From: a virus
Virus record (IMG/VR): IMGVR_UViG_3300047476_000597
Coordinates: 62,001 to 126,000 of that record
DNA length: 64,000 nucleotides
Direction: 5' to 3' (one strand)
The translations under genes and the position numbers were made by a program. Below, in pieces: positions 1 to 64,000 of this stretch (positions within the stretch are counted from its first letter, which is position 1; the number at the start of each line of letters is the position of its first letter). Below the pieces are notes generated by a model. That model saw only the letters and a program-made list of their open reading frames with translations. It did not search any database and had not been told where the DNA came from.

Positions 1-212
1 GGAGTAGCTACTACAGCTGGTGCAACAATCTTCTCTTCCTTCCTACCATATTCCGCACATACTAGTTTCCAAAAAAGATCATCTCTCCTCTTAAACTCTT
101 CTTGTGTAATACCTTGCTCATACAGATAATACTCATGTGATCTCTTATTGTGTTGTAAGCTGTATAAAAACAGGTCTACTCTTCTCCATAGTTTTTCTAT
201 AATATTCTTCAT
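1..212 (-). CDS. Unknown protein, N-terminal 70 residues only (cut by left edge)
   Basis: Reading the minus strand from the ATG at 212-210 gives an open frame of 70 codons that runs off the window. The protein begins MKNIIEKLWRRVDLFLYSLQ and is rich in Lys, Arg, Glu and aromatic residues; I see no known motif in this fragment. The start is supported by a good Bacteroidetes-type promoter on the same strand just upstream (219-252). It is the first gene of a leftward unit, and in crAss-like phages the block opposite the structural genes usually holds replication functions, but nothing in this fragment proves that. Confidence 0.75.
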   Translation of the reverse strand, partial: MKNIIEKLWRRVDLFLYSLQHNKRSHEYYLYEQGITQEEFKRRDDLFWKLVCAEYGRKEEKIVAPAVVAT

Positions 213-218
213 GTACAA

Positions 219-252
219 CAAAGGTAGAAAAATATTTTTGGTTTATAACAAA
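219..252 (-). promoter_or_regulatory. Leftward promoter of Bacteroidetes type
   Basis: On the minus strand the sequence at 226-219 reads TACCTTTG, a perfect match to the Bacteroidetes -7 consensus TAnnTTTG. A TTTG at 252-249 lies 22 bases upstream, close to the usual -33 position. The box ends 6 bases before the ATG of the leftward gene. It interleaves with the rightward promoter, so the two may interfere with each other. Confidence 0.65.
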
Positions 253-268
253 CAACATTATACATTTG
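235..268 (+). promoter_or_regulatory. Rightward promoter of Bacteroidetes type
   Basis: TTTTTG at 235-240 and TACATTTG at 261-268 are separated by 20 bases and match the Bacteroidetes -33/-7 pair TTTG and TAnnTTTG. The ATG at 290 lies 21 bases downstream. It differs from the later TATCTTTAAY motifs, which suggests a promoter read by the host sigma factor early in infection (inference). Confidence 0.65.
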
Positions 269-289
269 CTTTATTATAAAACTAAAACA

Positions 290-646
290 ATGGCAACAAT
301 AGATTTTAAAAAAACATTTGCTGAAAAAGCAGCTAGTGGAGAGGAGTTAACACCTGAAGAACTAGCGGAATTAAGAAAACGTCTAGATGAAGAAACTAGT
401 CGTATGAGAGAAAAACTAGATGAGCTTACTGTACGTAAACAATATTTTGAAATAGCTGCTCTTATGGGTATTATTAAGGTAGAAGAGGTGCCAGGGTTAT
501 TAGGACTAGAGATGCAAAAAAGAAAGATAGAAGCTATATGGGTACTCACACAGTTTGAACAAGGACAAGCTGCTGCTAGAAAAGAACTAGAAGAGCAGCA
601 GAGCAGAAAAGAATCTCCTATAATCACAGACGGACAAACAAAATAG
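290..646 (+). CDS. Small charged helical protein, unknown function
   Basis: The 118-residue protein begins MATIDFKKTF. A TTG 24 bases upstream (266) is in frame, but it lies inside the -7 promoter box, so the ATG at 290 is the better start. Residues ~15-60 are dense in Glu, Lys, Arg and Leu and would form a long helix or coiled coil; another Gln/Glu-rich helix ends the protein. It is the first gene after the divergent promoters and is followed after one base by the next gene, so it leads the rightward operon. I do not recognise the family. Its position suggests an early or regulatory role, but no catalytic motif is visible. Confidence 0.7.
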   Translation: MATIDFKKTFAEKAASGEELTPEELAELRKRLDEETSRMREKLDELTVRKQYFEIAALMGIIKVEEVPGLLGLEMQKRKIEAIWVLTQFEQGQAAARKELEEQQSRKESPIITDGQTK

Positions 647-647
647 T

Positions 648-899
648 ATGGCACAGCTAACCAAAAAGATTCAAGAGATACAAAAAGATGAAGTGTTTAC
701 AATACCAGAACAAGAAGGAGAGTATTGTAGAAAAGGTATGGTATATAGTAAAACCTATAGCTACTATGTAGCAGCTGACATAGCAGCACTAGTACTACCT
801 AAGTTCTTGAACGAAGATACTATTGTAATACCAACAGGGCAGTACTTTAATACAGATCCCTCTTTTCCTGAAACAAAAGAAACTGAATACAAACAATAA
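648..899 (+). CDS. Small protein, unknown function
   Basis: This 83-residue protein (MAQLTKKIQEIQKDEV...) starts one base after the previous stop and overlaps the next start in a TAATG arrangement, so it is translated within the same operon. The middle holds a Tyr-rich stretch (YSKTYSYYVAADIAALVLP) that may form a small folded core. There is no signal peptide, membrane segment or metal-binding motif. Its function cannot be read from the sequence. Confidence 0.65.
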   Translation: MAQLTKKIQEIQKDEVFTIPEQEGEYCRKGMVYSKTYSYYVAADIAALVLPKFLNEDTIVIPTGQYFNTDPSFPETKETEYKQ

Positions 900-1261
900 T
901 GGCACAGGTCAATGTATGGAACCAAATAGTGAGGATGGAACTGGATGAGATAATCCGGTTCCAACTCTCTATGCACTGTACATTCAATAGTGTACACATA
1001 ACAGAAGGGGAGCTAGACGTATTGCTAGACATAACAAAAGCCGGTGATAGAGAGCTCAACATACTGTGCAAAGAGATGATAAAAACAGGTAGGTTTGCAT
1101 CACAGCAGTCTATCAGGAATACCATAGACTCTCTAGTAGCTAAGAAGCTGATAGTAAAAGCTAGGAATAACGGCAGTAGAAAAAGGGTATCACTAGCTAA
1201 GAACGTTGTTATTAATACTCAGGCACCTATACTAGTAGATATTAAGGTACTATGCAACTAA
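899..1261 (+). CDS. Winged-helix DNA-binding protein candidate
   Basis: The 120-residue protein has a C-terminal half (residues ~60-105) that reads like a winged helix-turn-helix: FASQQSIRNTIDSLVAKKL is a plausible helix-turn-recognition helix, followed by IVKARNNGSRKRVSLAKNV, a basic wing. The N-terminal half is helical and may dimerise. It overlaps the previous stop (TAATG) and the following HU/IHF-like gene by 10 bases. With that neighbour it suggests a small DNA-binding regulatory pair near the divergent promoters. A MarR-like repressor or a sporadic structural wHTH are both possible; the fold is inferred from pattern only. Confidence 0.55.
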   Translation: MAQVNVWNQIVRMELDEIIRFQLSMHCTFNSVHITEGELDVLLDITKAGDRELNILCKEMIKTGRFASQQSIRNTIDSLVAKKLIVKARNNGSRKRVSLAKNVVINTQAPILVDIKVLCN

Positions 1262-1650
1262 AAGAGCTTGTTAAACAATATGCTGCAGATAACAACATAC
1301 CAGAAGAAGATGCTCTGAGTATTGTGATAGGGATGTACAACAGTATCAAGATCTCTATGAACCGGTTAGAACACATCAGAATCAAGGTGCCAGGATTAGG
1401 AGTATTCTCTATGAAACACTGGAAGGCGCAGAAGGAGCTAGAGTCACTGATAAAAAGACGCAATAAGGTAGGGCCGGAACACAAACACTGGTACAATAAA
1501 GGGATAGAACTCATGAAACGTGCATCTGTTCTATCTACTAAAGAGGCTGAAAAAAAACAAGCATTCAAACTAAAGAAAAAACAATACAAAGATGAGCAAC
1601 TGGATACAGAAGCTGCAAACGGCCTGGAGATTGAGAAAAGAAATAGCTGA
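1252..1650 (+). CDS. HU/IHF-like DNA-binding protein
   Basis: The 132-residue protein has an N-terminal helical part (residues 1-40) followed by HIRIKVPGLGVFSMKHW (residues 41-57). The VPGLGVF element resembles the G-[FL]-G-x-F turn of the HU/IHF family. IHF-like genes are part of the conserved gene set of crAss-like phages near the terminase, which supports the call. The C-terminal tail is very rich in Lys and may bind DNA. The gene overlaps the previous one by 10 bases and the next by 59 bases in another frame. It likely bends or compacts phage DNA, possibly for packaging or promoter control. Confidence 0.65.
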   Translation: MQLKELVKQYAADNNIPEEDALSIVIGMYNSIKISMNRLEHIRIKVPGLGVFSMKHWKAQKELESLIKRRNKVGPEHKHWYNKGIELMKRASVLSTKEAEKKQAFKLKKKQYKDEQLDTEAANGLEIEKRNS

Positions 1651-1951
1651 GGGCTTTCTTAATGTATACACATCGCATAGTGAAGATATACAAAAGACTA
1701 TAGACGAGAGGGTAGCTATATGTGAGAGTAATCAATGTGGTTATTACGATGCAGCTGGTACTGGAGATAACGTATTCCTAAAAGGACAGCCGGCATGTGG
1801 GTTATGTGGCTGTAATGTACCAGCTAAACCATCGTGCTTGTCCTGCACATGCACACTCAGAGACATAGGTAAGCTGCCTCTGTGGGAAGCAGTACTAACA
1901 CCAGAACAAGAAAAAGAACTAGATAACGCACAAAAAAATACTAATGGTTAG
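1592..1951 (+). CDS. Cysteine-cluster (probable zinc-binding) protein
   Basis: The 119-residue protein has eight cysteines at 44, 49, 69, 72, 74, 82, 85 and 87, arranged CESNQC, CGLCGC and CLSCTC. This can hold two zinc ions in a ribbon-like domain. The N-terminal 40 residues are helical (KLQTAWRLRKEIAEGFLN). It begins 59 bases inside the previous gene and overlaps the next start by 8 bases. I chose the ATG at 1592 because the helix it encodes looks intact and no later start keeps it. The domain could bind nucleic acid or protein; I do not recognise a named family. Confidence 0.65.
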   Translation: MSNWIQKLQTAWRLRKEIAEGFLNVYTSHSEDIQKTIDERVAICESNQCGYYDAAGTGDNVFLKGQPACGLCGCNVPAKPSCLSCTCTLRDIGKLPLWEAVLTPEQEKELDNAQKNTNG

Positions 1952-2738
1952 GTTCATAGAAGAAGGTCATAGCTATCTAGACAAAGACAACAACAAACTC
2001 ATTAGTGCTACTACTATAATACATGCACTACATGAGGAGTTTGATAAAGAGTCTACAGCTAAGAAGAGTAGTAAGAATGCAAAGAGTAAGTGGTATGGTA
2101 TGCCACCAGAGGACATTATTACTGCATGGCATAATGAGTCAGAAAGAGCAGCGTCTCTAGGAACATGGTACCACGCACTCAGAGAACAGAACCTATATAC
2201 TCTACCCAATGTTGTTATGCCTAACATAGTAGATGGTGTAAAACACGCTCTGTCTCAGAAACTAGAAAACGGCAAGATATACCCTGAGTTCTTATGCTAC
2301 CTGTTGTCAGCTGGTATATGTGGTCAGATAGACTACCTAGAGGTACGTGATAACAAGGTTATCATCAGAGACTATAAGACCAGTAAAAAGATAGACATGC
2401 ATGGTTACACTAACTGGGAGGGTATTACTAAGATGATGTTGGGACCAGTAGCACACCTAGATGACTGTGAGTTCTCTAAATACTCCATACAGCTGTCACT
2501 ATACATGTACATTATACTACGTCACAACCCTATGTTAGAACCAGGAGACATGACAATAGAACATGTGTCTTTTGTACAGGCCGGTGAAGACCAACATGGT
2601 TATCCTGTATATGCTACTAACGAGTTTGGAGACTACATAGTAAAAGAGATAAAGGAGATACCAGTACCATATCTAAAGACTGAGGTTATGAATATACTCA
2701 CCTGGATGAAGAACAACACGAAAAAACTGAAAAAATGA
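1944..2738 (+). CDS. RecB/Cas4-like PD-(D/E)XK exonuclease
   Basis: The 264-residue protein carries the full RecB-family nuclease signature in order: GxxxH (G73, H77 in SLGTWYHALRE), GxxD (D130 in ICGQIDYLEV), DxK (D143 and K145 in IIRDYKTSKK) and QxxxY (Q183 and Y187 in SIQLSLYMY). These residues form the metal site and DNA contact of Cas4, RecB and AddB nucleases. No Cys quartet for an iron-sulfur cluster is evident. It likely processes DNA ends during replication, recombination or packaging. It sits between the Cys-cluster gene and the glycosyltransferase cassette and shares an ATGA overlap with the next gene. Nuclease activity is inferred; the motif set is complete. Confidence 0.8.
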   Translation: MVRFIEEGHSYLDKDNNKLISATTIIHALHEEFDKESTAKKSSKNAKSKWYGMPPEDIITAWHNESERAASLGTWYHALREQNLYTLPNVVMPNIVDGVKHALSQKLENGKIYPEFLCYLLSAGICGQIDYLEVRDNKVIIRDYKTSKKIDMHGYTNWEGITKMMLGPVAHLDDCEFSKYSIQLSLYMYIILRHNPMLEPGDMTIEHVSFVQAGEDQHGYPVYATNEFGDYIVKEIKEIPVPYLKTEVMNILTWMKNNTKKLKK

Positions 2739-3817
2739 AGATACAGTTTGTAATACGCAAGAACCAAGGAACCAGCTACCATCGTCTAGTCAATCCTTTC
2801 AGCTACTATCTAATAGAAGAAGGTGACACTATACAGATGCTGGAGTACCAAAAAGACGAACCATTCATAGATGCTGACATACTGGTATTCAATAACTGCA
2901 TAGATACTCCTATGGCTGTATTAAAGAGCTATCAGAAAAAAGGAATGAAGATAGTAGTGGATATAGATGACATGTGGGATATACCTGCATCACACCCATC
3001 GTATGCTATACTCAAAAAATACAACCACACTGAAAGAGTACTGGCCAGTATCAAACTAGCAGATGTTGTTATCTGTGCTTCTATGCGTATACAAGATGCT
3101 GTTAGGCAACATAACAAAAACACTGTGGTTATACCTAACGCATTCCCATATGGCCAGGAGAACTACACCCACACTAACTGGACAGCTGGTTATAAGACTC
3201 GGTTTCTGTATGCTGGTGGTGTGTCCCATCTAAAAGATGTAGAACTAATGTCTACTGCTTTTGATAAGATAGGAACTACTGCAGCTGTTAAGAATGATGC
3301 AAGATTCCTAATAGCCGGCTATACACCACCTATGAGGAAACAGTTCTTCAGTCCTATGGACATGAAGCTGGACAACAATAACTACCGAGTAGTACAAGGT
3401 GGTGTAGGAGAATGGGATAAGATGGTATCAGTATTTAACAGGACTCAATGTGCAGAGGTGTTACCATCTAGAGACCTAGTAGACTATATAGATTTCTATG
3501 ACTATGCTGACGTATCTTTGGTGCCACTAAGAGACCATTCATGGAACCGATTGAAGAGTGTGTTGAAACTAGCAGAAGCAGCTACACGTAATCTACCTGT
3601 CATATGCTCTAGAGTACCACCATATTCTGATATAGAAGATGTACCGGGTATATATTGGGTAGACAATAACAACTGGCTACAGAACATCAAACAGTGTATG
3701 CAAGAACCTACAGAGAGAATAGACAGAGGACTAGCACTAGGAGAGTACGCTAGGAAGAACTGGGAACTTCAGGAATGGAACAAGGTACGTAAACAGGTAT
3801 TCACATCATTAATATAA
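2735..3817 (+). CDS. GT-B glycosyltransferase (GT4-like)
   Basis: The 360-residue protein looks like a two-domain GT-B glycosyltransferase. The N-terminal half has alternating strands and VVDIDDMWDIP (residues ~74-84), seen in many phage and bacterial glycosyltransferases. The hinge is followed by TRFLYAGGVSHLKDVELM, the start of the nucleotide-sugar domain. Near the C-terminus VSLVPLRDHSWNRLKSVLK then EAATRNLPVICS is the typical sugar-nucleotide site, where a Lys and an acidic residue hold the donor. Sugar donor and acceptor cannot be read. ATG overlaps the previous stop (ATGA). It heads the glycan cassette 2735-8870. Confidence 0.75.
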   Translation: MKIQFVIRKNQGTSYHRLVNPFSYYLIEEGDTIQMLEYQKDEPFIDADILVFNNCIDTPMAVLKSYQKKGMKIVVDIDDMWDIPASHPSYAILKKYNHTERVLASIKLADVVICASMRIQDAVRQHNKNTVVIPNAFPYGQENYTHTNWTAGYKTRFLYAGGVSHLKDVELMSTAFDKIGTTAAVKNDARFLIAGYTPPMRKQFFSPMDMKLDNNNYRVVQGGVGEWDKMVSVFNRTQCAEVLPSRDLVDYIDFYDYADVSLVPLRDHSWNRLKSVLKLAEAATRNLPVICSRVPPYSDIEDVPGIYWVDNNNWLQNIKQCMQEPTERIDRGLALGEYARKNWELQEWNKVRKQVFTSLI

Positions 3818-3822
3818 ACAAC

Positions 3823-4587
3823 ATGGATAGCAATCTAGTACAAGAGGCAATACCTCAAAAGAAAACAAAAAAACAAATAAAATGGTGGTATCCGGCAAAA
3901 AGAGGATACACAGGAGAGAGTAGAAAGACTGGGTGGGAGTTGTCTACCTACTATAGAAAATTTCTGAGGCCTACAATATCATTCAGAATATCGCCAGCTA
4001 GTTACTTTGATAATAGACTAATGATACGCCTGGATCTATTGTGGGTTAGCTGGTATCTTCATCTTCCTGTATATAGCAATATAGATGAGTGTGATTATCC
4101 TGAGTTTGGATTCTATTACCATATGGATTCATTAGTGCTATGTTGGGGTATGAAGAAAAAGTTCATACACATGCCATGGACATATGAGTGGGTAAGAACT
4201 AGCAGACTCCTCAAAGATGGTAGCTGGTTACATGAAACTAAAGGTAAGAGAAGATCTTGGAAAGAAGAAGACTATAACTGGGAGAAAGAAAATACATGGC
4301 AAGAAACACACCCTTACATCTACGTAACAGACAGACAAGAAATACAAGATGATATACAGGCTACCATAAGAGTAACAGAACGTGAGTGGAGACAGAAATG
4401 GTTAATGTGGACAAAACTAGGAGCTAAGGTACACAAAGACATAGATGTAGAATTTAGTAAAGAAGTGGGTAGTGAGAGAGGTAGCTGGAAAGGGGGTGTA
4501 CTAGGAACAGGACACAAGATGAAGCCTAATGAAACACCATTACAAACACTAAGAAGAATGCAAAGAGAAAGGTCATTCTGCAGATAA
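3823..4587 (+). CDS. Tryptophan-rich protein, unknown function
   Basis: The 254-residue protein is strikingly rich in Trp, Tyr, Arg and Lys, for example KKQIKWWYPAKRGYTGES near the start and TWEWVR-like segments in the middle. There is no signal peptide, although DLLWVSWYLHLPVYS (residues ~70-85) is hydrophobic. The C-terminal third is charged and helical (TEREWRQKWLMWTKLGAK). It sits five bases after the GT4-like gene, in the middle of the glycan cassette, so it may belong with that function or be an unrelated phage protein. I do not recognise the family. Confidence 0.6.
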   Translation: MDSNLVQEAIPQKKTKKQIKWWYPAKRGYTGESRKTGWELSTYYRKFLRPTISFRISPASYFDNRLMIRLDLLWVSWYLHLPVYSNIDECDYPEFGFYYHMDSLVLCWGMKKKFIHMPWTYEWVRTSRLLKDGSWLHETKGKRRSWKEEDYNWEKENTWQETHPYIYVTDRQEIQDDIQATIRVTEREWRQKWLMWTKLGAKVHKDIDVEFSKEVGSERGSWKGGVLGTGHKMKPNETPLQTLRRMQRERSFCR

Positions 4588-4597
4588 TACCAACACT

Positions 4598-5179
4598 ATG
4601 ATAAACATATTTGATATGGTCAATGGTAAACCAGTACCATCTGCCCACTGTTTCTTTATAAAGGCATTCAAGGACATAATGGAAGAGTATCCAGAGGACT
4701 ATCTTCAGATATTTGCCTATGTGCTCTATACGACCTGTATGGACCCATCACTCAACCCATACATGCTGCATGAAGAAACTACCAGAGAAGAGGTTGTTAT
4801 AGCAGACATTGGTCCATTACGATTCTCACTAGAAGATGAGCTAGTACTAGCAGCTGTAAAAAAGAGTAAGGAGATGTATCAGACACCAGTAGACAGATTC
4901 TATCTAGCTGCTAAGGTTATGCTAGACAAGATGGCTGAGGACATGATTACTACAGAGCTCACCTATGGTAAAGACGGTAATGCTACTATCATGAAAGCAT
5001 TCCTAAAAGATGCAGATGATTTGTGGGCATCATATAAGAGCCTCACAGTACAGCTGCTAGGAGAACAAAGTAAAGCAAGAGGAAACATCAAACGTGCGTA
5101 TGACCAGTTACCAGGATATAAGAACCCACTAGAAGGAGAAAAAACAGAAGATAAAGATCATGAACAAGATGCACTATAA
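4598..5179 (+). CDS. Unknown helical protein
   Basis: The 193-residue protein begins MINIFDMVNGKPVPSAHCFF and appears mainly alpha-helical, with a charged C-terminus ending EKTEDKDHEQDAL. No catalytic motif is visible. The last codons matter: GAACAAGATGCACTATAA at its end is repeated almost exactly at the end of the next gene, indicating a local duplication with an insert. Before that event this gene probably overlapped the glycosyltransferase now starting at 5467. Its position upstream of the terminase fits a phage morphogenesis or regulatory role, but this is only context. Confidence 0.65.
   Translation: MINIFDMVNGKPVPSAHCFFIKAFKDIMEEYPEDYLQIFAYVLYTTCMDPSLNPYMLHEETTREEVVIADIGPLRFSLEDELVLAAVKKSKEMYQTPVDRFYLAAKVMLDKMAEDMITTELTYGKDGNATIMKAFLKDADDLWASYKSLTVQLLGEQSKARGNIKRAYDQLPGYKNPLEGEKTEDKDHEQDAL
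5162..5179 (+). repeat. Direct repeat, left copy
   Basis: GAACAAGATGCACTATAA at 5162-5179 matches 17 of 18 bases of GAACAAGATGCATTATAA at 5460-5477; the distance is 298 bases. The copy holds the end of the upstream gene (EQDAL and stop) and, in another frame, a relic of the glycosyltransferase start (MHYN). Together the two copies bracket one small AT-rich gene. Confidence 0.8.
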
Positions 5180-5201
5180 TAATACTAAAAAAACAAAAAA
5201 G

Positions 5202-5477
5202 ATGATAACAAAAGAACAAATAACTGCTTTTATAAAAAAGATGGAAAATGATGGTTACATACTGGAAAAAACCTTCGGGTTTATTCCTGGTGTAGATTTT
5301 CCTTTTAATGATTTAATATCATCTGACACACTTAGTAAATTTTGGTACAAAAAAGATACAAACAATGAAGAGACAAAAACATTTACACCTTGGTTAGCCT
5401 CTTTTATAGAAAGTAATGTAAAACTAACATTAGACATAATAGTAACTCTTCCTAATACAGAACAAGATGCATTATAA
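5202..5477 (+). CDS. Small inserted gene, unknown function
   Basis: From the ATG at 5202 the product has 91 residues (MITKEQITAFIKKMENDGYI...). In-frame ATGs at 5160 and 5169 are possible, but an A-rich leader just before 5202 looks like a normal initiation region for this phage. The protein is small, soluble and acidic/aromatic, with no recognised motif. Its last five residues, EQDAL, are identical to those of the upstream gene because they come from the flanking direct repeat. Base composition is visibly more AT-rich than neighbours. It looks like a recently inserted accessory gene; its role is unknown. Confidence 0.6.
   Translation: MITKEQITAFIKKMENDGYILEKTFGFIPGVDFPFNDLISSDTLSKFWYKKDTNNEETKTFTPWLASFIESNVKLTLDIIVTLPNTEQDAL
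5460..5477 (+). repeat. Direct repeat, right copy
   Basis: GAACAAGATGCATTATAA ends the inserted gene and contains the ATG (5467) of the next glycosyltransferase. It pairs with the copy at 5162-5179 (one mismatch). Similarity continues beyond it: TAATAC after the left copy and CATAC after the right copy. Confidence 0.8.
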
Positions 5478-6126
5478 CATACCGATATACATTAACAACC
5501 GAGACAGGTTGACTACTACTAGAAACCTAGTAGAACATCTATTGGAGTTGGGTTATACCAACATACATATCATAGATAATGCCAGTACATATGAACCACT
5601 ATTGGACTGGTATGATACAGCTAAGAAGCTAGTGACTATTCACCGATGTATAGAAAACTACGGACAGGCAGCACTGTGGATCTCTGGAATACACAAACAG
5701 CTGTCAGGAGAATATGTAGTCTATACAGATAGTGATATAGAGCTCAACAAGAACACTCCTAGTGGGTTCGTAGGTACTCTAATAGAGGTTATGAATACTC
5801 ACAATGTAGACAAGGTAGGATTAGCTATTGAATATAAGGATCTACCAGCTATAGATGCTAACAAGAAGAATATAGCAATAGAGAAACGCTACTGGGAAAA
5901 ACCTATCAAGAATAAGGCGGGACTGCAGCTGTATAATGCACCAATAGATACTACCTTTGCAGTACTAAGAACCGGTATGCCTTACACATGGAGATTGAGA
6001 GCTATTCGTGTAGCTGGTGAGTATACCTCTAGACACATACCATGGTACGGCATAGAGAGTGAAGAAGAACAGTACTACCTAGAACACGCAGATAAAAGAT
6101 TTTGTTCATTAAAAACATTGTTATAA
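5467..6126 (+). CDS. GT-A glycosyltransferase (GT2-like)
   Basis: The 219-residue protein starts with the typical GT2 first strand (MHYNIPIYINNRDRLTTTRN), followed by HIIDNASTYEP, which binds the nucleotide. The metal-binding DxD is DSD at residues 88-90 (YVVYTDSDIEL). A C-terminal IPWYGIESEEEQYYLEH may carry the acceptor-site acidic residues. The donor sugar cannot be predicted. The start overlaps the stop of the inserted small gene by 11 bases, an arrangement created by the direct repeat. The next gene starts one base after the stop, so the cassette is co-translated. Confidence 0.75.
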   Translation: MHYNIPIYINNRDRLTTTRNLVEHLLELGYTNIHIIDNASTYEPLLDWYDTAKKLVTIHRCIENYGQAALWISGIHKQLSGEYVVYTDSDIELNKNTPSGFVGTLIEVMNTHNVDKVGLAIEYKDLPAIDANKKNIAIEKRYWEKPIKNKAGLQLYNAPIDTTFAVLRTGMPYTWRLRAIRVAGEYTSRHIPWYGIESEEEQYYLEHADKRFCSLKTLL

Positions 6127-6127
6127 T

Positions 6128-6844
6128 ATGAAGATTAGTATAATACACCCATCTAGGAATAGACCTAAGATGGCATTTGACACTATTAAAGAGTGGTTAG
6201 GTAGGGCCAAGAACCCAGAGAATATACAATATATTCTGTCTTTGGATGAAGATGAGTCTATGAAAGACCAGTATGTATCTTACCTGGTACCATTCAAAGA
6301 GACAGTAAAGATATGTGAATCTACTAACAGGAGTGCTATTGATGCTATCAACAATGGAGCATTGTGGTGTGAACACGATCTCTTTGTAGTAGTATCTGAC
6401 GATTTTGAATGCCCACAACATTGGGATGAGCAGCTGTCACAACTACTGGACGGTAAAGAAGACTACGTAGTAAAAACACAAGACGGTACCCAACCCTGGA
6501 TAATAACACTGCCAATAATGGACCGCACATACTACAACCGGTTTGGTTACATATATTACCCAGAGTACCGACATATGTTTTGCGATACTGAAATGTCACA
6601 TGTAGGAGCACTATTAGGTAGAACAATAACTAGCAATATAGTATTCCCACATAGGCACTACACAACAGGCGCCATGAAGAGAGATGCTGTTAATGTACGT
6701 AATGACAGTACTTGGATACAGGGAGAACAGTTGTACCTAGAACGTTTAAAAGTCAACTTTGGTATAGAAAATCCATTACCTATTCAACTACCTGAACACC
6801 ACAAAAACTGGTTAAAAGCAAAAAATATCTTAGCACATGGATAA
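6128..6844 (+). CDS. Glycosyltransferase-like protein (GT-A fold)
   Basis: The 238-residue protein begins MKISIIHPSRNRPKMAFDTI, the first strand and loop of a GT-A fold. LFVVVSDDFECP with D91-D92 takes the place of the DxD metal motif. Later VGALLGRTITSNIVFPHRHYTTG includes the conserved His/Arg pattern seen near the active site in phage-encoded glycosyltransferases of this type. It follows the previous gene by one base and overlaps the next by 8 bases. It is probably an active transferase with unknown substrate. Confidence 0.65.
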   Translation: MKISIIHPSRNRPKMAFDTIKEWLGRAKNPENIQYILSLDEDESMKDQYVSYLVPFKETVKICESTNRSAIDAINNGALWCEHDLFVVVSDDFECPQHWDEQLSQLLDGKEDYVVKTQDGTQPWIITLPIMDRTYYNRFGYIYYPEYRHMFCDTEMSHVGALLGRTITSNIVFPHRHYTTGAMKRDAVNVRNDSTWIQGEQLYLERLKVNFGIENPLPIQLPEHHKNWLKAKNILAHG

Positions 6845-7421
6845 GCTGCTGTCTATATGTATTCCTACAATAGTAGGGAGAGAAAAACAATACAACCAGC
6901 TGTATTCTTTTATTGCTGAACAATGTACTAATGATGTAGAGATAGTTACATTAAAGGACAACAGGGAACTTAGTATAGGTAAGAAAAGACAGAGTATGTA
7001 TGAGATGTGTACAGGACAATATGCTGTGCAGATAGATGATGATGACACTATTCCTGCCGATTATATTTCTACGGTATTAAAACTTTTAGCTGTTAATCCA
7101 GATTGTGTTGGATACCTAGAAAGAGTAGAGGACAGGGGAGTACACCTACTAGCTTGTCACTCTAACAGATACACTGACTGGGGCAACAATAAGGATGGTT
7201 ATAGCTATGTAAGAACTATATTCTACAAGGATGTTATTAAAACAGAAATAGCAAAAGCTGTAGGAGTAAAAGACATGAGGTATGGAGAAGATCATGATTT
7301 TGCTAGAAGACTAAAAGCATCAGGATTATTAAAGACAGAAGTGTTTATAGAAAAAATAATGTATTTTTACGCTGCCCCTGTATTAACTGCAGCTACAACA
7401 AAAGAGCGATATGGAATATAA
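6837..7421 (+). CDS. GT2-family glycosyltransferase
   Basis: The 194-residue protein has the GT2 pattern: LLSICIPTIVGREKQYNQL at the N-terminus, YAVQIDDDDTIPADYI with the DxD metal site at D67-D70, and MRYGEDHDFARRLKASG, where E151-D152 match the ED motif that holds the catalytic base. At 194 residues it is a minimal catalytic domain without an extra membrane or acceptor domain. Overlaps with both neighbours (8 and 11 bases) place it in the same translational unit. Sugar donor and acceptor are unknown. Confidence 0.8.
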   Translation: MDKLLSICIPTIVGREKQYNQLYSFIAEQCTNDVEIVTLKDNRELSIGKKRQSMYEMCTGQYAVQIDDDDTIPADYISTVLKLLAVNPDCVGYLERVEDRGVHLLACHSNRYTDWGNNKDGYSYVRTIFYKDVIKTEIAKAVGVKDMRYGEDHDFARRLKASGLLKTEVFIEKIMYFYAAPVLTAATTKERYGI

Positions 7422-8277
7422 AGATATAATAGACTACCAATACACTGTTATTAATAAGTATACATGGCACCCAGAACAATACAATAAAAAGATGAAGATT
7501 CTAAAAACTATACACAATGCCGGGTTTTTTAGTTGTTGTTCTATCAGACTACTAGACATTATGGTTTATTTTAACCAGAACAGCGGATTACCTGATATGG
7601 TAGACAGCACAGAGCAATTTGGTCTGTATAAAGGATACTCACAGCAAAACCTTATTCCATTCTATTTTATGGAAAAAGATGATTATACTATTCCTTATTC
7701 ACGCAGAGTAGAAATGACATACGCAAAAGAAGAACCACAGTTTTCTGACTATAAGCAGATATGTTTTACAGATACTCAGCCTTTTATTGAGAAGTATTTT
7801 ACTCCTTCTTATAATGTAGGTGATTTTGCTTATATGTTAGGAGAAAAATACGAGCTGGATTATAATAATGTTTGTGCTGTTTTTTATAGAGGTAATGACA
7901 AAAATAGAGAAACTACTATAGCATCATACAGTGTCTTTATAGACAAAGCAAGAGAGATTAAACAGCACAATCCCTCAGTAAAATTTCTAGTGCAGCCGGA
8001 CGAAACAGAGTTCCTTATAGAGTTTTGTAAAGCGTTTCCAGAAGATACTATATGGTTTACAGAAACACCGCACATGCCCAAGAAAGACAGCTGTATGTTC
8101 TTTGAATTACCACAAGTAGAAAGGGCCGAGTATGGTGCTAAATATTTTGGTGCTGTTTTAGTATTAGCAAAGTGCAAGCATATGATAATACATTCTGGTA
8201 ATGGGGCTTTTTGGTCTGTGCTATATAGAGGTAATACAAATAATGTACATCAGTTCTTAGACAATAAATGGTTATAG
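7411..8277 (+). CDS. Fucosyltransferase-like GT-B protein
   Basis: The 288-residue protein has two hallmarks of fucosyltransferase-like GT-B enzymes (GT11, GT23 and O-FucT group). These are a strand followed by CAVFYRGNDK (residues 155-164), comparable to the H-x-R-R-G-D motif, and a C-terminal segment VLALA-like then CKHMIIHSGNGAFWSVLY (about 250-270), comparable to the motif that binds GDP-sugar. The family is inferred by pattern and could be another GT-B group. Base use here is more T-rich than in the capsid genes, consistent with acquisition. It overlaps the previous gene by 11 bases and the next by 10. Confidence 0.55.
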   Translation: MEYKDIIDYQYTVINKYTWHPEQYNKKMKILKTIHNAGFFSCCSIRLLDIMVYFNQNSGLPDMVDSTEQFGLYKGYSQQNLIPFYFMEKDDYTIPYSRRVEMTYAKEEPQFSDYKQICFTDTQPFIEKYFTPSYNVGDFAYMLGEKYELDYNNVCAVFYRGNDKNRETTIASYSVFIDKAREIKQHNPSVKFLVQPDETEFLIEFCKAFPEDTIWFTETPHMPKKDSCMFFELPQVERAEYGAKYFGAVLVLAKCKHMIIHSGNGAFWSVLYRGNTNNVHQFLDNKWL

Positions 8278-8870
8278 TTATGTATACACAAAACGATGAA
8301 GAGTTTTACATCTTAGGGTATTTTAAAGATTTTGTAGGAACCTGTTGTGAGATAGGAGCCAATGATGGAAAATACATAAGTAATACAGCTGCTTTAATAG
8401 ATAGAGGATGGAAGAGTTTTATGGTTGAGCCATCTAAGGCTTTTAATAAACTAAAAGATAACTATGCTGATAATCCTAATGTAGTATGTGTAAACGCTGG
8501 TATTAGTACAAAAGATGAAGATGTTGTGTTTTATGAAGGTAGTGATTCATTATTATCTACTACACAAGAAAAACTAGTAGAGTTTTGGAAAGAGTGTACT
8601 TTTACTCCTACTACTGTAAAGATGCTCACATGGAAAACTTTCTGTGATACATACAATGCAGGTCCTTTTGATTTTATATCACTAGATGCCGAGGGAATGG
8701 ACTGGGATATTTTACAACAGATAGATCTTTCTAATACTAGCATGATATGTATGGAATATACAGCTGGTAATATACAATCCTTTGAGTCTTATTGTAAAAA
8801 ATATGGTATGGTTAAATTAACGCATAATGGCGAAAACCTTATAATGATAAGACCCAAAAAGAATGAATAA
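8268..8870 (+). CDS. FkbM-family methyltransferase
   Basis: The 200-residue protein shows the FkbM pattern: CCEIGANDGKYISNTAALID (residues ~27-45) is the SAM-binding loop, KSFMVEPSKAFNKLKDNYA gives the acidic residue for the ribose, and FDFISLDAEGMDWDIL (~130-145) is the family's characteristic C-terminal motif. Such enzymes O-methylate sugars or small molecules. Next to five glycosyltransferase-like genes, a methylated glycan is the natural inference. ATGs at 8268 and 8280 are both possible; 8268 gives the overlap typical of this operon. It overlaps the terminase start by 8 bases. Confidence 0.75.
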   Translation: MVIVMYTQNDEEFYILGYFKDFVGTCCEIGANDGKYISNTAALIDRGWKSFMVEPSKAFNKLKDNYADNPNVVCVNAGISTKDEDVVFYEGSDSLLSTTQEKLVEFWKECTFTPTTVKMLTWKTFCDTYNAGPFDFISLDAEGMDWDILQQIDLSNTSMICMEYTAGNIQSFESYCKKYGMVKLTHNGENLIMIRPKKNE

Positions 8871-11800
8871 AAAACCCTATATAAAAATACCTACTAACAC
8901 TAACGGAGTATGGAGTTATACAGAGTTTCTTTCAAGAGACTCTTTTCGTGTTTTTGTTAAGAACTGTTTTAAAGAGCCTGGTACCTGTGGTTTTAATGAG
9001 GTATCTAAACGATTCAATGAACAAGCTAAGGTGTTTAGTAAGAAAGGGCTGTACTGTGAAGCACCTGAAGGTAGTAGGGACTATATAACATATTGGGATA
9101 CTGAGAAAGAGAAATGTCGTAAAGGTGTTATATTCTCCGATGGTAGTAACAGCTGGTACCTACCTAGAGACTTGTATTTCTGGTGGAACTTTTTGAAGAT
9201 AGCGGATAAAGAGAAAAAGACTGAGGCTTTTCCAGAGGTATGGGATGTTCACTACTACATGGCACTATATAACATACTAGCACAGCTGTATGACAAACAT
9301 AGTGGTATACTGAAAAAGAGGCAGATAGGTAGCTCATTGTATCATATGGCTAAACTCATCAACCTATTGTGGTTTGAAAAATCCCAGATATTAAAGATGG
9401 GAGCATCTGCTAAGGATTATATCAACAACGATAAGGGCAGCTGGTTGATTCTTGATTATTATAGAGATTTTCTAAACAAACACACTGGTTGGTATAGACC
9501 AATGAGCCCGGATAAGAGTGCATCTATGTCCTGGCAACAGAGGTTGGAGGTTAAAGAAAACGGTAGGATTAGTTATGAGGGTAATAGTTCAAAAATTACT
9601 GGTACTTCCTTTGAAAAAAATGCTACTGCTGGTGTTGGTGGTCCCTGCTTATTAAAAGATTCTTTAATATTAATGGCAGATGCTTCCTATAAAAAAGTAC
9701 AAGATATTCTACTAGGAGATCTTATCTGTGGAGCAGATGGTCTACCAAAAAAAGTAGTAGAACTATATAGTGGTGTAGACACTATATATGAGATAAAACA
9801 AACAAGAGGGGCAACCTATTATACTACAGCAGATCACTCACTGTACCTATGGAATCATTATAAAAGCTCTTTTGTAAAAATACTAGCTAAAAATTTTAAT
9901 AATCTATCTATATATAAAAGAACAAAAAAGTTAAGTGGAATAAAGTTTTCAGGTATAAAAGGACAAAAAAAAGAGCTACCTATAGACCCATATTATCTTG
10001 GATTATTTTTAGGTGATGGAACAAGAGGAGATTATAGAATATTAGTAAATGAAACAAAAGACCCTGAAATAGCTGAGTATATAACACAGCTAGCAGAAAC
10101 TGAGATTGGGTATAGACTAACTAAAAGATTTCGTAATCTTACTAGACCTGAATATAATGACACAATGACTGACTATGGAATAGTTAAAAAAGCAAGAGGG
10201 GTTAACTCAAAGTATTCTTTTACTTTTGATGAGTTAGGTCTAGAAAAAAAGCATATACCTAATATATATTATACTAGTTCTAAAGAACAAAGACTAGAAC
10301 TATTAGCTGGTTTAATAGATACAGACGGCTATCTTAACAAAGAAAAAAAGAGATATGAAATATCTATAACTGATAAGGTATTAGCAGACGACATTGTAAA
10401 ATTAAGTATTCAACTAGGTTTTAATACCCAAAGATGTGTTATTGAAAATAGCGGTATAAAATCTACTGTATATAATAAACCTACTAAAAGCCATAGAATA
10501 AATATTACAGGAAATATCTCTATCATACCCTGTAAAGTAAAAAGAAAAATAGCTACAGATGTTTCAACTATGGCTACTAACAATTACAGTAAACTACAAG
10601 TAACCAAGTGGGGAATAGATGAGTATTTTGGGTTTGCTTGTGAGGATAGTTTATTTGTACTGGAAGATGGTACTATTACACACAACTGTAGACTCTTCTT
10701 TCATGAAGAGGCTGGCATTGCCCCTAAGATGGGAGAGACCTTTGAGTTCATGAGGCCGGCTCTTAGTATGGGAGGAATACTCACTGGACAGTTTATTGCA
10801 GCTGGTTCTGTAGGTAATCTTGACCAATGTAAGCCACTAGAAAACATGATTAAGAATCCTCACGGTAATAGTATATATGCTGTAAAGAGTACACTAGTTA
10901 ATGAGAATGGAGATGAAGCCGATACAGGGCTATTCATACCAGAACAATGGGGTCGACCACCACATATAGATCAATACGGTAACTCTCTAGTACAAGAAGC
11001 CCTAGAGGCTATTAAGAAAGAAAGACACGTATGGGAACATGGTAATCCTGTTACCGGAGAAAAACCTATTGATAAAGAAAAACTACAGCTACGTATATCA
11101 CAACAGCCTATTAATATTGATGAGGCTTTTGCTATCCGAAAAACATCTCTATTCCCTAACCGGTATGTAAAACCACAGATACAGAGAATAGAGGATGGTG
11201 AATATAAGATGGAATACGTAGACCTAGAACGTAATGAATTAGGACAGGTTATTACAGTGCCATCTAAAAGACTGCCACTAGAGTATGGTTCCTCTATGAC
11301 ACTAGAGGATAAAAGGGCATGTGTTGTTATATACAAACATCCTATACAAGGTAAAATACCACTAAGAACATACCTAGGTTCTATTGACCCTGTAGCTGGT
11401 GATAAGAGTATTACCTCAGCATCATTAGCATGTATATACATATACGAAATGCCTATCTATCGTGTACATACTAACCCTGATGGAACAAAAGAAACTACTA
11501 CAGAAGGCGGTAGGTTAGTAGCATCTTGGACCGGTAGGTATGATGATGTTAATGAAACTAACGAACAGTTGTCTATGTTAGTTGAGTACTATCAGGCGTA
11601 TACAACGTGTGAGTATAATGTTGGTACCTGGGTACAGTACATGATTGCTAAAAAAAGAACCAGATATGTAGCTGTTAAAGAAGATATGATGTATGATAAA
11701 GAGTTAGGAATAACCCAATCATCTATGAATAACTATGGTTGGTACAACGTTGATAGAGTATGGAAAAAGATGTTACAAGATTCTATAGACTATATAGCTG

Positions 11801-12192
11801 AAGAAATACTAGTAATAAAAGGAGAGGACGGAGAAAAGAAAAAAGTAGAGTACGGAATAACACGTATTCCTGATATATGGTTATTAAGAGAGATGCAACA
11901 GTATCAAGAAAAGGATGGCCGAAACTATGACCGTATAATAGCTTTCTGTGCTCTTGTAGCTTTTGTTAATATACGTCTTAGTACATTACCTGGTCTGTAT
12001 ACTGATACACATGTTAACAGTAGCAGTGAGCAAACAGACAAAGATAAAAAGATGAGTAGTAATGATAATATACGTATCTTTAAAGAGAACACACAAACAT
12101 TTAGGAATCTTCTTGGAATGGACAGTAATACCAGTGTTACTAGCGATTACAGCAAATACAAAAGAAGATCTCCTTTCAAAAACCTAAGATAA
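8863..12192 (+). CDS. terL: Terminase large subunit with intein
   Basis: The 1109-residue translation is a packaging ATPase-nuclease interrupted by a 347-residue intein (262-608), leaving 762 residues after splicing. The ATPase part has a Walker A variant KKRQIGSS (151-158) and a Walker B region RLFFHEEAG (610-618), which directly follows the intein. The RNase H-like nuclease part has Asp842 in YLGSIDPVAGDKS, a likely second acid at Glu917 (CEYNVGTW) and a third at Asp1023 (NYDRIIAF). It cuts concatemers and pumps DNA through the portal. It overlaps the methyltransferase upstream by 8 bases and the portal start by one base. Function is sure; the exact acids are inferred. Confidence 0.92.
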   Translation: MNKKPYIKIPTNTNGVWSYTEFLSRDSFRVFVKNCFKEPGTCGFNEVSKRFNEQAKVFSKKGLYCEAPEGSRDYITYWDTEKEKCRKGVIFSDGSNSWYLPRDLYFWWNFLKIADKEKKTEAFPEVWDVHYYMALYNILAQLYDKHSGILKKRQIGSSLYHMAKLINLLWFEKSQILKMGASAKDYINNDKGSWLILDYYRDFLNKHTGWYRPMSPDKSASMSWQQRLEVKENGRISYEGNSSKITGTSFEKNATAGVGGPCLLKDSLILMADASYKKVQDILLGDLICGADGLPKKVVELYSGVDTIYEIKQTRGATYYTTADHSLYLWNHYKSSFVKILAKNFNNLSIYKRTKKLSGIKFSGIKGQKKELPIDPYYLGLFLGDGTRGDYRILVNETKDPEIAEYITQLAETEIGYRLTKRFRNLTRPEYNDTMTDYGIVKKARGVNSKYSFTFDELGLEKKHIPNIYYTSSKEQRLELLAGLIDTDGYLNKEKKRYEISITDKVLADDIVKLSIQLGFNTQRCVIENSGIKSTVYNKPTKSHRINITGNISIIPCKVKRKIATDVSTMATNNYSKLQVTKWGIDEYFGFACEDSLFVLEDGTITHNCRLFFHEEAGIAPKMGETFEFMRPALSMGGILTGQFIAAGSVGNLDQCKPLENMIKNPHGNSIYAVKSTLVNENGDEADTGLFIPEQWGRPPHIDQYGNSLVQEALEAIKKERHVWEHGNPVTGEKPIDKEKLQLRISQQPINIDEAFAIRKTSLFPNRYVKPQIQRIEDGEYKMEYVDLERNELGQVITVPSKRLPLEYGSSMTLEDKRACVVIYKHPIQGKIPLRTYLGSIDPVAGDKSITSASLACIYIYEMPIYRVHTNPDGTKETTTEGGRLVASWTGRYDDVNETNEQLSMLVEYYQAYTTCEYNVGTWVQYMIAKKRTRYVAVKEDMMYDKELGITQSSMNNYGWYNVDRVWKKMLQDSIDYIAEEILVIKGEDGEKKKVEYGITRIPDIWLLREMQQYQEKDGRNYDRIIAFCALVAFVNIRLSTLPGLYTDTHVNSSSEQTDKDKKMSSNDNIRIFKENTQTFRNLLGMDSNTSVTSDYSKYKRRSPFKNLR
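9646..10686 (+). mobile_element. Intein with LAGLIDADG homing endonuclease inside terL
   Basis: Residues 262-608 of the terminase translation form a complete intein. Cys262 starts block A (CLLKDSLILMADASYKKV). Block B is TTADH with T322 and H325. The end is ITHN with His607-Asn608, followed by Cys609 as the +1 residue. Between them lie two dodecapeptide motifs, YLGLFLGDG (catalytic D385) and LAGLIDTDG (D488), the pair of a LAGLIDADG endonuclease. All splicing residues are present, so it should be active. It is more AT-rich than the exteins and sits between the ATPase core and the Walker B strand. Confidence 0.95.
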
Positions 12193-14948
12193 TGGGAGTA
12201 GTTGATGCAGTACAATTAAAGAATGGTTATGTAGATAAACACAATGTTGCAAAAGGAATACTAATGCAACCATTGTCTTTTATACCTGATTCGCAAAAGG
12301 ATATAAACTGGTCTGCTCGGTATATGGATTATATTGAGTATGAAGGACTACGACAGATAAAAAGAAATGCTAGTAAGTTTATAAAAAACTATAACCTAGC
12401 TAATGGTACTATAGACCATACAGACTATGTAAGAACTGATGGGGAACATGCAGAGCTAATACAATCTTGCCTAAAAGAAGGAACTGGAACTAGTGCATTA
12501 CATTTTTATCCACTGGCAGATAACCTAGTAGAAGTTCTTACTAATGAGTTTTCTAAGAGGAATAGTAAGGTAACATTCGATCTCAGAGATGTGTATTCTC
12601 AGAATGAGTTGTTTGATGCTAAAACTGCAGAGGTAGAACAAACACTACTGCAGCAAGCTTATATTAAGCAACGACAGAAAATGGAGCAGTTAGGGTTTAC
12701 TGAAGACAGTGAAGAGGGTCAGCAGCTGGTAGGAAAAAATGCTATAAAGAGTTTACCAGAGATACAGCAGTTTTATAACACTGGCTATAAGAACCAGCTG
12801 ATCCACTGGGCTATGGACCGTATGCATAAAGACTCTGATAGATTTTATATGCCAGAATTAGAACGACTGCAGTTTAAAAACATGTTGATTGTGGATAGGG
12901 AGTTTTGGCATTTTAGAATGTTAGAAAACGACTATCAGGTAGAGATGTGGAACCCTTTACTCACATACTATAAAAAATCTCCTAGGACTAAATACATAGC
13001 AGATGGTCTTTTTGTCGGTACCTCAGAGTTATGGGCAATACCAGATGTAGTAGACCTTCTAGGGTGGATGATGACAGACGAGCAGCTGGAATCACTAGAC
13101 CGCATATACCCCTCTACTGGTCTTAACTATATACAAGAAGGAGTACAGAATGATGGAGCTATGTACGATAACACACAATCGTATGAGTGGAACTCGGAAG
13201 GGCCTGGTGTAGCTATGAGACAGTTTATGTCTATGAAACAGGCTATGGGTGATCCAAACTCTTTTAATGGTGACATTATATACAAAGTTCTTGGAGAAGC
13301 TGAAGATATGAAAGGTAACTATCGTCAGTTTTTTGCTAGGGTATCTACTATATACTGGAAGACATATAGAAAAGTAGGTAGACTGATTAAGATAGATGAA
13401 TATGGCAATCAGTTTCAAGAGTTTGTTACTGAGGACTATGTTATTATGGATAAACCACTATATGATACTACTATAATAAAAACCAAAACCGCAGAAAACC
13501 TTATATACGGAGAGCACATAGAATGGACATACAATACAGAGGTATGGGGTGGTGTTAAGGTAGGCCCTTGTTTACCAATGGGTTATACTGCTGCTAATCA
13601 AGGATTATTCAATCCTATCTATTTAGGATTGAATGACAAAAAACCAGGTAGACTCCCTTTTCAGTTTAAAGGTACCGATAATACATTCGGATGTAAGCTA
13701 CCTGTAGAAGGAGCAGTATTCCATGACTACAATGTGTCTAGCAGATCCTTTATAGATAGATTATATCCATGGCAGATAGGCTATAACATGATGATGAACA
13801 TGGTTATAGACCTCAACATAGATGAGTTAGGTAATATTCTTATACTAGACCAGAATGTATTACCAAAACACTCTCTAGGAGAAGAATGGGGAGAAGGCAA
13901 TTTCTTTAAAGCACTAGGACTAGCTAGAGACCTTTCTTTATTGCCAGTAGATACTACTCGTACTAATACTCAACAGGCTATACATCAAGGGTTTGCTCAG
14001 AAACTAGACATGAGTCAAACTGAGAGAATATTGGCAAAAGCCAACCTTGCCATGTTCTTTAAACAAGGAGCTCTTAGTTCAGTGGGTTTCACACCAGAAA
14101 GAATGGGTACACCTATAGACAGAGAGGTAACAGCTACACAGATCAACCAAGGAGTAGCTTCTTCATTTGCTCAGACTGAACAATATTTCATAGACCACTG
14201 TGATGGTCTTATGCCTAGAGTACACCAACAACGTACAGAACTAGCACAATACTATACAGCTAAGAATCCTTCAGTACGTATTCAATATAGTACAGACAGC
14301 CTTAGTCAGGTAGTACTAGAAATGACTAGTGATAATCTGTTACTACGTGATTTTGGTGTTTATGCCAAAACAGATATTAACAGCAGACATATACTAGAGC
14401 AGGTTAAGCAGCTGGTAGTAGCTAACAACACATCAGGAGCTTCTATATTCGACCTAGTAAGAACATTGAAAATAGACAATACTGCTGATATGGATACCCT
14501 TATGAACAGTATAGAAAAAAGAACACAGCAAGAACAACAAGCACAAGCACAACAAGCACAGGAGCAGTTTGAAAAAGAGCAAGAACAGCTGTGGGCTATA
14601 CACGAAGATACTCAAGCACATCAGATGGAAGCTCTTAATATGAAACTAGCTAATGACCGATATGTAGCAGAGGTTAAGGCAGCTGGTATGTCAGGTTCAG
14701 TAGACCTAGATGCTAATAAGCAGAATGATTACATGGACAACCTAAAGATGATACAAGGGCAAGAACAGCATAATGATAAGATGTCTTTTGATAGAGAGAA
14801 GGAGGTAACTAGAAATGCACTAGAGAATAAAAAACTACAACTAAGACAAGAGGAGATTCAAGCACAGAATATGAGGACACGCCAGGAAATACAGGTAGCA
14901 AAGATCAATAACAAGGTAAAAGAAAAAGAAAAGAGTAAGAAAAAATAG
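12192..14948 (+). CDS. Portal protein
   Basis: The 918-residue protein directly follows the terminase (TAATG overlap) and has the size and order expected of crAss-like portal proteins, which form the 12-subunit DNA entry ring. The middle contains KTRYIADGLFVGTSELWAIP and a long alpha/beta wing-stem region. From about residue 770 to the end the protein becomes a Gln/Glu/Lys-rich coiled coil (TQQEQQAQAQQAQEQFEKEQ onward), ending KEKEKSKKK. That basic helical tail would correspond to the barrel or an interior extension and may contact DNA. The call rests on order and size more than on a diagnostic motif. Confidence 0.8.
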   Translation: MGVVDAVQLKNGYVDKHNVAKGILMQPLSFIPDSQKDINWSARYMDYIEYEGLRQIKRNASKFIKNYNLANGTIDHTDYVRTDGEHAELIQSCLKEGTGTSALHFYPLADNLVEVLTNEFSKRNSKVTFDLRDVYSQNELFDAKTAEVEQTLLQQAYIKQRQKMEQLGFTEDSEEGQQLVGKNAIKSLPEIQQFYNTGYKNQLIHWAMDRMHKDSDRFYMPELERLQFKNMLIVDREFWHFRMLENDYQVEMWNPLLTYYKKSPRTKYIADGLFVGTSELWAIPDVVDLLGWMMTDEQLESLDRIYPSTGLNYIQEGVQNDGAMYDNTQSYEWNSEGPGVAMRQFMSMKQAMGDPNSFNGDIIYKVLGEAEDMKGNYRQFFARVSTIYWKTYRKVGRLIKIDEYGNQFQEFVTEDYVIMDKPLYDTTIIKTKTAENLIYGEHIEWTYNTEVWGGVKVGPCLPMGYTAANQGLFNPIYLGLNDKKPGRLPFQFKGTDNTFGCKLPVEGAVFHDYNVSSRSFIDRLYPWQIGYNMMMNMVIDLNIDELGNILILDQNVLPKHSLGEEWGEGNFFKALGLARDLSLLPVDTTRTNTQQAIHQGFAQKLDMSQTERILAKANLAMFFKQGALSSVGFTPERMGTPIDREVTATQINQGVASSFAQTEQYFIDHCDGLMPRVHQQRTELAQYYTAKNPSVRIQYSTDSLSQVVLEMTSDNLLLRDFGVYAKTDINSRHILEQVKQLVVANNTSGASIFDLVRTLKIDNTADMDTLMNSIEKRTQQEQQAQAQQAQEQFEKEQEQLWAIHEDTQAHQMEALNMKLANDRYVAEVKAAGMSGSVDLDANKQNDYMDNLKMIQGQEQHNDKMSFDREKEVTRNALENKKLQLRQEEIQAQNMRTRQEIQVAKINNKVKEKEKSKKK

Positions 14949-14965
14949 AAATAGCTATAAATCAC
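14947..14965 (+). repeat. 19-base inverted repeat, left copy
   Basis: AGAAATAGCTATAAATCAC overlaps the portal stop codon and is the exact reverse complement of 25733-25751. It lies 52 bases upstream of the TATCTTTAAC motif at 15018. The core ATAGCTAT is itself palindromic, so a protein dimer could bind it. Confidence 0.7.
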
Positions 14966-15017
14966 ATTACTGGCTTTTCTGTTTACATATTATTGATGTA
15001 ATAACGGACAAACAATA

Positions 15018-15027
15018 TATCTTTAAC
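15018..15027 (+). promoter_or_regulatory. Promoter motif TATCTTTAAC before scaffold/capsid unit
   Basis: TATCTTTAAC lies 22 bases before the ATG at 15050. It fits the Bacteroidetes -7 box (TAnnTTT) and recurs before other transcription units in this window. A TTATTG at 14990-14995 lies 22 bases upstream of the box, near the -33 position. Confidence 0.6.
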
Positions 15028-15049
15028 ATAGGAACCAAAATAATAAACA

Positions 15050-16291
15050 ATGGAAACATTACAAACAGTAGTAACACCACAAGAAATAGACCTCTCAGTT
15101 TTTGGGTTTAGAGATACTGTAGGTACGCCTATAGACACAACTAGTGACCAAACATTTCCTGGTGTATTAGGCAATACAGAGCCTTTTTCACTACAACCAT
15201 TAGTAGGTAATGAACCAGCTGCTACAACTAGTAGCACTGAAGAGCCTTTTTCTTTTTCTAAAGAAGATGTAGCACAGACAGAAACTACTACAGATGATGT
15301 AGATTCTACTGTAGGCAGAAAAAAGATAGGTAAAGATGCTCTAGTTGAGTATCTGGCTGCTAAGGTGAATGATGGAGTATATGCTGTATGGGAAGATTAT
15401 AAAGACGATGTACCTGTTACTGATTATTTATCTTCTTTACCAGCTAAAAAACTACAAGAGCTGTTAGATGAGAATATAACCAATAGTAGAGAGGCAGCCC
15501 TTAAAGAAAAAGAAGATGTTTATACACAAGAGATATTAGCTGCATTACCAGAGCAGTTTCAAGCAGCTTATGAATATGCTCGTAATGGTGGACAAGACTG
15601 GGATAGTTTCTATGCAGCAATGGGAGCTGCTAACAGAACGGCTCAATTAGACCCTAACAATGAAGACCATCAGGTAGAGATTGCTAGAGAATATTTGTAT
15701 GCTACTAATTTTGGGGATGCTGCTCTTATAGAAGACCAGCTGGCAGAGTGGAAAACATCTGGTAGATTAGCTGATAGGGTGCAACAGTTTAAACCAGCTC
15801 TTGATAATATGAGAGCGCAAGAACTAGAAGCATACAATAGACAGCAACAAGAGCAGAATAGGCTACAGGAAGAAGCTGCAAAACAGTTTATCAGCAATGT
15901 AGCTACAACAATAAAAACAGGAGACATAGCTGGAATAAAACTAGATATTAAAAAACAGAAAGATGTCTATAAGGCTCTTACTATAGCAGACCAACCATCT
16001 ATATTTGGTGCAACTACTACATCATTAGGAGCTAAGATAGAAAACCTAATGTATGTTAATCCAGACCCGGCAAAACTAGCATTAGTAGAACTATTACTAT
16101 CAGACCAAGAAGCATTTTTTAAAGCAGTAGGACAACCCTTCAAGAACGAACAGGTAGCTGAGGACTTTAAGAAACTCAAAATGGTTAACCAAGCTGGTAA
16201 TGCTAGTACTGGTGGGGCACCACAGAATCAAGAACCTAAACCAAAAATAAAGAAAATACAAACTAACTCTTTTTCAGATCTTCTTAAATAA
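15050..16291 (+). CDS. Probable scaffolding / capsid assembly protein
   Basis: The 413-residue protein lies between portal and major capsid genes, where tailed phages keep their scaffold gene. Its composition fits: a disordered acidic Thr/Ser/Pro-rich N-terminus (to ~residue 90), a helical acidic middle with a coiled coil (AQELEAYNRQQQEQNRLQEE, ~255-280), and a Lys-rich C-terminus (KPKIKKIQTNSFSDLLK) that could bind the capsid shell. No protease signature is present. It begins its own unit at the 15018 motif and is followed by the capsid gene after 23 bases, giving coupled expression. Scaffold identity is inferred from position and composition. Confidence 0.65.
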   Translation: METLQTVVTPQEIDLSVFGFRDTVGTPIDTTSDQTFPGVLGNTEPFSLQPLVGNEPAATTSSTEEPFSFSKEDVAQTETTTDDVDSTVGRKKIGKDALVEYLAAKVNDGVYAVWEDYKDDVPVTDYLSSLPAKKLQELLDENITNSREAALKEKEDVYTQEILAALPEQFQAAYEYARNGGQDWDSFYAAMGAANRTAQLDPNNEDHQVEIAREYLYATNFGDAALIEDQLAEWKTSGRLADRVQQFKPALDNMRAQELEAYNRQQQEQNRLQEEAAKQFISNVATTIKTGDIAGIKLDIKKQKDVYKALTIADQPSIFGATTTSLGAKIENLMYVNPDPAKLALVELLLSDQEAFFKAVGQPFKNEQVAEDFKKLKMVNQAGNASTGGAPQNQEPKPKIKKIQTNSFSDLLK

Positions 16292-16314
16292 CAAACAATA
16301 AAACCAACAATAAC

Positions 16315-17952
16315 ATGACACCAAGTTTTAACAATGGGATTTTTCTCCGACAGACTAACATAGAGTTCGGCTCTGACTGGAACATGCAGCATATGATGGC
16401 TATGTCCAAAAACCAACAACCTACGGATTTGGGTCCGGTTGAGTTTTGGATGCAGTTGAAAAAGATATGGGCACCTCTGTACTCTATGACTGCTTTTACT
16501 AGTAGCCAAAAAATACCAGTTACCGATATGGCTGGTAGGTATTCTTGGCAGGTACCAGAGCTTAATGATATGCCACGTATAGTGCGTGATGTTGAGCCTA
16601 CTAACACACAAAAAGGTCGTGGTGGTACACTGTTCAAAATAGCCCTTAACAGGAAGGCGTATGGTCTTAATGCTATTCTTACCTATGACAAGTTCAGTGG
16701 TATGGAGTTTATCGTAACAGATATTCAAGACTACTCTGACAATGAGTTTATCTATATCTGTCGTTTGGTTAACGGTAATAGCGATCTGTTTCTTCCTAAT
16801 GATGTTCTTATACCACAGACACCTATATTCAGAATGGGTTCTGCTAAAGGTGAGTATAGCGAGAACTACGACTCTATTAATACAAAAGCTAGTTACCGTG
16901 AGTATTATAACTATACTGCAACTGCAGAGGCTAACTTTGAGATGAGCATATCTGATAGGGCTCAGTACATAATGCACTCAAAAGCAGCAGCTGGTACTAA
17001 AGGTTTACCTATCCAAGAAGTTTGGAAATTTGACCCTGAAACATCTAAGGATGTATCTACCTATGGTGTAGACCCTATTCTGAATAAATTAGGTTCTACT
17101 GAGGTTATGAAGCGTATACAAGACGGTACTATATGGTACGGTTTCTGTACTCAACTAGAGTTGCAAGGACAAAAGAAAATAGCTGCTGATATTGAGAACT
17201 ACGGCATGTGGGGTAAAGGTGGTAAAATATCTATGCCTGATGGTCGTGATGATGCTCGTTTGCCTGTAGGTATATGGAGACAGCTGGACAATGCATACAA
17301 ACGTGCTTATAACGTAGGTGTGTCTATATTGCCTATTCTAGAAAACCAGATCAAAAACTTCTTTAATGGTCGTGTTGATTTTGTAGGACCTGACCCAGAA
17401 AGAAAATTGATTATACAGACTGGTATGGGTGGTATGCAACAGGCCATGGCAGAGATTAAGAAAATGGCTAACAGCTCTGGTCTTGTACAAAATGCTTCTG
17501 AGATAGGTGCAATTAGTGGAAAGGCCATGAGTCTTGATTTTGGGTATGCATTCCAGAGCTATGTTATACCGTTCTTGGCTAATGTTAAGTTCCAACTAAA
17601 CCCGGCTCTTGATGCTGTAGAAGCTAATGAACGTGAGAATCCAATGTTGAACGGTTACAGATTGTCTTCTTATGCTTACATCATAATGGATGTAACTAAC
17701 AACCTTTCTGATAACATATTCCAGCTAGAAAACACTAACCTGAATCCAGCATTCAAATGGAGATATGTTAATGGTACAGCTGACTATATGATGAGAACAT
17801 CTGGTTTCCAATCATCTGGCAACTTCTCAGGTTTCAAACTGTATATGACTCAGTTGATGAAGACCTTCTGGATTAAAGATCCGACTAAGGTTCTGAAAGT
17901 GGTACCAATCAACCCAATTACAAAACTACCTTTTGGTTCTTTTTCATACTAA
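16315..17952 (+). CDS. Major capsid protein (HK97-fold expected)
   Basis: The 545-residue protein follows the scaffold-like gene and is closed by a strong terminator, as expected for the most abundant product. Size and segments such as WMQLKKIWAPLYSMTAFTSS, TIWYGFCTQLELQGQ and GGMQQAMAEIKKMANSSG agree with crAss-like capsid proteins of about 500 residues. There is no N-terminal delta-domain rich in charged helix, consistent with a separate scaffold. Codon use is the least biased to A-rich codons in the window (many GGT, CGT and GCT codons), which fits high expression. Fold assignment is by family knowledge, not by a short motif. Confidence 0.85.
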   Translation: MTPSFNNGIFLRQTNIEFGSDWNMQHMMAMSKNQQPTDLGPVEFWMQLKKIWAPLYSMTAFTSSQKIPVTDMAGRYSWQVPELNDMPRIVRDVEPTNTQKGRGGTLFKIALNRKAYGLNAILTYDKFSGMEFIVTDIQDYSDNEFIYICRLVNGNSDLFLPNDVLIPQTPIFRMGSAKGEYSENYDSINTKASYREYYNYTATAEANFEMSISDRAQYIMHSKAAAGTKGLPIQEVWKFDPETSKDVSTYGVDPILNKLGSTEVMKRIQDGTIWYGFCTQLELQGQKKIAADIENYGMWGKGGKISMPDGRDDARLPVGIWRQLDNAYKRAYNVGVSILPILENQIKNFFNGRVDFVGPDPERKLIIQTGMGGMQQAMAEIKKMANSSGLVQNASEIGAISGKAMSLDFGYAFQSYVIPFLANVKFQLNPALDAVEANERENPMLNGYRLSSYAYIIMDVTNNLSDNIFQLENTNLNPAFKWRYVNGTADYMMRTSGFQSSGNFSGFKLYMTQLMKTFWIKDPTKVLKVVPINPITKLPFGSFSY

Positions 17953-17970
17953 GAGGTACAAAAATAAAAG

Positions 17971-18004
17971 AAATAAGAGAGCTAATAACTCTCTTATTTT
18001 TTTT
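17971..18004 (+). terminator. Intrinsic terminator after the capsid gene
   Basis: AAATAAGAGAG (17971-17981) pairs perfectly with CTCTCTTATTT (17989-17999) around a 7-base loop, and a T-run follows to 18004. It separates the capsid gene from the next unit, whose promoter motif starts at 18021. Confidence 0.85.
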
Positions 18005-18020
18005 ATTGTATACTATTACA

Positions 18021-18030
18021 TATCTTTGAG
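18021..18030 (+). promoter_or_regulatory. Promoter motif TATCTTTGAG
   Basis: TATCTTTG matches the Bacteroidetes -7 consensus TAnnTTTG and lies 17 bases before the ATG at 18048, directly after the capsid terminator. It is the only member of the set with TTTG instead of TTTAA. A TTATTG ends 12 bases upstream (18003-18008), nearer than the usual -33 distance. Confidence 0.6.
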
Positions 18031-18047
18031 TCACAAAAAGAACTAAA

Positions 18048-19097
18048 ATGGAAAAAATACAAAAACAGAGTTACAGCATCTCTCCTTTTATTCCTGCTGC
18101 ATTTGACATAGGACAGAAAAAATACGGACAGGTTCTATATGAAGGAGCCAAACAGGTGACATCTCCTACAGCTATCTATGAGAACAAAACTGTTACCTAT
18201 ATAACAGGACTCAATGAGACCGGACCAGAAGTAATGTCACTACCAGCAGAGGACAGACCTAAGAAGATTCTAGAGATTAGAAAATTTATAGCCCTCTGTG
18301 AAAACGAGCTAACTGGTAACTACGATGTTTCTCCTGATAATGTTGAAGACAAGGCATCGTTTTACAAAAATGTAAAAACATTCAAAAGCGTCATCCCTAT
18401 AGAAAAAGACGAATATGGATATAATGCTACTACTATCTGGGATTCTTTTGAGTTAGAGCTTACTAACTACTCTCACATACTAATGAGTGATAACCTAAAA
18501 GACCGCATCATAGCTTACATAGCAGCAGCTGGTGGGTATTCTATGGTTGCAAGTTCTCTATCAGTAGCACAGACTACCGGCAAATACCTATTCTATTTTG
18601 ATAGTACTGAAGAGTCTGCTAGTGATAGAATATCCCTGTCTAGAGAACGTAATAAAGCAGGTGCTTTGTTAGAGCTAATGTTAGATAAGAATACTAATAA
18701 GCTGTTCTATGTTACTAAACTGATTAGTAAGAATCCATTGCAATGGAGAACTGGTACCAATGCATCACCTGTTAATCTTATGTATGAAGCATGTGAACGT
18801 TTTATAGAAGGTGAAGGCAAGATAACTAGTAAAAAAGATGCTATTGAGAAATTTTTATCATTGGCATCTCCTAAAAAAGACCAAGATGATCTTCGTATAG
18901 AATGCTATATACAGGACGGTTTCTTGTTAGGACAGCTGCTAGTACAAACAGATGGTACTGTAGTACATGTTCCAACGCACACACCACTAGGAAAAGGAGG
19001 AGACAATTTGTTTGCTTATCTAAAAGCAGGGGGTGAATCAGAACCAGTCTATAAAGCATTAGCAGCAGCTGTTGAAAAAGAATGGAAAGGTGAGTAA
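18048..19097 (+). CDS. Unknown phage protein after the capsid gene
   Basis: The 349-residue protein begins MEKIQKQSYSISPFIPAAFD. It appears alpha/beta and soluble, with IIAYIAAAGGYSMVASSLSV as a hydrophobic central helix and a C-terminal part rich in short strands (DLRIECYIQDGFLLGQLLVQ). I recognise no enzyme motif. Its own promoter and its place between the capsid and head-connector genes suggest a virion or assembly protein. It ends 17 bases before the next gene, so both are likely one unit with the fibre genes. Confidence 0.6.
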   Translation: MEKIQKQSYSISPFIPAAFDIGQKKYGQVLYEGAKQVTSPTAIYENKTVTYITGLNETGPEVMSLPAEDRPKKILEIRKFIALCENELTGNYDVSPDNVEDKASFYKNVKTFKSVIPIEKDEYGYNATTIWDSFELELTNYSHILMSDNLKDRIIAYIAAAGGYSMVASSLSVAQTTGKYLFYFDSTEESASDRISLSRERNKAGALLELMLDKNTNKLFYVTKLISKNPLQWRTGTNASPVNLMYEACERFIEGEGKITSKKDAIEKFLSLASPKKDQDDLRIECYIQDGFLLGQLLVQTDGTVVHVPTHTPLGKGGDNLFAYLKAGGESEPVYKALAAAVEKEWKGE

Positions 19098-19114
19098 TCT
19101 AATAACTACTACTG

Positions 19115-19819
19115 ATGAATAACAGTACTATACAGATTAAGATAAAAGAACGGCTTAATAAGGGAGATTCTGGTGACTATCCAGATCTCCCTTGTTGGGT
19201 TATAGCCGAGGCTTTTAATAAAGAACAATCAGCTTGGACTAGAGAACAGCTGCAGGGTATTAATGGTCTACGTGCTGGTGCCGAAGGTTCTATTAGACGT
19301 ATAGATGATTTAGAGCGACTATTAACTACCTGGGATATTCCTATGACTGACATGGGTATATACTATGAGTCTACAGTAGGTGTACCAGCTGACTATCTTC
19401 AGTATAGTAGGGTGTCTGTTAGTGCTGTTTGTCCTAGCTGCCCACCTCGACCTATGGTAGTCTATCTAAAACCAGTATCTGATGTAGACATATTGCTGAC
19501 TAGTCAAACTGAGCGACCTAGTTATGAGTGGAGAGAAACATTCTGTACTATGGCTGGTAACAATATCAGGATATATACCAATAACGAGTTTGGTCTTACT
19601 ACGCCCTATCTTATATACTATAGACAACCTAGGAATATAGAGATACTCGGATGTGTAGACCCATACACCGGCAATCCTGTTACTGTGGATGTAGAATCAG
19701 AACTACCAGACTCAGTAATAGAGATTATCATTGATCGGGCAGCTGGTCTAGTAGGTGGGGACATAGAGAACAGTTTTCAGGTTCAACGCAATAATCAAGA
19801 TGCTCAACAATCTACCTAA
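19115..19819 (+). CDS. Probable head-tail connector (ring) protein
   Basis: The 234-residue protein shows a pattern common in crAss-like connector proteins: an N-terminal helix (IQIKIKERLNKGDSGDYPDL), a beta-rich middle, then TPYLIYYRQPRNIEILGCVD and a C-terminal helix PDSVIEIIIDRAAGLVGGDI. Such proteins form rings below the portal. The end NSFQVQRNNQDAQQST is flexible. The stop overlaps the next start by one base (TAATG). The family link is from remembered sequence pattern and order; a search of profile databases would decide which ring it is. Confidence 0.6.
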   Translation: MNNSTIQIKIKERLNKGDSGDYPDLPCWVIAEAFNKEQSAWTREQLQGINGLRAGAEGSIRRIDDLERLLTTWDIPMTDMGIYYESTVGVPADYLQYSRVSVSAVCPSCPPRPMVVYLKPVSDVDILLTSQTERPSYEWRETFCTMAGNNIRIYTNNEFGLTTPYLIYYRQPRNIEILGCVDPYTGNPVTVDVESELPDSVIEIIIDRAAGLVGGDIENSFQVQRNNQDAQQST

Positions 19820-21294
19820 TGGTATCAGGTCTAGTATTTAAAGGAAAATGGAATGCATATAGTAACATAGCCACATTAACCAACAATGTTAATGTGGTTA
19901 ATGCTTTACAGGACGGTGTAGGAACATTAGGAGATGCTTATATTGTATATGCACTCAATAATGCCACATCGTATAATATATGGGACAGAGACCTTGGTTC
20001 TGGTTCTAAGAGCTGGATAGCACTATCTTACATATACTACGATGGGTCACAATGGAATCCATTAGAGTACTCTGGTGGAGGAGGCTCAGGCACTGTTAGT
20101 AATGTAGCCACATCTGCTCCTATAACAGGAGGTCCTATTACTACTACAGGAACAATAGGGATAACAAAAGCTAATACTAGTACAGATGGTTATCTAGACA
20201 AGGTAGATTGGAATACCTTTAATAATAAGGCAGATCTACCTATAGACCTTGCATCTGATGTTACTGGCAATCTTCCTGTTGCTAATCTTAATAATGGTAC
20301 TGGTGCCGGCAGTACTACATTCTGGAGAGGAGATGCTACATGGGCCACACCAGCTGGTACTAGTCCTGGTGGTTCTAATACTCAGGTACAGTATAATAAC
20401 GCTGGTTCTTTTGGTGGAGCTGCTAATGTTAATATAGATACTGATGGTAGATTATTATTACCAGTGTCTACTGCCCTACCTACAGTGTCAGCTGGCGGTA
20501 AACCTTACGCTGATACTAATAGTGGATTAGCACAATTAAGATGGTTACCACAATTAGGTATAGATGCTCCTTTGCAAAGAAAATTAGGATATGGTACAAT
20601 AGGTATAGCTACACCTGCAGCTACTGGTACATTGTTTGCTGAGGGGCACTTTGCTGGTGCAGCTTTACAAAATACTGCTGGTACTACTACTAATAAAACA
20701 TATAGTAATACAAGCGTTCTTAGTTGCAAAACAAGATATATAATGGCTGCTTCTACAGCTGCTAACCAGGTAGTAACCGTTAGAATGGGTAATACAGCTC
20801 CTAGTGGGCTTATTATAAATGACAGTGCTTATGGAGGCGGTACTCTTCTTACCATGACAATAGGTTTTCCTGTTTATAGTTCTGGCCAAAGGATATTTAT
20901 GGGTTATCAGACACTTACTTCTAATATTAGTGGTACAGTAGATATCTCTACTTTGGTCAACATGTTTGGTATAGGAAAAGATGTTGCTGACAGTACTTTA
21001 CAATGGATGCACAATGATGCTACTGGTACAGCCACAAAATCATCCACAGGAGTAACAGTTAATACTAATAATATCTATATAATAGAGATTTTTGTTCCTT
21101 CTAATAGTACTACAATATATGGAGTTTTGTATGAAATGACTAATGCTTCGTGTACAGTAGTTAGTTCTTATAGCACAAGTTCCAATATACCAGCTGTTGG
21201 TACTAGATTATATTTTCAGCAGTTTATAGGGAATGCAACCACTGGTGTTGCAACCTCCCTAGCAGTTATAACAACAGTAGAAGAAAATTATTAA
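19819..21294 (+). CDS. Fibre protein (head or tail)
   Basis: The 491-residue protein is rich in Gly, Ser, Thr and Asn with low charge, typical of trimeric beta-fibres. The N-terminal ~90 residues (MVSGLVFKGKWNAYSNIATL...) look like an attachment domain. Next come repeats seen in phage fibres: GSGTVSNVATSAPITGGPIT, KVDWNTFNNKADL and GSTTFWRGDATWATPAG. The last ~230 residues are a separate beta-rich tip domain. It probably attaches to the head or collar and binds a host or mucosal surface. It is followed by a small gene and then another fibre gene, as if paired. Confidence 0.75.
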   Translation: MVSGLVFKGKWNAYSNIATLTNNVNVVNALQDGVGTLGDAYIVYALNNATSYNIWDRDLGSGSKSWIALSYIYYDGSQWNPLEYSGGGGSGTVSNVATSAPITGGPITTTGTIGITKANTSTDGYLDKVDWNTFNNKADLPIDLASDVTGNLPVANLNNGTGAGSTTFWRGDATWATPAGTSPGGSNTQVQYNNAGSFGGAANVNIDTDGRLLLPVSTALPTVSAGGKPYADTNSGLAQLRWLPQLGIDAPLQRKLGYGTIGIATPAATGTLFAEGHFAGAALQNTAGTTTNKTYSNTSVLSCKTRYIMAASTAANQVVTVRMGNTAPSGLIINDSAYGGGTLLTMTIGFPVYSSGQRIFMGYQTLTSNISGTVDISTLVNMFGIGKDVADSTLQWMHNDATGTATKSSTGVTVNTNNIYIIEIFVPSNSTTIYGVLYEMTNASCTVVSSYSTSSNIPAVGTRLYFQQFIGNATTGVATSLAVITTVEENY

Positions 21295-21296
21295 TT

Positions 21297-21563
21297 ATGA
21301 ATAAACTGATAGAGCCAAAGTTAATAAATGACCAATGGGCAACTTCCATAGAAATTTGGCAGACTTTTAATAGTATGGAACTTAATGTAGATATTGGAGG
21401 TCATGCTCTTATACAGTACACTATCTTAACTTCTTTAGGAAGTTCTATTACTAGTGGTCATATTAGATTAGACGGTGAGACATATACAATATGGACAGGA
21501 GATTATCAATATGCAGCTGATTATATAGCTGCAGAGTTAGATATTGCTTTTTTATCAGAATAA
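21297..21563 (+). CDS. Small acidic protein beside fibre genes
   Basis: The 88-residue protein (MNKLIEPKLINDQWATSIEI...) starts two bases after the fibre stop. It looks beta-rich with an aromatic C-terminal part, and has no signal or membrane segment. Small genes directly after a fibre gene often encode a fibre tip or chaperone; here that is only an inference from position. It ends just before the promoter motif at 21569. Confidence 0.6.
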   Translation: MNKLIEPKLINDQWATSIEIWQTFNSMELNVDIGGHALIQYTILTSLGSSITSGHIRLDGETYTIWTGDYQYAADYIAAELDIAFLSE

Positions 21564-21568
21564 AACAC

Positions 21569-21578
21569 TATCTTTAAC
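21569..21578 (+). promoter_or_regulatory. Promoter motif TATCTTTAAC two bases before a start codon
   Basis: TATCTTTAAC is followed by AT and then the ATG at 21581. A TTG at 21544-21546 lies 22 bases upstream of the box. If the box works as a -7 element, transcription would begin at or very near the start codon, giving a leaderless mRNA. Confidence 0.6.
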
Positions 21579-21580
21579 AT

Positions 21581-23020
21581 ATGGCACTAAGAGATCAGAA
21601 TCCTAAAAACCTAGCATTTGCTTCCAAAGTAGATTGGAGTGTTGCTTGGATTGAGATATTAAAAGGACAGGTATGGGGACTAGAACAAAATGGTGGAGGT
21701 GGTTCTCTACAGGTTAACTCTGATTGGGATGCTACTAGTGGTGTAGCTGCGATACTCAATAAACCTAATGTAGTTGAGAATCCTTTTACAGAAGATATTA
21801 GTGCTGGTAGTTTTAAAATAACTAGTTTAGCTACACCTACAGCAGGTATGGACGCTGTTAATAAAGCGTATGTAGATACTTTTGTGCAAGGTCTATCGCC
21901 TAAAACAGCAGTTAGAGTGGCTACTACAGTAACATTGGTTGGTACATATAACAATGGTGCCGGTACTTTTACCATGACTGCTACAGGTGTACTTACTGTA
22001 GATGGGATTAATCTTTTGCTGGGAGATAGGGTACTTATAAAAGATCAGGTAGATCAGTCACAGAATGGTATATACAGTGTTACAACAGAAGGAATTATAG
22101 GAATAGCTACAGTATTTACTAGAACTACAGATGCTGATACAGGAACAGAATTAGTATCTGCTTATGTACAAACAGGTTCAGAGGGATCTACACAAGCTAA
22201 CAAAGGTTACACACAAGCTACTCCTAGTCCTATAACAATAGGTACATCTCCTATTGTATGGAATCTTTTTAATAGTAATACATATGGAGATGGTACTGGT
22301 ATCACTATTGGTTCTGGTAATCTAATAAATTCCAATTTGTCTACAGGGGTACCCGGTCCTGGTAATACAGGACAGCCTGTTAGGGGAGGTACTACATCTG
22401 AAGGTGCTCTTACTATAGTAGGTTCTATATCTACTGATCCACGTACTACTACAGCACCGGCTGTTATTGTTAGTAGTGCTGGCCCTTTAGGAGATGACAA
22501 TACTGCTCAGGTACATATGTCAATACCTGTTACAGTTGCCCAAACTAGTACTGCTGGATATACTGGTCTTAAACTAGCTGTTACTGAAACATCGTTGGGT
22601 AGTGGTACTAAGAATCTTATGGAACTACTAGCTGGTGCAGCTGGTACTTCTTCTAGGTTTGCAGTAGCTAATACGGGTACAATTACCGTAGTCTCTGGTG
22701 CTAATAGATTCGCTTTTAATACTAGAGAGGTAACAGCAGCTACTGATACATTTGTAATAGGAGATAATGAAGGTACTATTTTTGGTAATAGAGCTACTGC
22801 TCAGACCTTTACAGTTCCTCTTAATAGTTCTGTAGCTTTTCCTATAGGAGCTCGTATAGATATTATACAAAAAGGAGCTGGTAAGATTACTATAGCTGGA
22901 CCTGGTGTTACAATAAACTCACAAGGTGGGTTTTTGTCTGTAGGTGCTCAATATGTAGGAGTGACTCTTATTAAAGAAGCTATAAATACATGGTACTTAA
23001 TCGGCAATTTAATCACATAA
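21581..23020 (+). CDS. Fibre protein
   Basis: The 479-residue protein begins MALRDQNPKNLAFASKVDWS and soon enters a phage-fibre pattern: NPFTEDISAGSFKITSLATP, GMDAVNKAYVDTFVQGLSPK and then VATTVTLVGTYNNGAGTFTM. These segments recur in tail and head fibres that build collar-bound trimers. The remainder is Gly/Thr-rich and beta-structured, ending in a compact VTLIKEAINTWYLIGNLIT tip. It has its own promoter motif and is followed after one base by the SPRY gene, so the two are probably partners. Receptor specificity cannot be predicted. Confidence 0.75.
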   Translation: MALRDQNPKNLAFASKVDWSVAWIEILKGQVWGLEQNGGGGSLQVNSDWDATSGVAAILNKPNVVENPFTEDISAGSFKITSLATPTAGMDAVNKAYVDTFVQGLSPKTAVRVATTVTLVGTYNNGAGTFTMTATGVLTVDGINLLLGDRVLIKDQVDQSQNGIYSVTTEGIIGIATVFTRTTDADTGTELVSAYVQTGSEGSTQANKGYTQATPSPITIGTSPIVWNLFNSNTYGDGTGITIGSGNLINSNLSTGVPGPGNTGQPVRGGTTSEGALTIVGSISTDPRTTTAPAVIVSSAGPLGDDNTAQVHMSIPVTVAQTSTAGYTGLKLAVTETSLGSGTKNLMELLAGAAGTSSRFAVANTGTITVVSGANRFAFNTREVTAATDTFVIGDNEGTIFGNRATAQTFTVPLNSSVAFPIGARIDIIQKGAGKITIAGPGVTINSQGGFLSVGAQYVGVTLIKEAINTWYLIGNLIT

Positions 23021-23021
23021 T

Positions 23022-23675
23022 ATGGCGTTCTCTATAGGAATATTATCGGCAGCTAGTTCATCTAGGGTATATGCTACACTAGACCCAGTAAGAAAAAGCC
23101 CTAATGTTACTGTTACTGGCAGTAATCTTACTGGTAATGGCACCACTACTGCTGTAGGTGTTGGTATAGCTACTATAGGAAAAAGTAGTGGCAAATGGTA
23201 TTGGGAGGCTACTGTTAATAACTGTAATCAGACTACCTATGGAAAGATTGGTGTAACTAATATACTAATGGTGCCTCCTTATAATTTACCTAATTCGTTA
23301 GGTGGAGGAGGTACTAGTGGCACTGGAACAGTTGGTTATTGGGGTAGTGGGGCAGCTAATGGAACAACAAAGGCAAGCTATAATTTTGCAGGTTCTTCTG
23401 TTTTAGTTAATGGAAATGGGGGACAAATAGTTAATGGAGATGTGTTAAGTGTGGCACTTGACCTATCTACTAACAATGTTAGTTTTTACAGAAATGGCAC
23501 ATTAGCCTGTACTATAGCATTGTCAGCTTCTACTTGGTATCCAGCTTTTGCAACTACGGCTATTAACCCAGTAACATCAGTTACATTTAATTTTGGTCAG
23601 AATGCTTGGAGTGCTACTACAGCTGGAATAAGAGCTACATTATTTGCTAGTGGATATACAATAGGATTATACTAA
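23022..23675 (+). CDS. SPRY-domain fibre-associated protein
   Basis: The 217-residue protein holds a SPRY/B30.2-like domain from about residue 40 to the end. KSSGKWYWEATVNNCN is the typical opening strand, a GxxG variable loop follows, then GDVLSVALDLSTNNVSFYRN and GTLACTIALS, the best-conserved SPRY core, then WYPAFATTAINP. SPRY domains bind proteins or glycans with variable loops on one face. Directly behind a fibre gene, it could be the receptor-binding tip or a separate adhesin. There is no signal peptide, as expected for a virion part. Confidence 0.7.
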   Translation: MAFSIGILSAASSSRVYATLDPVRKSPNVTVTGSNLTGNGTTTAVGVGIATIGKSSGKWYWEATVNNCNQTTYGKIGVTNILMVPPYNLPNSLGGGGTSGTGTVGYWGSGAANGTTKASYNFAGSSVLVNGNGGQIVNGDVLSVALDLSTNNVSFYRNGTLACTIALSASTWYPAFATTAINPVTSVTFNFGQNAWSATTAGIRATLFASGYTIGLY

Positions 23676-23687
23676 ACTACATAACAT

Positions 23688-24002
23688 ATGAACATTTCAC
23701 AAAATTTTTACGATCTTGTAGACATTGCAACAGACACTATAGATGCTATAGGTCCACTAGTTATTACCCCTACTAATGCTTATGCATTATCTCAACAGAT
23801 GCCAGGGCTATTTTCTATAGAAAAAAATCCTAACGGAAAAGACAAACTATGTGTGCCTAAGATAGATGGAGAGCCATTAGACTTGTCTGTTAATATTAAC
23901 ACGACAGATGCCTATATAGCGTCTCCTGAGCCGTTTATACCGGTATATGTAATAGGCCCACACCCAGTTCGTATTTTTACATTGAAACCAGGAGGCAAAT
24001 AA
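23688..24002 (+). CDS. Small protein, unknown function
   Basis: The 104-residue protein (MNISQNFYDLVDIATDTIDA...) is soluble and mostly beta-like in its second half (PFIPVYVIGPHPVRIFTLKP). It lies between fibre and membrane genes and its stop overlaps the next start (TAATG). No motif is recognised. Confidence 0.6.
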   Translation: MNISQNFYDLVDIATDTIDAIGPLVITPTNAYALSQQMPGLFSIEKNPNGKDKLCVPKIDGEPLDLSVNINTTDAYIASPEPFIPVYVIGPHPVRIFTLKPGGK

Positions 24003-24805
24003 TGAAAAAACTAGCTATAGGAATAAAAGAACAGTTTTGGTCCTTTATAATATACTATGGTCAAGAGATAAAAAGAGTACAGTGGTATGATAAACTAATC
24101 ATACTGCTGTTCTTTTTACGTCCTATTAGTATTCCTTATGGTAGTGAGGTGATACCACAGCTACAGGAGTATGAGTACACATATCAGGAGTTCTGGTATT
24201 ATTTTTCTTCTCGTCTTTTGGAGGTTTGTTTTATTTGGTCTATCTTTAAGAAAACAACACATAATATTGTTTTTCTAAGTTTCCTTTTACTAGGCATTGG
24301 AGCAGTAATAAAAGAGTTTACTGCTACTACTTTTAGTTGGAACACCGAACAGTTTGTGTGGTTGTTTTCAGTGTTTTTATATACTTACGTCTATCATGTA
24401 ATATCAGAAAAAAGATTAGATAAAAAAGAAAAACAACTAACAATGGATAATAAAAACTTGTTTGATTTTTGGTGGTCTGATGTGTGGGCCGTTATACTAA
24501 AACATCTCTCTATTATTGGACTACTATTGTTAGGATTAGTAGGAAAATTCTCTTACGATTTTCTGCAAAATAAGAAATTTACAATAGGTTACATACTAGC
24601 CAATAGTGGTATATCTATTTTTGGAGGTTGGTTAGCTTCAGGGGTTATTGATAGGTTCTCTCCTGAAAACAGGAATGTTCTTATTCCTATAGCTACTATG
24701 TTAGCCTATAACTTTGTATCAGCCCTTATGAGTGTAAACTGGGAGGCTGTTGCTAACAGGGAATGGAGAAAAGCATTTGATATACTACTAAAAAAGAAAG
24801 ACTAA
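24002..24805 (+). CDS. Multi-span membrane protein with holin-like C-terminal unit
   Basis: The 267-residue protein has about six hydrophobic spans. The first half (to ~140) has spans around LIILLFFLRPIS, FLSFLLLGIGAVIKE and FVWLFSVFLYTYVYHV, ending with a charged KRLDKKEKQLT. An internal Met (residue 148, ATG at 24443) starts a second unit, MDNKNLFDFWWSDVWA, with spans around IIGLLLLGLVGKFSYDF and a Lys-rich end. That second unit has the size and shape of a holin. A fusion of two membrane proteins, or one gene with an internal start, are both possible. Its place beside the spanin-like genes suggests a lysis role. Confidence 0.55.
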   Translation: MKKLAIGIKEQFWSFIIYYGQEIKRVQWYDKLIILLFFLRPISIPYGSEVIPQLQEYEYTYQEFWYYFSSRLLEVCFIWSIFKKTTHNIVFLSFLLLGIGAVIKEFTATTFSWNTEQFVWLFSVFLYTYVYHVISEKRLDKKEKQLTMDNKNLFDFWWSDVWAVILKHLSIIGLLLLGLVGKFSYDFLQNKKFTIGYILANSGISIFGGWLASGVIDRFSPENRNVLIPIATMLAYNFVSALMSVNWEAVANREWRKAFDILLKKKD

Positions 24806-25059
24806 TGGCTGTTTCTAGTAACAATGGTGGTATGGATCCCACTAGAATATTTTGGTTTATAGCAGGTTCTTGTGGGTTTGTATTTTTGTACATAACAGCA
24901 ATTACTTTTATTCCTATACCAGAGAGTAACATACGTTTTGTAGATATTGCTTTATCATTTCTAATGGGTACCGTATTAGGTAACTCTAACGGTTATTTAC
25001 TAGGTGGATCTCCTGAAAAGAAAAAAGAAGACAAAAAAGATGAAAACACTAATAACTGA
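24805..25059 (+). CDS. Two-span small membrane protein (holin-like)
   Basis: The 84-residue protein has two hydrophobic spans, IFWFIAGSCGFVFLYITAI and IALSFLMGTVLGNSNGYLL, and ends in a very charged tail (SPEKKKEDKKDENTNN), the shape of a class II holin or antiholin. Its start overlaps the previous stop (TAATG) and its last 20 bases overlap the next gene's start. A holin role is inferred from topology and neighbours. Confidence 0.6.
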   Translation: MAVSSNNGGMDPTRIFWFIAGSCGFVFLYITAITFIPIPESNIRFVDIALSFLMGTVLGNSNGYLLGGSPEKKKEDKKDENTNN

Positions 25060-25402
25060 TAATCGTTTTATAGCCTTTCTTTTAGTGTTGCTAATAATAG
25101 CTGTGTATCTACTATCTACAAAAGAAAAAACTACATATAGTACTGGTTATCAACAGCTGCTCGATTCTATTAATACCATACAGCTAGGATATGATAGAAG
25201 GTTGCAAGAACTACAACAACAGTATACGGATGATAGTGAACGTGCAGCTGTATTACAGACTATAGTTCCTACATACACTACAGCTGCTACTAACATAAAA
25301 ACAAAGCACAATGAGATACGTCATTCTTACAACAATCTTCCTACTGATAGTCAGCTGGTCTTTTTCTCAAACTGGCTATCCAAAGAAGCTAGTACTAGAT
25401 AA
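25040..25402 (+). CDS. Inner-membrane spanin-like protein
   Basis: From the ATG at 25040 the product has 120 residues. An upstream ATG at 25004 would add 12 Lys-rich residues that merely overlap the previous gene, so the later start is preferred. One N-terminal membrane anchor (FIAFLLVLLIIAVYLL, ~10-25) is followed by a periplasmic helix (TGYQQLLDSINTIQLGYDRR, LQELQQQYTDDSERAAVL), the form of an Rz-type i-spanin. The last ~90 bases overlap a second signal-bearing gene in another frame, as in Rz/Rz1 pairs. The role in disrupting the outer membrane is inferred. Confidence 0.6.
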   Translation: MKTLITDNRFIAFLLVLLIIAVYLLSTKEKTTYSTGYQQLLDSINTIQLGYDRRLQELQQQYTDDSERAAVLQTIVPTYTTAATNIKTKHNEIRHSYNNLPTDSQLVFFSNWLSKEASTR

Positions 25403-25736
25403 CGGAGATACGGTTATTGCTATTACTATTCAGCAGATGAATACATCATCTCTTGTGTATTTGCAGTATAAAGAATACAAAGAGCTCAACGATAGTCTAC
25501 TACTGTATATGGACAGCTGTACTGCTTTGGTTAGCATACTCAACAGAATGAACAGCAACCTTAATCAGCAGCTGGTTGTTACTGATAGCCTTGTAGCTGG
25601 TAAGAATCATATAATAACAGAGGCTACTAAGACTATAAAAAAGCAAGATAGGAGTATACGTAAACTACATATTGGTAACAGAGTATTGTATGGTATAGTA
25701 GCCGGATTATCACTAGCTGTATTACTACTATTGTGA
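25311..25736 (+). CDS. Secreted membrane protein nested in the spanin-like gene
   Basis: The 141-residue protein starts inside the preceding gene in another frame. It has a signal-type N-terminus (YVILTTIFLLIVSWSFS), a helical charged middle (DSLLLYMDSCTALVSILNRM) and a C-terminal membrane span (LYGIVAGLSLAVLLLL). There is no lipobox Cys at the cleavage region, so it is not a classical Rz1 lipoprotein. Two membrane ends could bridge membranes, as in a u-spanin. The codons use the same ACTATA/TAC bias as neighbours, so it is a real gene. Lysis function is inferred. Confidence 0.55.
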   Translation: MRYVILTTIFLLIVSWSFSQTGYPKKLVLDNGDTVIAITIQQMNTSSLVYLQYKEYKELNDSLLLYMDSCTALVSILNRMNSNLNQQLVVTDSLVAGKNHIITEATKTIKKQDRSIRKLHIGNRVLYGIVAGLSLAVLLLL

Positions 25737-25751
25737 TTTATAGCTATTTCT
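25733..25751 (-). repeat. 19-base inverted repeat, right copy
   Basis: GTGATTTATAGCTATTTCT overlaps the TGA of the preceding gene and is the exact reverse complement of 14947-14965. It lies 53 bases upstream of the promoter motif at 25805, nearly the same distance as the left copy from its promoter, though in the opposite orientation. Confidence 0.7.
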
Positions 25752-25758
25752 TTCTCTT

Positions 25759-25785
25759 ACTGCAAAAACATTATTATGTTGCAGT
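25759..25785 (+). other. Imperfect hairpin upstream of a promoter
   Basis: ACTGCA (25759-25764) pairs with TGCAGT further on, and ACAT with ATGT inside it, separated by a 3-base bulge and a short loop. The T-run after it is too weak for a confident terminator. It lies between the spanin-like gene and the 25805 promoter and could be a weak terminator or a regulator site. Confidence 0.3.
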
Positions 25786-25804
25786 TTAGCTAATGTTTTC
25801 TTTA

Positions 25805-25814
25805 TATCTTTAAT
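25805..25814 (+). promoter_or_regulatory. Promoter motif TATCTTTAAT
   Basis: TATCTTTAAT is preceded by a TTG at 25779-25781 (23 bases upstream) and followed by a 33-base leader to the ATG at 25848. It drives one gene that ends in a strong terminator. Confidence 0.6.
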
Positions 25815-25847
25815 CCGAGGGATTGTCCTCACTAAAATTTTGTAAAA

Positions 25848-27170
25848 ATGACTAATGCACATGTTTTTAAGATGGAGTTTCTTGCTTCCACTACAGGAGG
25901 AGTAATTAACCTAGCACCATCTGGTACTAATTTTTATGACCTGAGTAACGTACCTGGTCAGGTAGGTGTGTTTCCTACAGATTCCTACGGTATCTACAGT
26001 GTAGCTACTACAACAGCTACTGCACAAGATATTGTAATAGCAGCTGGTAGTTATATGACTACTGATATGATAACTCCGTATCTAGGAGGCTATCAAGAAA
26101 CACCTGCATCTAAAAGGATTCAGTTGAATCTAGTTACAAGGTTTGTTCATGATATTGCACATACTGGTCAACAGCAGAAGGTAGCTATTGGTTGGGATAT
26201 GTCAGTAACCGGTGATACTGCAGATATAGGCCCACGTTTCTTCTGTGGTCAGACCTATACTATCTTTGTACAGGTATTAGGAGATCCTGCTTTCCAGACG
26301 TTCTTGAAAGCAATGTATAATGAGTTTGAGGCTTGGGGTGGATGTTGCACTACAGGTTGTGCTACTGGTTGTACGTCAGATTATACAGATCCTGTGTGCA
26401 TCATGCTTCAGTGGAAAGACCGTATGTATCAAACACCAATGTGGTGTCCTATTACTGGTAGATGGGCTGGTTTTATATTACCAAAGGTCTATTGGAATAA
26501 TAGCGGAGTGAAAACAGAAGCATTCTCTGCTCTTGATGTTCAAGAAGGTCGTGCTGGAGTTAACACCGAGTATCTATGTGATACTACCAACCCAGAAACG
26601 ATTGTAGCTGGTATGGAGATTACTGTAGCTTATCTTGATACAACCTTTGGTACATGTACATGGTCTTATACAGATTCTTACAACATATCACCTGCATACA
26701 TACAAGCTACACTGAAAACACAGGATTTTGACCCCTGTGCTATCAATACCACTATCAATACCTCAGTACCTAATATGTTTACAGAGCTACAAGCTCCTAG
26801 ACAAGCTAAAGGTGTAGGTAACACTGTTATCAAAGGGTTGATAGAATCTGGTAACTACAGACAAGAGCTGTTTGCTGATGGTAACTGGACTATGAGTCTA
26901 CGTATGAGAGAGATAGAAGGTAACAACCCTGTATCTGATGTTACAACTGCTTCTGGTCTTGCTAACGGTAATGCTGGTCTTTTTGATAAGGTAGTACTAG
27001 AACATCAGGTACCTCGTAAAAGAAACGCAACAAGTGTTTATGATGTAGACTATTATATCATAATCATGCATGTACCTAATGGTACGAATGTTGATCCTTA
27101 TACTAACCTTATATCAGCGTGTTTGTCAGCAGCTGGTAGTAATGTTACACTGGAAACACAACAACTATAA
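25848..27170 (+). CDS. Probable abundant virion protein (auxiliary capsid or tail)
   Basis: The 440-residue protein stands alone between its own promoter motif and a strong terminator, an arrangement shared only with the capsid gene, so it is likely made in large amounts. It is beta-rich, with a notable Cys cluster (GGCCTTGCATGCT, about residues 164-176) and more Cys later. The N-terminus (MTNAHVFKMEFLASTTGGVI) has no signal peptide. Codon use is close to that of the capsid gene. It could be an auxiliary capsid, collar or tail protein; the sequence does not decide which. Confidence 0.6.
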   Translation: MTNAHVFKMEFLASTTGGVINLAPSGTNFYDLSNVPGQVGVFPTDSYGIYSVATTTATAQDIVIAAGSYMTTDMITPYLGGYQETPASKRIQLNLVTRFVHDIAHTGQQQKVAIGWDMSVTGDTADIGPRFFCGQTYTIFVQVLGDPAFQTFLKAMYNEFEAWGGCCTTGCATGCTSDYTDPVCIMLQWKDRMYQTPMWCPITGRWAGFILPKVYWNNSGVKTEAFSALDVQEGRAGVNTEYLCDTTNPETIVAGMEITVAYLDTTFGTCTWSYTDSYNISPAYIQATLKTQDFDPCAINTTINTSVPNMFTELQAPRQAKGVGNTVIKGLIESGNYRQELFADGNWTMSLRMREIEGNNPVSDVTTASGLANGNAGLFDKVVLEHQVPRKRNATSVYDVDYYIIIMHVPNGTNVDPYTNLISACLSAAGSNVTLETQQL

Positions 27171-27193
27171 TAACACTGCGTATCATCACAATA

Positions 27194-27224
27194 AAGGGGA
27201 GTACTACAATACTCCCCTTTTTTT
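27194..27224 (+). terminator. Intrinsic terminator
   Basis: AAGGGGAGTA (27194-27203) pairs perfectly with TACTCCCCTT (27210-27219) around a 6-base loop, with a T-run to 27224. The GC-rich stem is the strongest terminator in the window and isolates the gene at 25848. Confidence 0.9.
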
Positions 27225-27257
27225 CTTAAAAACTTTTTTCTTATTCTGTTATTGTTG

Positions 27258-27267
27258 TATCTTTAAT
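27258..27267 (+). promoter_or_regulatory. Promoter motif TATCTTTAAT
   Basis: TATCTTTAAT lies 5 bases before the ATG at 27273, directly after the 27194 terminator. TGTTATTG just upstream (27247-27254) resembles the sequence at 44746-44753 before another copy of the motif. A very short or absent leader is predicted. Confidence 0.6.
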
Positions 27268-27272
27268 CTGTC

Positions 27273-27824
27273 ATGGGAAAACACATTCTTGCTCTCAACG
27301 TACCTACTATCTATAATCCAGGTATACTGGTTGTAGAAGACATATCTGTGTACGACAGTATACTACCTGTTTCATGTGAAACATTGCAGATAGTATACCC
27401 AGGTGGTTCAAGAGCTGTTCAGATTTCTGTTACTAAGGAGTTTAGGTCGGTACTCAATGCCTGTACACTAGGCTATACAATATCTACAGCATGTACTACC
27501 AGCTGTCCAGAAATACCGGATGGTATATACAACATACAGTACAGTGTATCTCCTAATGACAAGGTGTTTGTAGAGTATAACCATCTACGTACAACAGCTG
27601 TTCTTAATAGGTGGAATAACATGCTGTGTAGGTTAGATATGAAAGCATGTCTACCGGGTAAAGAAGAAGAGTACCAGTTGCAACAGTTGTACATGATAAA
27701 AGGATTCATAGATAGTGCAAAAGCAGCTGTAGAGGTTTGTCATAGGAACGAGGATGGTATTAACCTACTCAGATATGCAGAACATCTAATGGATAAGATG
27801 AGTTTTAAAAACCCAATATGTTAA
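27273..27824 (+). CDS. Probable tail/collar structural protein
   Basis: The 183-residue protein begins MGKHILALNVPTIYNPGILV. The first half is beta-rich (TLQIVYPGGSRAVQISVTKE) with several Cys; the second half is helical (LQQLYMIKGFIDSAKAAVEV). This two-part shape occurs in small ring or connector proteins of crAss-like phages near the tail genes. It starts the unit that runs to 31970. The next, very small Cys-rich gene starts one base after it. The exact role is not visible. Confidence 0.55.
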   Translation: MGKHILALNVPTIYNPGILVVEDISVYDSILPVSCETLQIVYPGGSRAVQISVTKEFRSVLNACTLGYTISTACTTSCPEIPDGIYNIQYSVSPNDKVFVEYNHLRTTAVLNRWNNMLCRLDMKACLPGKEEEYQLQQLYMIKGFIDSAKAAVEVCHRNEDGINLLRYAEHLMDKMSFKNPIC

Positions 27825-27825
27825 T

Positions 27826-27993
27826 ATGAAATGCCAAAACTGTAATACCACATTGTCCTGTAGCTGTCAGGTTAAGGTAGCATCAGATGGAAAAAGATGC
27901 TGCGGTAGTTGTATAGGGTCATACGAAAAAAAGAAACAAAATGCACAAAACAACGTACAGGTGTCCTTGCATAACCAGTTGCCCAGACCTTAG
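27826..27993 (+). CDS. Tiny Cys-rich protein (55 residues)
   Basis: A short frame starts at the ATG 27826, one base after the previous stop, and encodes MKCQNCNTTLSCSCQVKV and a further ~37 residues. It holds seven cysteines at 3, 6, 12, 14, 25, 26 and 29, in CxxC and CxC pairs, so zinc binding is plausible. The C-terminal part is Lys/Gln/Asn-rich. It overlaps the next gene by 53 bases. Tight spacing and the Cys theme shared with the following proteins support it being real. Confidence 0.6.
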   Translation: MKCQNCNTTLSCSCQVKVASDGKRCCGSCIGSYEKKKQNAQNNVQVSLHNQLPRP

Positions 27994-28180
27994 AGATAAG
28001 GAGTGTGAAGTAGCAGAAGACTATGTTAATACGTTCTATGCTGTTTACATAGAGGCATACTGGGGAATAGAACAGGCTAATAAAACAGTACCAATAAAAC
28101 AGGCTAGTAAACAGTATGATATATTACAATGGCAACTAGCTAACGATTGTGGTACATTATGTATAGAATCAAGAGTATAA
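27941..28180 (+). CDS. Small Cys-containing protein
   Basis: The 79-residue protein (MHKTTYRCPCITSCPDLRDK...) has an N-terminal CPC..C..C cluster and a Tyr/Trp-rich helix (VNTFYAVYIEAYWGIEQANK). It starts inside the tiny gene before it and ends 4 bases before the next start. It is probably a small virion or assembly protein of the collar/fibre unit; there is no recognised motif. Confidence 0.6.
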   Translation: MHKTTYRCPCITSCPDLRDKECEVAEDYVNTFYAVYIEAYWGIEQANKTVPIKQASKQYDILQWQLANDCGTLCIESRV

Positions 28181-28184
28181 TATT

Positions 28185-28802
28185 ATGATAGCAGTTAATA
28201 GTAACACAAAAAGCAAGAAGTGCTCTCACGTAATGAGTAGCAGCTGTATAACCTGGGATGGTTGTAGGGTAGAGGGTCTGTGTGAACCTGTGTCATTGAA
28301 TGATGTTATATGCAAGCTAAAAGAAGATACAGTATCTACATTCCCTTGTTATACAGGTTCTTGGGTTAGTTTGGTGCCTACTATACCAGCTACTGGTACG
28401 GCTGGTGCTACTACTTGGACACTCAGTAATTTTGGTATATCACAAGAGTTTTCTTTGTCTGTTGACACAGAAGATGTGCCAGGATATAGATGGACTAAAG
28501 ATGGTAATATACAGTTAAGAGGAACATCTGATTTTACTTTTGTTGGTTTTGTTGGTACTGAGGTATTTTCTATCCCATTAGGAACTGTCTCCACAACTTG
28601 CTTACCAGCTGGTATGAAGGCTCAGTCACATATTATATCAGTAGATCTTGTAGATGCTGACCAACGGTTTGTAATATTTTGTAAAGCCTATATACGTATT
28701 ACTAGTTCTGGTACACTAGAGTTGTTAATATCTATTCGTTCACTAGCTCCTTTTACTGGTAGATATGTACTAGGATTAGGAGGCGTAACATTCAATCTAT
28801 AA
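28185..28802 (+). CDS. Beta-rich structural protein with Cys N-terminus
   Basis: The 205-residue protein has an N-terminal stretch with cysteines (SSSCITWDGCRVEGLCEPVS followed by LNDVIC), a segment that recurs in fibre-type proteins of crAss-like phages, then a beta-sandwich-like domain without charge clusters (GRYVLGLGGVTFNL at the end). The domain shape resembles phage fibre tip modules. It follows the previous gene by 4 bases and precedes the next by 3. An adhesin or collar-fibre role is likely but inferred. Confidence 0.55.
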   Translation: MIAVNSNTKSKKCSHVMSSSCITWDGCRVEGLCEPVSLNDVICKLKEDTVSTFPCYTGSWVSLVPTIPATGTAGATTWTLSNFGISQEFSLSVDTEDVPGYRWTKDGNIQLRGTSDFTFVGFVGTEVFSIPLGTVSTTCLPAGMKAQSHIISVDLVDADQRFVIFCKAYIRITSSGTLELLISIRSLAPFTGRYVLGLGGVTFNL

Positions 28803-28805
28803 TAT

Positions 28806-30008
28806 ATGCCACCACCTCCAACATACGTACTCAACAAGAAGCAGTCGGTAGCTGCTAATCTTCGTTTTAAAGATAGTAATGGTATTCTTGTTACTGAGAT
28901 GTACCCGGTAAACTCAATAGAAGGACAACCAGATACACCAGAGACAGGTTATATTATGCATATAGGAGCTAGGTTATCAGCTTCTATAGACACTATTAAC
29001 GCTATTAATACTATTATAGAATCTTATTCTACTCGACTAGATAATCTAGAAGCTGAGGTATCTCAGATATTAGCATCAGGTGCCACTACTATACCTCTTG
29101 TTAATGGAGGATGCTTGAATAGTAACACAGTAGATGAGGTACAAAATGTAGTAGGGTTACTAGTAGAAAATAGCTGTGACTATAACGAGGTATTGGGTTC
29201 TATTAGCCAACTTAATACAGCTATACTATCTCAATGTGCTAACCTTAATACAGAAAATGCTTATAGTCAGAATACTGACATGGCCGGACTATCTGGTTGG
29301 TTTACTACACCAACTACAATAGGACAATCATTGAGTAATCTGTGGCGTTCCTATTGTGATATGAGAACAGGAGTAACACAAGCACTGTCACAATCTAATA
29401 TAACCTGTGCTAGTATAACAATGACTATATCAGGGTACTATAACCCTAGTACTAGAGAGCTTACAGTATATACTGGTGGTAGTCACTTACCATCAAATTT
29501 CTCAGAAACAGGTAGTTCAGAGTTAGTAGTAAAAGATAGTTATGGTAATGAGACATCAATAACTATGGACATAGAGTCTGTATTGGCAGCTGGTTTTGTT
29601 ACTATAGATCTAACATCTTCTGGACTATCACAAACCTCTAACTATTCAGTATTTTTTACATGGGATGTTGAAAGTACTACTCCGGCTCTTGGTTGTAATG
29701 GTACTAGGGTAATTACTGTTACCAATACTGTAGTAGTATGTACACCAGTCAGTATAACACCTGGGTCTACTACTGTTCAGTTTTCTTTTACTCCATATAT
29801 AACTAGCAACGTCATATACACCTTACAGCTGTTAAGTGCTTCTGGTACCGTAGTAGAGGCTACTAACACATATGTAAACCCAACTATTAGTGTATCTGGC
29901 TCTTTTACTGGCCTTAGTACATCTACTACATACTATATACAGTTAACTGTTAGTGTAGGCGGTGTAGAAACTATATGCCCATTGTACACCTTTAATACGA
30001 CCTCATAA
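28806..30008 (+). CDS. Fibre-like protein with coiled coil and Fn3-like end
   Basis: The 400-residue protein starts MPPPPTYVLNKKQSVAANLR. A trimeric coiled coil is likely around INAINTIIESYSTRLDNLEA (~60-80). A helical, Cys-containing middle follows. From about residue 310 the protein has an Fn3/Ig-like domain (PVSITPGSTTVQFSFTPYIT, then SGSFTGLSTSTTYYIQLTVS). Such modules on phage particles bind glycans weakly. It overlaps the next start by one base. It is probably a collar or tail fibre. Confidence 0.65.
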   Translation: MPPPPTYVLNKKQSVAANLRFKDSNGILVTEMYPVNSIEGQPDTPETGYIMHIGARLSASIDTINAINTIIESYSTRLDNLEAEVSQILASGATTIPLVNGGCLNSNTVDEVQNVVGLLVENSCDYNEVLGSISQLNTAILSQCANLNTENAYSQNTDMAGLSGWFTTPTTIGQSLSNLWRSYCDMRTGVTQALSQSNITCASITMTISGYYNPSTRELTVYTGGSHLPSNFSETGSSELVVKDSYGNETSITMDIESVLAAGFVTIDLTSSGLSQTSNYSVFFTWDVESTTPALGCNGTRVITVTNTVVVCTPVSITPGSTTVQFSFTPYITSNVIYTLQLLSASGTVVEATNTYVNPTISVSGSFTGLSTSTTYYIQLTVSVGGVETICPLYTFNTTS

Positions 30009-30475
30009 TGTGTAACTGTTCTAATACTACTACATGCAACAGATGTCAGAACAACCAATCGTGTGGTTGCCCTCCTGACTATTCTGTTCCATTGTTACCA
30101 GTAACTCCTTGTGAGTGCTGTCCTCCTGGGTACTATCCATTGGGTAATGGATACTGTTGTGCTGATGGTACTACTTGTAATGTAGCATCTCCTACTAATG
30201 TGCCTACTATACCTTGTACTCCCTGTGAAGATAGTGTAACTACTGACTGTGTTTTTGTAGCAAAAAACATAGATTGTTTAGGATTCAAGGAAGGTGTTAC
30301 AATGACACAGGCTTTAGAGTTTCTATGTAAACCAGCTTTTACAGAGATCTTACTATCTAACATTAGTAATACACAACGACTATTAAACATTTTCTGTAAC
30401 ATAGTAGCCTCTTGTGGGCCTGCACCTGGTTCTAGCACACCAATTCCAGGTCCTATTGATTGGACTATACCATAA
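30008..30475 (+). CDS. Cys-rich protein
   Basis: The 155-residue protein has about 20 cysteines, mainly in the first 80 residues (MCNCSNTTTCNRCQNNQSCG, CECCPPGYYPLGNGYCC), arranged in repeats like small disulfide or metal-bound modules. The second half (GFKEGVTMTQALEFLCKPAF) has a helix and a Pro/Gly/Ser tail. No export signal is present, so disulfides would form only after release; metal binding is an alternative. It is probably a particle protein of the fibre unit. Confidence 0.6.
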   Translation: MCNCSNTTTCNRCQNNQSCGCPPDYSVPLLPVTPCECCPPGYYPLGNGYCCADGTTCNVASPTNVPTIPCTPCEDSVTTDCVFVAKNIDCLGFKEGVTMTQALEFLCKPAFTEILLSNISNTQRLLNIFCNIVASCGPAPGSSTPIPGPIDWTIP

Positions 30476-30484
30476 TATTATAAT

Positions 30485-31039
30485 ATGAGCACTACAACAA
30501 CTGCATCTTTCCCTTGGACATGTGATAATACAACAGGTACTACCGCATTTAAGATAAGATATAGACTATCAGGTACATCAGTATGGACACAAAAAACAGT
30601 GGCACCTTCTGGTACTACTGTGTCTATATCTGGTCTGGACATTAACAGATTATATGATTTCCAGATAGTTAATGTTAATGGCGCTGAGAATCCAGCGTCT
30701 GTTGTTTTTCAGGGTATTAGTTTCACAGACCCTGAACCAGAGTTTTACCCTACTAATATACAGATAGGAGTAGAGTTTGCTAATCTATCAGAGGATATAG
30801 ATACCTATACATTAACAATAGCAAAACTCTCAACACCTGGTACTATTATAGAAACTAGAGTACTAACACCAGCTGATCCTAATACATATACACTAGAGGG
30901 TTTAACACCAGCTACTCAGTATGTTATTACTATAACACCAGCTGCTAACCAGTTTACAAAAACATTCTCTTACTTTGTTACTACTGAAGCACTGGCTACC
31001 TGTCCGGCTCCTAATAATGTAACAGCAACCTTGGCATAA
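30485..31039 (+). CDS. Two-domain Fn3-like protein
   Basis: The 184-residue protein consists of two Fn3-like domains in tandem. Domain 1 includes FKIRYRLSGTSVWTQKTVAP and GLDINRLYDFQIVNVN; domain 2 includes YTLTIAKLSTPGTIIETRV and LEGLTPATQYVITITPA. The L-x-P-x-T-x-Y signature of Fn3 is clear in the second. It has the simple architecture of a surface decoration. It precedes a similar but longer protein after one base. Confidence 0.7.
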   Translation: MSTTTTASFPWTCDNTTGTTAFKIRYRLSGTSVWTQKTVAPSGTTVSISGLDINRLYDFQIVNVNGAENPASVVFQGISFTDPEPEFYPTNIQIGVEFANLSEDIDTYTLTIAKLSTPGTIIETRVLTPADPNTYTLEGLTPATQYVITITPAANQFTKTFSYFVTTEALATCPAPNNVTATLA

Positions 31040-31040
31040 T

Positions 31041-31970
31041 ATGATACTATCAATAACATACGATACACCTACACCACCGGCTACCTGTGGTTTTAAGGCT
31101 CAATACAGAAAGAACACTGCAGCTGTTTATACAGAGATATTGGCAGAGGAATCTTCTACTGGTATGACTGCTACTATAGCTGCTCCTTGTTGTATAGAGG
31201 GTTATGTACAATCTGATTGCTGCGATGGTCTACTATCTGTTAACACTCCTTTTGGTATTAACAGCTACGTAGAGTTTGAAACAGAAGCAGGTAACAATAC
31301 AGAGATTCAACAGTTTACTATTACAGTAACATCAGAGTATGCTAACCCATACGATACTCTGGTAGCTGGTACACTATCTTATACAGTAACAGGAGATCCG
31401 TACACACTAGACTACGATGTTACACTACCAGCTGGTGAAACTACTATTACAGAGAATATAGGAGTAGCACCAACAGTTGCTATAATAACCAGTAATGTGG
31501 TCACTAGTTACTCTCCAATATTCTCATATGGTGGGGAGTTACAACAAACAGACCCATTGCGAACACCTGACTACTTTGCATTCATAGCATCTCCATCAGG
31601 CAGTGTATGGAATGGTTCTCCTACTAGCTTACCCTCATTTACACAAAATGCATTTATAGTAACAGAACAAGATGAGAGTGAGAATGTGACAGCTGGTAAT
31701 CTACTGGTATCATGGATATATGATAGTATCTACGAGGATGGGGTAACACCTTATGATAACGTTACATTTGAGGTATATGACAGCAATAGTGATCTTATAG
31801 GAACTAATATAGTATCTACTAGTACTAAAGGACTCAGGAATACTACAATAGCTCTTACTAAAAACAGTATACCACTGGTAGAAGATAACGAGTTTACAAT
31901 GATTACCCGATGGGACGATAACAGCGAGATTGTTTCTAAGGTCTTTTATCTACCACCAGCTACAGTATAA
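31041..31970 (+). CDS. Fn3-like surface protein
   Basis: The 309-residue protein starts with an Fn3-like domain (GFKAQYRKNTAAVYTEILAE, residues ~17-37) with a Cys pair and CCIEGYVQSDCCDG. Two or three further beta domains follow (about residues 90-200 and 210-305), rich in Thr and Val, ending VSKVFYLPPATV. It closes the fibre unit and is followed by tandem hairpins. It is likely exposed on the particle. Confidence 0.6.
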   Translation: MILSITYDTPTPPATCGFKAQYRKNTAAVYTEILAEESSTGMTATIAAPCCIEGYVQSDCCDGLLSVNTPFGINSYVEFETEAGNNTEIQQFTITVTSEYANPYDTLVAGTLSYTVTGDPYTLDYDVTLPAGETTITENIGVAPTVAIITSNVVTSYSPIFSYGGELQQTDPLRTPDYFAFIASPSGSVWNGSPTSLPSFTQNAFIVTEQDESENVTAGNLLVSWIYDSIYEDGVTPYDNVTFEVYDSNSDLIGTNIVSTSTKGLRNTTIALTKNSIPLVEDNEFTMITRWDDNSEIVSKVFYLPPATV

Positions 31971-32002
31971 CAGAGAGTGGTTCCCTCTGCTTTTGGCACA
32001 TA

Positions 32003-32024
32003 CCCTTCTCTACAGAAGGGTTTT
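32003..32024 (+). terminator. Intrinsic terminator after the fibre unit
   Basis: CCCTTCT (32003-32009) pairs with AGAAGGG (32014-32020) around a 4-base loop, followed by TTTT. Just upstream, CAGAG (31971-31975) and CTCTG (31985-31989) form another hairpin followed by TTTT at 31991-31994, so two tandem terminators are likely. Confidence 0.75.
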
Positions 32025-32070
32025 GCTATTACATGTAAAATATTTATTTCTGTGTTGGAATAACATTAAC

Positions 32071-32080
32071 TATCTTTAAC
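32071..32080 (+). promoter_or_regulatory. Promoter motif TATCTTTAAC two bases before a start codon
   Basis: TATCTTTAAC is followed by CT and the ATG at 32083, as at 21569. A TTG at 32055-32057 is 13 bases upstream; no good -33 element is visible at the usual distance. A leaderless transcript of the tail unit is predicted. Confidence 0.6.
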
Positions 32081-32082
32081 CT

Positions 32083-32709
32083 ATGGAACCGGTGCAGTTA
32101 AAAAAACTAAGAACATATAATAAACCAGATCTTAATGCTCCTAGGTATAGAGAAGAATGTGCTAGAATGGATAGTAAACAACAGCTGCAGGAATTAAGAG
32201 AAAAATACCCTAATATAAAAAACTATACAGATTCACAGATAAAAAAGATATTTAAAGAGTTCAACAGTACAACATTAGCAGAGTATATAAGAACGGAAAG
32301 AGAACCAATAGAGTTTCCATTCTCAATGGGCCATATGTTCTTAGGTTCCTATGGAAAATGGTCTGATGGCCGAGTAGATAAGAAACTATCTACTAATATA
32401 GGACTAGAAGCACATCATAGGAATGGGGATAGCGATGGATATGGTCTTTATATTTTCTGGACTGCTTCAGGTGTGACTAGTAAAAAGGTGTTTGCTAATA
32501 ACCACATGTGGGGCTTTACTCCTTGTAGAAATCTTTTGAGAGGTGCTAATGCAGCAGTAAGAGCAGTAGATGGTATGTGGAAGACATTCATTCCTGTTCG
32601 TAATAGTAAGTTTCTTAGAAGAGATGTTATACTAGGAAAAACAGCAATAAACAACAAGATGTTTAACCAAGAAGAGATAGAAAAATACGATGAGTTTTCT
32701 TTTGATTAA
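32083..32709 (+). CDS. Unknown protein at the head of the tail unit
   Basis: The 208-residue protein has a helical charged N-terminus (to ~75) and a C-terminal domain with FSMGHMFLGSYGKWSDGRVD, GLEAHHRNGDSDGYGLYIFW and a basic end. Two neighbouring His (EAHH) and Asp residues could form a metal site but no known enzyme motif is complete. As the first gene of the tail unit it may be an assembly or virion protein. Confidence 0.55.
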   Translation: MEPVQLKKLRTYNKPDLNAPRYREECARMDSKQQLQELREKYPNIKNYTDSQIKKIFKEFNSTTLAEYIRTEREPIEFPFSMGHMFLGSYGKWSDGRVDKKLSTNIGLEAHHRNGDSDGYGLYIFWTASGVTSKKVFANNHMWGFTPCRNLLRGANAAVRAVDGMWKTFIPVRNSKFLRRDVILGKTAINNKMFNQEEIEKYDEFSFD

Positions 32710-32719
32710 TAGGTAGAAA

Positions 32720-33400
32720 ATGGCAGCAACAAAAATAGGAACAGTAACTAGTAGGTTAAGAGGAATGGTTAAGGCACATAAGCAAGATGCTCAGGTGACT
32801 GATCGTTTTCTGTATTCTATATGGAAAAAATATGCTAGTGTTGCTATTAAGAGGATGGATATACAAGGCAGACTATTACCATTCTCATCAGTTTTTGAGA
32901 CACTAGATATGGTAGAGTTAGAAGATGTTGATTTTGTAGAGGCAGCAGCTTGTGTACCTGTTAAAAGCTATAGAACACTAAAGAGAACTAAACTAGCTAT
33001 GCCTATGTTTACTGAGGGTGCATATGGTCCTTTAGTCCGTAGCATAACATCATTAGATGGCAGTGTATCATTTACTATAACTACTATGGACACATGGTAC
33101 CACATATCTAAGAGTAAGAACTACCGGTATGATAAGACAAAATATTGTTGGTTTATTAATGACCGGCTTTATTTTCCAGACACACTATTTCCAATGGTTA
33201 GAATAGAAGGAGTTTTTGAAGAAGATATATCTGCTTTTACCTGTTGTGGTGAAGATAGATGTAAACCAAGACAAGAGCAATCTCTTAATGTGCCTGATTA
33301 TCTTATGGCTGATATAGAGCAACTAGTATTGCGTGATCTAGGGATTATTATTCAGATACCTACTGATACTGTACAGGACAATGTTAATATAGCAAAATGA
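32720..33400 (+). CDS. Probable tail ring / connector protein
   Basis: The 226-residue protein begins with a helical part, TSRLRGMVKAHKQDAQVTDR followed by FLYSIWKKYASVAIKRMD, then beta structure. The pattern of an N-terminal helix carrying an x-D-R-x-[IL]-Y segment is one I associate with crAss-like ring proteins placed just before the tail hub. The C-terminal helix PDYLMADIEQLVLRDLGIII is followed by a short tail. It overlaps the next gene in an ATGA. Confidence 0.55.
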   Translation: MAATKIGTVTSRLRGMVKAHKQDAQVTDRFLYSIWKKYASVAIKRMDIQGRLLPFSSVFETLDMVELEDVDFVEAAACVPVKSYRTLKRTKLAMPMFTEGAYGPLVRSITSLDGSVSFTITTMDTWYHISKSKNYRYDKTKYCWFINDRLYFPDTLFPMVRIEGVFEEDISAFTCCGEDRCKPRQEQSLNVPDYLMADIEQLVLRDLGIIIQIPTDTVQDNVNIAK

Positions 33401-34596
33401 GCACAAGACTAAAAGAGTTAAAGTGGAGAACATTTGATGACCTTATGAATGAGGTAAACATTGACATGTACTCATTCTCACAGGATAGTAGTATACAGCC
33501 AGCTCAGTTAATAAAGATGGTACAGCTGTGTAACAAAGAGCTAGGTGTTAAGATTCAAAAGACTAAAGAGACTGTGCTAGATGTTTGTGATAAAGCAGCT
33601 AAACTACCAGCTGATTTTGACCTTGCCAATTTTGCGTTAGTAGCCCATCACTGGAAAAGGCATGAATGTACTGATCCAGGTTATCTTACTGGTTATAGTG
33701 TTACTGAACGTTCAATATATCCTGACCCAACATTGACTACATGCCCTTGTTGGACTGTTGTGTCTACTGGTGCCCAGACTACTGTTAAACAATGTGATGG
33801 CACAGAAGAATCCGTATTCTTTCCAGCTAATGATGATAGTTCTGCAAAGACTACTAAGGTGTGTGCTATGAGTATTACACCACATGCTAATCTAGTATTA
33901 ACAGAAGGCAGTGGTTGTTTTTATGATTATGCTACTACTAGTTACAGCTGTACAAAACCAGTTGTTTGTAAGGTGTGTGAAAGAGCCCAACGTTCTTGTG
34001 GTGGTATTAACCCAGACCCATGGCATCAGAGCAGCTGTTATACAGTTTGCGATACTCAAAAAGACTGTATTACTGCTATACATACCACAGGCAGTGTTAT
34101 AAGAGAATACTCTGGTTTTGAACAGTTCTATTTCTTACCCAGTAGAGAAGCATCTGCTTTTAATATCAATAGTCAGTTTAGAAACTGCAGATACCAAGGG
34201 CAGATTAAAAACGGTTTCATATACATGAATATGGACTGTTCTAAACTATACCTCAACTATCAAGGAACATTAGAAGATGAAGAAGGTAATCTGCTGCTAA
34301 TAGACCATCCTATTCTTAATGAGTACTATGAATACACTATAAAAGCACGTATACTAGAGAACCTTTTTATTAATGGAGAGCCTGATCTAGAAAGACGTTT
34401 TCAGTACATAAAAAAGGAGGCTTATGATGCCAGACTAAAAGCACTGTCTCTTGTTAATATGCCAGAGGTATCTGAGATGATAAACGCCTACAAGACATTC
34501 AGGAGTGTAGCTGATTATAAATACTTTAGTCCTCTTAATAAAGCATATAGTAATACTCCTAGTATATACACACTAAACTCTTATACCATTGAGTAA
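33397..34596 (+). CDS. Probable tail hub / stabilisation protein
   Basis: The 399-residue protein starts with a helical part (WRTFDDLMNEVNIDMYSFSQ, QLIKMVQLCNKELGVKIQKT), resembling P22 gp4-like adaptor proteins, and contains an inserted Cys-rich region (~115-225) with many C and S residues. The C-terminal half has YINYQGTLEDEEGN-like strand-turns and long helices (KARILENLFINGEPDLERRF). Position before the 1600-residue tail protein fits a gp4-like tail stabiliser. The end overlaps the next gene's TTG start. Confidence 0.6.
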   Translation: MSTRLKELKWRTFDDLMNEVNIDMYSFSQDSSIQPAQLIKMVQLCNKELGVKIQKTKETVLDVCDKAAKLPADFDLANFALVAHHWKRHECTDPGYLTGYSVTERSIYPDPTLTTCPCWTVVSTGAQTTVKQCDGTEESVFFPANDDSSAKTTKVCAMSITPHANLVLTEGSGCFYDYATTSYSCTKPVVCKVCERAQRSCGGINPDPWHQSSCYTVCDTQKDCITAIHTTGSVIREYSGFEQFYFLPSREASAFNINSQFRNCRYQGQIKNGFIYMNMDCSKLYLNYQGTLEDEEGNLLLIDHPILNEYYEYTIKARILENLFINGEPDLERRFQYIKKEAYDARLKALSLVNMPEVSEMINAYKTFRSVADYKYFSPLNKAYSNTPSIYTLNSYTIE

Positions 34597-37500
34597 CCAA
34601 GATAACAGCATAGGAACACAGAATACACTCACTGGGGGTTTACAAAAAGACTCTATAGACCTCTATAAAAAAGAGGGTAGTTACTCTCATGCTCGTAATG
34701 TAACAGTAGTATTACCTGATGGTCAACGTGGTGCTTTACATTCTGAACCAGCTAACAAACTATGTGTAACATTTCCATATGAACCTATAGGGTTTATACA
34801 CCTAGCAGAAGATCAGTGGGCTGTGTTTACTACTAATGATGTAGATAGTGAGATAGGAATATTTTATGATAACCAATGTCGATATGAGAGTATAACAAAA
34901 GGCTCTCAACGATGTCTTAATTTTAACCGTAAGAATCTTATATATGGGACAGCTAGGAGAGGATTTGATTGTGGGTTTAATATTTATTGGGCTGATGGCC
35001 ACAGAAACCCAGATAGGTTTATCAACACTGCTAAAGTACCTTGGATACAAGATTGTACAGGGACTCCTCCAGGTTCTTCCTGTGTAATATGTGTAGATAC
35101 TAATGTTATAGATTGTAATAGGTTACGTATTGCACCTGAGTACAATATACCTTGTTTACGACTATCTAAGAGTCAGGGGTCAGGGTTACTGTTGTCTGGT
35201 TCTTATCAGGTAGCAATAGCTTATACAATAAACGGTATACGGTGCACAGATTATTGTGCATTATCCAACATACAGTCTATATTCCACCATAGTGGTACAG
35301 CTGGTGCTGTTAAACTAGAAATAACAGGTGCAGAACGTACAGTGTTTGATACTATGGAGGTTGTAGTAATCTCTATGATTAACAAACAGGTACAGAGTAA
35401 AAGACTAGGAATATACTCAACATCACAGACTACTATCTATATAGATGATATAGACCAGACTCTTGCAGCTGTAGATATAGGTACCATACCAACAGCTACA
35501 CCGGCATATGAAAGTTCAGATGCTATTTACTCTGTTAATAACTATCTATTACGTGTAGGAGTTACAGAGCAACCTGATTTTAACTACCAACCTCTAGCCA
35601 ATCAGATAGAGATTGACTGGGTAGCTGTAGAGTACCGTGGTAGTTATTACCATGATGGAGGTGCCTCAGAGCGTGTTGGTACTGGTCTTGGTGCCGATAT
35701 TATTACCTATCCTATGAATGTAGGACTGATGAGAGGTGAGGTATACGCATTCTTAATACGGTGGGTATATACTACTGGGGATAAAAGTGCTGCATACCAT
35801 ATACCAGGTAATGCTTCTACTGGGCCTACTCTTACTACTATAGGTGGTGGTACTGTAGACGGAGGTAGAATAGTTGCAGCTGGTCGTATGGGTGGTTACT
35901 ACAGTCAAGAGTTATATCCCGACAATCAGTTCTCTGTTTGGGGTAGTTTGTGTGGTACTCGTATTAGGCACCATCGTGTACCATGGATGACTGATTTTGC
36001 TAGTACTAATGATCCTGTTACAGGTGGCTCAGTAACATCGCATATATCTAACCCTATATTCAATCCGGTTACTGGCGGTACTACTAACAACATCCGAGTG
36101 ATGGGTATACGTGTTAGGAATGTACAGCTGCCAGTAGGACAGGATGGTATTACTCCACTAGGCAATATACAAGGGTATGAGATATTAAGAGCATCTCGTG
36201 AGGGACATATGAGTGTACTAGCTAAGGGCATGTTGAATAGTATGCGTACATACACAGATCCTTATTCAGGTAAACCAGCATTACTCCAGAACTACCCATA
36301 TAATGACCTTAGACCAGATTACTATCTGACATCTGATTATGATACTATTAGAGTAGGACATGCTAATACTGCAGCTAACCCATCTCCTAAAAGGAATACT
36401 GCACCATTAACAGGGTATAGGAATGATGTACTATCTTTTCATTCCCCTGATACAGTGTTTGATAATCCATACCTAGGACTAGGTAGATTAAAACTAGAGT
36501 GTCAGTTACGTGGTGAGACTACTGGTTATTTCAGACAGGCATACAGGCATGGTAACTTTAAAACCATGACTGATATATTGGGTATTATATCTGCAGCTGT
36601 TAGTGCTATTATGGCTTTACTAGATGCTATTAATACAATAGCTGGAATAGCAGGAGGTAATACTACTCCTCTTACTGTAGCTGCTACAGAAGATGTTCCT
36701 CTTAGTGTTCCTTTGTATGCTAACAATAGTTTTAGTACTATAATAGCCGGTGCAGACACTTCTCTATTTTGGAGAACTATCATAGCTGGTATTAATATAG
36801 CTATATACGCACTATGGGCTGGTATAAAATTCATAGTACTGCAAAGACAGTTGTTAACAATATTTAAGAGTTTAGTACCGGCAAGGGCATTTGCATGGCA
36901 ATATGATAGTATTGGAGAGTATAATAGAATATCTAATGACCTTGTTGATGGTAACAGTGTATATGATATAACAGACTATCAGTATGTTAAGAGTGGTGTA
37001 CAGTTTCTAGCTGGTGCCACTGTTAATAACCTATGGAGAGGGGATTTTGTAGGACTCCAGTTATCGGCACCTGTACCAGACCTTGCTTCTGTACGTGAGA
37101 TTAGCAGATTTACTATGGGGCAGCTGGGTGTAAGACCAGATGAGAATGAATCTACTATGGGGCCATATACATCTAATAGACTATCTGGTTCTGGGCCTTA
37201 CGATGTAAACGAAACACCTTCTAGTCAGTTAGCTTCCTTTTATGGTGCTTATACTGTACCACAGGCTACTCAGTATGGACAGATAGATAGTACTAAGAAT
37301 GTACCTATCTCTTGTGTGTATCCAGTAGATGTGACAGCTACTACACCATATACATCAGGAGTAATCTTTGGTGGTGATACATACGTGTGTCGGTACACAG
37401 AGAAAAACCCTATGTTCTTTTTTAACGACTGGTTACAGAATGCTCCTGACGATTTTGAGTACAATTACCGTAACTACATCAACGTACCATACCCTAGGTT

Positions 37501-39391
37501 TTGGGTAGACAATACTAATGTGTACAATGACCTAATAGCATTACCTAGTAGGTATAGACATCTTGATGCACAGGTTAACTCCCTAGCTATACCTATACCA
37601 ATACCTTTAGTAGGAGCTATACCATTACCAGGTTTCTATGTTAAGAATGGTGCTTTTTATCTGTTTTGTAATGGAGTACGAGATTTTTATGTAGAAACTA
37701 CTGTGAATGTAGGATACAGAGATTGGGAAGATGAGATACCTAAGATGTTCTATAACCCATACGGAGAAACAACAGATACCTCATTACTATTCCGTAGTGA
37801 CTATATAAAAGAACGACCATTCTATAAATACGACTATAGTTTGTCAGCTGGTAAACTATATAATCAGTACATCTCATGGGCTCAGACATTACGTAGAGAC
37901 TATGACCCTGAGCTAGCATATACATGTTTTCAGTACTATCCACGTAGAGTACGGTATTCTATGCCACAAGAAGAAGAACTACGTAGGGATAACTGGCGTA
38001 TGTTCTTACCTAACAACTACAAGGATTTTCCATCTCGTGTTGTAGCCTTTCAGTCTATTAACAGGACCGGTGCCCTGATACTGTTCGATGATATGTCTCC
38101 GGCTATGTTTATGGGCGTAGACTCTATACCATCACAGACAGGTACTGATTTTGCTGTGGGTACAGGGTCTCTATTCAACCAAGCCCTACAGTCTGTTAGT
38201 AATGCTGATAGCGGTATGCAGTATGGCAGCTGTCAAAACAGACTAGCTGTTATCAACACTCCTTATGGTGTGTTCTGGGCATCTAGAGATACTGGTAAGA
38301 TATTCCAATATGCAGATGGTGTAAAAGACCTGACAGCTGACAGTATATGGTGGTGGAGTAGTAAATACCTACCTTCTATGTTGTTGCAACAGGTACCTAA
38401 CTACCCACTAGCAGATAACCCAGTAGTAGGAATAGGAGTACAGTTGTCTTTTGATGCTACTAACCATATACTGTATGTATGTAAGAAAGAGTTTATTCCT
38501 AAGAAAGATGCTGCCAATTTCTCTAACGGCCAGTGGTATCTTGGTCCATGTCCTCCGGGTTCTGCACCTTCAGGTATTGACCCTGTTACTGGTGGCATAT
38601 TGTGTGTAGCATGTAGAACCGGTAGCCCATACTGTAAGGGTGTAGCTGTTACATACGGTGACCCACTATATTTTGAAGAGGTATCATGGACATTATCATA
38701 CGATTGCAGAACACAACAGTGGATAGGAGTACATGACTGGTTTCCTAGCCTAACTATGTTCTCTAACAATCACCTACTAACATCTAAAGGTAGGCAGCTG
38801 TGGAGACATAATAGTAGGATGGACCTGTTCTGTAACTACTACGGTGTAGCTGCACCTATGGAGATAGAAATCCCTATTACTACAGGCGTAGAGAACACTA
38901 CATTATCATCGGTACAGGTATTGCTAGACTCATACCGGTATAGGGCTAACGGTGTAGATAAGTTTCAGGTATTCGATAGTTTCTTTGATGAGGCATTTAT
39001 ATATAACCCAGAACAAAACTCTGGTAGATTATTACTATCTTTAAAACCATGGAACAATCCGTATCTTGCATTACAGTATCCTATAACAACAGGTACCGGT
39101 ATTAACATACTGTTTGACAGAGTAGAGAGTCAGTATAGATTCAATACCTTCTATGATATGACAGCTAATCGGTTTATGTTTGGGTTAGGTACTACACAAG
39201 CTTTTAACACTGGTAATAATGGATACACATTCACAATGAATACTCCTTATTATGATTTTGCAAAACCACCAATACAACAGAAAAGATTCAGATACATGGG
39301 TACCAAGATCTTTTTACGTAAAAATATAGTTGATAACAATAGTATGTCAGTACGATACATCTCTACTAAAAACATACATTCAAAACGATAA
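34589..39391 (+). CDS. Large tail tube / muzzle protein (P22 gp10-like)
   Basis: The 1600-residue protein starts GTQNTLTGGLQKDSIDLYKK (after nine residues) and SYSHARNVTVVLPDG, the opening of P22 gp10-like tail needle-knob/nozzle proteins used by crAss-like phages. The only fitting start is TTG at 34589, because the next upstream in-frame codons lead to a stop at 34574 and no ATG precedes the conserved opening. A hydrophobic segment lies near residues 665-695 (ILGIISAAVSAIMALLDAIN) and another near 735-755, unusual for a soluble tail part. The rest is beta-rich with Cys-containing loops. It forms the tail tube or muzzle and probably contacts the envelope. Confidence 0.75.
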   Translation: MSNQDNSIGTQNTLTGGLQKDSIDLYKKEGSYSHARNVTVVLPDGQRGALHSEPANKLCVTFPYEPIGFIHLAEDQWAVFTTNDVDSEIGIFYDNQCRYESITKGSQRCLNFNRKNLIYGTARRGFDCGFNIYWADGHRNPDRFINTAKVPWIQDCTGTPPGSSCVICVDTNVIDCNRLRIAPEYNIPCLRLSKSQGSGLLLSGSYQVAIAYTINGIRCTDYCALSNIQSIFHHSGTAGAVKLEITGAERTVFDTMEVVVISMINKQVQSKRLGIYSTSQTTIYIDDIDQTLAAVDIGTIPTATPAYESSDAIYSVNNYLLRVGVTEQPDFNYQPLANQIEIDWVAVEYRGSYYHDGGASERVGTGLGADIITYPMNVGLMRGEVYAFLIRWVYTTGDKSAAYHIPGNASTGPTLTTIGGGTVDGGRIVAAGRMGGYYSQELYPDNQFSVWGSLCGTRIRHHRVPWMTDFASTNDPVTGGSVTSHISNPIFNPVTGGTTNNIRVMGIRVRNVQLPVGQDGITPLGNIQGYEILRASREGHMSVLAKGMLNSMRTYTDPYSGKPALLQNYPYNDLRPDYYLTSDYDTIRVGHANTAANPSPKRNTAPLTGYRNDVLSFHSPDTVFDNPYLGLGRLKLECQLRGETTGYFRQAYRHGNFKTMTDILGIISAAVSAIMALLDAINTIAGIAGGNTTPLTVAATEDVPLSVPLYANNSFSTIIAGADTSLFWRTIIAGINIAIYALWAGIKFIVLQRQLLTIFKSLVPARAFAWQYDSIGEYNRISNDLVDGNSVYDITDYQYVKSGVQFLAGATVNNLWRGDFVGLQLSAPVPDLASVREISRFTMGQLGVRPDENESTMGPYTSNRLSGSGPYDVNETPSSQLASFYGAYTVPQATQYGQIDSTKNVPISCVYPVDVTATTPYTSGVIFGGDTYVCRYTEKNPMFFFNDWLQNAPDDFEYNYRNYINVPYPRFWVDNTNVYNDLIALPSRYRHLDAQVNSLAIPIPIPLVGAIPLPGFYVKNGAFYLFCNGVRDFYVETTVNVGYRDWEDEIPKMFYNPYGETTDTSLLFRSDYIKERPFYKYDYSLSAGKLYNQYISWAQTLRRDYDPELAYTCFQYYPRRVRYSMPQEEELRRDNWRMFLPNNYKDFPSRVVAFQSINRTGALILFDDMSPAMFMGVDSIPSQTGTDFAVGTGSLFNQALQSVSNADSGMQYGSCQNRLAVINTPYGVFWASRDTGKIFQYADGVKDLTADSIWWWSSKYLPSMLLQQVPNYPLADNPVVGIGVQLSFDATNHILYVCKKEFIPKKDAANFSNGQWYLGPCPPGSAPSGIDPVTGGILCVACRTGSPYCKGVAVTYGDPLYFEEVSWTLSYDCRTQQWIGVHDWFPSLTMFSNNHLLTSKGRQLWRHNSRMDLFCNYYGVAAPMEIEIPITTGVENTTLSSVQVLLDSYRYRANGVDKFQVFDSFFDEAFIYNPEQNSGRLLLSLKPWNNPYLALQYPITTGTGINILFDRVESQYRFNTFYDMTANRFMFGLGTTQAFNTGNNGYTFTMNTPYYDFAKPPIQQKRFRYMGTKIFLRKNIVDNNSMSVRYISTKNIHSKR

Positions 39392-39393
39392 CA

Positions 39394-39807
39394 ATGGCAG
39401 ATATAAAGAAACTACCGGTAAAAGACACAGGGTTATTAACACCTGACATCATAAGAAACAGACTATTCACTGACCATGCAATAGCACATGATTTTCATCT
39501 GGCTACTACATCTTTTGCACAACACAATATGTTGAAAGAGTTGTATGAGTCACTAGAAGACAGTAAAGATGCTATCTGTGAGTATCTATTGGGTATGCAA
39601 GCACCTAAAAGGTTTGGTAAGATGGTTATAGGAGAAACACCTATGTTTTCTACCAGTGCTCTTAGTAGATTCTTAGATGAAGGTGTTGCATTCAGTATGC
39701 AGCTCTGTGAGTATGGAGAGAGTAAGAACTATGAAGAGTTAGTTAATCTAGCAAGCAATCTACAAGGAACATATGTTAAAGGAAAATACCTAAACACATT
39801 ATCATAA
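39394..39807 (+). CDS. Small helical protein
   Basis: The 137-residue protein (MADIKKLPVKDTGLLTPDII...) is mostly helical and acidic, with LKELYESLEDSKDAICEYLL as an amphipathic helix. It sits between the large tail gene and the Gly-Gly-motif proteins, overlaps the next start by one base, and may be a chaperone or minor virion protein. No motif is recognised. Confidence 0.6.
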   Translation: MADIKKLPVKDTGLLTPDIIRNRLFTDHAIAHDFHLATTSFAQHNMLKELYESLEDSKDAICEYLLGMQAPKRFGKMVIGETPMFSTSALSRFLDEGVAFSMQLCEYGESKNYEELVNLASNLQGTYVKGKYLNTLS

Positions 39808-42563
39808 TGAGAAAATACAAACAGATAAAGAGCTATAAAAAAGGAGGTGTTGCTACTATAGATAGTAATACTCCTACTGGTGTGTCTGTTGGTACTCAAC
39901 CATATCAAGACTGGGAACATAGGCCTATTGCAGCCCCTTATAAAACCCCTGTAGAAAAACCAGATATAGATCTAAGATCACTAGAACAACAATATAATGA
40001 CAATATATCTTATCTTAACAGTATACCAGAAAAAGGACTAAAAGAGTTTTCTGCAGCATATAACAAAAGAATGAAAGATATGTCATGGCAGGATCAATTA
40101 CGTCTTGCTAATGAAAGAACAGAATTTCCTTTTAACCTTGCTACATTTCCTGCAGCTGCTGTTGCTAATCTTTCTCAACCATCAAGATATTTTAAAGACA
40201 GACAAGGGTATGCTGGTTTTATGGGGGCAGCAGAGGCAGCTGTAGACGTATCTTCTCTTACTCCTATTGTTGGAGAATATGTTGCGCCTGTTAAAAATGA
40301 GATAGCAGGTATTAGTCGTGCTATGCAACAGGTAAAAAATATAAGAAAAAGAATGGTTCCTGGTGTGCCTCTATCAGCACAAGAGCAGAATCTTTTAAAA
40401 AATACCAGAGTTGTTGGTTCTATATATAATGGTGGAGCAGAAGAATCTGCTAAACTGCAAGCTATACTAGCTAAGGTTGACAATCTTCCTGATGCTAATC
40501 TAAAAGCAGCTACAGGTTATACCAGACAAGAGCTACAAGATAGGCTAGCTTTATTACAACAAGAAGCACCTGTTAAAAAGGCATCAACATCTACTATAGA
40601 CCTAACAAGATATAGAAGACGTGGTAGTATAAGTGATATAGCTGCAGAAGAACAACAGGCACAAGAATATCTCAACAATGTAGCAAGTGCTCCTAGACCA
40701 CAATATGCTCAACTAAACAACACATTGGCAGCCCCACCAGCTGAACTAGTTATAGACCCAAACCTAACAAACAATGTACGTAATTTTATAAACAATACAT
40801 CTATAAACACTAGAAGAAGTTCTGTAGCAGAAAACTTAGTTAATAGTTTTTATGGTGATAATATGAAAGGGTTTTTACCAAAAACAACTACACCAGATAC
40901 AAAATCTCTTATACATGGACTAGCAAAAGATGCAACTAATAATCCAGCCGCACAGATGCTGTCTGCTTATAAAAAAGTAAAAGATGCGCCAAAAGGAGAG
41001 TCTTTTATACCAGCACATTCTTTGTCTGCAGATAGTTATCCAATGTCTCTTAGGCTGATAGAGAAAGCAAAAAAAGAAGGATTAGGTGATATACAATACC
41101 ATGGCTATAATAGGCTAAACAATATGGGTTTTCCTACTAGAGCAGAGTTACCAAAAGACCTGACTGTAAAAGAGATTAACCAATATATAGAAGGTATTAA
41201 TAAAACAGCAAAACAAAAAATACCCTATGCTTATATAGAAGAAGACAATATCTTTGCACCAACATTGACAATAAAAAAGAATCAATACGGTGGTACAATA
41301 AACAACAACAATATGAAAACAGGTGGATTCTACCAAAAGAAAGGAATGTTCTGGGATGGTACTAAGATGGTAAAAGCAAAAGGATCAGGTACATACTCTG
41401 ATGGTACATATTACCAAAACGGAGGACAGACACCTACTGCTTTTTGGAATCTACCTAACCCAACAGATAACCCCGGTGCAGCTGGTATGGTAGACTATGG
41501 TTCTATGTACTCCCTACCTAACAGAGGGTTGTTTCAGAAACAAACAGCTGCATCTGAATGGGAGGGGTTCGGTAATCCAGCTAACCTAATAGGTAATCAG
41601 CAACAACAGCCGGTAGCACAGAACTACCAGACAGCTGGTCAACCTATGCAGTATGCCACAGAGAATAAGAGTAGTTTCTATGAGGGGGCAGGAGAGAATA
41701 ACTACTCTATAGATGCTATTAGACAACAATCTATGGGTACTGGTGGATTATATAAGATGGGTAAACCTCGTTATGGTTCTGGTGGTATACATATCGACCC
41801 ATCTAAAAAAGGTACCTTTAGTGCTGCTGCTGAAAAAAGAGGACAGTCTGTACAGGGTTTTGCTTCACAGGTTCTTGCTAATCCGGGTAACTATTCAGAG
41901 GCTATGAGGAAGAAAGCACAGTTTGCACATAATGCTGCTGGCTGGAAAAAACAGTATGGTGGTATGCAGTATGCTGTTGGTGGGTTTAAACTATCTGTAC
42001 CTACATCACCAGAAGGAGAAACAGAAATACCAGCAGCAGCTGTCTCACAGAATCCTCAGCAGCCATATAATCCTGCTATGAATACTGGTGTGACTCAACC
42101 ATCTAAGGGTGCTGGTACAGTACAACAAAACCCTGTATGGAGACAAGGTATGACAGATCAAGAAGCACAGGCTAACATAAACAACCGTCCTAGTACCGAT
42201 GTGTATATGCAACAGTTTCAACAACCTGTACAACAACGTAGACCATTCGGACAAGGATTTAGTAACTTTACTAACGCTGCTATTGCAGCTGGTGGTATTG
42301 CTGCTGCTTTCAAGAGTGGTAGAGAGATGAAACAGTTTGGTATTAAGAATGGGATGACCAATCTTAATCCTACAGCTGGTTCTAGAGGACAGTATAACCA
42401 ACAAGGTCAGCTAATGCCACAGTTTCAACCACCAGCTAGATACGGTAAACATGGTGGTAGAATGCCGGCACCACAATATAAAACAGGAGGCACCTACACA
42501 GTGTCAGCTGCAGAGATAAAAAGATTACGGGATGCAGGTTACGATATAGAAGAACTAGGATAA
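39807..42563 (+). CDS. Large virion/cargo protein with repeated Gly-Gly motifs
   Basis: The 918-residue protein has a helical N-terminal half with Gln/Lys/Asn-rich segments and no clear fold, then a C-terminal half with short repeats of the form [KQ]xGG[FYTQ]: MKTGGFY, YQNGGQT, KQYGGMQ, YAVGGFK and YKTGGTY. One stretch near residue 660 (GIHIDPSKKGTFSAAAEKRG then QSVQGFASQVLANPGNYSE) is a conserved block I recall from many phage particle proteins. The protein is likely packaged. The Gly-Gly motifs resemble protease sites. The last residues (RLRDAGYDIEELG) form an acidic end. Confidence 0.6.
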   Translation: MRKYKQIKSYKKGGVATIDSNTPTGVSVGTQPYQDWEHRPIAAPYKTPVEKPDIDLRSLEQQYNDNISYLNSIPEKGLKEFSAAYNKRMKDMSWQDQLRLANERTEFPFNLATFPAAAVANLSQPSRYFKDRQGYAGFMGAAEAAVDVSSLTPIVGEYVAPVKNEIAGISRAMQQVKNIRKRMVPGVPLSAQEQNLLKNTRVVGSIYNGGAEESAKLQAILAKVDNLPDANLKAATGYTRQELQDRLALLQQEAPVKKASTSTIDLTRYRRRGSISDIAAEEQQAQEYLNNVASAPRPQYAQLNNTLAAPPAELVIDPNLTNNVRNFINNTSINTRRSSVAENLVNSFYGDNMKGFLPKTTTPDTKSLIHGLAKDATNNPAAQMLSAYKKVKDAPKGESFIPAHSLSADSYPMSLRLIEKAKKEGLGDIQYHGYNRLNNMGFPTRAELPKDLTVKEINQYIEGINKTAKQKIPYAYIEEDNIFAPTLTIKKNQYGGTINNNNMKTGGFYQKKGMFWDGTKMVKAKGSGTYSDGTYYQNGGQTPTAFWNLPNPTDNPGAAGMVDYGSMYSLPNRGLFQKQTAASEWEGFGNPANLIGNQQQQPVAQNYQTAGQPMQYATENKSSFYEGAGENNYSIDAIRQQSMGTGGLYKMGKPRYGSGGIHIDPSKKGTFSAAAEKRGQSVQGFASQVLANPGNYSEAMRKKAQFAHNAAGWKKQYGGMQYAVGGFKLSVPTSPEGETEIPAAAVSQNPQQPYNPAMNTGVTQPSKGAGTVQQNPVWRQGMTDQEAQANINNRPSTDVYMQQFQQPVQQRRPFGQGFSNFTNAAIAAGGIAAAFKSGREMKQFGIKNGMTNLNPTAGSRGQYNQQGQLMPQFQPPARYGKHGGRMPAPQYKTGGTYTVSAAEIKRLRDAGYDIEELG

Positions 42564-42573
42564 AACTATTAAT

Positions 42574-44700
42574 ATGCCACAAAAGAAAAAAATAAAAACA
42601 ATATCACCAGAAGATGCTGTCATTAGTAACTATCTTATGCAAAAGAACAAAGACAAAAACTTTGTACAAAGAGCATATGACCCTAATAGACACTCTATAC
42701 AAGTACCTGGTTATTTTGGTACTAGCACTCATCTAATGGCATATGATCCAGCTTCACAAAGAGTATATCCAGAGGTTGTACAACACGAAGGACAGTTACA
42801 ATATAAACCAGAAGATGCTGCTTGGAATTATGCTGATAGTACTGGTGAGTATATTAATATGCCTAACAGCGAAAAAACTATGAAGATGTTTAGTGGTTAC
42901 GGTTATAAACATGCAGCAGGTATGCCAATATATCAAAACGGAGGAACTATTATGCAAAAGACTATAAGAATAAAAGCAGCACCACAATATGCAGTTGGTG
43001 GTTATGCTCAACAGGTAAAAGGTGAGTTATCTATACCGTGGTCGTGGGCTAATGGTAGACCTAGCAATGAAAGTCAGGTAGACGTACGTACTACTCTTCC
43101 AAAAGTTCCTAGAGATATGGCTAATGCTGTACTAGAGAATGATGAGATTGCTATGATACCTACAGAAGATGGTATGGGTGTGCAAAAAGCAGCCTCAGAC
43201 TCTCATGCATCTGGTAATGACCATCCTACTGTACTAGAAGAGGGTTCTATGATATTGTCAGATACTAAGAGCCTGAAAGAGAAAGATGCCGGTGCTCAGA
43301 AGATGTTTAACAAACCTTACAAGAAAGGTGGTTATACATACTCAGAGCTAGGTAAACCTTTTATGGGTGTTTTTAATAGGGCTGAGAAGGGTCTCAATAA
43401 AAAGGACATAGACCCTATGCAAGAGAAGACTCTTGCTATGAATCAGCAGAATGCTATGAATAAACTACAACAGGTGTTTCAGCTACAAGAAATGCGTAAA
43501 CAAGAACGTGGTATTCCTACTGGCCCAACTACCATGGCAGCTGGTGGACAATATAAAGGACCATACTCTCCTACATATTACCAACAACAACAGCATATAC
43601 AAGATAAACCACAGGCTGTTATGTTAGCTAATCTGTTGTATGGTCAACCTAACGCTGGTCAGTATAGTGATGGTATAGACGGCTATCGTACTGATTTTGT
43701 TGAGAACTACAGACCTAATATTAATGCCGGAGATAATAGTAATATAGGAACACTACCAGCTGTAGATGGTGTAGTATCTCCTATTGTACAACAGAGAATG
43801 AACCCAGTGAGTATTCCTAGTAGCTTATACCCACAGACTGGTACTAATAAAACAGATAAGACTGGTAGTGGTAAAAGCAGGGGTGTATCTAATGGCATAA
43901 CAGCTGCTAATATCTCTGATGCTGTTACAGCTGCTAAACTATTGAGTATTAAGAAACATCTACCGTGGGAACCAGCTGTTAATGTTAAATATCCTAATTG
44001 GCTACCAATATCAGATCAACCTATTAGGAACGTACTAGCTGAACAAACTAATCAACTAGCTAATGCTATGTATAGTGGGGATACTAAAGCAGGTAGAGCA
44101 GGAGCACAAAATGGGCAAGCAGAGTTGTTAAAACGCTCTGTACAAGCAGCTGGTGAGGTAGGCAATATAAATAACCAATCTTATAGTCAATATGAACAAC
44201 TACGATCTCAATTAGGTACCAGTGAAGACGCTGCTAAAAGAGAAAGAGCTAAGAGAATATATGATGGTACCATTATAGCTAATCAACAGTACACTAATGC
44301 TATGAATGCCGGTCTTGATGTAGTAGCTAAAACAGCTGCAGAAAGAGAAGAACAGGCTGCGTTCTTACACAACCAGAATATGACCAACCCATACTACCAG
44401 CTAGACCGTACTGGTAAACTACGTTGGAATAGCGAAAACACTAGAGATAAATACCTTAGTGAGGTACTGGCTGGTAGACCAGGTTCTGGTGTGTCTGGAA
44501 ACGAAGGAGCACTATACAAACAGCTGGTAGACCAATACAGTGAGTACATGAGTACAGAGGCAGCAGAAAAAGCAGCATTCCAAAAAGTCTTTGGCACATC
44601 ACAGACAGTTCGTGAAAAAACAAAGGTAGGTAACAAAGAAACTGTTAAAACAACTAAACAAAAATACGGTGGGTACATGAATAAGCTACCAAAAAAATAA
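42574..44700 (+). CDS. Virion/cargo protein with Gly-Gly motifs and helical C-terminus
   Basis: The 708-residue protein repeats the motif of its neighbour (YQNGGTI, YAVGGYA, KKGGYTY, AAGGQYK and, near the end, KYGGYM). In the first third NDEIAMIPTEDGMGVQKAAS and EEGSMILSDTKSLKEKDAGA are conserved-looking segments also typical of phage particle proteins. The middle is Pro/Gln-rich and flexible. From ~470 it is helical, with ANAMYSGDTKAGRAGAQNGQ. It is probably assembled into the particle interior together with the 918-residue protein. An exact role is not visible. Confidence 0.6.
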   Translation: MPQKKKIKTISPEDAVISNYLMQKNKDKNFVQRAYDPNRHSIQVPGYFGTSTHLMAYDPASQRVYPEVVQHEGQLQYKPEDAAWNYADSTGEYINMPNSEKTMKMFSGYGYKHAAGMPIYQNGGTIMQKTIRIKAAPQYAVGGYAQQVKGELSIPWSWANGRPSNESQVDVRTTLPKVPRDMANAVLENDEIAMIPTEDGMGVQKAASDSHASGNDHPTVLEEGSMILSDTKSLKEKDAGAQKMFNKPYKKGGYTYSELGKPFMGVFNRAEKGLNKKDIDPMQEKTLAMNQQNAMNKLQQVFQLQEMRKQERGIPTGPTTMAAGGQYKGPYSPTYYQQQQHIQDKPQAVMLANLLYGQPNAGQYSDGIDGYRTDFVENYRPNINAGDNSNIGTLPAVDGVVSPIVQQRMNPVSIPSSLYPQTGTNKTDKTGSGKSRGVSNGITAANISDAVTAAKLLSIKKHLPWEPAVNVKYPNWLPISDQPIRNVLAEQTNQLANAMYSGDTKAGRAGAQNGQAELLKRSVQAAGEVGNINNQSYSQYEQLRSQLGTSEDAAKRERAKRIYDGTIIANQQYTNAMNAGLDVVAKTAAEREEQAAFLHNQNMTNPYYQLDRTGKLRWNSENTRDKYLSEVLAGRPGSGVSGNEGALYKQLVDQYSEYMSTEAAEKAAFQKVFGTSQTVREKTKVGNKETVKTTKQKYGGYMNKLPKK

Positions 44701-44715
44701 CATGAAGAATGTTAT
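44697..44715 (+). other. Hairpin without T-run between units
   Basis: ATAACAT (44697-44703) pairs with ATGTTAT (44709-44715) around GAAGA. There is no T-run, so it is only a weak terminator or an RNA processing/stability element. The promoter motif at 44756 follows. Confidence 0.3.
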
Positions 44716-44755
44716 ACACCTAAAACATTTATTCAATAATTATCATGTTATTGTC

Positions 44756-44765
44756 TATCTTTAAC
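44756..44765 (+). promoter_or_regulatory. Promoter motif TATCTTTAAC before the internal-protein unit
   Basis: TATCTTTAAC lies 36 bases before the ATG at 44802, with ATGTTATTG immediately upstream (44745-44753). The leader contains a GTAGT/ACTAC hairpin (about 44769-44781). It would drive the very large genes from 44802 onward. Confidence 0.6.
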
Positions 44766-44801
44766 CTGTAGTAACAACTACTACTGCCAATCTATTACAA
44801 T

Positions 44802-47800
44802 ATGGCTTCATATATCCAAGGTGTTAGCGACCAGTTTAACGACACACCTAGACCACAGCTGAACTACACTATGCTTGCTCAACAGCAGCAAACAGCTAAT
44901 ACTATGTTTGAACAGCAGGTACAATCATCTAAGAATGATTACTCTGCTGCATTAAATATGCAGGTTACAGGACAAGCAGCAGAAGAACTAAAAGCTGGTT
45001 ATATAACAGAGGCACAGAAAAAACTAAGAGAGGTTGCTACACAAGATCTTTTATTACCTAAAACAGCTGCACAGGCTCAACAGGTGTTTGAACCATTTTG
45101 GTCTGATGAGAGGTTGCTACTCAACAGTGGTCACACTAAGAATATGTCTGGTAGTATATCTAAAGTACAACGTGGTTTGATGTCTACTGACGATGATGAA
45201 AGAAAGATGTATGACCCATCTCAGTTACAGTACTTACAGGGAACACAACTAGAGCTAGAAAGAGCTGGTACAGATCTTAATAAACTACGTGCTATCAGAA
45301 AGAGAGGGATTATACCTGTACGTAATATTATGGACAACCTACGTGCAGCAGCTGCAGAACAAAAAATGACTGTAGAAATAGACCAACCTACAGGTGGTTA
45401 TTACTTAAAATCAACAATAGGCGGACCAGACTCAGTTCCTAACTTTACAACATTTGCAGCTGGTATATTAAATGACCCATCTTGGAAGCAGCAGTTTGAG
45501 ATGTATGGGCAGATAGATGTTGATAATAGAAAACGTAATCTCCTAGCAGCTAATCCTAATCTAACAGATGAAGAACTAACTGTTATGGTACCTGGAAATA
45601 TAATAGAGTCTATAGATAAAATGTATACTACCCAAGCTGGGGAGGTTAGCTCTCAGCTAAAAACGTTACTAGAACAGAAACAACGTATTGAAAACAGTGC
45701 AGTACCAGAAAAACGCAGTAATGGAGTGACAGAACCTGTTATACTAAAAAGTCAAGCAGGTGACTATCAGGCTATACTACGTTCTATTGCTATGTTAGAA
45801 AATACTCAGATAGGCATAACTAGAAAACAAGAGCAATGGAATAAGGACAAAATAACTAATAAAGACTACATATACCAGAATCCGGCTCAGTATATGGGTG
45901 AATTACAGAAACAACACTCTATACAATCTTTTGCAGCTGTAATGTCTGCTAGTGAGAAGGTGACGTTTAAGAAAGATGAGGCTTATGAGGCTTTTCAGGA
46001 CAATGTTTTAGAACAACAAAAAGAAGCAAGGTTAAGAAGAAAAGACGAACTAGACTATCAAATATCGTTAGGTACATTAGAGCAGACTAGTATTGGTAAT
46101 CTTATAAAAGCATATGACTCAGGTATAATACCAAAACAAGCATTTAAAGGTGTTTTTGGTAACATGGTTAATATAGGTGAAGATCCTTCTATACCTGAAT
46201 ATATGAAAGATGATATTAGTACAGCTGAAACGACTAATGTTTTAGATATTTTTAATAAACAAAATGAAGAGGATTATATGAATCTTCATAACCAGGTATG
46301 GGCAGCAGATGGTTTAGCTGGTTATCTAATAGGCAAGCAAGGTCCAGCTGGAGAGATAAATACTGCTACTATAAATACAGTAAACACTGCACTATGGAAA
46401 AAACAAAATGACTCTGATTATAAATACAATGCTGCGGATAAAGCTGCTCTTAAAAGCGTAGCAGATTTTCTAGGAGTTGATAACTACGAAGACGGTGCTT
46501 TATTATATACTAAACTAAAAGGTTATGTAACTACTAATGCATCTGGTGTAACTAATGATCAAGAATATGCTGCTCTATTAGGTATAGATAAAATAGATGC
46601 AGACCTTAAAAAGATTAATGAAACAAAAACAGCTCTTAATAAAGCTACAGAAGCTGTTATAAAAACTGACTCTAAATACGCTATATTAAAAACAAAACCA
46701 GAAGACATACAAGATAATTTTCCTTCGATAAACCTAGTAACACAAGATGGAACTAGAAAAACACTGACTGGAAAAGAAGTTGCATCTATGTGGCTAAAAG
46801 GAGAAATAGATCCTATGTCTACAGATGTTACTATAGGAAATAAACAGTATAAAATGGAAACTGTTACTAGTCCAAATGGCTACTCTATTACTAGAGCAGA
46901 AGACCCTTCTTTTGGTTGGAATTTTCAAAGAGATAGACTAACATCTTTGTATGGAGATCCTAAAACTAGTTCAAGGTTACGTAGAGAAGCTAGTAACCAG
47001 GTTCTAAAATCTATGCCTAATGGTTTAGATGCTCTTACTGGAAATAGAGGTAAGATAGCTACATTAACTCCTACGGCACCAGAAGCCATAAACATAGCAA
47101 GAGGTCTTTCTGTTCCTTCAGGTAGAAATGGTATGTACTCAGGTATAGGAAGAGACATAAAACCAATAGATGACCCAGATGAGATGTTAGCTGTTACTAC
47201 ACTATTACAGACACTAGCAGGTACAGGCAAAAACACTCAGCTTGAGTATATGTCATCTGTACAGCCTACTACAACAAGAGCACCAGACGGTGGACCAGCT
47301 GTAGTATTTAACTTTGCTCCTTACAAGGAAGGAGATAAGCCAGTTAGGATAGGAGACGTAGATATTACTGACATTGTAAAAAAGGGTTCTATAACTATAC
47401 CCATAAACACTAGTACAGATAACCCAACTCTACAAAATATTATAGGTGCTGATTATAAGCTACGATATTATGATATGAAACAAGGTGCTTCTTATGCTCC
47501 CACACAAGGTATGCAAGCAGCTGGTTTTAAAGTAACAATAGCACCAGTTATTAGTGCAGGACAAGGACAAGCAAGCACAGTGCAGTTAACAGGTTCTTAT
47601 AACTACTATAATCCAAAAAAAGGAATGTATGAACAAAAACCTTTAATAGATCCTACTACTAATAGACCGTATCAGTTTTCTTTTAGTCAATATACTCCAG
47701 AACAGATAAATGCTGCAAGAGATAGAATATATAGACAGATAACACAGCAGAATATTAACAATAGAAAACTAGCAAACTCTGGTTATCAAGGAACAATGAC

Positions 47801-47843
47801 AGCTGAAGAGTATCAACGAGAGTTTAAAAGAACCAATCAATAA
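44802..47843 (+). CDS. Large internal virion (cargo) protein
   Basis: The 1013-residue protein opens MASYIQGVSDQFNDTPRPQL and is mostly helical and Gln/Lys/Glu-rich, without membrane segments. The N-terminal 120 residues look like an assembly domain. Residues ~385-700 show a more AT-rich coding style (KEARLRRKDELDYQISLGTL onward), perhaps a recombined block. The C-terminal part is more beta-rich (VKKGSITIPINTSTDNPTLQ). It starts the promoter unit that continues with the giant polymerase protein 8 bases later. Injection with the DNA is inferred from context. Confidence 0.6.
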   Translation: MASYIQGVSDQFNDTPRPQLNYTMLAQQQQTANTMFEQQVQSSKNDYSAALNMQVTGQAAEELKAGYITEAQKKLREVATQDLLLPKTAAQAQQVFEPFWSDERLLLNSGHTKNMSGSISKVQRGLMSTDDDERKMYDPSQLQYLQGTQLELERAGTDLNKLRAIRKRGIIPVRNIMDNLRAAAAEQKMTVEIDQPTGGYYLKSTIGGPDSVPNFTTFAAGILNDPSWKQQFEMYGQIDVDNRKRNLLAANPNLTDEELTVMVPGNIIESIDKMYTTQAGEVSSQLKTLLEQKQRIENSAVPEKRSNGVTEPVILKSQAGDYQAILRSIAMLENTQIGITRKQEQWNKDKITNKDYIYQNPAQYMGELQKQHSIQSFAAVMSASEKVTFKKDEAYEAFQDNVLEQQKEARLRRKDELDYQISLGTLEQTSIGNLIKAYDSGIIPKQAFKGVFGNMVNIGEDPSIPEYMKDDISTAETTNVLDIFNKQNEEDYMNLHNQVWAADGLAGYLIGKQGPAGEINTATINTVNTALWKKQNDSDYKYNAADKAALKSVADFLGVDNYEDGALLYTKLKGYVTTNASGVTNDQEYAALLGIDKIDADLKKINETKTALNKATEAVIKTDSKYAILKTKPEDIQDNFPSINLVTQDGTRKTLTGKEVASMWLKGEIDPMSTDVTIGNKQYKMETVTSPNGYSITRAEDPSFGWNFQRDRLTSLYGDPKTSSRLRREASNQVLKSMPNGLDALTGNRGKIATLTPTAPEAINIARGLSVPSGRNGMYSGIGRDIKPIDDPDEMLAVTTLLQTLAGTGKNTQLEYMSSVQPTTTRAPDGGPAVVFNFAPYKEGDKPVRIGDVDITDIVKKGSITIPINTSTDNPTLQNIIGADYKLRYYDMKQGASYAPTQGMQAAGFKVTIAPVISAGQGQASTVQLTGSYNYYNPKKGMYEQKPLIDPTTNRPYQFSFSQYTPEQINAARDRIYRQITQQNINNRKLANSGYQGTMTAEEYQREFKRTNQ

Positions 47844-47851
47844 CACATACT

Positions 47852-50800
47852 ATGTTTAATAGCAATATCATATCTGAGAGTATTACACCAACATTAGTAG
47901 GAGCTGGAATACCTACACCGCACTTACAACAACAGTTTTATCAAACAGGCTTGTTGCCATCTAATACTGAAAATGATGTGCCACCATTAGATATAATGGA
48001 CTCTCTTATGGCAGACATGAAAAAAGCAGCACCTACAAAAGAAGCAGGTATGGCCCCAGACTATTTTAACTGGGATAAAAGTGGTGCTGCTCAATATGTT
48101 AATGATCGACATTTCTCCACTATAGGTTTTGATCCTTTTGCATCTGGTATTACTGATCCTACTACAGGCAAAACAGCTAATCCATATGAGATAAGATACC
48201 AACAAGCATCTGATTGGGGAGATGTTATGGGTAAGGCAGCTGGTCAGTTTGTTGGTCTAGCTGGCCTAACAATCAAAGCAGGGTTACAGTCTGATGCACA
48301 TCTTATTAACGCTCTATTCAATCCAGCCTCTTGGTCTGACTATCTATCAGGAAAAGATACATTTGTTAACAAACTAGCTGGTTCTCCAGAAGAACTGCTA
48401 GAAACAGATAAAGAGCTTAAAGATATAATGAATAAATATCATATATACCAGACTCCAATAACACAAGAAGGAATATTCAATAAAGAGTTTCTTGGTGATA
48501 TTGTAGGGCAGTTAGGATTCTCTGCTGGTGCAGCTGGTTATATGATGGGTACTGGGTTATTATTAGGAGGATTAGGACGTATTGTAGGTTCTGGTAAGAA
48601 CATAGCTGCTATGACTCGTTTGGGTAAGGCTATGGAGCAGATGAAAGATGTAGGACATCTAGAGGATCTGAAACAGGTACAGAACCTGATGAGTAGTGGT
48701 AAAACAGCTACAGCAATATCAGAAGATGTTAATATGGTTAAAAGAATGACTGATCTTGGTAAGAATCGTTCTTTTATTGAGGGTGTTGTTGAGAACTTTA
48801 CTCCATTCTATCAAGCTATTACTGATGCAAGAGCTGTTAAGACAGCTGGTGGTACCAGTATGCAGATGTTCCAAGCTACTGTACCAGGGTTGATAAAGAA
48901 CTATACGATGTTTTCAGCTGCTAGGGCAGAAGCATCTATAGAGGCAGCTGGTACCTATGGTGATATGTACATAGGACTCATGGATTCATTCTACGAGAAA
49001 GAAGGTAGACTACCGGATGCCACAGAGGCTATGAATATAAAGAATGCTGCTTATGGTGCTGCTACTGATAACTACATAGTGAACACTGGTCTATTAATGA
49101 CCATGAACAATATACAGTTTGGTAACATGATGAGTAAGTTCTCTAGTACTAAGAGATTATTCAGAGAACTAGCAGAAGCTAGTGATGATGGTCTTATGGC
49201 TGTGAAAGGTAAACTGAAAGACGGTGTTAATGATGTATACAGAGTCTACAATAAAAACTCATTCGGTGGTATAGGTGCTTACAACAAGGTACGTAAAGAT
49301 TTTGGTCTTGGTACCGCTATGTACACAGTACTAAAAAATAATGCTAAGAACCTAGGAAAATGGGAGGTATCTGAAGGATTACAGGAGTTACTACAAGAAG
49401 GTTCTAATAGGTCTTTGACTGAGTACTATACCAACATGTATCATGGTAATAAGGATGTAGATGGTAATATACTGAATAGAGTAGATCTTGCTAAGGGATT
49501 AGGAGACCAGCTGAACAAAGAGGGTTGGAAGACGTTCCTAATGGGCTCCGTTACTGGGCTATTCATGTCTCCACTAACGTCAGCTGTTATGTATGGTAAG
49601 ACAGCTGGTGCAAAAGCTCTATACTCCAACGTAAGAGAAGCTGCAGAGAATAAAAAGAAAACTGTAGAAGCTAATAGACAGCTGCTAGAGACATTCTTCA
49701 ATAATCCTGATACAGCTACAAAAGGATTCAGCAGGTTCAAAGAGCAGATGAAGGTGTCTAAGAATATTGGAGATGCTGCTGCTATTAATGACCCATACAT
49801 GAGTCACAACTCAAAAGACGATGCTATATCACAAGCAGCTGGTGCAGCTGTAAAAGCTGGTATGTTGGATGCTTTTGTAGATAACATTCGTATGATGGGT
49901 GATGGTAGATTCACACCAAAAGAGTTTATGGAACAGTTTAATCTTACAGAAGAGGTTAATCCTAAACAATACACTGAGCAGCTGGCTACTAATATTGAAC
50001 AATACTATATTAATTGGCAAAACCTAAAAGACCGTTATTCTGATCTTATTATACCTGAACTAGAAAAAGATCCGGCTAAACAGCTAGATGCACAATGGAA
50101 AAAAGCAGCATTAAATGAAGCTATAGAGATATTAGCATATAATACGTATCATGCTGGTTCTGCTATGACAAGAGCAGCAGAGATTAAAACTGCAGCTAGC
50201 CAAATACCTGGTATAGGACAAACTACTAGCAGAATATTTGATCTGTTTGGTAATAACAGTGAGTTGGACAAGGAGATCAAACTATTACAACTGAACCTAA
50301 AAACACTAAAAGACACAGCTACAGGAGATCTTGAGCTAACACAACAGGTAAAAGCTACAGAGGACAGGATAAAGGCTTTAGAGTCATGGAAAGAAAAATA
50401 TAATAGGTTACTAGACTCTAAAGAAGAGTCAGAAGAAATGGATAACCTTAAAACAGAACTACAACTCTATATGAGGTTATATATAGAATCTGACAATCAA
50501 TCTAGTGGCAGATCTAATACTAATCTGCTAGACTCTGATTTTGAAAAAGCTTTTAAACTACTAGGAGATTATAACGCTCTTAACAGAGACTATAGTCAGT
50601 ACATAGAAATACTTAATCTACTCTCTAATCCTAAAAACTTTGTTACTATGCATAGTAAGCTGTTTGATGCTATGACAGCTGCTAGGGATACTGTAAAAGA
50701 AGAAGCTAAAAAAGAAGCTGACCTACGTGCTGATATTACTAACGGTGATCCAGTACCAGCAGACACAACAAAAGAAGATGATGAAGATGATGATTTTGCA

Positions 50801-53800
50801 GATAGTGATGTGTTACCTGTAGATACGTATACACCAGTAGAACCAAAAACAAAAGAAGATTTAGAGTTCGCTATAAAACAACTAGAAGATGCTTTTCAGG
50901 CTAGAGTAGCTAATCTTGTAGCTAATGGAGCTACAGAGCAAGATGCTAGAGATATTGCAGAAAAAGAAACACCACAAGATGATAAAGATGCACTAACATC
51001 ATTAAAAGAAAAACTAGCTACACTAAAGAATACAGAAGAACCAGAAACTACCGAAGACGTAGAAGATGATGCAGATGGTCAACCTGTTGTATATACTAAC
51101 CAACAAAACAAAGACAAGATACAGAATATCAATAACATGAATATTCTTACTCTTGCTGGTACAGCTGAACAAAAAGCTGCTAAAGATGCTGTATTAAGAG
51201 ACATTACTCCTGAAGAGTTAAGAGCCGGGTTACGTCTTATTAGTAGACTGTCTGTAGACGATATAGAAAAAGTAGAACTACCTGATGGGAAAATACAGCT
51301 GTTAGATAAGAGAGTAACTACATCAGTAAAAGACCTAGGTACTTATGCTACTGAAGATGAAGTAGATGCTGCTATTAAAAAAGCTATGATGCCTTTTAAA
51401 AAAGGAGACTATGTACAACAGATGCGTAGTACATACACTGTAGCTGTATATTATAATGATACACTAATAGGCTATCTACAACCACCACAGCAATATTTGT
51501 TTACATTCAACGGACATCTAGTTGATGTTAATAGTTTGACACCAGAGCAGTTTGCAGCTGTTGCTATTATACCAGAAGGTATGACAGCTGAAAAGGCTCT
51601 TATTCAGTTTCAACAGAATGTAACTAACAGCTTATCAGTATGGTCTGGACTAGAGCCATTATTATCAGCTGGTAACACTACTCTATCAGGAGAAGAAATA
51701 CCATTCAGAATAACACCATCTAGAGGAGAGAATGATTTTAATAATGAGAAAGAGTCTATACAGTTTAATAATGAGATAGAAAAAATAGAAAAAGAAAGAC
51801 AAGAAAAATTGTCTAGGGTACAGGATGTTCTTATAACACCAGCTGAAGATTTATCTTATAGAGAGGTTAAAGAAGATCCTTATTCAATACAAGAAAATAT
51901 AAAAAAACAAATAAAGAAACTACAAGACCATATAGAAACTCTTAAAAAAGGTAGATTGTATACGTATCTAAGGGACTATGGTACAACAAAACCTAAAACA
52001 GGTTTATATGCTTATTACATAGCACGAGACAATAGTACAAACCCAAATGTTTCTACTATAGGCAGAGTAACTGGTGTTTTAGGTAACAAATTTAAAACTG
52101 ATAAAAATGATAAATTAATAGGAGATCAACAAACAATAGTTGGGTCAAACAACTATTATTATTTCCTTCCATTTGAAATAACCCAGGAAGAAGACACTAG
52201 TAAAGCTATTAACGACATAGAAAATAAAAAACAACCTTTTGTTGCTGAATTAGCAGAGATAGAAAAAGATATTGTTTATCTAAATAGACCAGTACTTAAA
52301 CCTATTAAAACTAAGAACCAAAAAGCAATAGACAGCATTAATGCAGATTATAATAAAAAAATAGCTGCATTAGAAGCTAGTATACCTGACCGTCCTACAT
52401 TAGCAGATATACAAGCACTATATGAGGTAGAAGGAATAATAGATAACTCCGCTAATGAGGTGTACTATGGTAATCCTAGACTCATAGAAGAACAACCTGA
52501 GTATGCTAACAATCTAGGTAACTATCGTGTAGCTGTTAAACTACCTAATGGTCAGAGAGTTTGGTTACAAGCTAAGGGTATTAAGATGACTGATAGTGAT
52601 GTCAAGGACATTGCTAAAAAGATTACTGCGTTTTTTGGTAAGAAAAAGAAAACAGTTAAGGACATAGAGACTCTTAATGAATTACTATCTACTATATTCA
52701 TTACTGCTAGACCAGAAAATGCTAACGGTATATTCTTTGATTTCCGTATATCTGATAAGGGTAATCTTGCTGTTAGATGGTATGACCCTTTTATGAATGA
52801 AGGGCAGGGGGCTAGTGGAGTAATAGATGTTGCTAAAAACGAGACTCCTTTTACAGATATGTCTTCTTTCACCACATACCTTACAGCTGTCATTAATACT
52901 GCTATGACTAGTGATGTAGCTGTTAAAGAAGGTGTTATGTGGCCCAAAGACGGTGTAGTATTCACTGAGTACAATGTACGTAAACAACCTGATGTGAATG
53001 CACTAGACCAGATGGAGATTACCTCTAACATTGGTCTGGTTAAGAATATAGTACCATCAGTAGTACCAGAAACACCGGCACCTATTAAAGGACTGGAGGT
53101 AATACCAGCACAGACTGACATACCAATAGAGCCTAGTGTAGAAGGGAAGAGTTCTGTAGATGTACCAGTAGCAGTTACACAAGAGACTAACGGTACACAA
53201 CCTACTGTAGAGTCTTTGGCTCAGTTAGAAGATGATGACTGGATAGACAGTATTATAGCATTAAAAACAGTACCAGCTGATGAGGTTTTTACTGGGCAGT
53301 CTGTAGAGAATATAGGACGGTTTAGCGATTACATAAAAAAGAACCTACCATCGTGGTTGACTATAGAAGAGGTTGATTCTTTTATAGATACATTATATAA
53401 CAACAACATTACAGCTGGCGAGTTTATGTACTACCTAGATAAGACTGGTAATGTGCAAGCTGTTATACGTACTAATAAAGACTCTGTAGGTAAATACCAT
53501 GAGGCATTTCATATGGTGTTCCGTCTATTGTTACCACAAGAGACAATAGATAGACTACTCAACGAGGTAGCTGGTATATATCCTGCAACACCAGCAAGAT
53601 TACAGGCTCTTAGAGAGTCTTCTCCATTATATACTGAGATGTCAGAAGAACAGCTGACTGAGATCTTGTACGAAGAATACATGGCTGATCAGTTTGATGC
53701 TTTTAGAATGGGGCGTACAGATAGAGTAACTACTGGTATTCGTGGTTTCTTTAACAGACTAACAGACTGGATAAACTGGTTGTGGGCTCAGTTTACTGGT

Positions 53801-56800
53801 GCTGATATGAAAGGACTATTCTATGAGATAGAGCGTGGTTCTTTCAGGAATAGCACTGTACAGCCTAACCAGTATGTGAATAATATAGGTACCAGTGCTA
53901 ATGTTGCTAAGAAGGTTATACCAATAGGTACTGAGACTATACAGACACCATCAGGACCTAAACAGGTTACTAAATACCTACCACAACAAGAAGGAGAGAT
54001 AATATCTTCTACTATGGCTGCTTTGTTCCTGAAGAAAGCTCTATTAGAAGGTAGCTATAATACTAATGCAGTATATAAAGAGATACTAGATACATATGCT
54101 GCTATGTATAATCCAGCTGATCCAAAATACCGGGAGAGAGCTAAAGAGATGTCTAGAGTAGACAAAGAAGCTGCTATACGTTGGTTTCTTAGACTGAAAG
54201 AACGTCACAACCTGTTTATATCTGATGCTGGTAGAACTGCACTAAAAGATGCTGCTAATGTCTACCTAAAAATATCTGGTATAAAAACAGAAATGGAAGA
54301 AGATGAGGTAGAAGATCTTACAGATGACTACGGAGAACGTAATGTAGAAGATAGAAAACGTCCTACTACATACGCTGCCCTATCTGCATTCTTACGTCAG
54401 TTTATAGGTGGTACTACTGTAACATTCACCGATGAGTTTGGTAATACAGAGTTTTCAGCAGGTGTTCCATTAGTACAGGCTATTAATGCTAATAAGGTGT
54501 ACAATGGTATGATTAAACTGCTGTCTAACCAGTCAGGTGCTACTGATATGATTAGTCGTATGTGGAGTATGCGTAATGATGATAGCAACCCAGAGACAGC
54601 TGCATTCATCAGAGAGGTAATAAGAGAAACTGGTCTAGAATATGATGATACTACTAAAACATTCACTACAGCTAAGAATAGTATACTCATACAACAAGTG
54701 ATAAAAGGGTTCAACATGTTTGAACTAGATCATCTGTTTGTACAGATGGATAATAATAATAAGGTGCGTGTATTTTCAGCTAACTCACAAGAGGTAACAC
54801 AGAATCAACTGAATGCATGGAGCTCAGAGTTTGAAATACGTCTAGGTAATAAACTAGTAGGCAAGAGCAAGAAAGATGTAAAAGAGATGGTGACTGCTGC
54901 TACTGGTGGTTTTGATGAGATGTTGTCTAATATGAATAACAAGACAGCACTAGCTACACATATTGGCACTGTTGAGCTGCAAAACCTTAGTAAACAGATA
55001 GCTAACAGAATATATGCTGGTACCGGCATTAAACTGTCTCCTAGATACATAGAATATTCTATTGCTTTTGCTAAAGATGATAATGTAAGGACAGCTGAAC
55101 AACGTGTACTGTTACGTGGTTATACTGATGTGGAACCATTAACAGTTGAAGATATTAGGGGTATAAAATACTCGTTGCTAAAAGGAGATAATGTATTCAT
55201 AGAAACAGAGGACAATAAAGGAGCTATTGGTAGGTTAAAAACAATGGCACTGGGTAATGCACAGTTTGATGAGTCTGTGAATACCATGTCGTACCAAACA
55301 GCTGATGGGGAAACTGTGTACTCTCATACACTACCATCTTGGATTACTGTTATGACTAATAAACTGAACAATGAGATGTTCAGAGAAGACCTTATGCAAG
55401 ATCCTGATAGACGTTCTTTCTTATTAGAGAGTGAACGTTTCTTAGAACTAGCTAGACAACGTAAGATAAAGGTTATAGGAGCAGATGGTTTAAAAAGAGT
55501 AGACATGTTTGAGCCTGGTGCTACTGTAGATGATATTGGTAGGGCTGTTACTAACACTGATGGTAAGGTGATGGGTGATTTTACGCCTAGAGAGTTTTTG
55601 GTCTACCTATTATCTACGTATGTAAAACCTAAAAATGTTGTTACAACACAAAAACCCATAGAGAAATATACAGATGAAGAAGGTGTAGAGTATGCTACAG
55701 AGGCCTTTACTACTGCACCTGTTATGTTGCGTACTATAGAGGCTAAAAACCAGATGTTCTTTATGGAACTACCTATTGTTGCAGCTGTAGAGAATAATAG
55801 ATTATCACAACAGGTAGTAGACATCATGTATGACATGGTGCTGCAAGAACAACAGAGAATAGCTAGAGTAAAAGAAGAGATAAAGACTATAGCAAAACAA
55901 GCTACCAGACCACTAAAAGACGGTGAGGTTAGAGTAGAGGTAAAAGAAGGGTATCACACTGGTAAAAACCCAAGAGGATTAAAACTATTTAATACTGCTC
56001 TTATGATGGGTGACATGGCTGCTGATATAGAAGCTGGAAAACCTATAGATAAGGATGCACTAACAGAACAGCTGAACAGATACTGGTTAGCAGAGACAGA
56101 AGCCCTTATTACTGACATGCGTGTATTAGGTCTTGTAAGAAAAGAAGAAGATGGTATCAAGAATCTGTTGGCACCAGAGTACCTATTCAAAGGGGAGAAA
56201 GGTGATTATAACCTAATACCTGGTGATTTCTTTCATAATGTAATGCAGGTGTTTGTCAATGACTATGTGAATAGTGCTGCTGCTAATAAACTGTTATTAG
56301 GAGAAGAGGCTATGAGTTTCAAGAATACCATAGATCAGGTTAAGAGAGCTTCTGGTTGGGCTGCTGCAGGACCTGATATGAGAGTATTAGTAACGGCACC
56401 AGAGTGGGGTATTAATCACACACTCAGTACATTCCACCACTTCACATTTGCTGATCCTAGGTTTAGAAAGATGACTGACGGTGTTGATAAGAATGGTAAA
56501 CTAGAGGCTACTGGTGACAAAGCAGATGCTCTGATGTACATGACTGAAAAAGCACAGAGATATGCACTATTCGGTTTTGGTACGCTCAACAAAACACAGG
56601 TAGATGCTCTTAATACTCTAGCTGATGGTAATCAGTTATCTAAAGAAGAGGTGTTTGGTTCTGACGGATTAATAAAAGCAGGTGCTTTTAACAGTATGAA
56701 ACTGGTGTATTTTGATGGACAAAACTATCTCAAAAACTCTACTATAACCCTATTCAAAACATTTACATCTCTACCAGACAGTAACGGAGAGTTCACTATA

Positions 56801-59800
56801 CCATTCCCAGGTCTAGAACATCTGCATGAGTTACGTCTTAAGATGGAAGAGTTTGAGGCTAAGAGTGATACTATAGTGTTTGGACACCCTGTTACTGCTT
56901 CTAAGGGCATGAAGGTAGATATAGCACCTACTGTTTCAGCTGTTACTGATAGTAACTTCCAACAGCTAAATGCTCAGTACATGAGAAAACAGGTAGAGAA
57001 TCCATCTAACAAGATACAGATTACCTCTCCTACTCAGGCTATGATTCAGATTATGGCTGAACAAAACCCTGATACTAAGGTTGTATTCTTAGGTAGTGAG
57101 AAAGACAGTGATGGTAATGACTGGACTGTAGGTAGAATACGTGACATATATCAAGAGAGTATAGCACAAAGGAAGACTAATAGTTTTAATACAGCTGTTA
57201 ACGACATAGTAGATTATGAGGGAGCATTAGTTGAGTTACAGACTAGTATAGACATACAAAAGCTGACTCCTAAACTAGGTCGCTTTATTAAGAATGCACA
57301 GGAGATGTTAATGGCTACTGGTGCTGACAGCCAGACACTAGGATTCTTTGAGCTAGACGCACAGGGAGAACCTATATACGACATGAACTTTCCAGCTGTA
57401 CTAACAAAATACACGCAGCTGTTCCTTAGTTATTTCTCTAAGGGCATATTATCAGAAAAGGTTCCTGGTATGTCAGTAGCTACTGTGTCACCATGGGGTA
57501 TACGTAAGATTAAAATAGTGACTAGTATATGGAAAGAAGGTGACAAGGGCTACAAGAAAGCACTAGAAGGACAACCACGTACATGGAAGGTAGTAACAGA
57601 TGCTGAGATAAGAGCTAATCCAGCTGCATATAGTAATCCTATTGACTGGAGTACACAAGATGAGTATGCAAGAAGATACGAGGGGCTACAGGTAGGAGAT
57701 ATATACGTAGATGATCTTAGACACAACTATCCAAAATACGATGAGAAAGGTAATTACCTAGGACAGTTTTCTGAGTGTCTTATACCAGCTCATTATAAAG
57801 ATGTTATGGATAAAATACCAGAAGCATTACGGTTTATGTTTGGTATTCGTATTCCATCTGATGATAAGCACTCTTATGTAGCACTAGAGTATGTAGACAC
57901 ATTACCGGCTCAGTATGGTAGTGTTGGTGTATTCCCACAAGAGATTATAGAGATCTCTGGTATGGACTTTGATATAGACAAGATGTACATAGAGATGGCT
58001 GATACCTATGCAGAACTGCAAAGAGAAAACCAAGAAGAATATGATACGTTAAAAAATATAATAGACAGAACAAAAGCCAGATTAAACGAACTTTCTGGTA
58101 TGTTTGAAAATACTCCTGGGTATTCTAAAGAAATAGCAGACAAAGGACGACAGATAAAAGAAGTAAAGAAATATGTTAAAGCGCAGTATGACAATCTAGT
58201 TATTACAGAGTCTGATTACATTGATAGAATACAAGAACTGGATAATGAGTTAGAGTCTCTTGGTACTATGGAAGGAGCAAAATATAGAAGACCTATCATA
58301 CAAGAGATGAAATCTTTATCTGGACAATTAGTAGGAATAAAAGCCAGAATAAAACAATTAACAGAAACATCTGTTAGAGTGGCTTATGGTTCAAAAACTG
58401 ACACACAAGGAATATTTGATGAGTATGTAAAATGGCAATTTGCTAATAATAATGCATTTAGAGCTAAAATAAAAGAACTAGCTAGTATAGGACCAGTTGA
58501 TGTAGGTGGAGATATAGTAGGTAATATAAACTCAGACATTATAGCAGACATAGAAGATATTTATGAGTTATTATCTGCAACTTCTATAGATAAGATGATT
58601 CTTAAGACTGCTTTAGCAGAGTTAGGTATGCCTACTGATGCTATAGAGTATTATAATATGACCCATGAAAATGGTGTACAGATAAAAGATCTCAACAACG
58701 GTGTGCTTACTAACAAAGCTCTATCTGCTAAACTAGCTATGTTAAATAACGATGATATTGCAGTAGATACAGAAGAACAGCTGTCTATACTCAACCAGGG
58801 TACGTCAGTAGACATCCTCAGTAGTTTAGTAGATGACCTTGTTGTAGAGTTTACTGCTATGCAATCTAACGAGAGCATACCAGCTGCAGATAAGAAGAAC
58901 ATCACTAGAGTACTGAAGGTTCTACAGGAACCAGATGTTAATGTGGATAGTCTTAGAGGTAAACTAGCTTCTAATATGAATAACAAAGAAGGTAGCCGTA
59001 ATATTGGAGCAGCTGTTCTATCTATGTTGGTGTTCTCTACACTGAACCAGCACAATATGACACTGTCATCAACAGACTATCAGCTGTCGTTTGATGGTAA
59101 GGACTATTTTAGCTTCATAGATACTAAAACAACTGATGGTAAAAGAAAGTTTGCACAGATCTCTGCTATTGTGAATGCAATGACGGACAATGCTAAAGAA
59201 AGACTAGCAGCTAAACTAGGACTGAACATAGAAGCAGTTGGTTATGTATCTGCTATGGTGGCTCTTGGTGTACCTATTAAAACAGCTACACTAATGATGT
59301 TACAACCTATAGTAAGAACCTATTTTAAACAGCTACAGGCTACTAAGGGTAGTATAAAAACAGACGAAGAAAAAAAGGTACGTGCTTCTACTTTACTAGC
59401 TAACATAATAGACAGTGTTAAAAACATTGGTGGAGTAGACCTTACAGATACTAACATGATTAGCAATATAGCTGGTGGTGACAATAACTCAGCTGTTAGT
59501 GCATCTGCTATACGTATGTTGGCTAGAGTAGATAAGGTATCACAAAACATTGCACAGATAGCTAAGGTTACTAGACTACAAAAGGGATTGCCAAAAACAT
59601 ATGAAGAGATTGATAGTATACTATCAACTATAGCAACATTGTCAGATCCTTTTACACCGGCACCTATACCATTCTTTACTGTTATAGGTACTGATCCTAT
59701 TATGCGTACTAACATACGTATATTGGAGCAGATCAACAGTATAGCACCAGCATTCTTTACAGAAAGAACGGCTGCCTTTAAGAACATAACAGACATCATA

Positions 59801-61525
59801 CATGCTAACTTTGAACCAGAAAGAAGAGCTGATAGAGATAGGTATATAGCTACTGTTAAGAACGACCTACTATCTTTTCTAGCTATTAAGGCATATATGC
59901 ACAGTATGGCTGGTAAACCAGAGGTTAAGAATAGTCTACGTCACTCACTCATATATTCTACAGCTGGTGAACAGACTATTGTAGATATAGTAAAAGAGCT
60001 CAGAGAGTTAATATCAACGGAGGGTAGTGGTAGGAATAGAAAGAACCTAATGATACACAACTTCTTGAATGCTGTAGATGCTAAGATAACAGAGACCGGT
60101 ATAGATGAGTTACGTGCTAGAAACTGGACTAAACTATCTGAGGGGTATATAGAATCATTAGCTGGTGCTTTTGTAGACCTATATTCTAACAGTATCACAG
60201 ACAAGAATAATAAACCTCTTAATACTCATACTCAGGCTATTGCTATATTCAACTACCTGTTAGTAAAAGACGGTGGTCAGTTTAAAAACAACAGTTTCTT
60301 ACGTTACATACCCAACTTTGTATTCATGGATCTGTTATCTTCTTCTAAAGAGGTTAATAAGATGATGAAGCTAGGTTATAGGGCTACTGAAGAAGATTAC
60401 ATGCGTGTTTTTGGTGCTTTATTGCAAGATGTTAGGAAACAGTTTATAGATAGTTATGGTATGCATACTAACAACTTCTATAACATTAAGAAGGTATCTG
60501 GTTATACTGGTGCTATTACTGTTACTAGAACTGATATTAAGATAAACACTATAGTAGCACCAGCCGTTAAACTGGATACTATTGGTGGCCTCTCTTACAC
60601 TACTGAGATAAATGAGAACACTGGAGTAAAAGAGGTAATATACCAGCTGCCCTACTATGTTAAGATATTAGATAAACTATATAAACTCTCTACCGTAGAT
60701 GGCGCAGCTGTAACAACAGGCTCTAGTACTTCAATACAAACAGGTAAAGAGGCTGAGTATACTGTAGTATATGGTGGTTCTAGAGGTTCTAAGAATACAT
60801 CTATGATGACTGGTGTATTTGGTGAGTTACCTATGAGACCTGGTGTAAAACCAGCTTATACACAAGGACAAACAGAAGCAGCACCAGTACCTGCAGTTGG
60901 TACTGGTAATTTTACACCTCAAGAAGAGTATTCAGCTCCTTTTGAAGATGAGTCTACTATATCTGCTCAACCTGTTGTATCTTCGCAACCTATGCAACCA
61001 GTGCAACAACCTACAGCTGCTCAGAAAATAGTTAATGAGATTGTTACTCCTGAGTTACAAGAGAAAGCTATGGGAACAAAGGTATGGACTGAGTTTTCTG
61101 TTGGAGATAACATAAGAGGTGAAATTATTGGCAATATAGAATATGCAGGTGATAATGGTTTTGCTCCCAAGATACAACTAACTGTTATGGAAGATAACGG
61201 AAAAACATGGAGTAGAGTGTTTTCTTCTAGTGATAATGATTCTTGGAGATATGAGAAAGTTTTTTATGATGTGTACAATAAGATACAAGATAACTGGAAC
61301 AAAAAGAAGAAGCAACTATACAAAGCATTAGAACAACCTACAGCTGGTACCACATTACCCGGCTCAGTATGGAAAACAGAACTAGCTGCTATATATAAAG
61401 AGAAAGGAGATAAAAAAGGAAGGACTGAACTAGAATGGACTGAGGCTGCTACTAGATTCAGAGACAAAGAAAGACAAACAGGAGCTACAGATCAACAGAT
61501 ATTAGACACTATAAAATGTATATAA
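47852..61525 (+). CDS. Giant virion RNA polymerase fused to a zincin
   Basis: The 4557-residue protein combines several parts. Near residues 215-245 a Gly-rich hydrophobic stretch (GFSAGAAGYMMGTGLLLGGL) may insert in a membrane. An acidic linker (KEDDEDDDFADSD, ~975-985) and others (~1080, ~1790) divide it. HEAFH at 1883-1887 with Glu1941/1942 downstream (LYEEYMADQF) fits a zinc metallopeptidase. SGMDFDIDKMYIE places the catalytic DxDxD of crAss-like virion RNA polymerases at Asp3372, 3374 and 3376. This is followed by a ~200-residue coiled-coil insertion. A basic, flexible C-terminus follows from ~4320. Known relatives (phage phi14:2 gp66, about 2180 residues) are shorter and transcribe early genes after injection. 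Confidence 0.85.
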   Translation: MFNSNIISESITPTLVGAGIPTPHLQQQFYQTGLLPSNTENDVPPLDIMDSLMADMKKAAPTKEAGMAPDYFNWDKSGAAQYVNDRHFSTIGFDPFASGITDPTTGKTANPYEIRYQQASDWGDVMGKAAGQFVGLAGLTIKAGLQSDAHLINALFNPASWSDYLSGKDTFVNKLAGSPEELLETDKELKDIMNKYHIYQTPITQEGIFNKEFLGDIVGQLGFSAGAAGYMMGTGLLLGGLGRIVGSGKNIAAMTRLGKAMEQMKDVGHLEDLKQVQNLMSSGKTATAISEDVNMVKRMTDLGKNRSFIEGVVENFTPFYQAITDARAVKTAGGTSMQMFQATVPGLIKNYTMFSAARAEASIEAAGTYGDMYIGLMDSFYEKEGRLPDATEAMNIKNAAYGAATDNYIVNTGLLMTMNNIQFGNMMSKFSSTKRLFRELAEASDDGLMAVKGKLKDGVNDVYRVYNKNSFGGIGAYNKVRKDFGLGTAMYTVLKNNAKNLGKWEVSEGLQELLQEGSNRSLTEYYTNMYHGNKDVDGNILNRVDLAKGLGDQLNKEGWKTFLMGSVTGLFMSPLTSAVMYGKTAGAKALYSNVREAAENKKKTVEANRQLLETFFNNPDTATKGFSRFKEQMKVSKNIGDAAAINDPYMSHNSKDDAISQAAGAAVKAGMLDAFVDNIRMMGDGRFTPKEFMEQFNLTEEVNPKQYTEQLATNIEQYYINWQNLKDRYSDLIIPELEKDPAKQLDAQWKKAALNEAIEILAYNTYHAGSAMTRAAEIKTAASQIPGIGQTTSRIFDLFGNNSELDKEIKLLQLNLKTLKDTATGDLELTQQVKATEDRIKALESWKEKYNRLLDSKEESEEMDNLKTELQLYMRLYIESDNQSSGRSNTNLLDSDFEKAFKLLGDYNALNRDYSQYIEILNLLSNPKNFVTMHSKLFDAMTAARDTVKEEAKKEADLRADITNGDPVPADTTKEDDEDDDFADSDVLPVDTYTPVEPKTKEDLEFAIKQLEDAFQARVANLVANGATEQDARDIAEKETPQDDKDALTSLKEKLATLKNTEEPETTEDVEDDADGQPVVYTNQQNKDKIQNINNMNILTLAGTAEQKAAKDAVLRDITPEELRAGLRLISRLSVDDIEKVELPDGKIQLLDKRVTTSVKDLGTYATEDEVDAAIKKAMMPFKKGDYVQQMRSTYTVAVYYNDTLIGYLQPPQQYLFTFNGHLVDVNSLTPEQFAAVAIIPEGMTAEKALIQFQQNVTNSLSVWSGLEPLLSAGNTTLSGEEIPFRITPSRGENDFNNEKESIQFNNEIEKIEKERQEKLSRVQDVLITPAEDLSYREVKEDPYSIQENIKKQIKKLQDHIETLKKGRLYTYLRDYGTTKPKTGLYAYYIARDNSTNPNVSTIGRVTGVLGNKFKTDKNDKLIGDQQTIVGSNNYYYFLPFEITQEEDTSKAINDIENKKQPFVAELAEIEKDIVYLNRPVLKPIKTKNQKAIDSINADYNKKIAALEASIPDRPTLADIQALYEVEGIIDNSANEVYYGNPRLIEEQPEYANNLGNYRVAVKLPNGQRVWLQAKGIKMTDSDVKDIAKKITAFFGKKKKTVKDIETLNELLSTIFITARPENANGIFFDFRISDKGNLAVRWYDPFMNEGQGASGVIDVAKNETPFTDMSSFTTYLTAVINTAMTSDVAVKEGVMWPKDGVVFTEYNVRKQPDVNALDQMEITSNIGLVKNIVPSVVPETPAPIKGLEVIPAQTDIPIEPSVEGKSSVDVPVAVTQETNGTQPTVESLAQLEDDDWIDSIIALKTVPADEVFTGQSVENIGRFSDYIKKNLPSWLTIEEVDSFIDTLYNNNITAGEFMYYLDKTGNVQAVIRTNKDSVGKYHEAFHMVFRLLLPQETIDRLLNEVAGIYPATPARLQALRESSPLYTEMSEEQLTEILYEEYMADQFDAFRMGRTDRVTTGIRGFFNRLTDWINWLWAQFTGADMKGLFYEIERGSFRNSTVQPNQYVNNIGTSANVAKKVIPIGTETIQTPSGPKQVTKYLPQQEGEIISSTMAALFLKKALLEGSYNTNAVYKEILDTYAAMYNPADPKYRERAKEMSRVDKEAAIRWFLRLKERHNLFISDAGRTALKDAANVYLKISGIKTEMEEDEVEDLTDDYGERNVEDRKRPTTYAALSAFLRQFIGGTTVTFTDEFGNTEFSAGVPLVQAINANKVYNGMIKLLSNQSGATDMISRMWSMRNDDSNPETAAFIREVIRETGLEYDDTTKTFTTAKNSILIQQVIKGFNMFELDHLFVQMDNNNKVRVFSANSQEVTQNQLNAWSSEFEIRLGNKLVGKSKKDVKEMVTAATGGFDEMLSNMNNKTALATHIGTVELQNLSKQIANRIYAGTGIKLSPRYIEYSIAFAKDDNVRTAEQRVLLRGYTDVEPLTVEDIRGIKYSLLKGDNVFIETEDNKGAIGRLKTMALGNAQFDESVNTMSYQTADGETVYSHTLPSWITVMTNKLNNEMFREDLMQDPDRRSFLLESERFLELARQRKIKVIGADGLKRVDMFEPGATVDDIGRAVTNTDGKVMGDFTPREFLVYLLSTYVKPKNVVTTQKPIEKYTDEEGVEYATEAFTTAPVMLRTIEAKNQMFFMELPIVAAVENNRLSQQVVDIMYDMVLQEQQRIARVKEEIKTIAKQATRPLKDGEVRVEVKEGYHTGKNPRGLKLFNTALMMGDMAADIEAGKPIDKDALTEQLNRYWLAETEALITDMRVLGLVRKEEDGIKNLLAPEYLFKGEKGDYNLIPGDFFHNVMQVFVNDYVNSAAANKLLLGEEAMSFKNTIDQVKRASGWAAAGPDMRVLVTAPEWGINHTLSTFHHFTFADPRFRKMTDGVDKNGKLEATGDKADALMYMTEKAQRYALFGFGTLNKTQVDALNTLADGNQLSKEEVFGSDGLIKAGAFNSMKLVYFDGQNYLKNSTITLFKTFTSLPDSNGEFTIPFPGLEHLHELRLKMEEFEAKSDTIVFGHPVTASKGMKVDIAPTVSAVTDSNFQQLNAQYMRKQVENPSNKIQITSPTQAMIQIMAEQNPDTKVVFLGSEKDSDGNDWTVGRIRDIYQESIAQRKTNSFNTAVNDIVDYEGALVELQTSIDIQKLTPKLGRFIKNAQEMLMATGADSQTLGFFELDAQGEPIYDMNFPAVLTKYTQLFLSYFSKGILSEKVPGMSVATVSPWGIRKIKIVTSIWKEGDKGYKKALEGQPRTWKVVTDAEIRANPAAYSNPIDWSTQDEYARRYEGLQVGDIYVDDLRHNYPKYDEKGNYLGQFSECLIPAHYKDVMDKIPEALRFMFGIRIPSDDKHSYVALEYVDTLPAQYGSVGVFPQEIIEISGMDFDIDKMYIEMADTYAELQRENQEEYDTLKNIIDRTKARLNELSGMFENTPGYSKEIADKGRQIKEVKKYVKAQYDNLVITESDYIDRIQELDNELESLGTMEGAKYRRPIIQEMKSLSGQLVGIKARIKQLTETSVRVAYGSKTDTQGIFDEYVKWQFANNNAFRAKIKELASIGPVDVGGDIVGNINSDIIADIEDIYELLSATSIDKMILKTALAELGMPTDAIEYYNMTHENGVQIKDLNNGVLTNKALSAKLAMLNNDDIAVDTEEQLSILNQGTSVDILSSLVDDLVVEFTAMQSNESIPAADKKNITRVLKVLQEPDVNVDSLRGKLASNMNNKEGSRNIGAAVLSMLVFSTLNQHNMTLSSTDYQLSFDGKDYFSFIDTKTTDGKRKFAQISAIVNAMTDNAKERLAAKLGLNIEAVGYVSAMVALGVPIKTATLMMLQPIVRTYFKQLQATKGSIKTDEEKKVRASTLLANIIDSVKNIGGVDLTDTNMISNIAGGDNNSAVSASAIRMLARVDKVSQNIAQIAKVTRLQKGLPKTYEEIDSILSTIATLSDPFTPAPIPFFTVIGTDPIMRTNIRILEQINSIAPAFFTERTAAFKNITDIIHANFEPERRADRDRYIATVKNDLLSFLAIKAYMHSMAGKPEVKNSLRHSLIYSTAGEQTIVDIVKELRELISTEGSGRNRKNLMIHNFLNAVDAKITETGIDELRARNWTKLSEGYIESLAGAFVDLYSNSITDKNNKPLNTHTQAIAIFNYLLVKDGGQFKNNSFLRYIPNFVFMDLLSSSKEVNKMMKLGYRATEEDYMRVFGALLQDVRKQFIDSYGMHTNNFYNIKKVSGYTGAITVTRTDIKINTIVAPAVKLDTIGGLSYTTEINENTGVKEVIYQLPYYVKILDKLYKLSTVDGAAVTTGSSTSIQTGKEAEYTVVYGGSRGSKNTSMMTGVFGELPMRPGVKPAYTQGQTEAAPVPAVGTGNFTPQEEYSAPFEDESTISAQPVVSSQPMQPVQQPTAAQKIVNEIVTPELQEKAMGTKVWTEFSVGDNIRGEIIGNIEYAGDNGFAPKIQLTVMEDNGKTWSRVFSSSDNDSWRYEKVFYDVYNKIQDNWNKKKKQLYKALEQPTAGTTLPGSVWKTELAAIYKEKGDKKGRTELEWTEAATRFRDKERQTGATDQQILDTIKCI

Positions 61526-61529
61526 AATA

Positions 61530-64000
61530 ATGGCAAGCTGTCCTAACTACAACGCACCAGAGTTTAAAGAAATAGAGGCTTTGTTTGGAAGAACAAGATC
61601 TACTCTTGCTTTTCATAAAAATAATGATACAATACCATCACCAGAACTAGCAGCCCGACTATTACGTGTTAAACTAGAACCAGTACTAGATTATGAAGAA
61701 GCTGTTCAACGGTTACTAACAGGTTTTGAAAAAGGCTTAGTAGCAGTTACTAACACCCCAGATAGATATGTTTATAGAACTACTAAAGGTGGGTATACAG
61801 AAATAGCAGCTAAGGTAGCAGAGTGGAAAAACAAAACTACTGCTTTTAGTAAGGTTAGGGTAGAAGCCAGTGATAACTATGAAACCTTTCGTTTTGTTCG
61901 TGTTACTGAACCATATAGCAAACTAACAGAAGATGAGTTTGGAGAGATATACCCAGAACCACTATCACCAGCTATACAGGCTCGTATAGAGAGAGAGGTA
62001 GAGGCTCTTATGTCTAATGAGTACTATAATAAAGATGGTGAGCTAGTTAGTAGTGCAGATGATATAAAATACCAGCTTACTAATGCAACAACAGAACAAC
62101 CAATACAAGACCTAGACAACATTATCAAAAGATTCGTAGCTGCTATGGGTGGTAATGTTACTAATGTAGGTGACATTGTTATTAACGGCAAAAAAATAGA
62201 TGCTGTAGCTGTTGTTGATATTCTTAATAGAGCTATACAGATAGCAGATGGTAAAGCAGACATCACTACTCTACCAGAAGAAGCAGTCCATCTATTCATA
62301 GAACTATTACCAGCTAACCATCCTCTATTAAAAGAGATGCTAGCTGACATTAAGAAGAAACAGGTGTATCAAGATGTACTAGCTGAGTATGGTACTAACG
62401 AGTTTTATCTCAACCCAGATGGTACTGTTAACACAGATAAAATAGCTAAAGAGGCTATTGGTAAACACATTGCAGCTGTTATAGTAGGTAGATATAAAGA
62501 CACTAAGAGTATGTCTTTTTGGAAGAGACTGTGGAGATGGATCTCAGAACGACTAGCTGGTAAAAAACTAGATGCCTATACACAGGTAGCTAAGGATATA
62601 CTAGGTGGTAAACTGAGTAAGATAGAAGAGACAGCTGCTAAAAAAGCTAATAAAGAAGGTCGTTATTGGTTCCAGCTACCGAAGAATACTAATGCTATTG
62701 TACAGGGTATTGCAGCTACCGGCACTAAACAACAAAAGGAGATAATCAGAGACTTGGTTATAGAACCAAAGGTTACATTCATAGAGAATAAAGCTCTTGG
62801 TGTACGAGAATATCGTAGTACTATTATAGGTAATGAGGGTAGAACATATCCTGGTTTCTCATCACAGCTGGCTGTAGAAGGGCCACCTAATCCAGAAGAA
62901 TATGAGATTAATAGACAATGGGGAGAAGACCTAGACTCTATACTAGCCGGTGTTATATTGAACCAAAAACTATCAGACATTAATACTCCTACTCTTAATG
63001 ATACTATCAGACAAAAGGCATACGATCTGTTTGAAGAGTATCTATCACCATACAAAGAAGCTGGTTATGTAGCTGTACCACAGGTTATTGTCTATGACGA
63101 TGCTGCTAATATAGCATCTGCTATTGATCTGTTGTTAATATCTCCTACTGGTGCTCTAAAAGTTGTAGACCTAAAAAGCTCTTGGACATCTGCTGCTAAT
63201 ATACAAAAATACAAAGGAACAGCATGGCCGTTGTTACCTACCAGTAGAGTAATCAGCAATACACAATCTATATCAAAGTTCCGTCAGCATAATGTACAGG
63301 TTAATACCTACAACAAACTGCTACGACTCATGGGCTATCAAGATATAGAAGATGCTGCTATTAAGAATATACAGATAATGTATAGGGACAATAACGGTGT
63401 TTTTACAGCTACTGATATAAAAGAGGATAATGACCAAACAACAGCCGGCACTGGGTATGTAAAAGAACGTGTTGTAGATCCATCTGCTGAAGAGGGACTA
63501 GTAGAGCTTATGGTCCCTGTAGCTGTTGATTATACTAAAGACAACCTAGAGACCTGGGGAATAAAACCTAAGATAACAGCTAGTACAGAGCCGGAATCTA
63601 AACCGTATGAACGTATAGACGAAGAACTAACAGCTGATGATAAGGATAGTCTATCTAAAGAGTTCTCTAATATGTTTGAGGCCCTTAAACAATATAGAAC
63701 ATTGTTAGCAGATAGAAGAGCAAAAGCTAGTAATGCAGAAGAAAAAACAGATAGGTCAAAAGCTCTAGACACACTAGAAGAGGTCATGAGTACTATGCTT
63801 GCAGCTGTTGATAATACTAAGAATGGTAGAGAGATAGCATACACACAGTTTCTTTTGTATGTTAATAAGGGACTAGAGGATATAATAACAGTACTGAGTA
63901 AAGAAGAGAATAAGCACAACCCACTGTATCTACACTGGACTATTATGGCCGAGGCTTTTGTTACTCAGTTTCAGGGCTATACAGGTTTATTCAGATTCTC
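61530..64000 (+). CDS. Large injected-type protein with RecB-like nuclease (cut by right edge)
   Basis: The frame opens with ATG at 61530, four bases after the giant gene's stop, and stays open for 823 codons to the edge, so the start is sure and the end unknown. TLPEEAVHLFIELLPANHPL (E250, E251, H254) resembles a zincin helix in which the first His is replaced by Glu, so peptidase activity is doubtful. SAIDLLLISPTGALKVVDLK gives D533, D547 and K549, and QVNTY gives Q590 and Y594, the D...DxK...QxxxY pattern of RecB-like PD-(D/E)XK nucleases. An amphipathic helix (FWKRLWRWISERLAG, ~330-345) could touch membranes. It is probably packaged with the polymerase. Confidence 0.75.
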   Translation, partial: MASCPNYNAPEFKEIEALFGRTRSTLAFHKNNDTIPSPELAARLLRVKLEPVLDYEEAVQRLLTGFEKGLVAVTNTPDRYVYRTTKGGYTEIAAKVAEWKNKTTAFSKVRVEASDNYETFRFVRVTEPYSKLTEDEFGEIYPEPLSPAIQARIEREVEALMSNEYYNKDGELVSSADDIKYQLTNATTEQPIQDLDNIIKRFVAAMGGNVTNVGDIVINGKKIDAVAVVDILNRAIQIADGKADITTLPEEAVHLFIELLPANHPLLKEMLADIKKKQVYQDVLAEYGTNEFYLNPDGTVNTDKIAKEAIGKHIAAVIVGRYKDTKSMSFWKRLWRWISERLAGKKLDAYTQVAKDILGGKLSKIEETAAKKANKEGRYWFQLPKNTNAIVQGIAATGTKQQKEIIRDLVIEPKVTFIENKALGVREYRSTIIGNEGRTYPGFSSQLAVEGPPNPEEYEINRQWGEDLDSILAGVILNQKLSDINTPTLNDTIRQKAYDLFEEYLSPYKEAGYVAVPQVIVYDDAANIASAIDLLLISPTGALKVVDLKSSWTSAANIQKYKGTAWPLLPTSRVISNTQSISKFRQHNVQVNTYNKLLRLMGYQDIEDAAIKNIQIMYRDNNGVFTATDIKEDNDQTTAGTGYVKERVVDPSAEEGLVELMVPVAVDYTKDNLETWGIKPKITASTEPESKPYERIDEELTADDKDSLSKEFSNMFEALKQYRTLLADRRAKASNAEEKTDRSKALDTLEEVMSTMLAAVDNTKNGREIAYTQFLLYVNKGLEDIITVLSKEENKHNPLYLHWTIMAEAFVTQFQGYTGLFRF

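Follow-up and report, generated by a model that had tools for sequence, protein, structure and literature searches.

The locus examined here raises the question of how a single reading frame comes to carry both the motif of a zinc peptidase and the catalytic motif of an RNA polymerase (RNAP), and whether the peptidase serves to cut the chain that contains it. The window, i.e., the whole stretch of DNA analysed, comprises 64,000 nucleotides and covers positions 62001-126000 of a virus record that is 133,627 bases long (IMGVR_UViG_3300047476_000597). The original prediction described a zinc peptidase and a virion RNAP in one chain of the crassvirus lineage, built of separable modules. Re-examination of the sequence reconfirmed the frame, which runs for 4557 codons from an ATG without an internal stop, and both motifs (HEAFH at residues 1883-1887 and DFDID at residues 3372-3376); the peptidase, the polymerase, the lineage and the two modules are all supported.

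Crassviruses are the most abundant phages of the human gut. The present phage was assigned to the Crassvirales on the basis of its muzzle, ring protein 1 and Crass_capsid families (Pfam), and the giant open reading frame (ORF) occupies the position expected of a crassvirus RNAP, following the muzzle gene and the cargo-region genes. The phage sits far from the named gut families of the order: the closest capsid relative is just 26% identical to the capsid protein of the window, and no near-identity DNA match to the window was found among phage records. The nearest named capsid relative is the Leptolyngbya phage Lbo-JY46 (PP438436.1, L095 in our set of loci; 25.6%, E=1e-24), which also possesses a homologue of the window's muzzle protein (E=5e-71). 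This phage infects a cyanobacterium and is classed as Caudoviricetes only; it looks like a crassvirus-like phage with a host outside the Bacteroidota. The features of the window that are relevant to the present analysis are as follows (all on the + strand).

34589-39391, +: muzzle protein, a crassvirus marker (Pfam PF25731 crAss_MUZ, E=2.4e-19)
39807-42563, +: cargo-region gene resembling Rudgehvirus "gene49" (phmmer, E=1.1e-25)
47852-61525, +: giant ORF of 4557 aa, in which a zincin-bearing RNAP-associated protein continues into the catalytic virion RNAP
47852-53101, +: N-terminal part, residues 1-1750; residues ~36-680 are homologous to crAss001 gp47 and crAssphage gp45
53276-53857, +: zincin-like metallopeptidase domain, residues ~1809-2002 (family HMM, AF2 model)
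53498-53512, +: HEAFH, two predicted His zinc ligands and general-base Glu; H, E and H invariant in the aligned relatives
53675-53677, +: Glu1942, predicted third zinc ligand, in the EE pair 1941-1942; also invariant in the separate-gene forms
53858-53977, +: junction, residues ~2003-2042, between the gp47-type end and the gp50-type RNAP start (HMM mapping; gap-rich)
53978-61522, +: two-barrel-type virion RNAP part, residues ~2043-4557 (HMM mapping and model)
57965-57979, +: DFDID, RNAP catalytic metal-binding motif; G.DFD.D is invariant in crassvirus RNAP alignments
61530-64000, continuing to genome position 129067, +: next gene, gp49/gp65-type RNAP-associated protein (1845 aa), similar to crAss001 gp49; full length in locus L011
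62277-62291, +: EEAVH motif of the zincin-like domain in the next gene, Glu replacing the first zinc-ligand His (hhalign)

Searches with the whole giant protein against the PDB (phmmer) and against Pfam and PHROGs (hmmscan) gave nothing useful, and its homology signal came from family profiles and a model only. Similarly, the related-locus search retrieved no relatives when queried with the protein alone, with its RNAP stretch or with the capsid protein; the related loci (L numbers) were retrieved with a 10-phage alignment.

In the RNAP part, the DFDID motif is informative through homology only, since 1.4 DxDxD occurrences are expected by chance in a protein of such composition. Residues 2900-4199 match crassvirus RNAP genes (tblastn, E down to 2e-12), the G, D, F, D and D residues are invariant in an alignment of the RNAPs of ten phages, and the 10-phage profile matches 6VR4, the solved virion RNAP of Cellulophaga phage phi14:2, at 4.6e-31. 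The structure prediction that had been proposed for residues 2900-4300 was run on residues 2939-4137, with the window and its IMG/VR relatives as sole input. In the PDB, the resulting model (pLDDT 72.7, pTM 0.74) matches one entry significantly, 6vr4_A (E=1.2e-14, prob 1.00, TMq 0.50), which confirms the expected fold, and the match implies that the chain would contain two double-psi beta-barrels. Virion RNAPs of the N4 type are T7-like polymerases; no such single-subunit fold was recovered here, the model matching significantly only the two-barrel enzyme. The earlier statement that known virion RNAPs are about half the size of the window protein holds for phi14:2 gp66 (2180 aa) and crAss001 gp50 (2412 aa), but not for crAssphage gp44 (4070 aa), its cr110 counterpart (4417 aa) or other fused forms, which reach at least 5052 aa.

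The zincin-like domain is marked by a motif, HExxH, with a chance expectation of 0.02 in a protein of this composition, and residues 1754-2074 match the family HMM at E=2e-55. H1883, E1884, H1887, E1941 and E1942 are invariant in 29 of 29 relatives. Conclusions on the zincin were drawn from this 29-row set: in the larger alignment of 52 rows, seven (L053, L054, L064, L076, L081, L084 and L086) fail the family HMM and may represent chance HExxH occurrences, and the HMM itself was built with these doubtful rows included. The AF2 model comprises an N-terminal helix and three strands, followed by the HEAFH helix and the Glu helix (in model numbering, helices 69-79, 129-141 and 180-204 and strands 84-88, 104-110 and 116-122, with Glu1942 on helix 180-204), and its core pLDDT is mostly 75-95. 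This topology agrees with the core of the zincin-like MPTases of polyvalent proteins as defined by Iyer et al., namely three strands flanked by one helix on the N-terminal side and two on the C-terminal side (PMC5512222). Structure prediction of the peptidase region thus placed the HEAFH and Glu1942 helices in the expected core topology, but comparison of the model with the PDB gave no significant match, only a weak one to a solved zincin (E=0.5). The peptidase fold therefore rests on the motif and its residues, on the topology and on the zincin annotation of crAssphage gp45. One member of the family matches Pfam Tox-MPTase4 at 5e-4. The peptidase is probably active. In the nearest relatives of the window by RNAP (L021, L022 and L024), the domain is kept and is fused to the RNAP, with the motif reading EEAFH. 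The gene start in these loci lies just upstream of the zincin, such that the chain is split upstream of the domain, which forms the N-terminus of the RNAP protein (L021:5963-15658, L024:5837-15907).

The N-terminal part is homologous to crAss001 gp47 and crAssphage gp45 over residues ~36-680, with hhalign P values of 8e-21 to 3e-31 against the gp47 set and 1e-8 to 6e-30 against the gp45 set. A transmembrane ejection segment was not found in this part, as no 19-residue stretch exceeded the hydropathy cut-off. In order to map the boundary between the halves, a fused-family HMM spanning HExxH to DFDxD was used. The gp47-type proteins match only its positions 1-152 and the separate RNAPs start at 125-298 (147-247 for the crAss001-like ones), and the halves therefore meet at window residues ~2005-2070. 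Beyond the zincin, conservation is lowest at the junction, which is variable and has no shared motif. The acidic linkers that had been envisaged between the parts are not there: the strongly acidic runs (951-1000 and 1061-1090) lie inside the N-terminal part, and the junction is not acidic. In nine named crassviruses, one protein carries the zincin at its C-terminus and a second protein is the RNAP. In the giant protein, two known capsid-cargo proteins of crassviruses are joined end to end, one of the gp47/gp45 type (residues 1 to ~2020) and one of the gp50/gp66 type (residues ~2040-4557).

Comparison with characterized phages places this fusion among several arrangements of the same components. 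In crAss001, gp47 carries HEAFH near its C-terminus and gp50 carries DFDVD at 1483, their summed length being 2341+2412 = 4753 aa versus 4557 aa in the window protein; gp49 is the counterpart of the next gene of the window. These are three separate proteins, with gp47 encoded on the strand opposite gp49 and gp50, and all three were located in virions (PMC10172136, PMC6235969). The text of PMC10172136 ties the solved homologue to gp49; the DFDxD motif and our alignment place 6VR4 (phi14:2 gp66) with gp50. In crAssphage (Carjivirus communis), KP06_gp45, annotated as "putative RNAP associated protein fused to zincin protease", directly precedes KP06_gp44, annotated as "putative RNAP catalytic subunit fused to unknown RNAP subunit", in the same domain order as in the window. 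Unlike the window, where the RNAP is joined to the preceding zincin protein, crAssphage maintains separate zincin and RNAP genes and its RNAP is joined to the following subunit. Phage phi14:2 shares with the window both the RNAP fold with DFDID (gp66) and the gene order (muzzle, cargo genes, gp67, RNAP gp66, gp65), and the products of gp67, gp66 and gp65 were detected in its virions by MS/MS; its RNAP stands alone, and HExxH occurs in gp65 and not in gp67. Like the window protein, the N4-type virion RNAP is a giant single chain with a zincin-like MPTase, but its peptidase is C-terminal of the RNAP (PMC5512222). In Thermus phage P23-45, which is long-tailed, a two-barrel virion RNAP is likewise contained in a giant virion protein of 5002 aa (PMC10770324), but its fusion partner is the tail tape measure protein; the text of that paper nowhere uses the word "peptidase". 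Large multidomain proteins of the crassvirus transcription block have already been described (PMC7886860), a zincin-virion RNAP pairing, possibly self-processing, was put forward in 2017 for N4-like phages (PMC5512222), and the zincin and RNAP are already annotated in neighbouring crAssphage genes. As far as we have checked, four points are new: where the junction maps, how widely the fusion occurs in uncultured phages, that close relatives have lost the catalytic His, and that an EExxH domain is paired with the zincin.

Among 80 related IMG/VR loci, the zincin and the RNAP share an ORF in 37. At least 23 of these have 1150 or more residues ahead of the zincin and count as full fusions, with ORFs of 3323-5052 aa, several of them truncated at the edge of the locus. 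Elsewhere among the relatives, the border between the genes falls at a more upstream point, and the zincin is preceded by ~50-1050 residues. The zincin is on a separate ORF in 16 loci, and the remaining loci lack a zincin or the motif within the stretch examined. On the RNAP tree, the same-ORF versus separate state requires just two changes with the cleaned labels (six when the doubtful HExxH rows were included), and this state is thus old and stable. In a single metagenomic contig, the loss of a stop codon through an error of assembly or sequencing might be suspected, the more so as the two genes directly abut in phi14:2; we give this artefact practically no credence, as it is refuted by the 23 other contigs with the full fusion (a few pairs of which are nearly identical) and by the rarity of changes of state on the tree. 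In three further loci (L032, L059 and L061), the RNAP ORFs have 2700-3250 residues before DFDxD with no zincin-1 match in that stretch, such that something else is fused before their RNAP.

The next gene contains a second zincin-like domain; an alignment of its family profile to the first zincin extends across 165 columns (hhalign, P=6e-10, prob 96.6). In most crassviruses this second domain reads EExxH, and its His-to-Glu change is specific and recurrent. HExxH is present in the second domain of phi14:2 gp65, L021/L022, L025, L040, L065, L067, L075 and L076, and in one copy in L091. In phi14:2, gp65 reads HEIMH and gp67 is devoid of HExxH; in L021/L022, the second domain reads HEIVH and the first EEAFH. 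A rule of one active zincin per phage was considered and is ruled out by L025, L040, L065 and L075, which have HExxH in both domains, and by L024, which has EEAFH in the first and no second HExxH within its locus. The two zincin-fold domains beside the RNAP might form a peptidase/pseudopeptidase pair, or provide alternative active sites, for processing or controlling the transcription proteins once these are ejected, which would include freeing the RNAP from the fused chain after entry; we offer this as a speculative reading that we consider unlikely.

The original prediction interpreted the chain as a polyprotein in which the zincin cleaves the chain that carries it, in assembly or on injection, liberating the N-terminal part, the peptidase and the RNAP. 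The separability of the modules has stood up, as the halves are separate genes in other crassviruses and are joined by a variable, linker-like junction; that the peptidase is there to cut its own chain has fared less well. A self-processing polyprotein would be expected to have a conserved cleavage site between its modules, and none is present at residues 2003-2042. Nor is the peptidase conserved only or mainly in fused forms: HExxH and the third Glu are intact in proteins apart from the RNAP (crAss001, crAssphage and others), so zincin conservation is independent of the fused RNAP, and the first His is lost in a clade where zincin and RNAP are fused. The latter loss can be read in the opposite direction, since in L021/L022/L024 the gene splits upstream of the zincin, and the peptidase could have become dispensable once the chain was split; alternatively, catalysis could simply be dispensable, and the case comprises one clade. 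The virion gel of crAss001 displays bands at 150, 270 and >300 kDa (PMC6235969), and the masses of gp49, gp47 and gp50 are 154.5, 262.5 and 276.9 kDa (PMC10172136); this agreement, a match by mass, suggests that the three proteins, the intact peptidase protein among them, are uncut in the virion. Self-processing by zincins has been proposed for phage multidomain proteins, and DdrB of phage P1 is cut before packaging, but the N4 virion RNAP, likewise with an MPTase, is packaged unprocessed (PMC5512222). Taken together, the evidence on self-cutting is mixed and stands mostly against cleavage before infection; self-cleavage is possible, most plausibly after ejection, and the polyprotein reading as originally worded is rather doubtful.

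The same independence of zincin conservation from the fusion is consistent with an injected effector that acts on host or other phage proteins, the RNAP chain serving for delivery only. Zincin MPTases are the commonest domain of phage and plasmid polyvalent proteins, for which an effector role was proposed (PMC5512222), and the match of one family member to Tox-MPTase4 points the same way; the homologous second domain beside the RNAP, however, suggests a role tied to the transcription cargo. We regard the effector role as a serious possibility, short of an even chance. A mainly structural zincin, e.g., an element of assembly or packaging with dispensable catalysis, would account for domains that persist without the first His (EEAFH in L021/L022/L024 and EExxH in most second domains) and for phi14:2 gp67, and encapsidation in N4 depends on the MPTase region (PMC5512222). 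It is improbable nonetheless, given that HExxH and the third Glu are invariant in 29 of 29 other, very divergent relatives.

We consider it likely that the giant protein, fused at residues ~2003-2042 from two virion-travelling crassvirus proteins, enters the virion as a single chain and refolds inside the host, where the RNAP would serve the early genes and the zincin would act after entry. The domain composition, the junction, the homologies, the conserved catalytic residues and the recurrence of the fusion are direct observations on the loci compared; packaging, ejection and early transcription would carry over from relatives at 20-30% identity. In crassvirus relatives, the RNAP is packaged in the virion and transcribes early genes (PMC10172136, PMC7886860). 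By analogy with N4, packaging of the fused protein would most likely be as one chain, and at infection this chain would be threaded through the portal and tail in an at least partly unfolded state before refolding in the host. The RNAP part would subsequently transcribe the early genes together with the gp49/gp65-type product of the next gene. The peptidase would most likely work after entry, either in trans on host or phage proteins or on its own chain, thereby freeing the RNAP; its substrate is a matter of conjecture.

The fused form represents a natural single-chain version of two ejected crassvirus proteins and marks the boundary between them. It makes testable whether the zincin kept by most of the crassviruses examined serves in processing, acts as an effector or plays a structural role, and a chain of ~500 kDa that would have to pass the tail and refold presents a strong case for the study of protein ejection.
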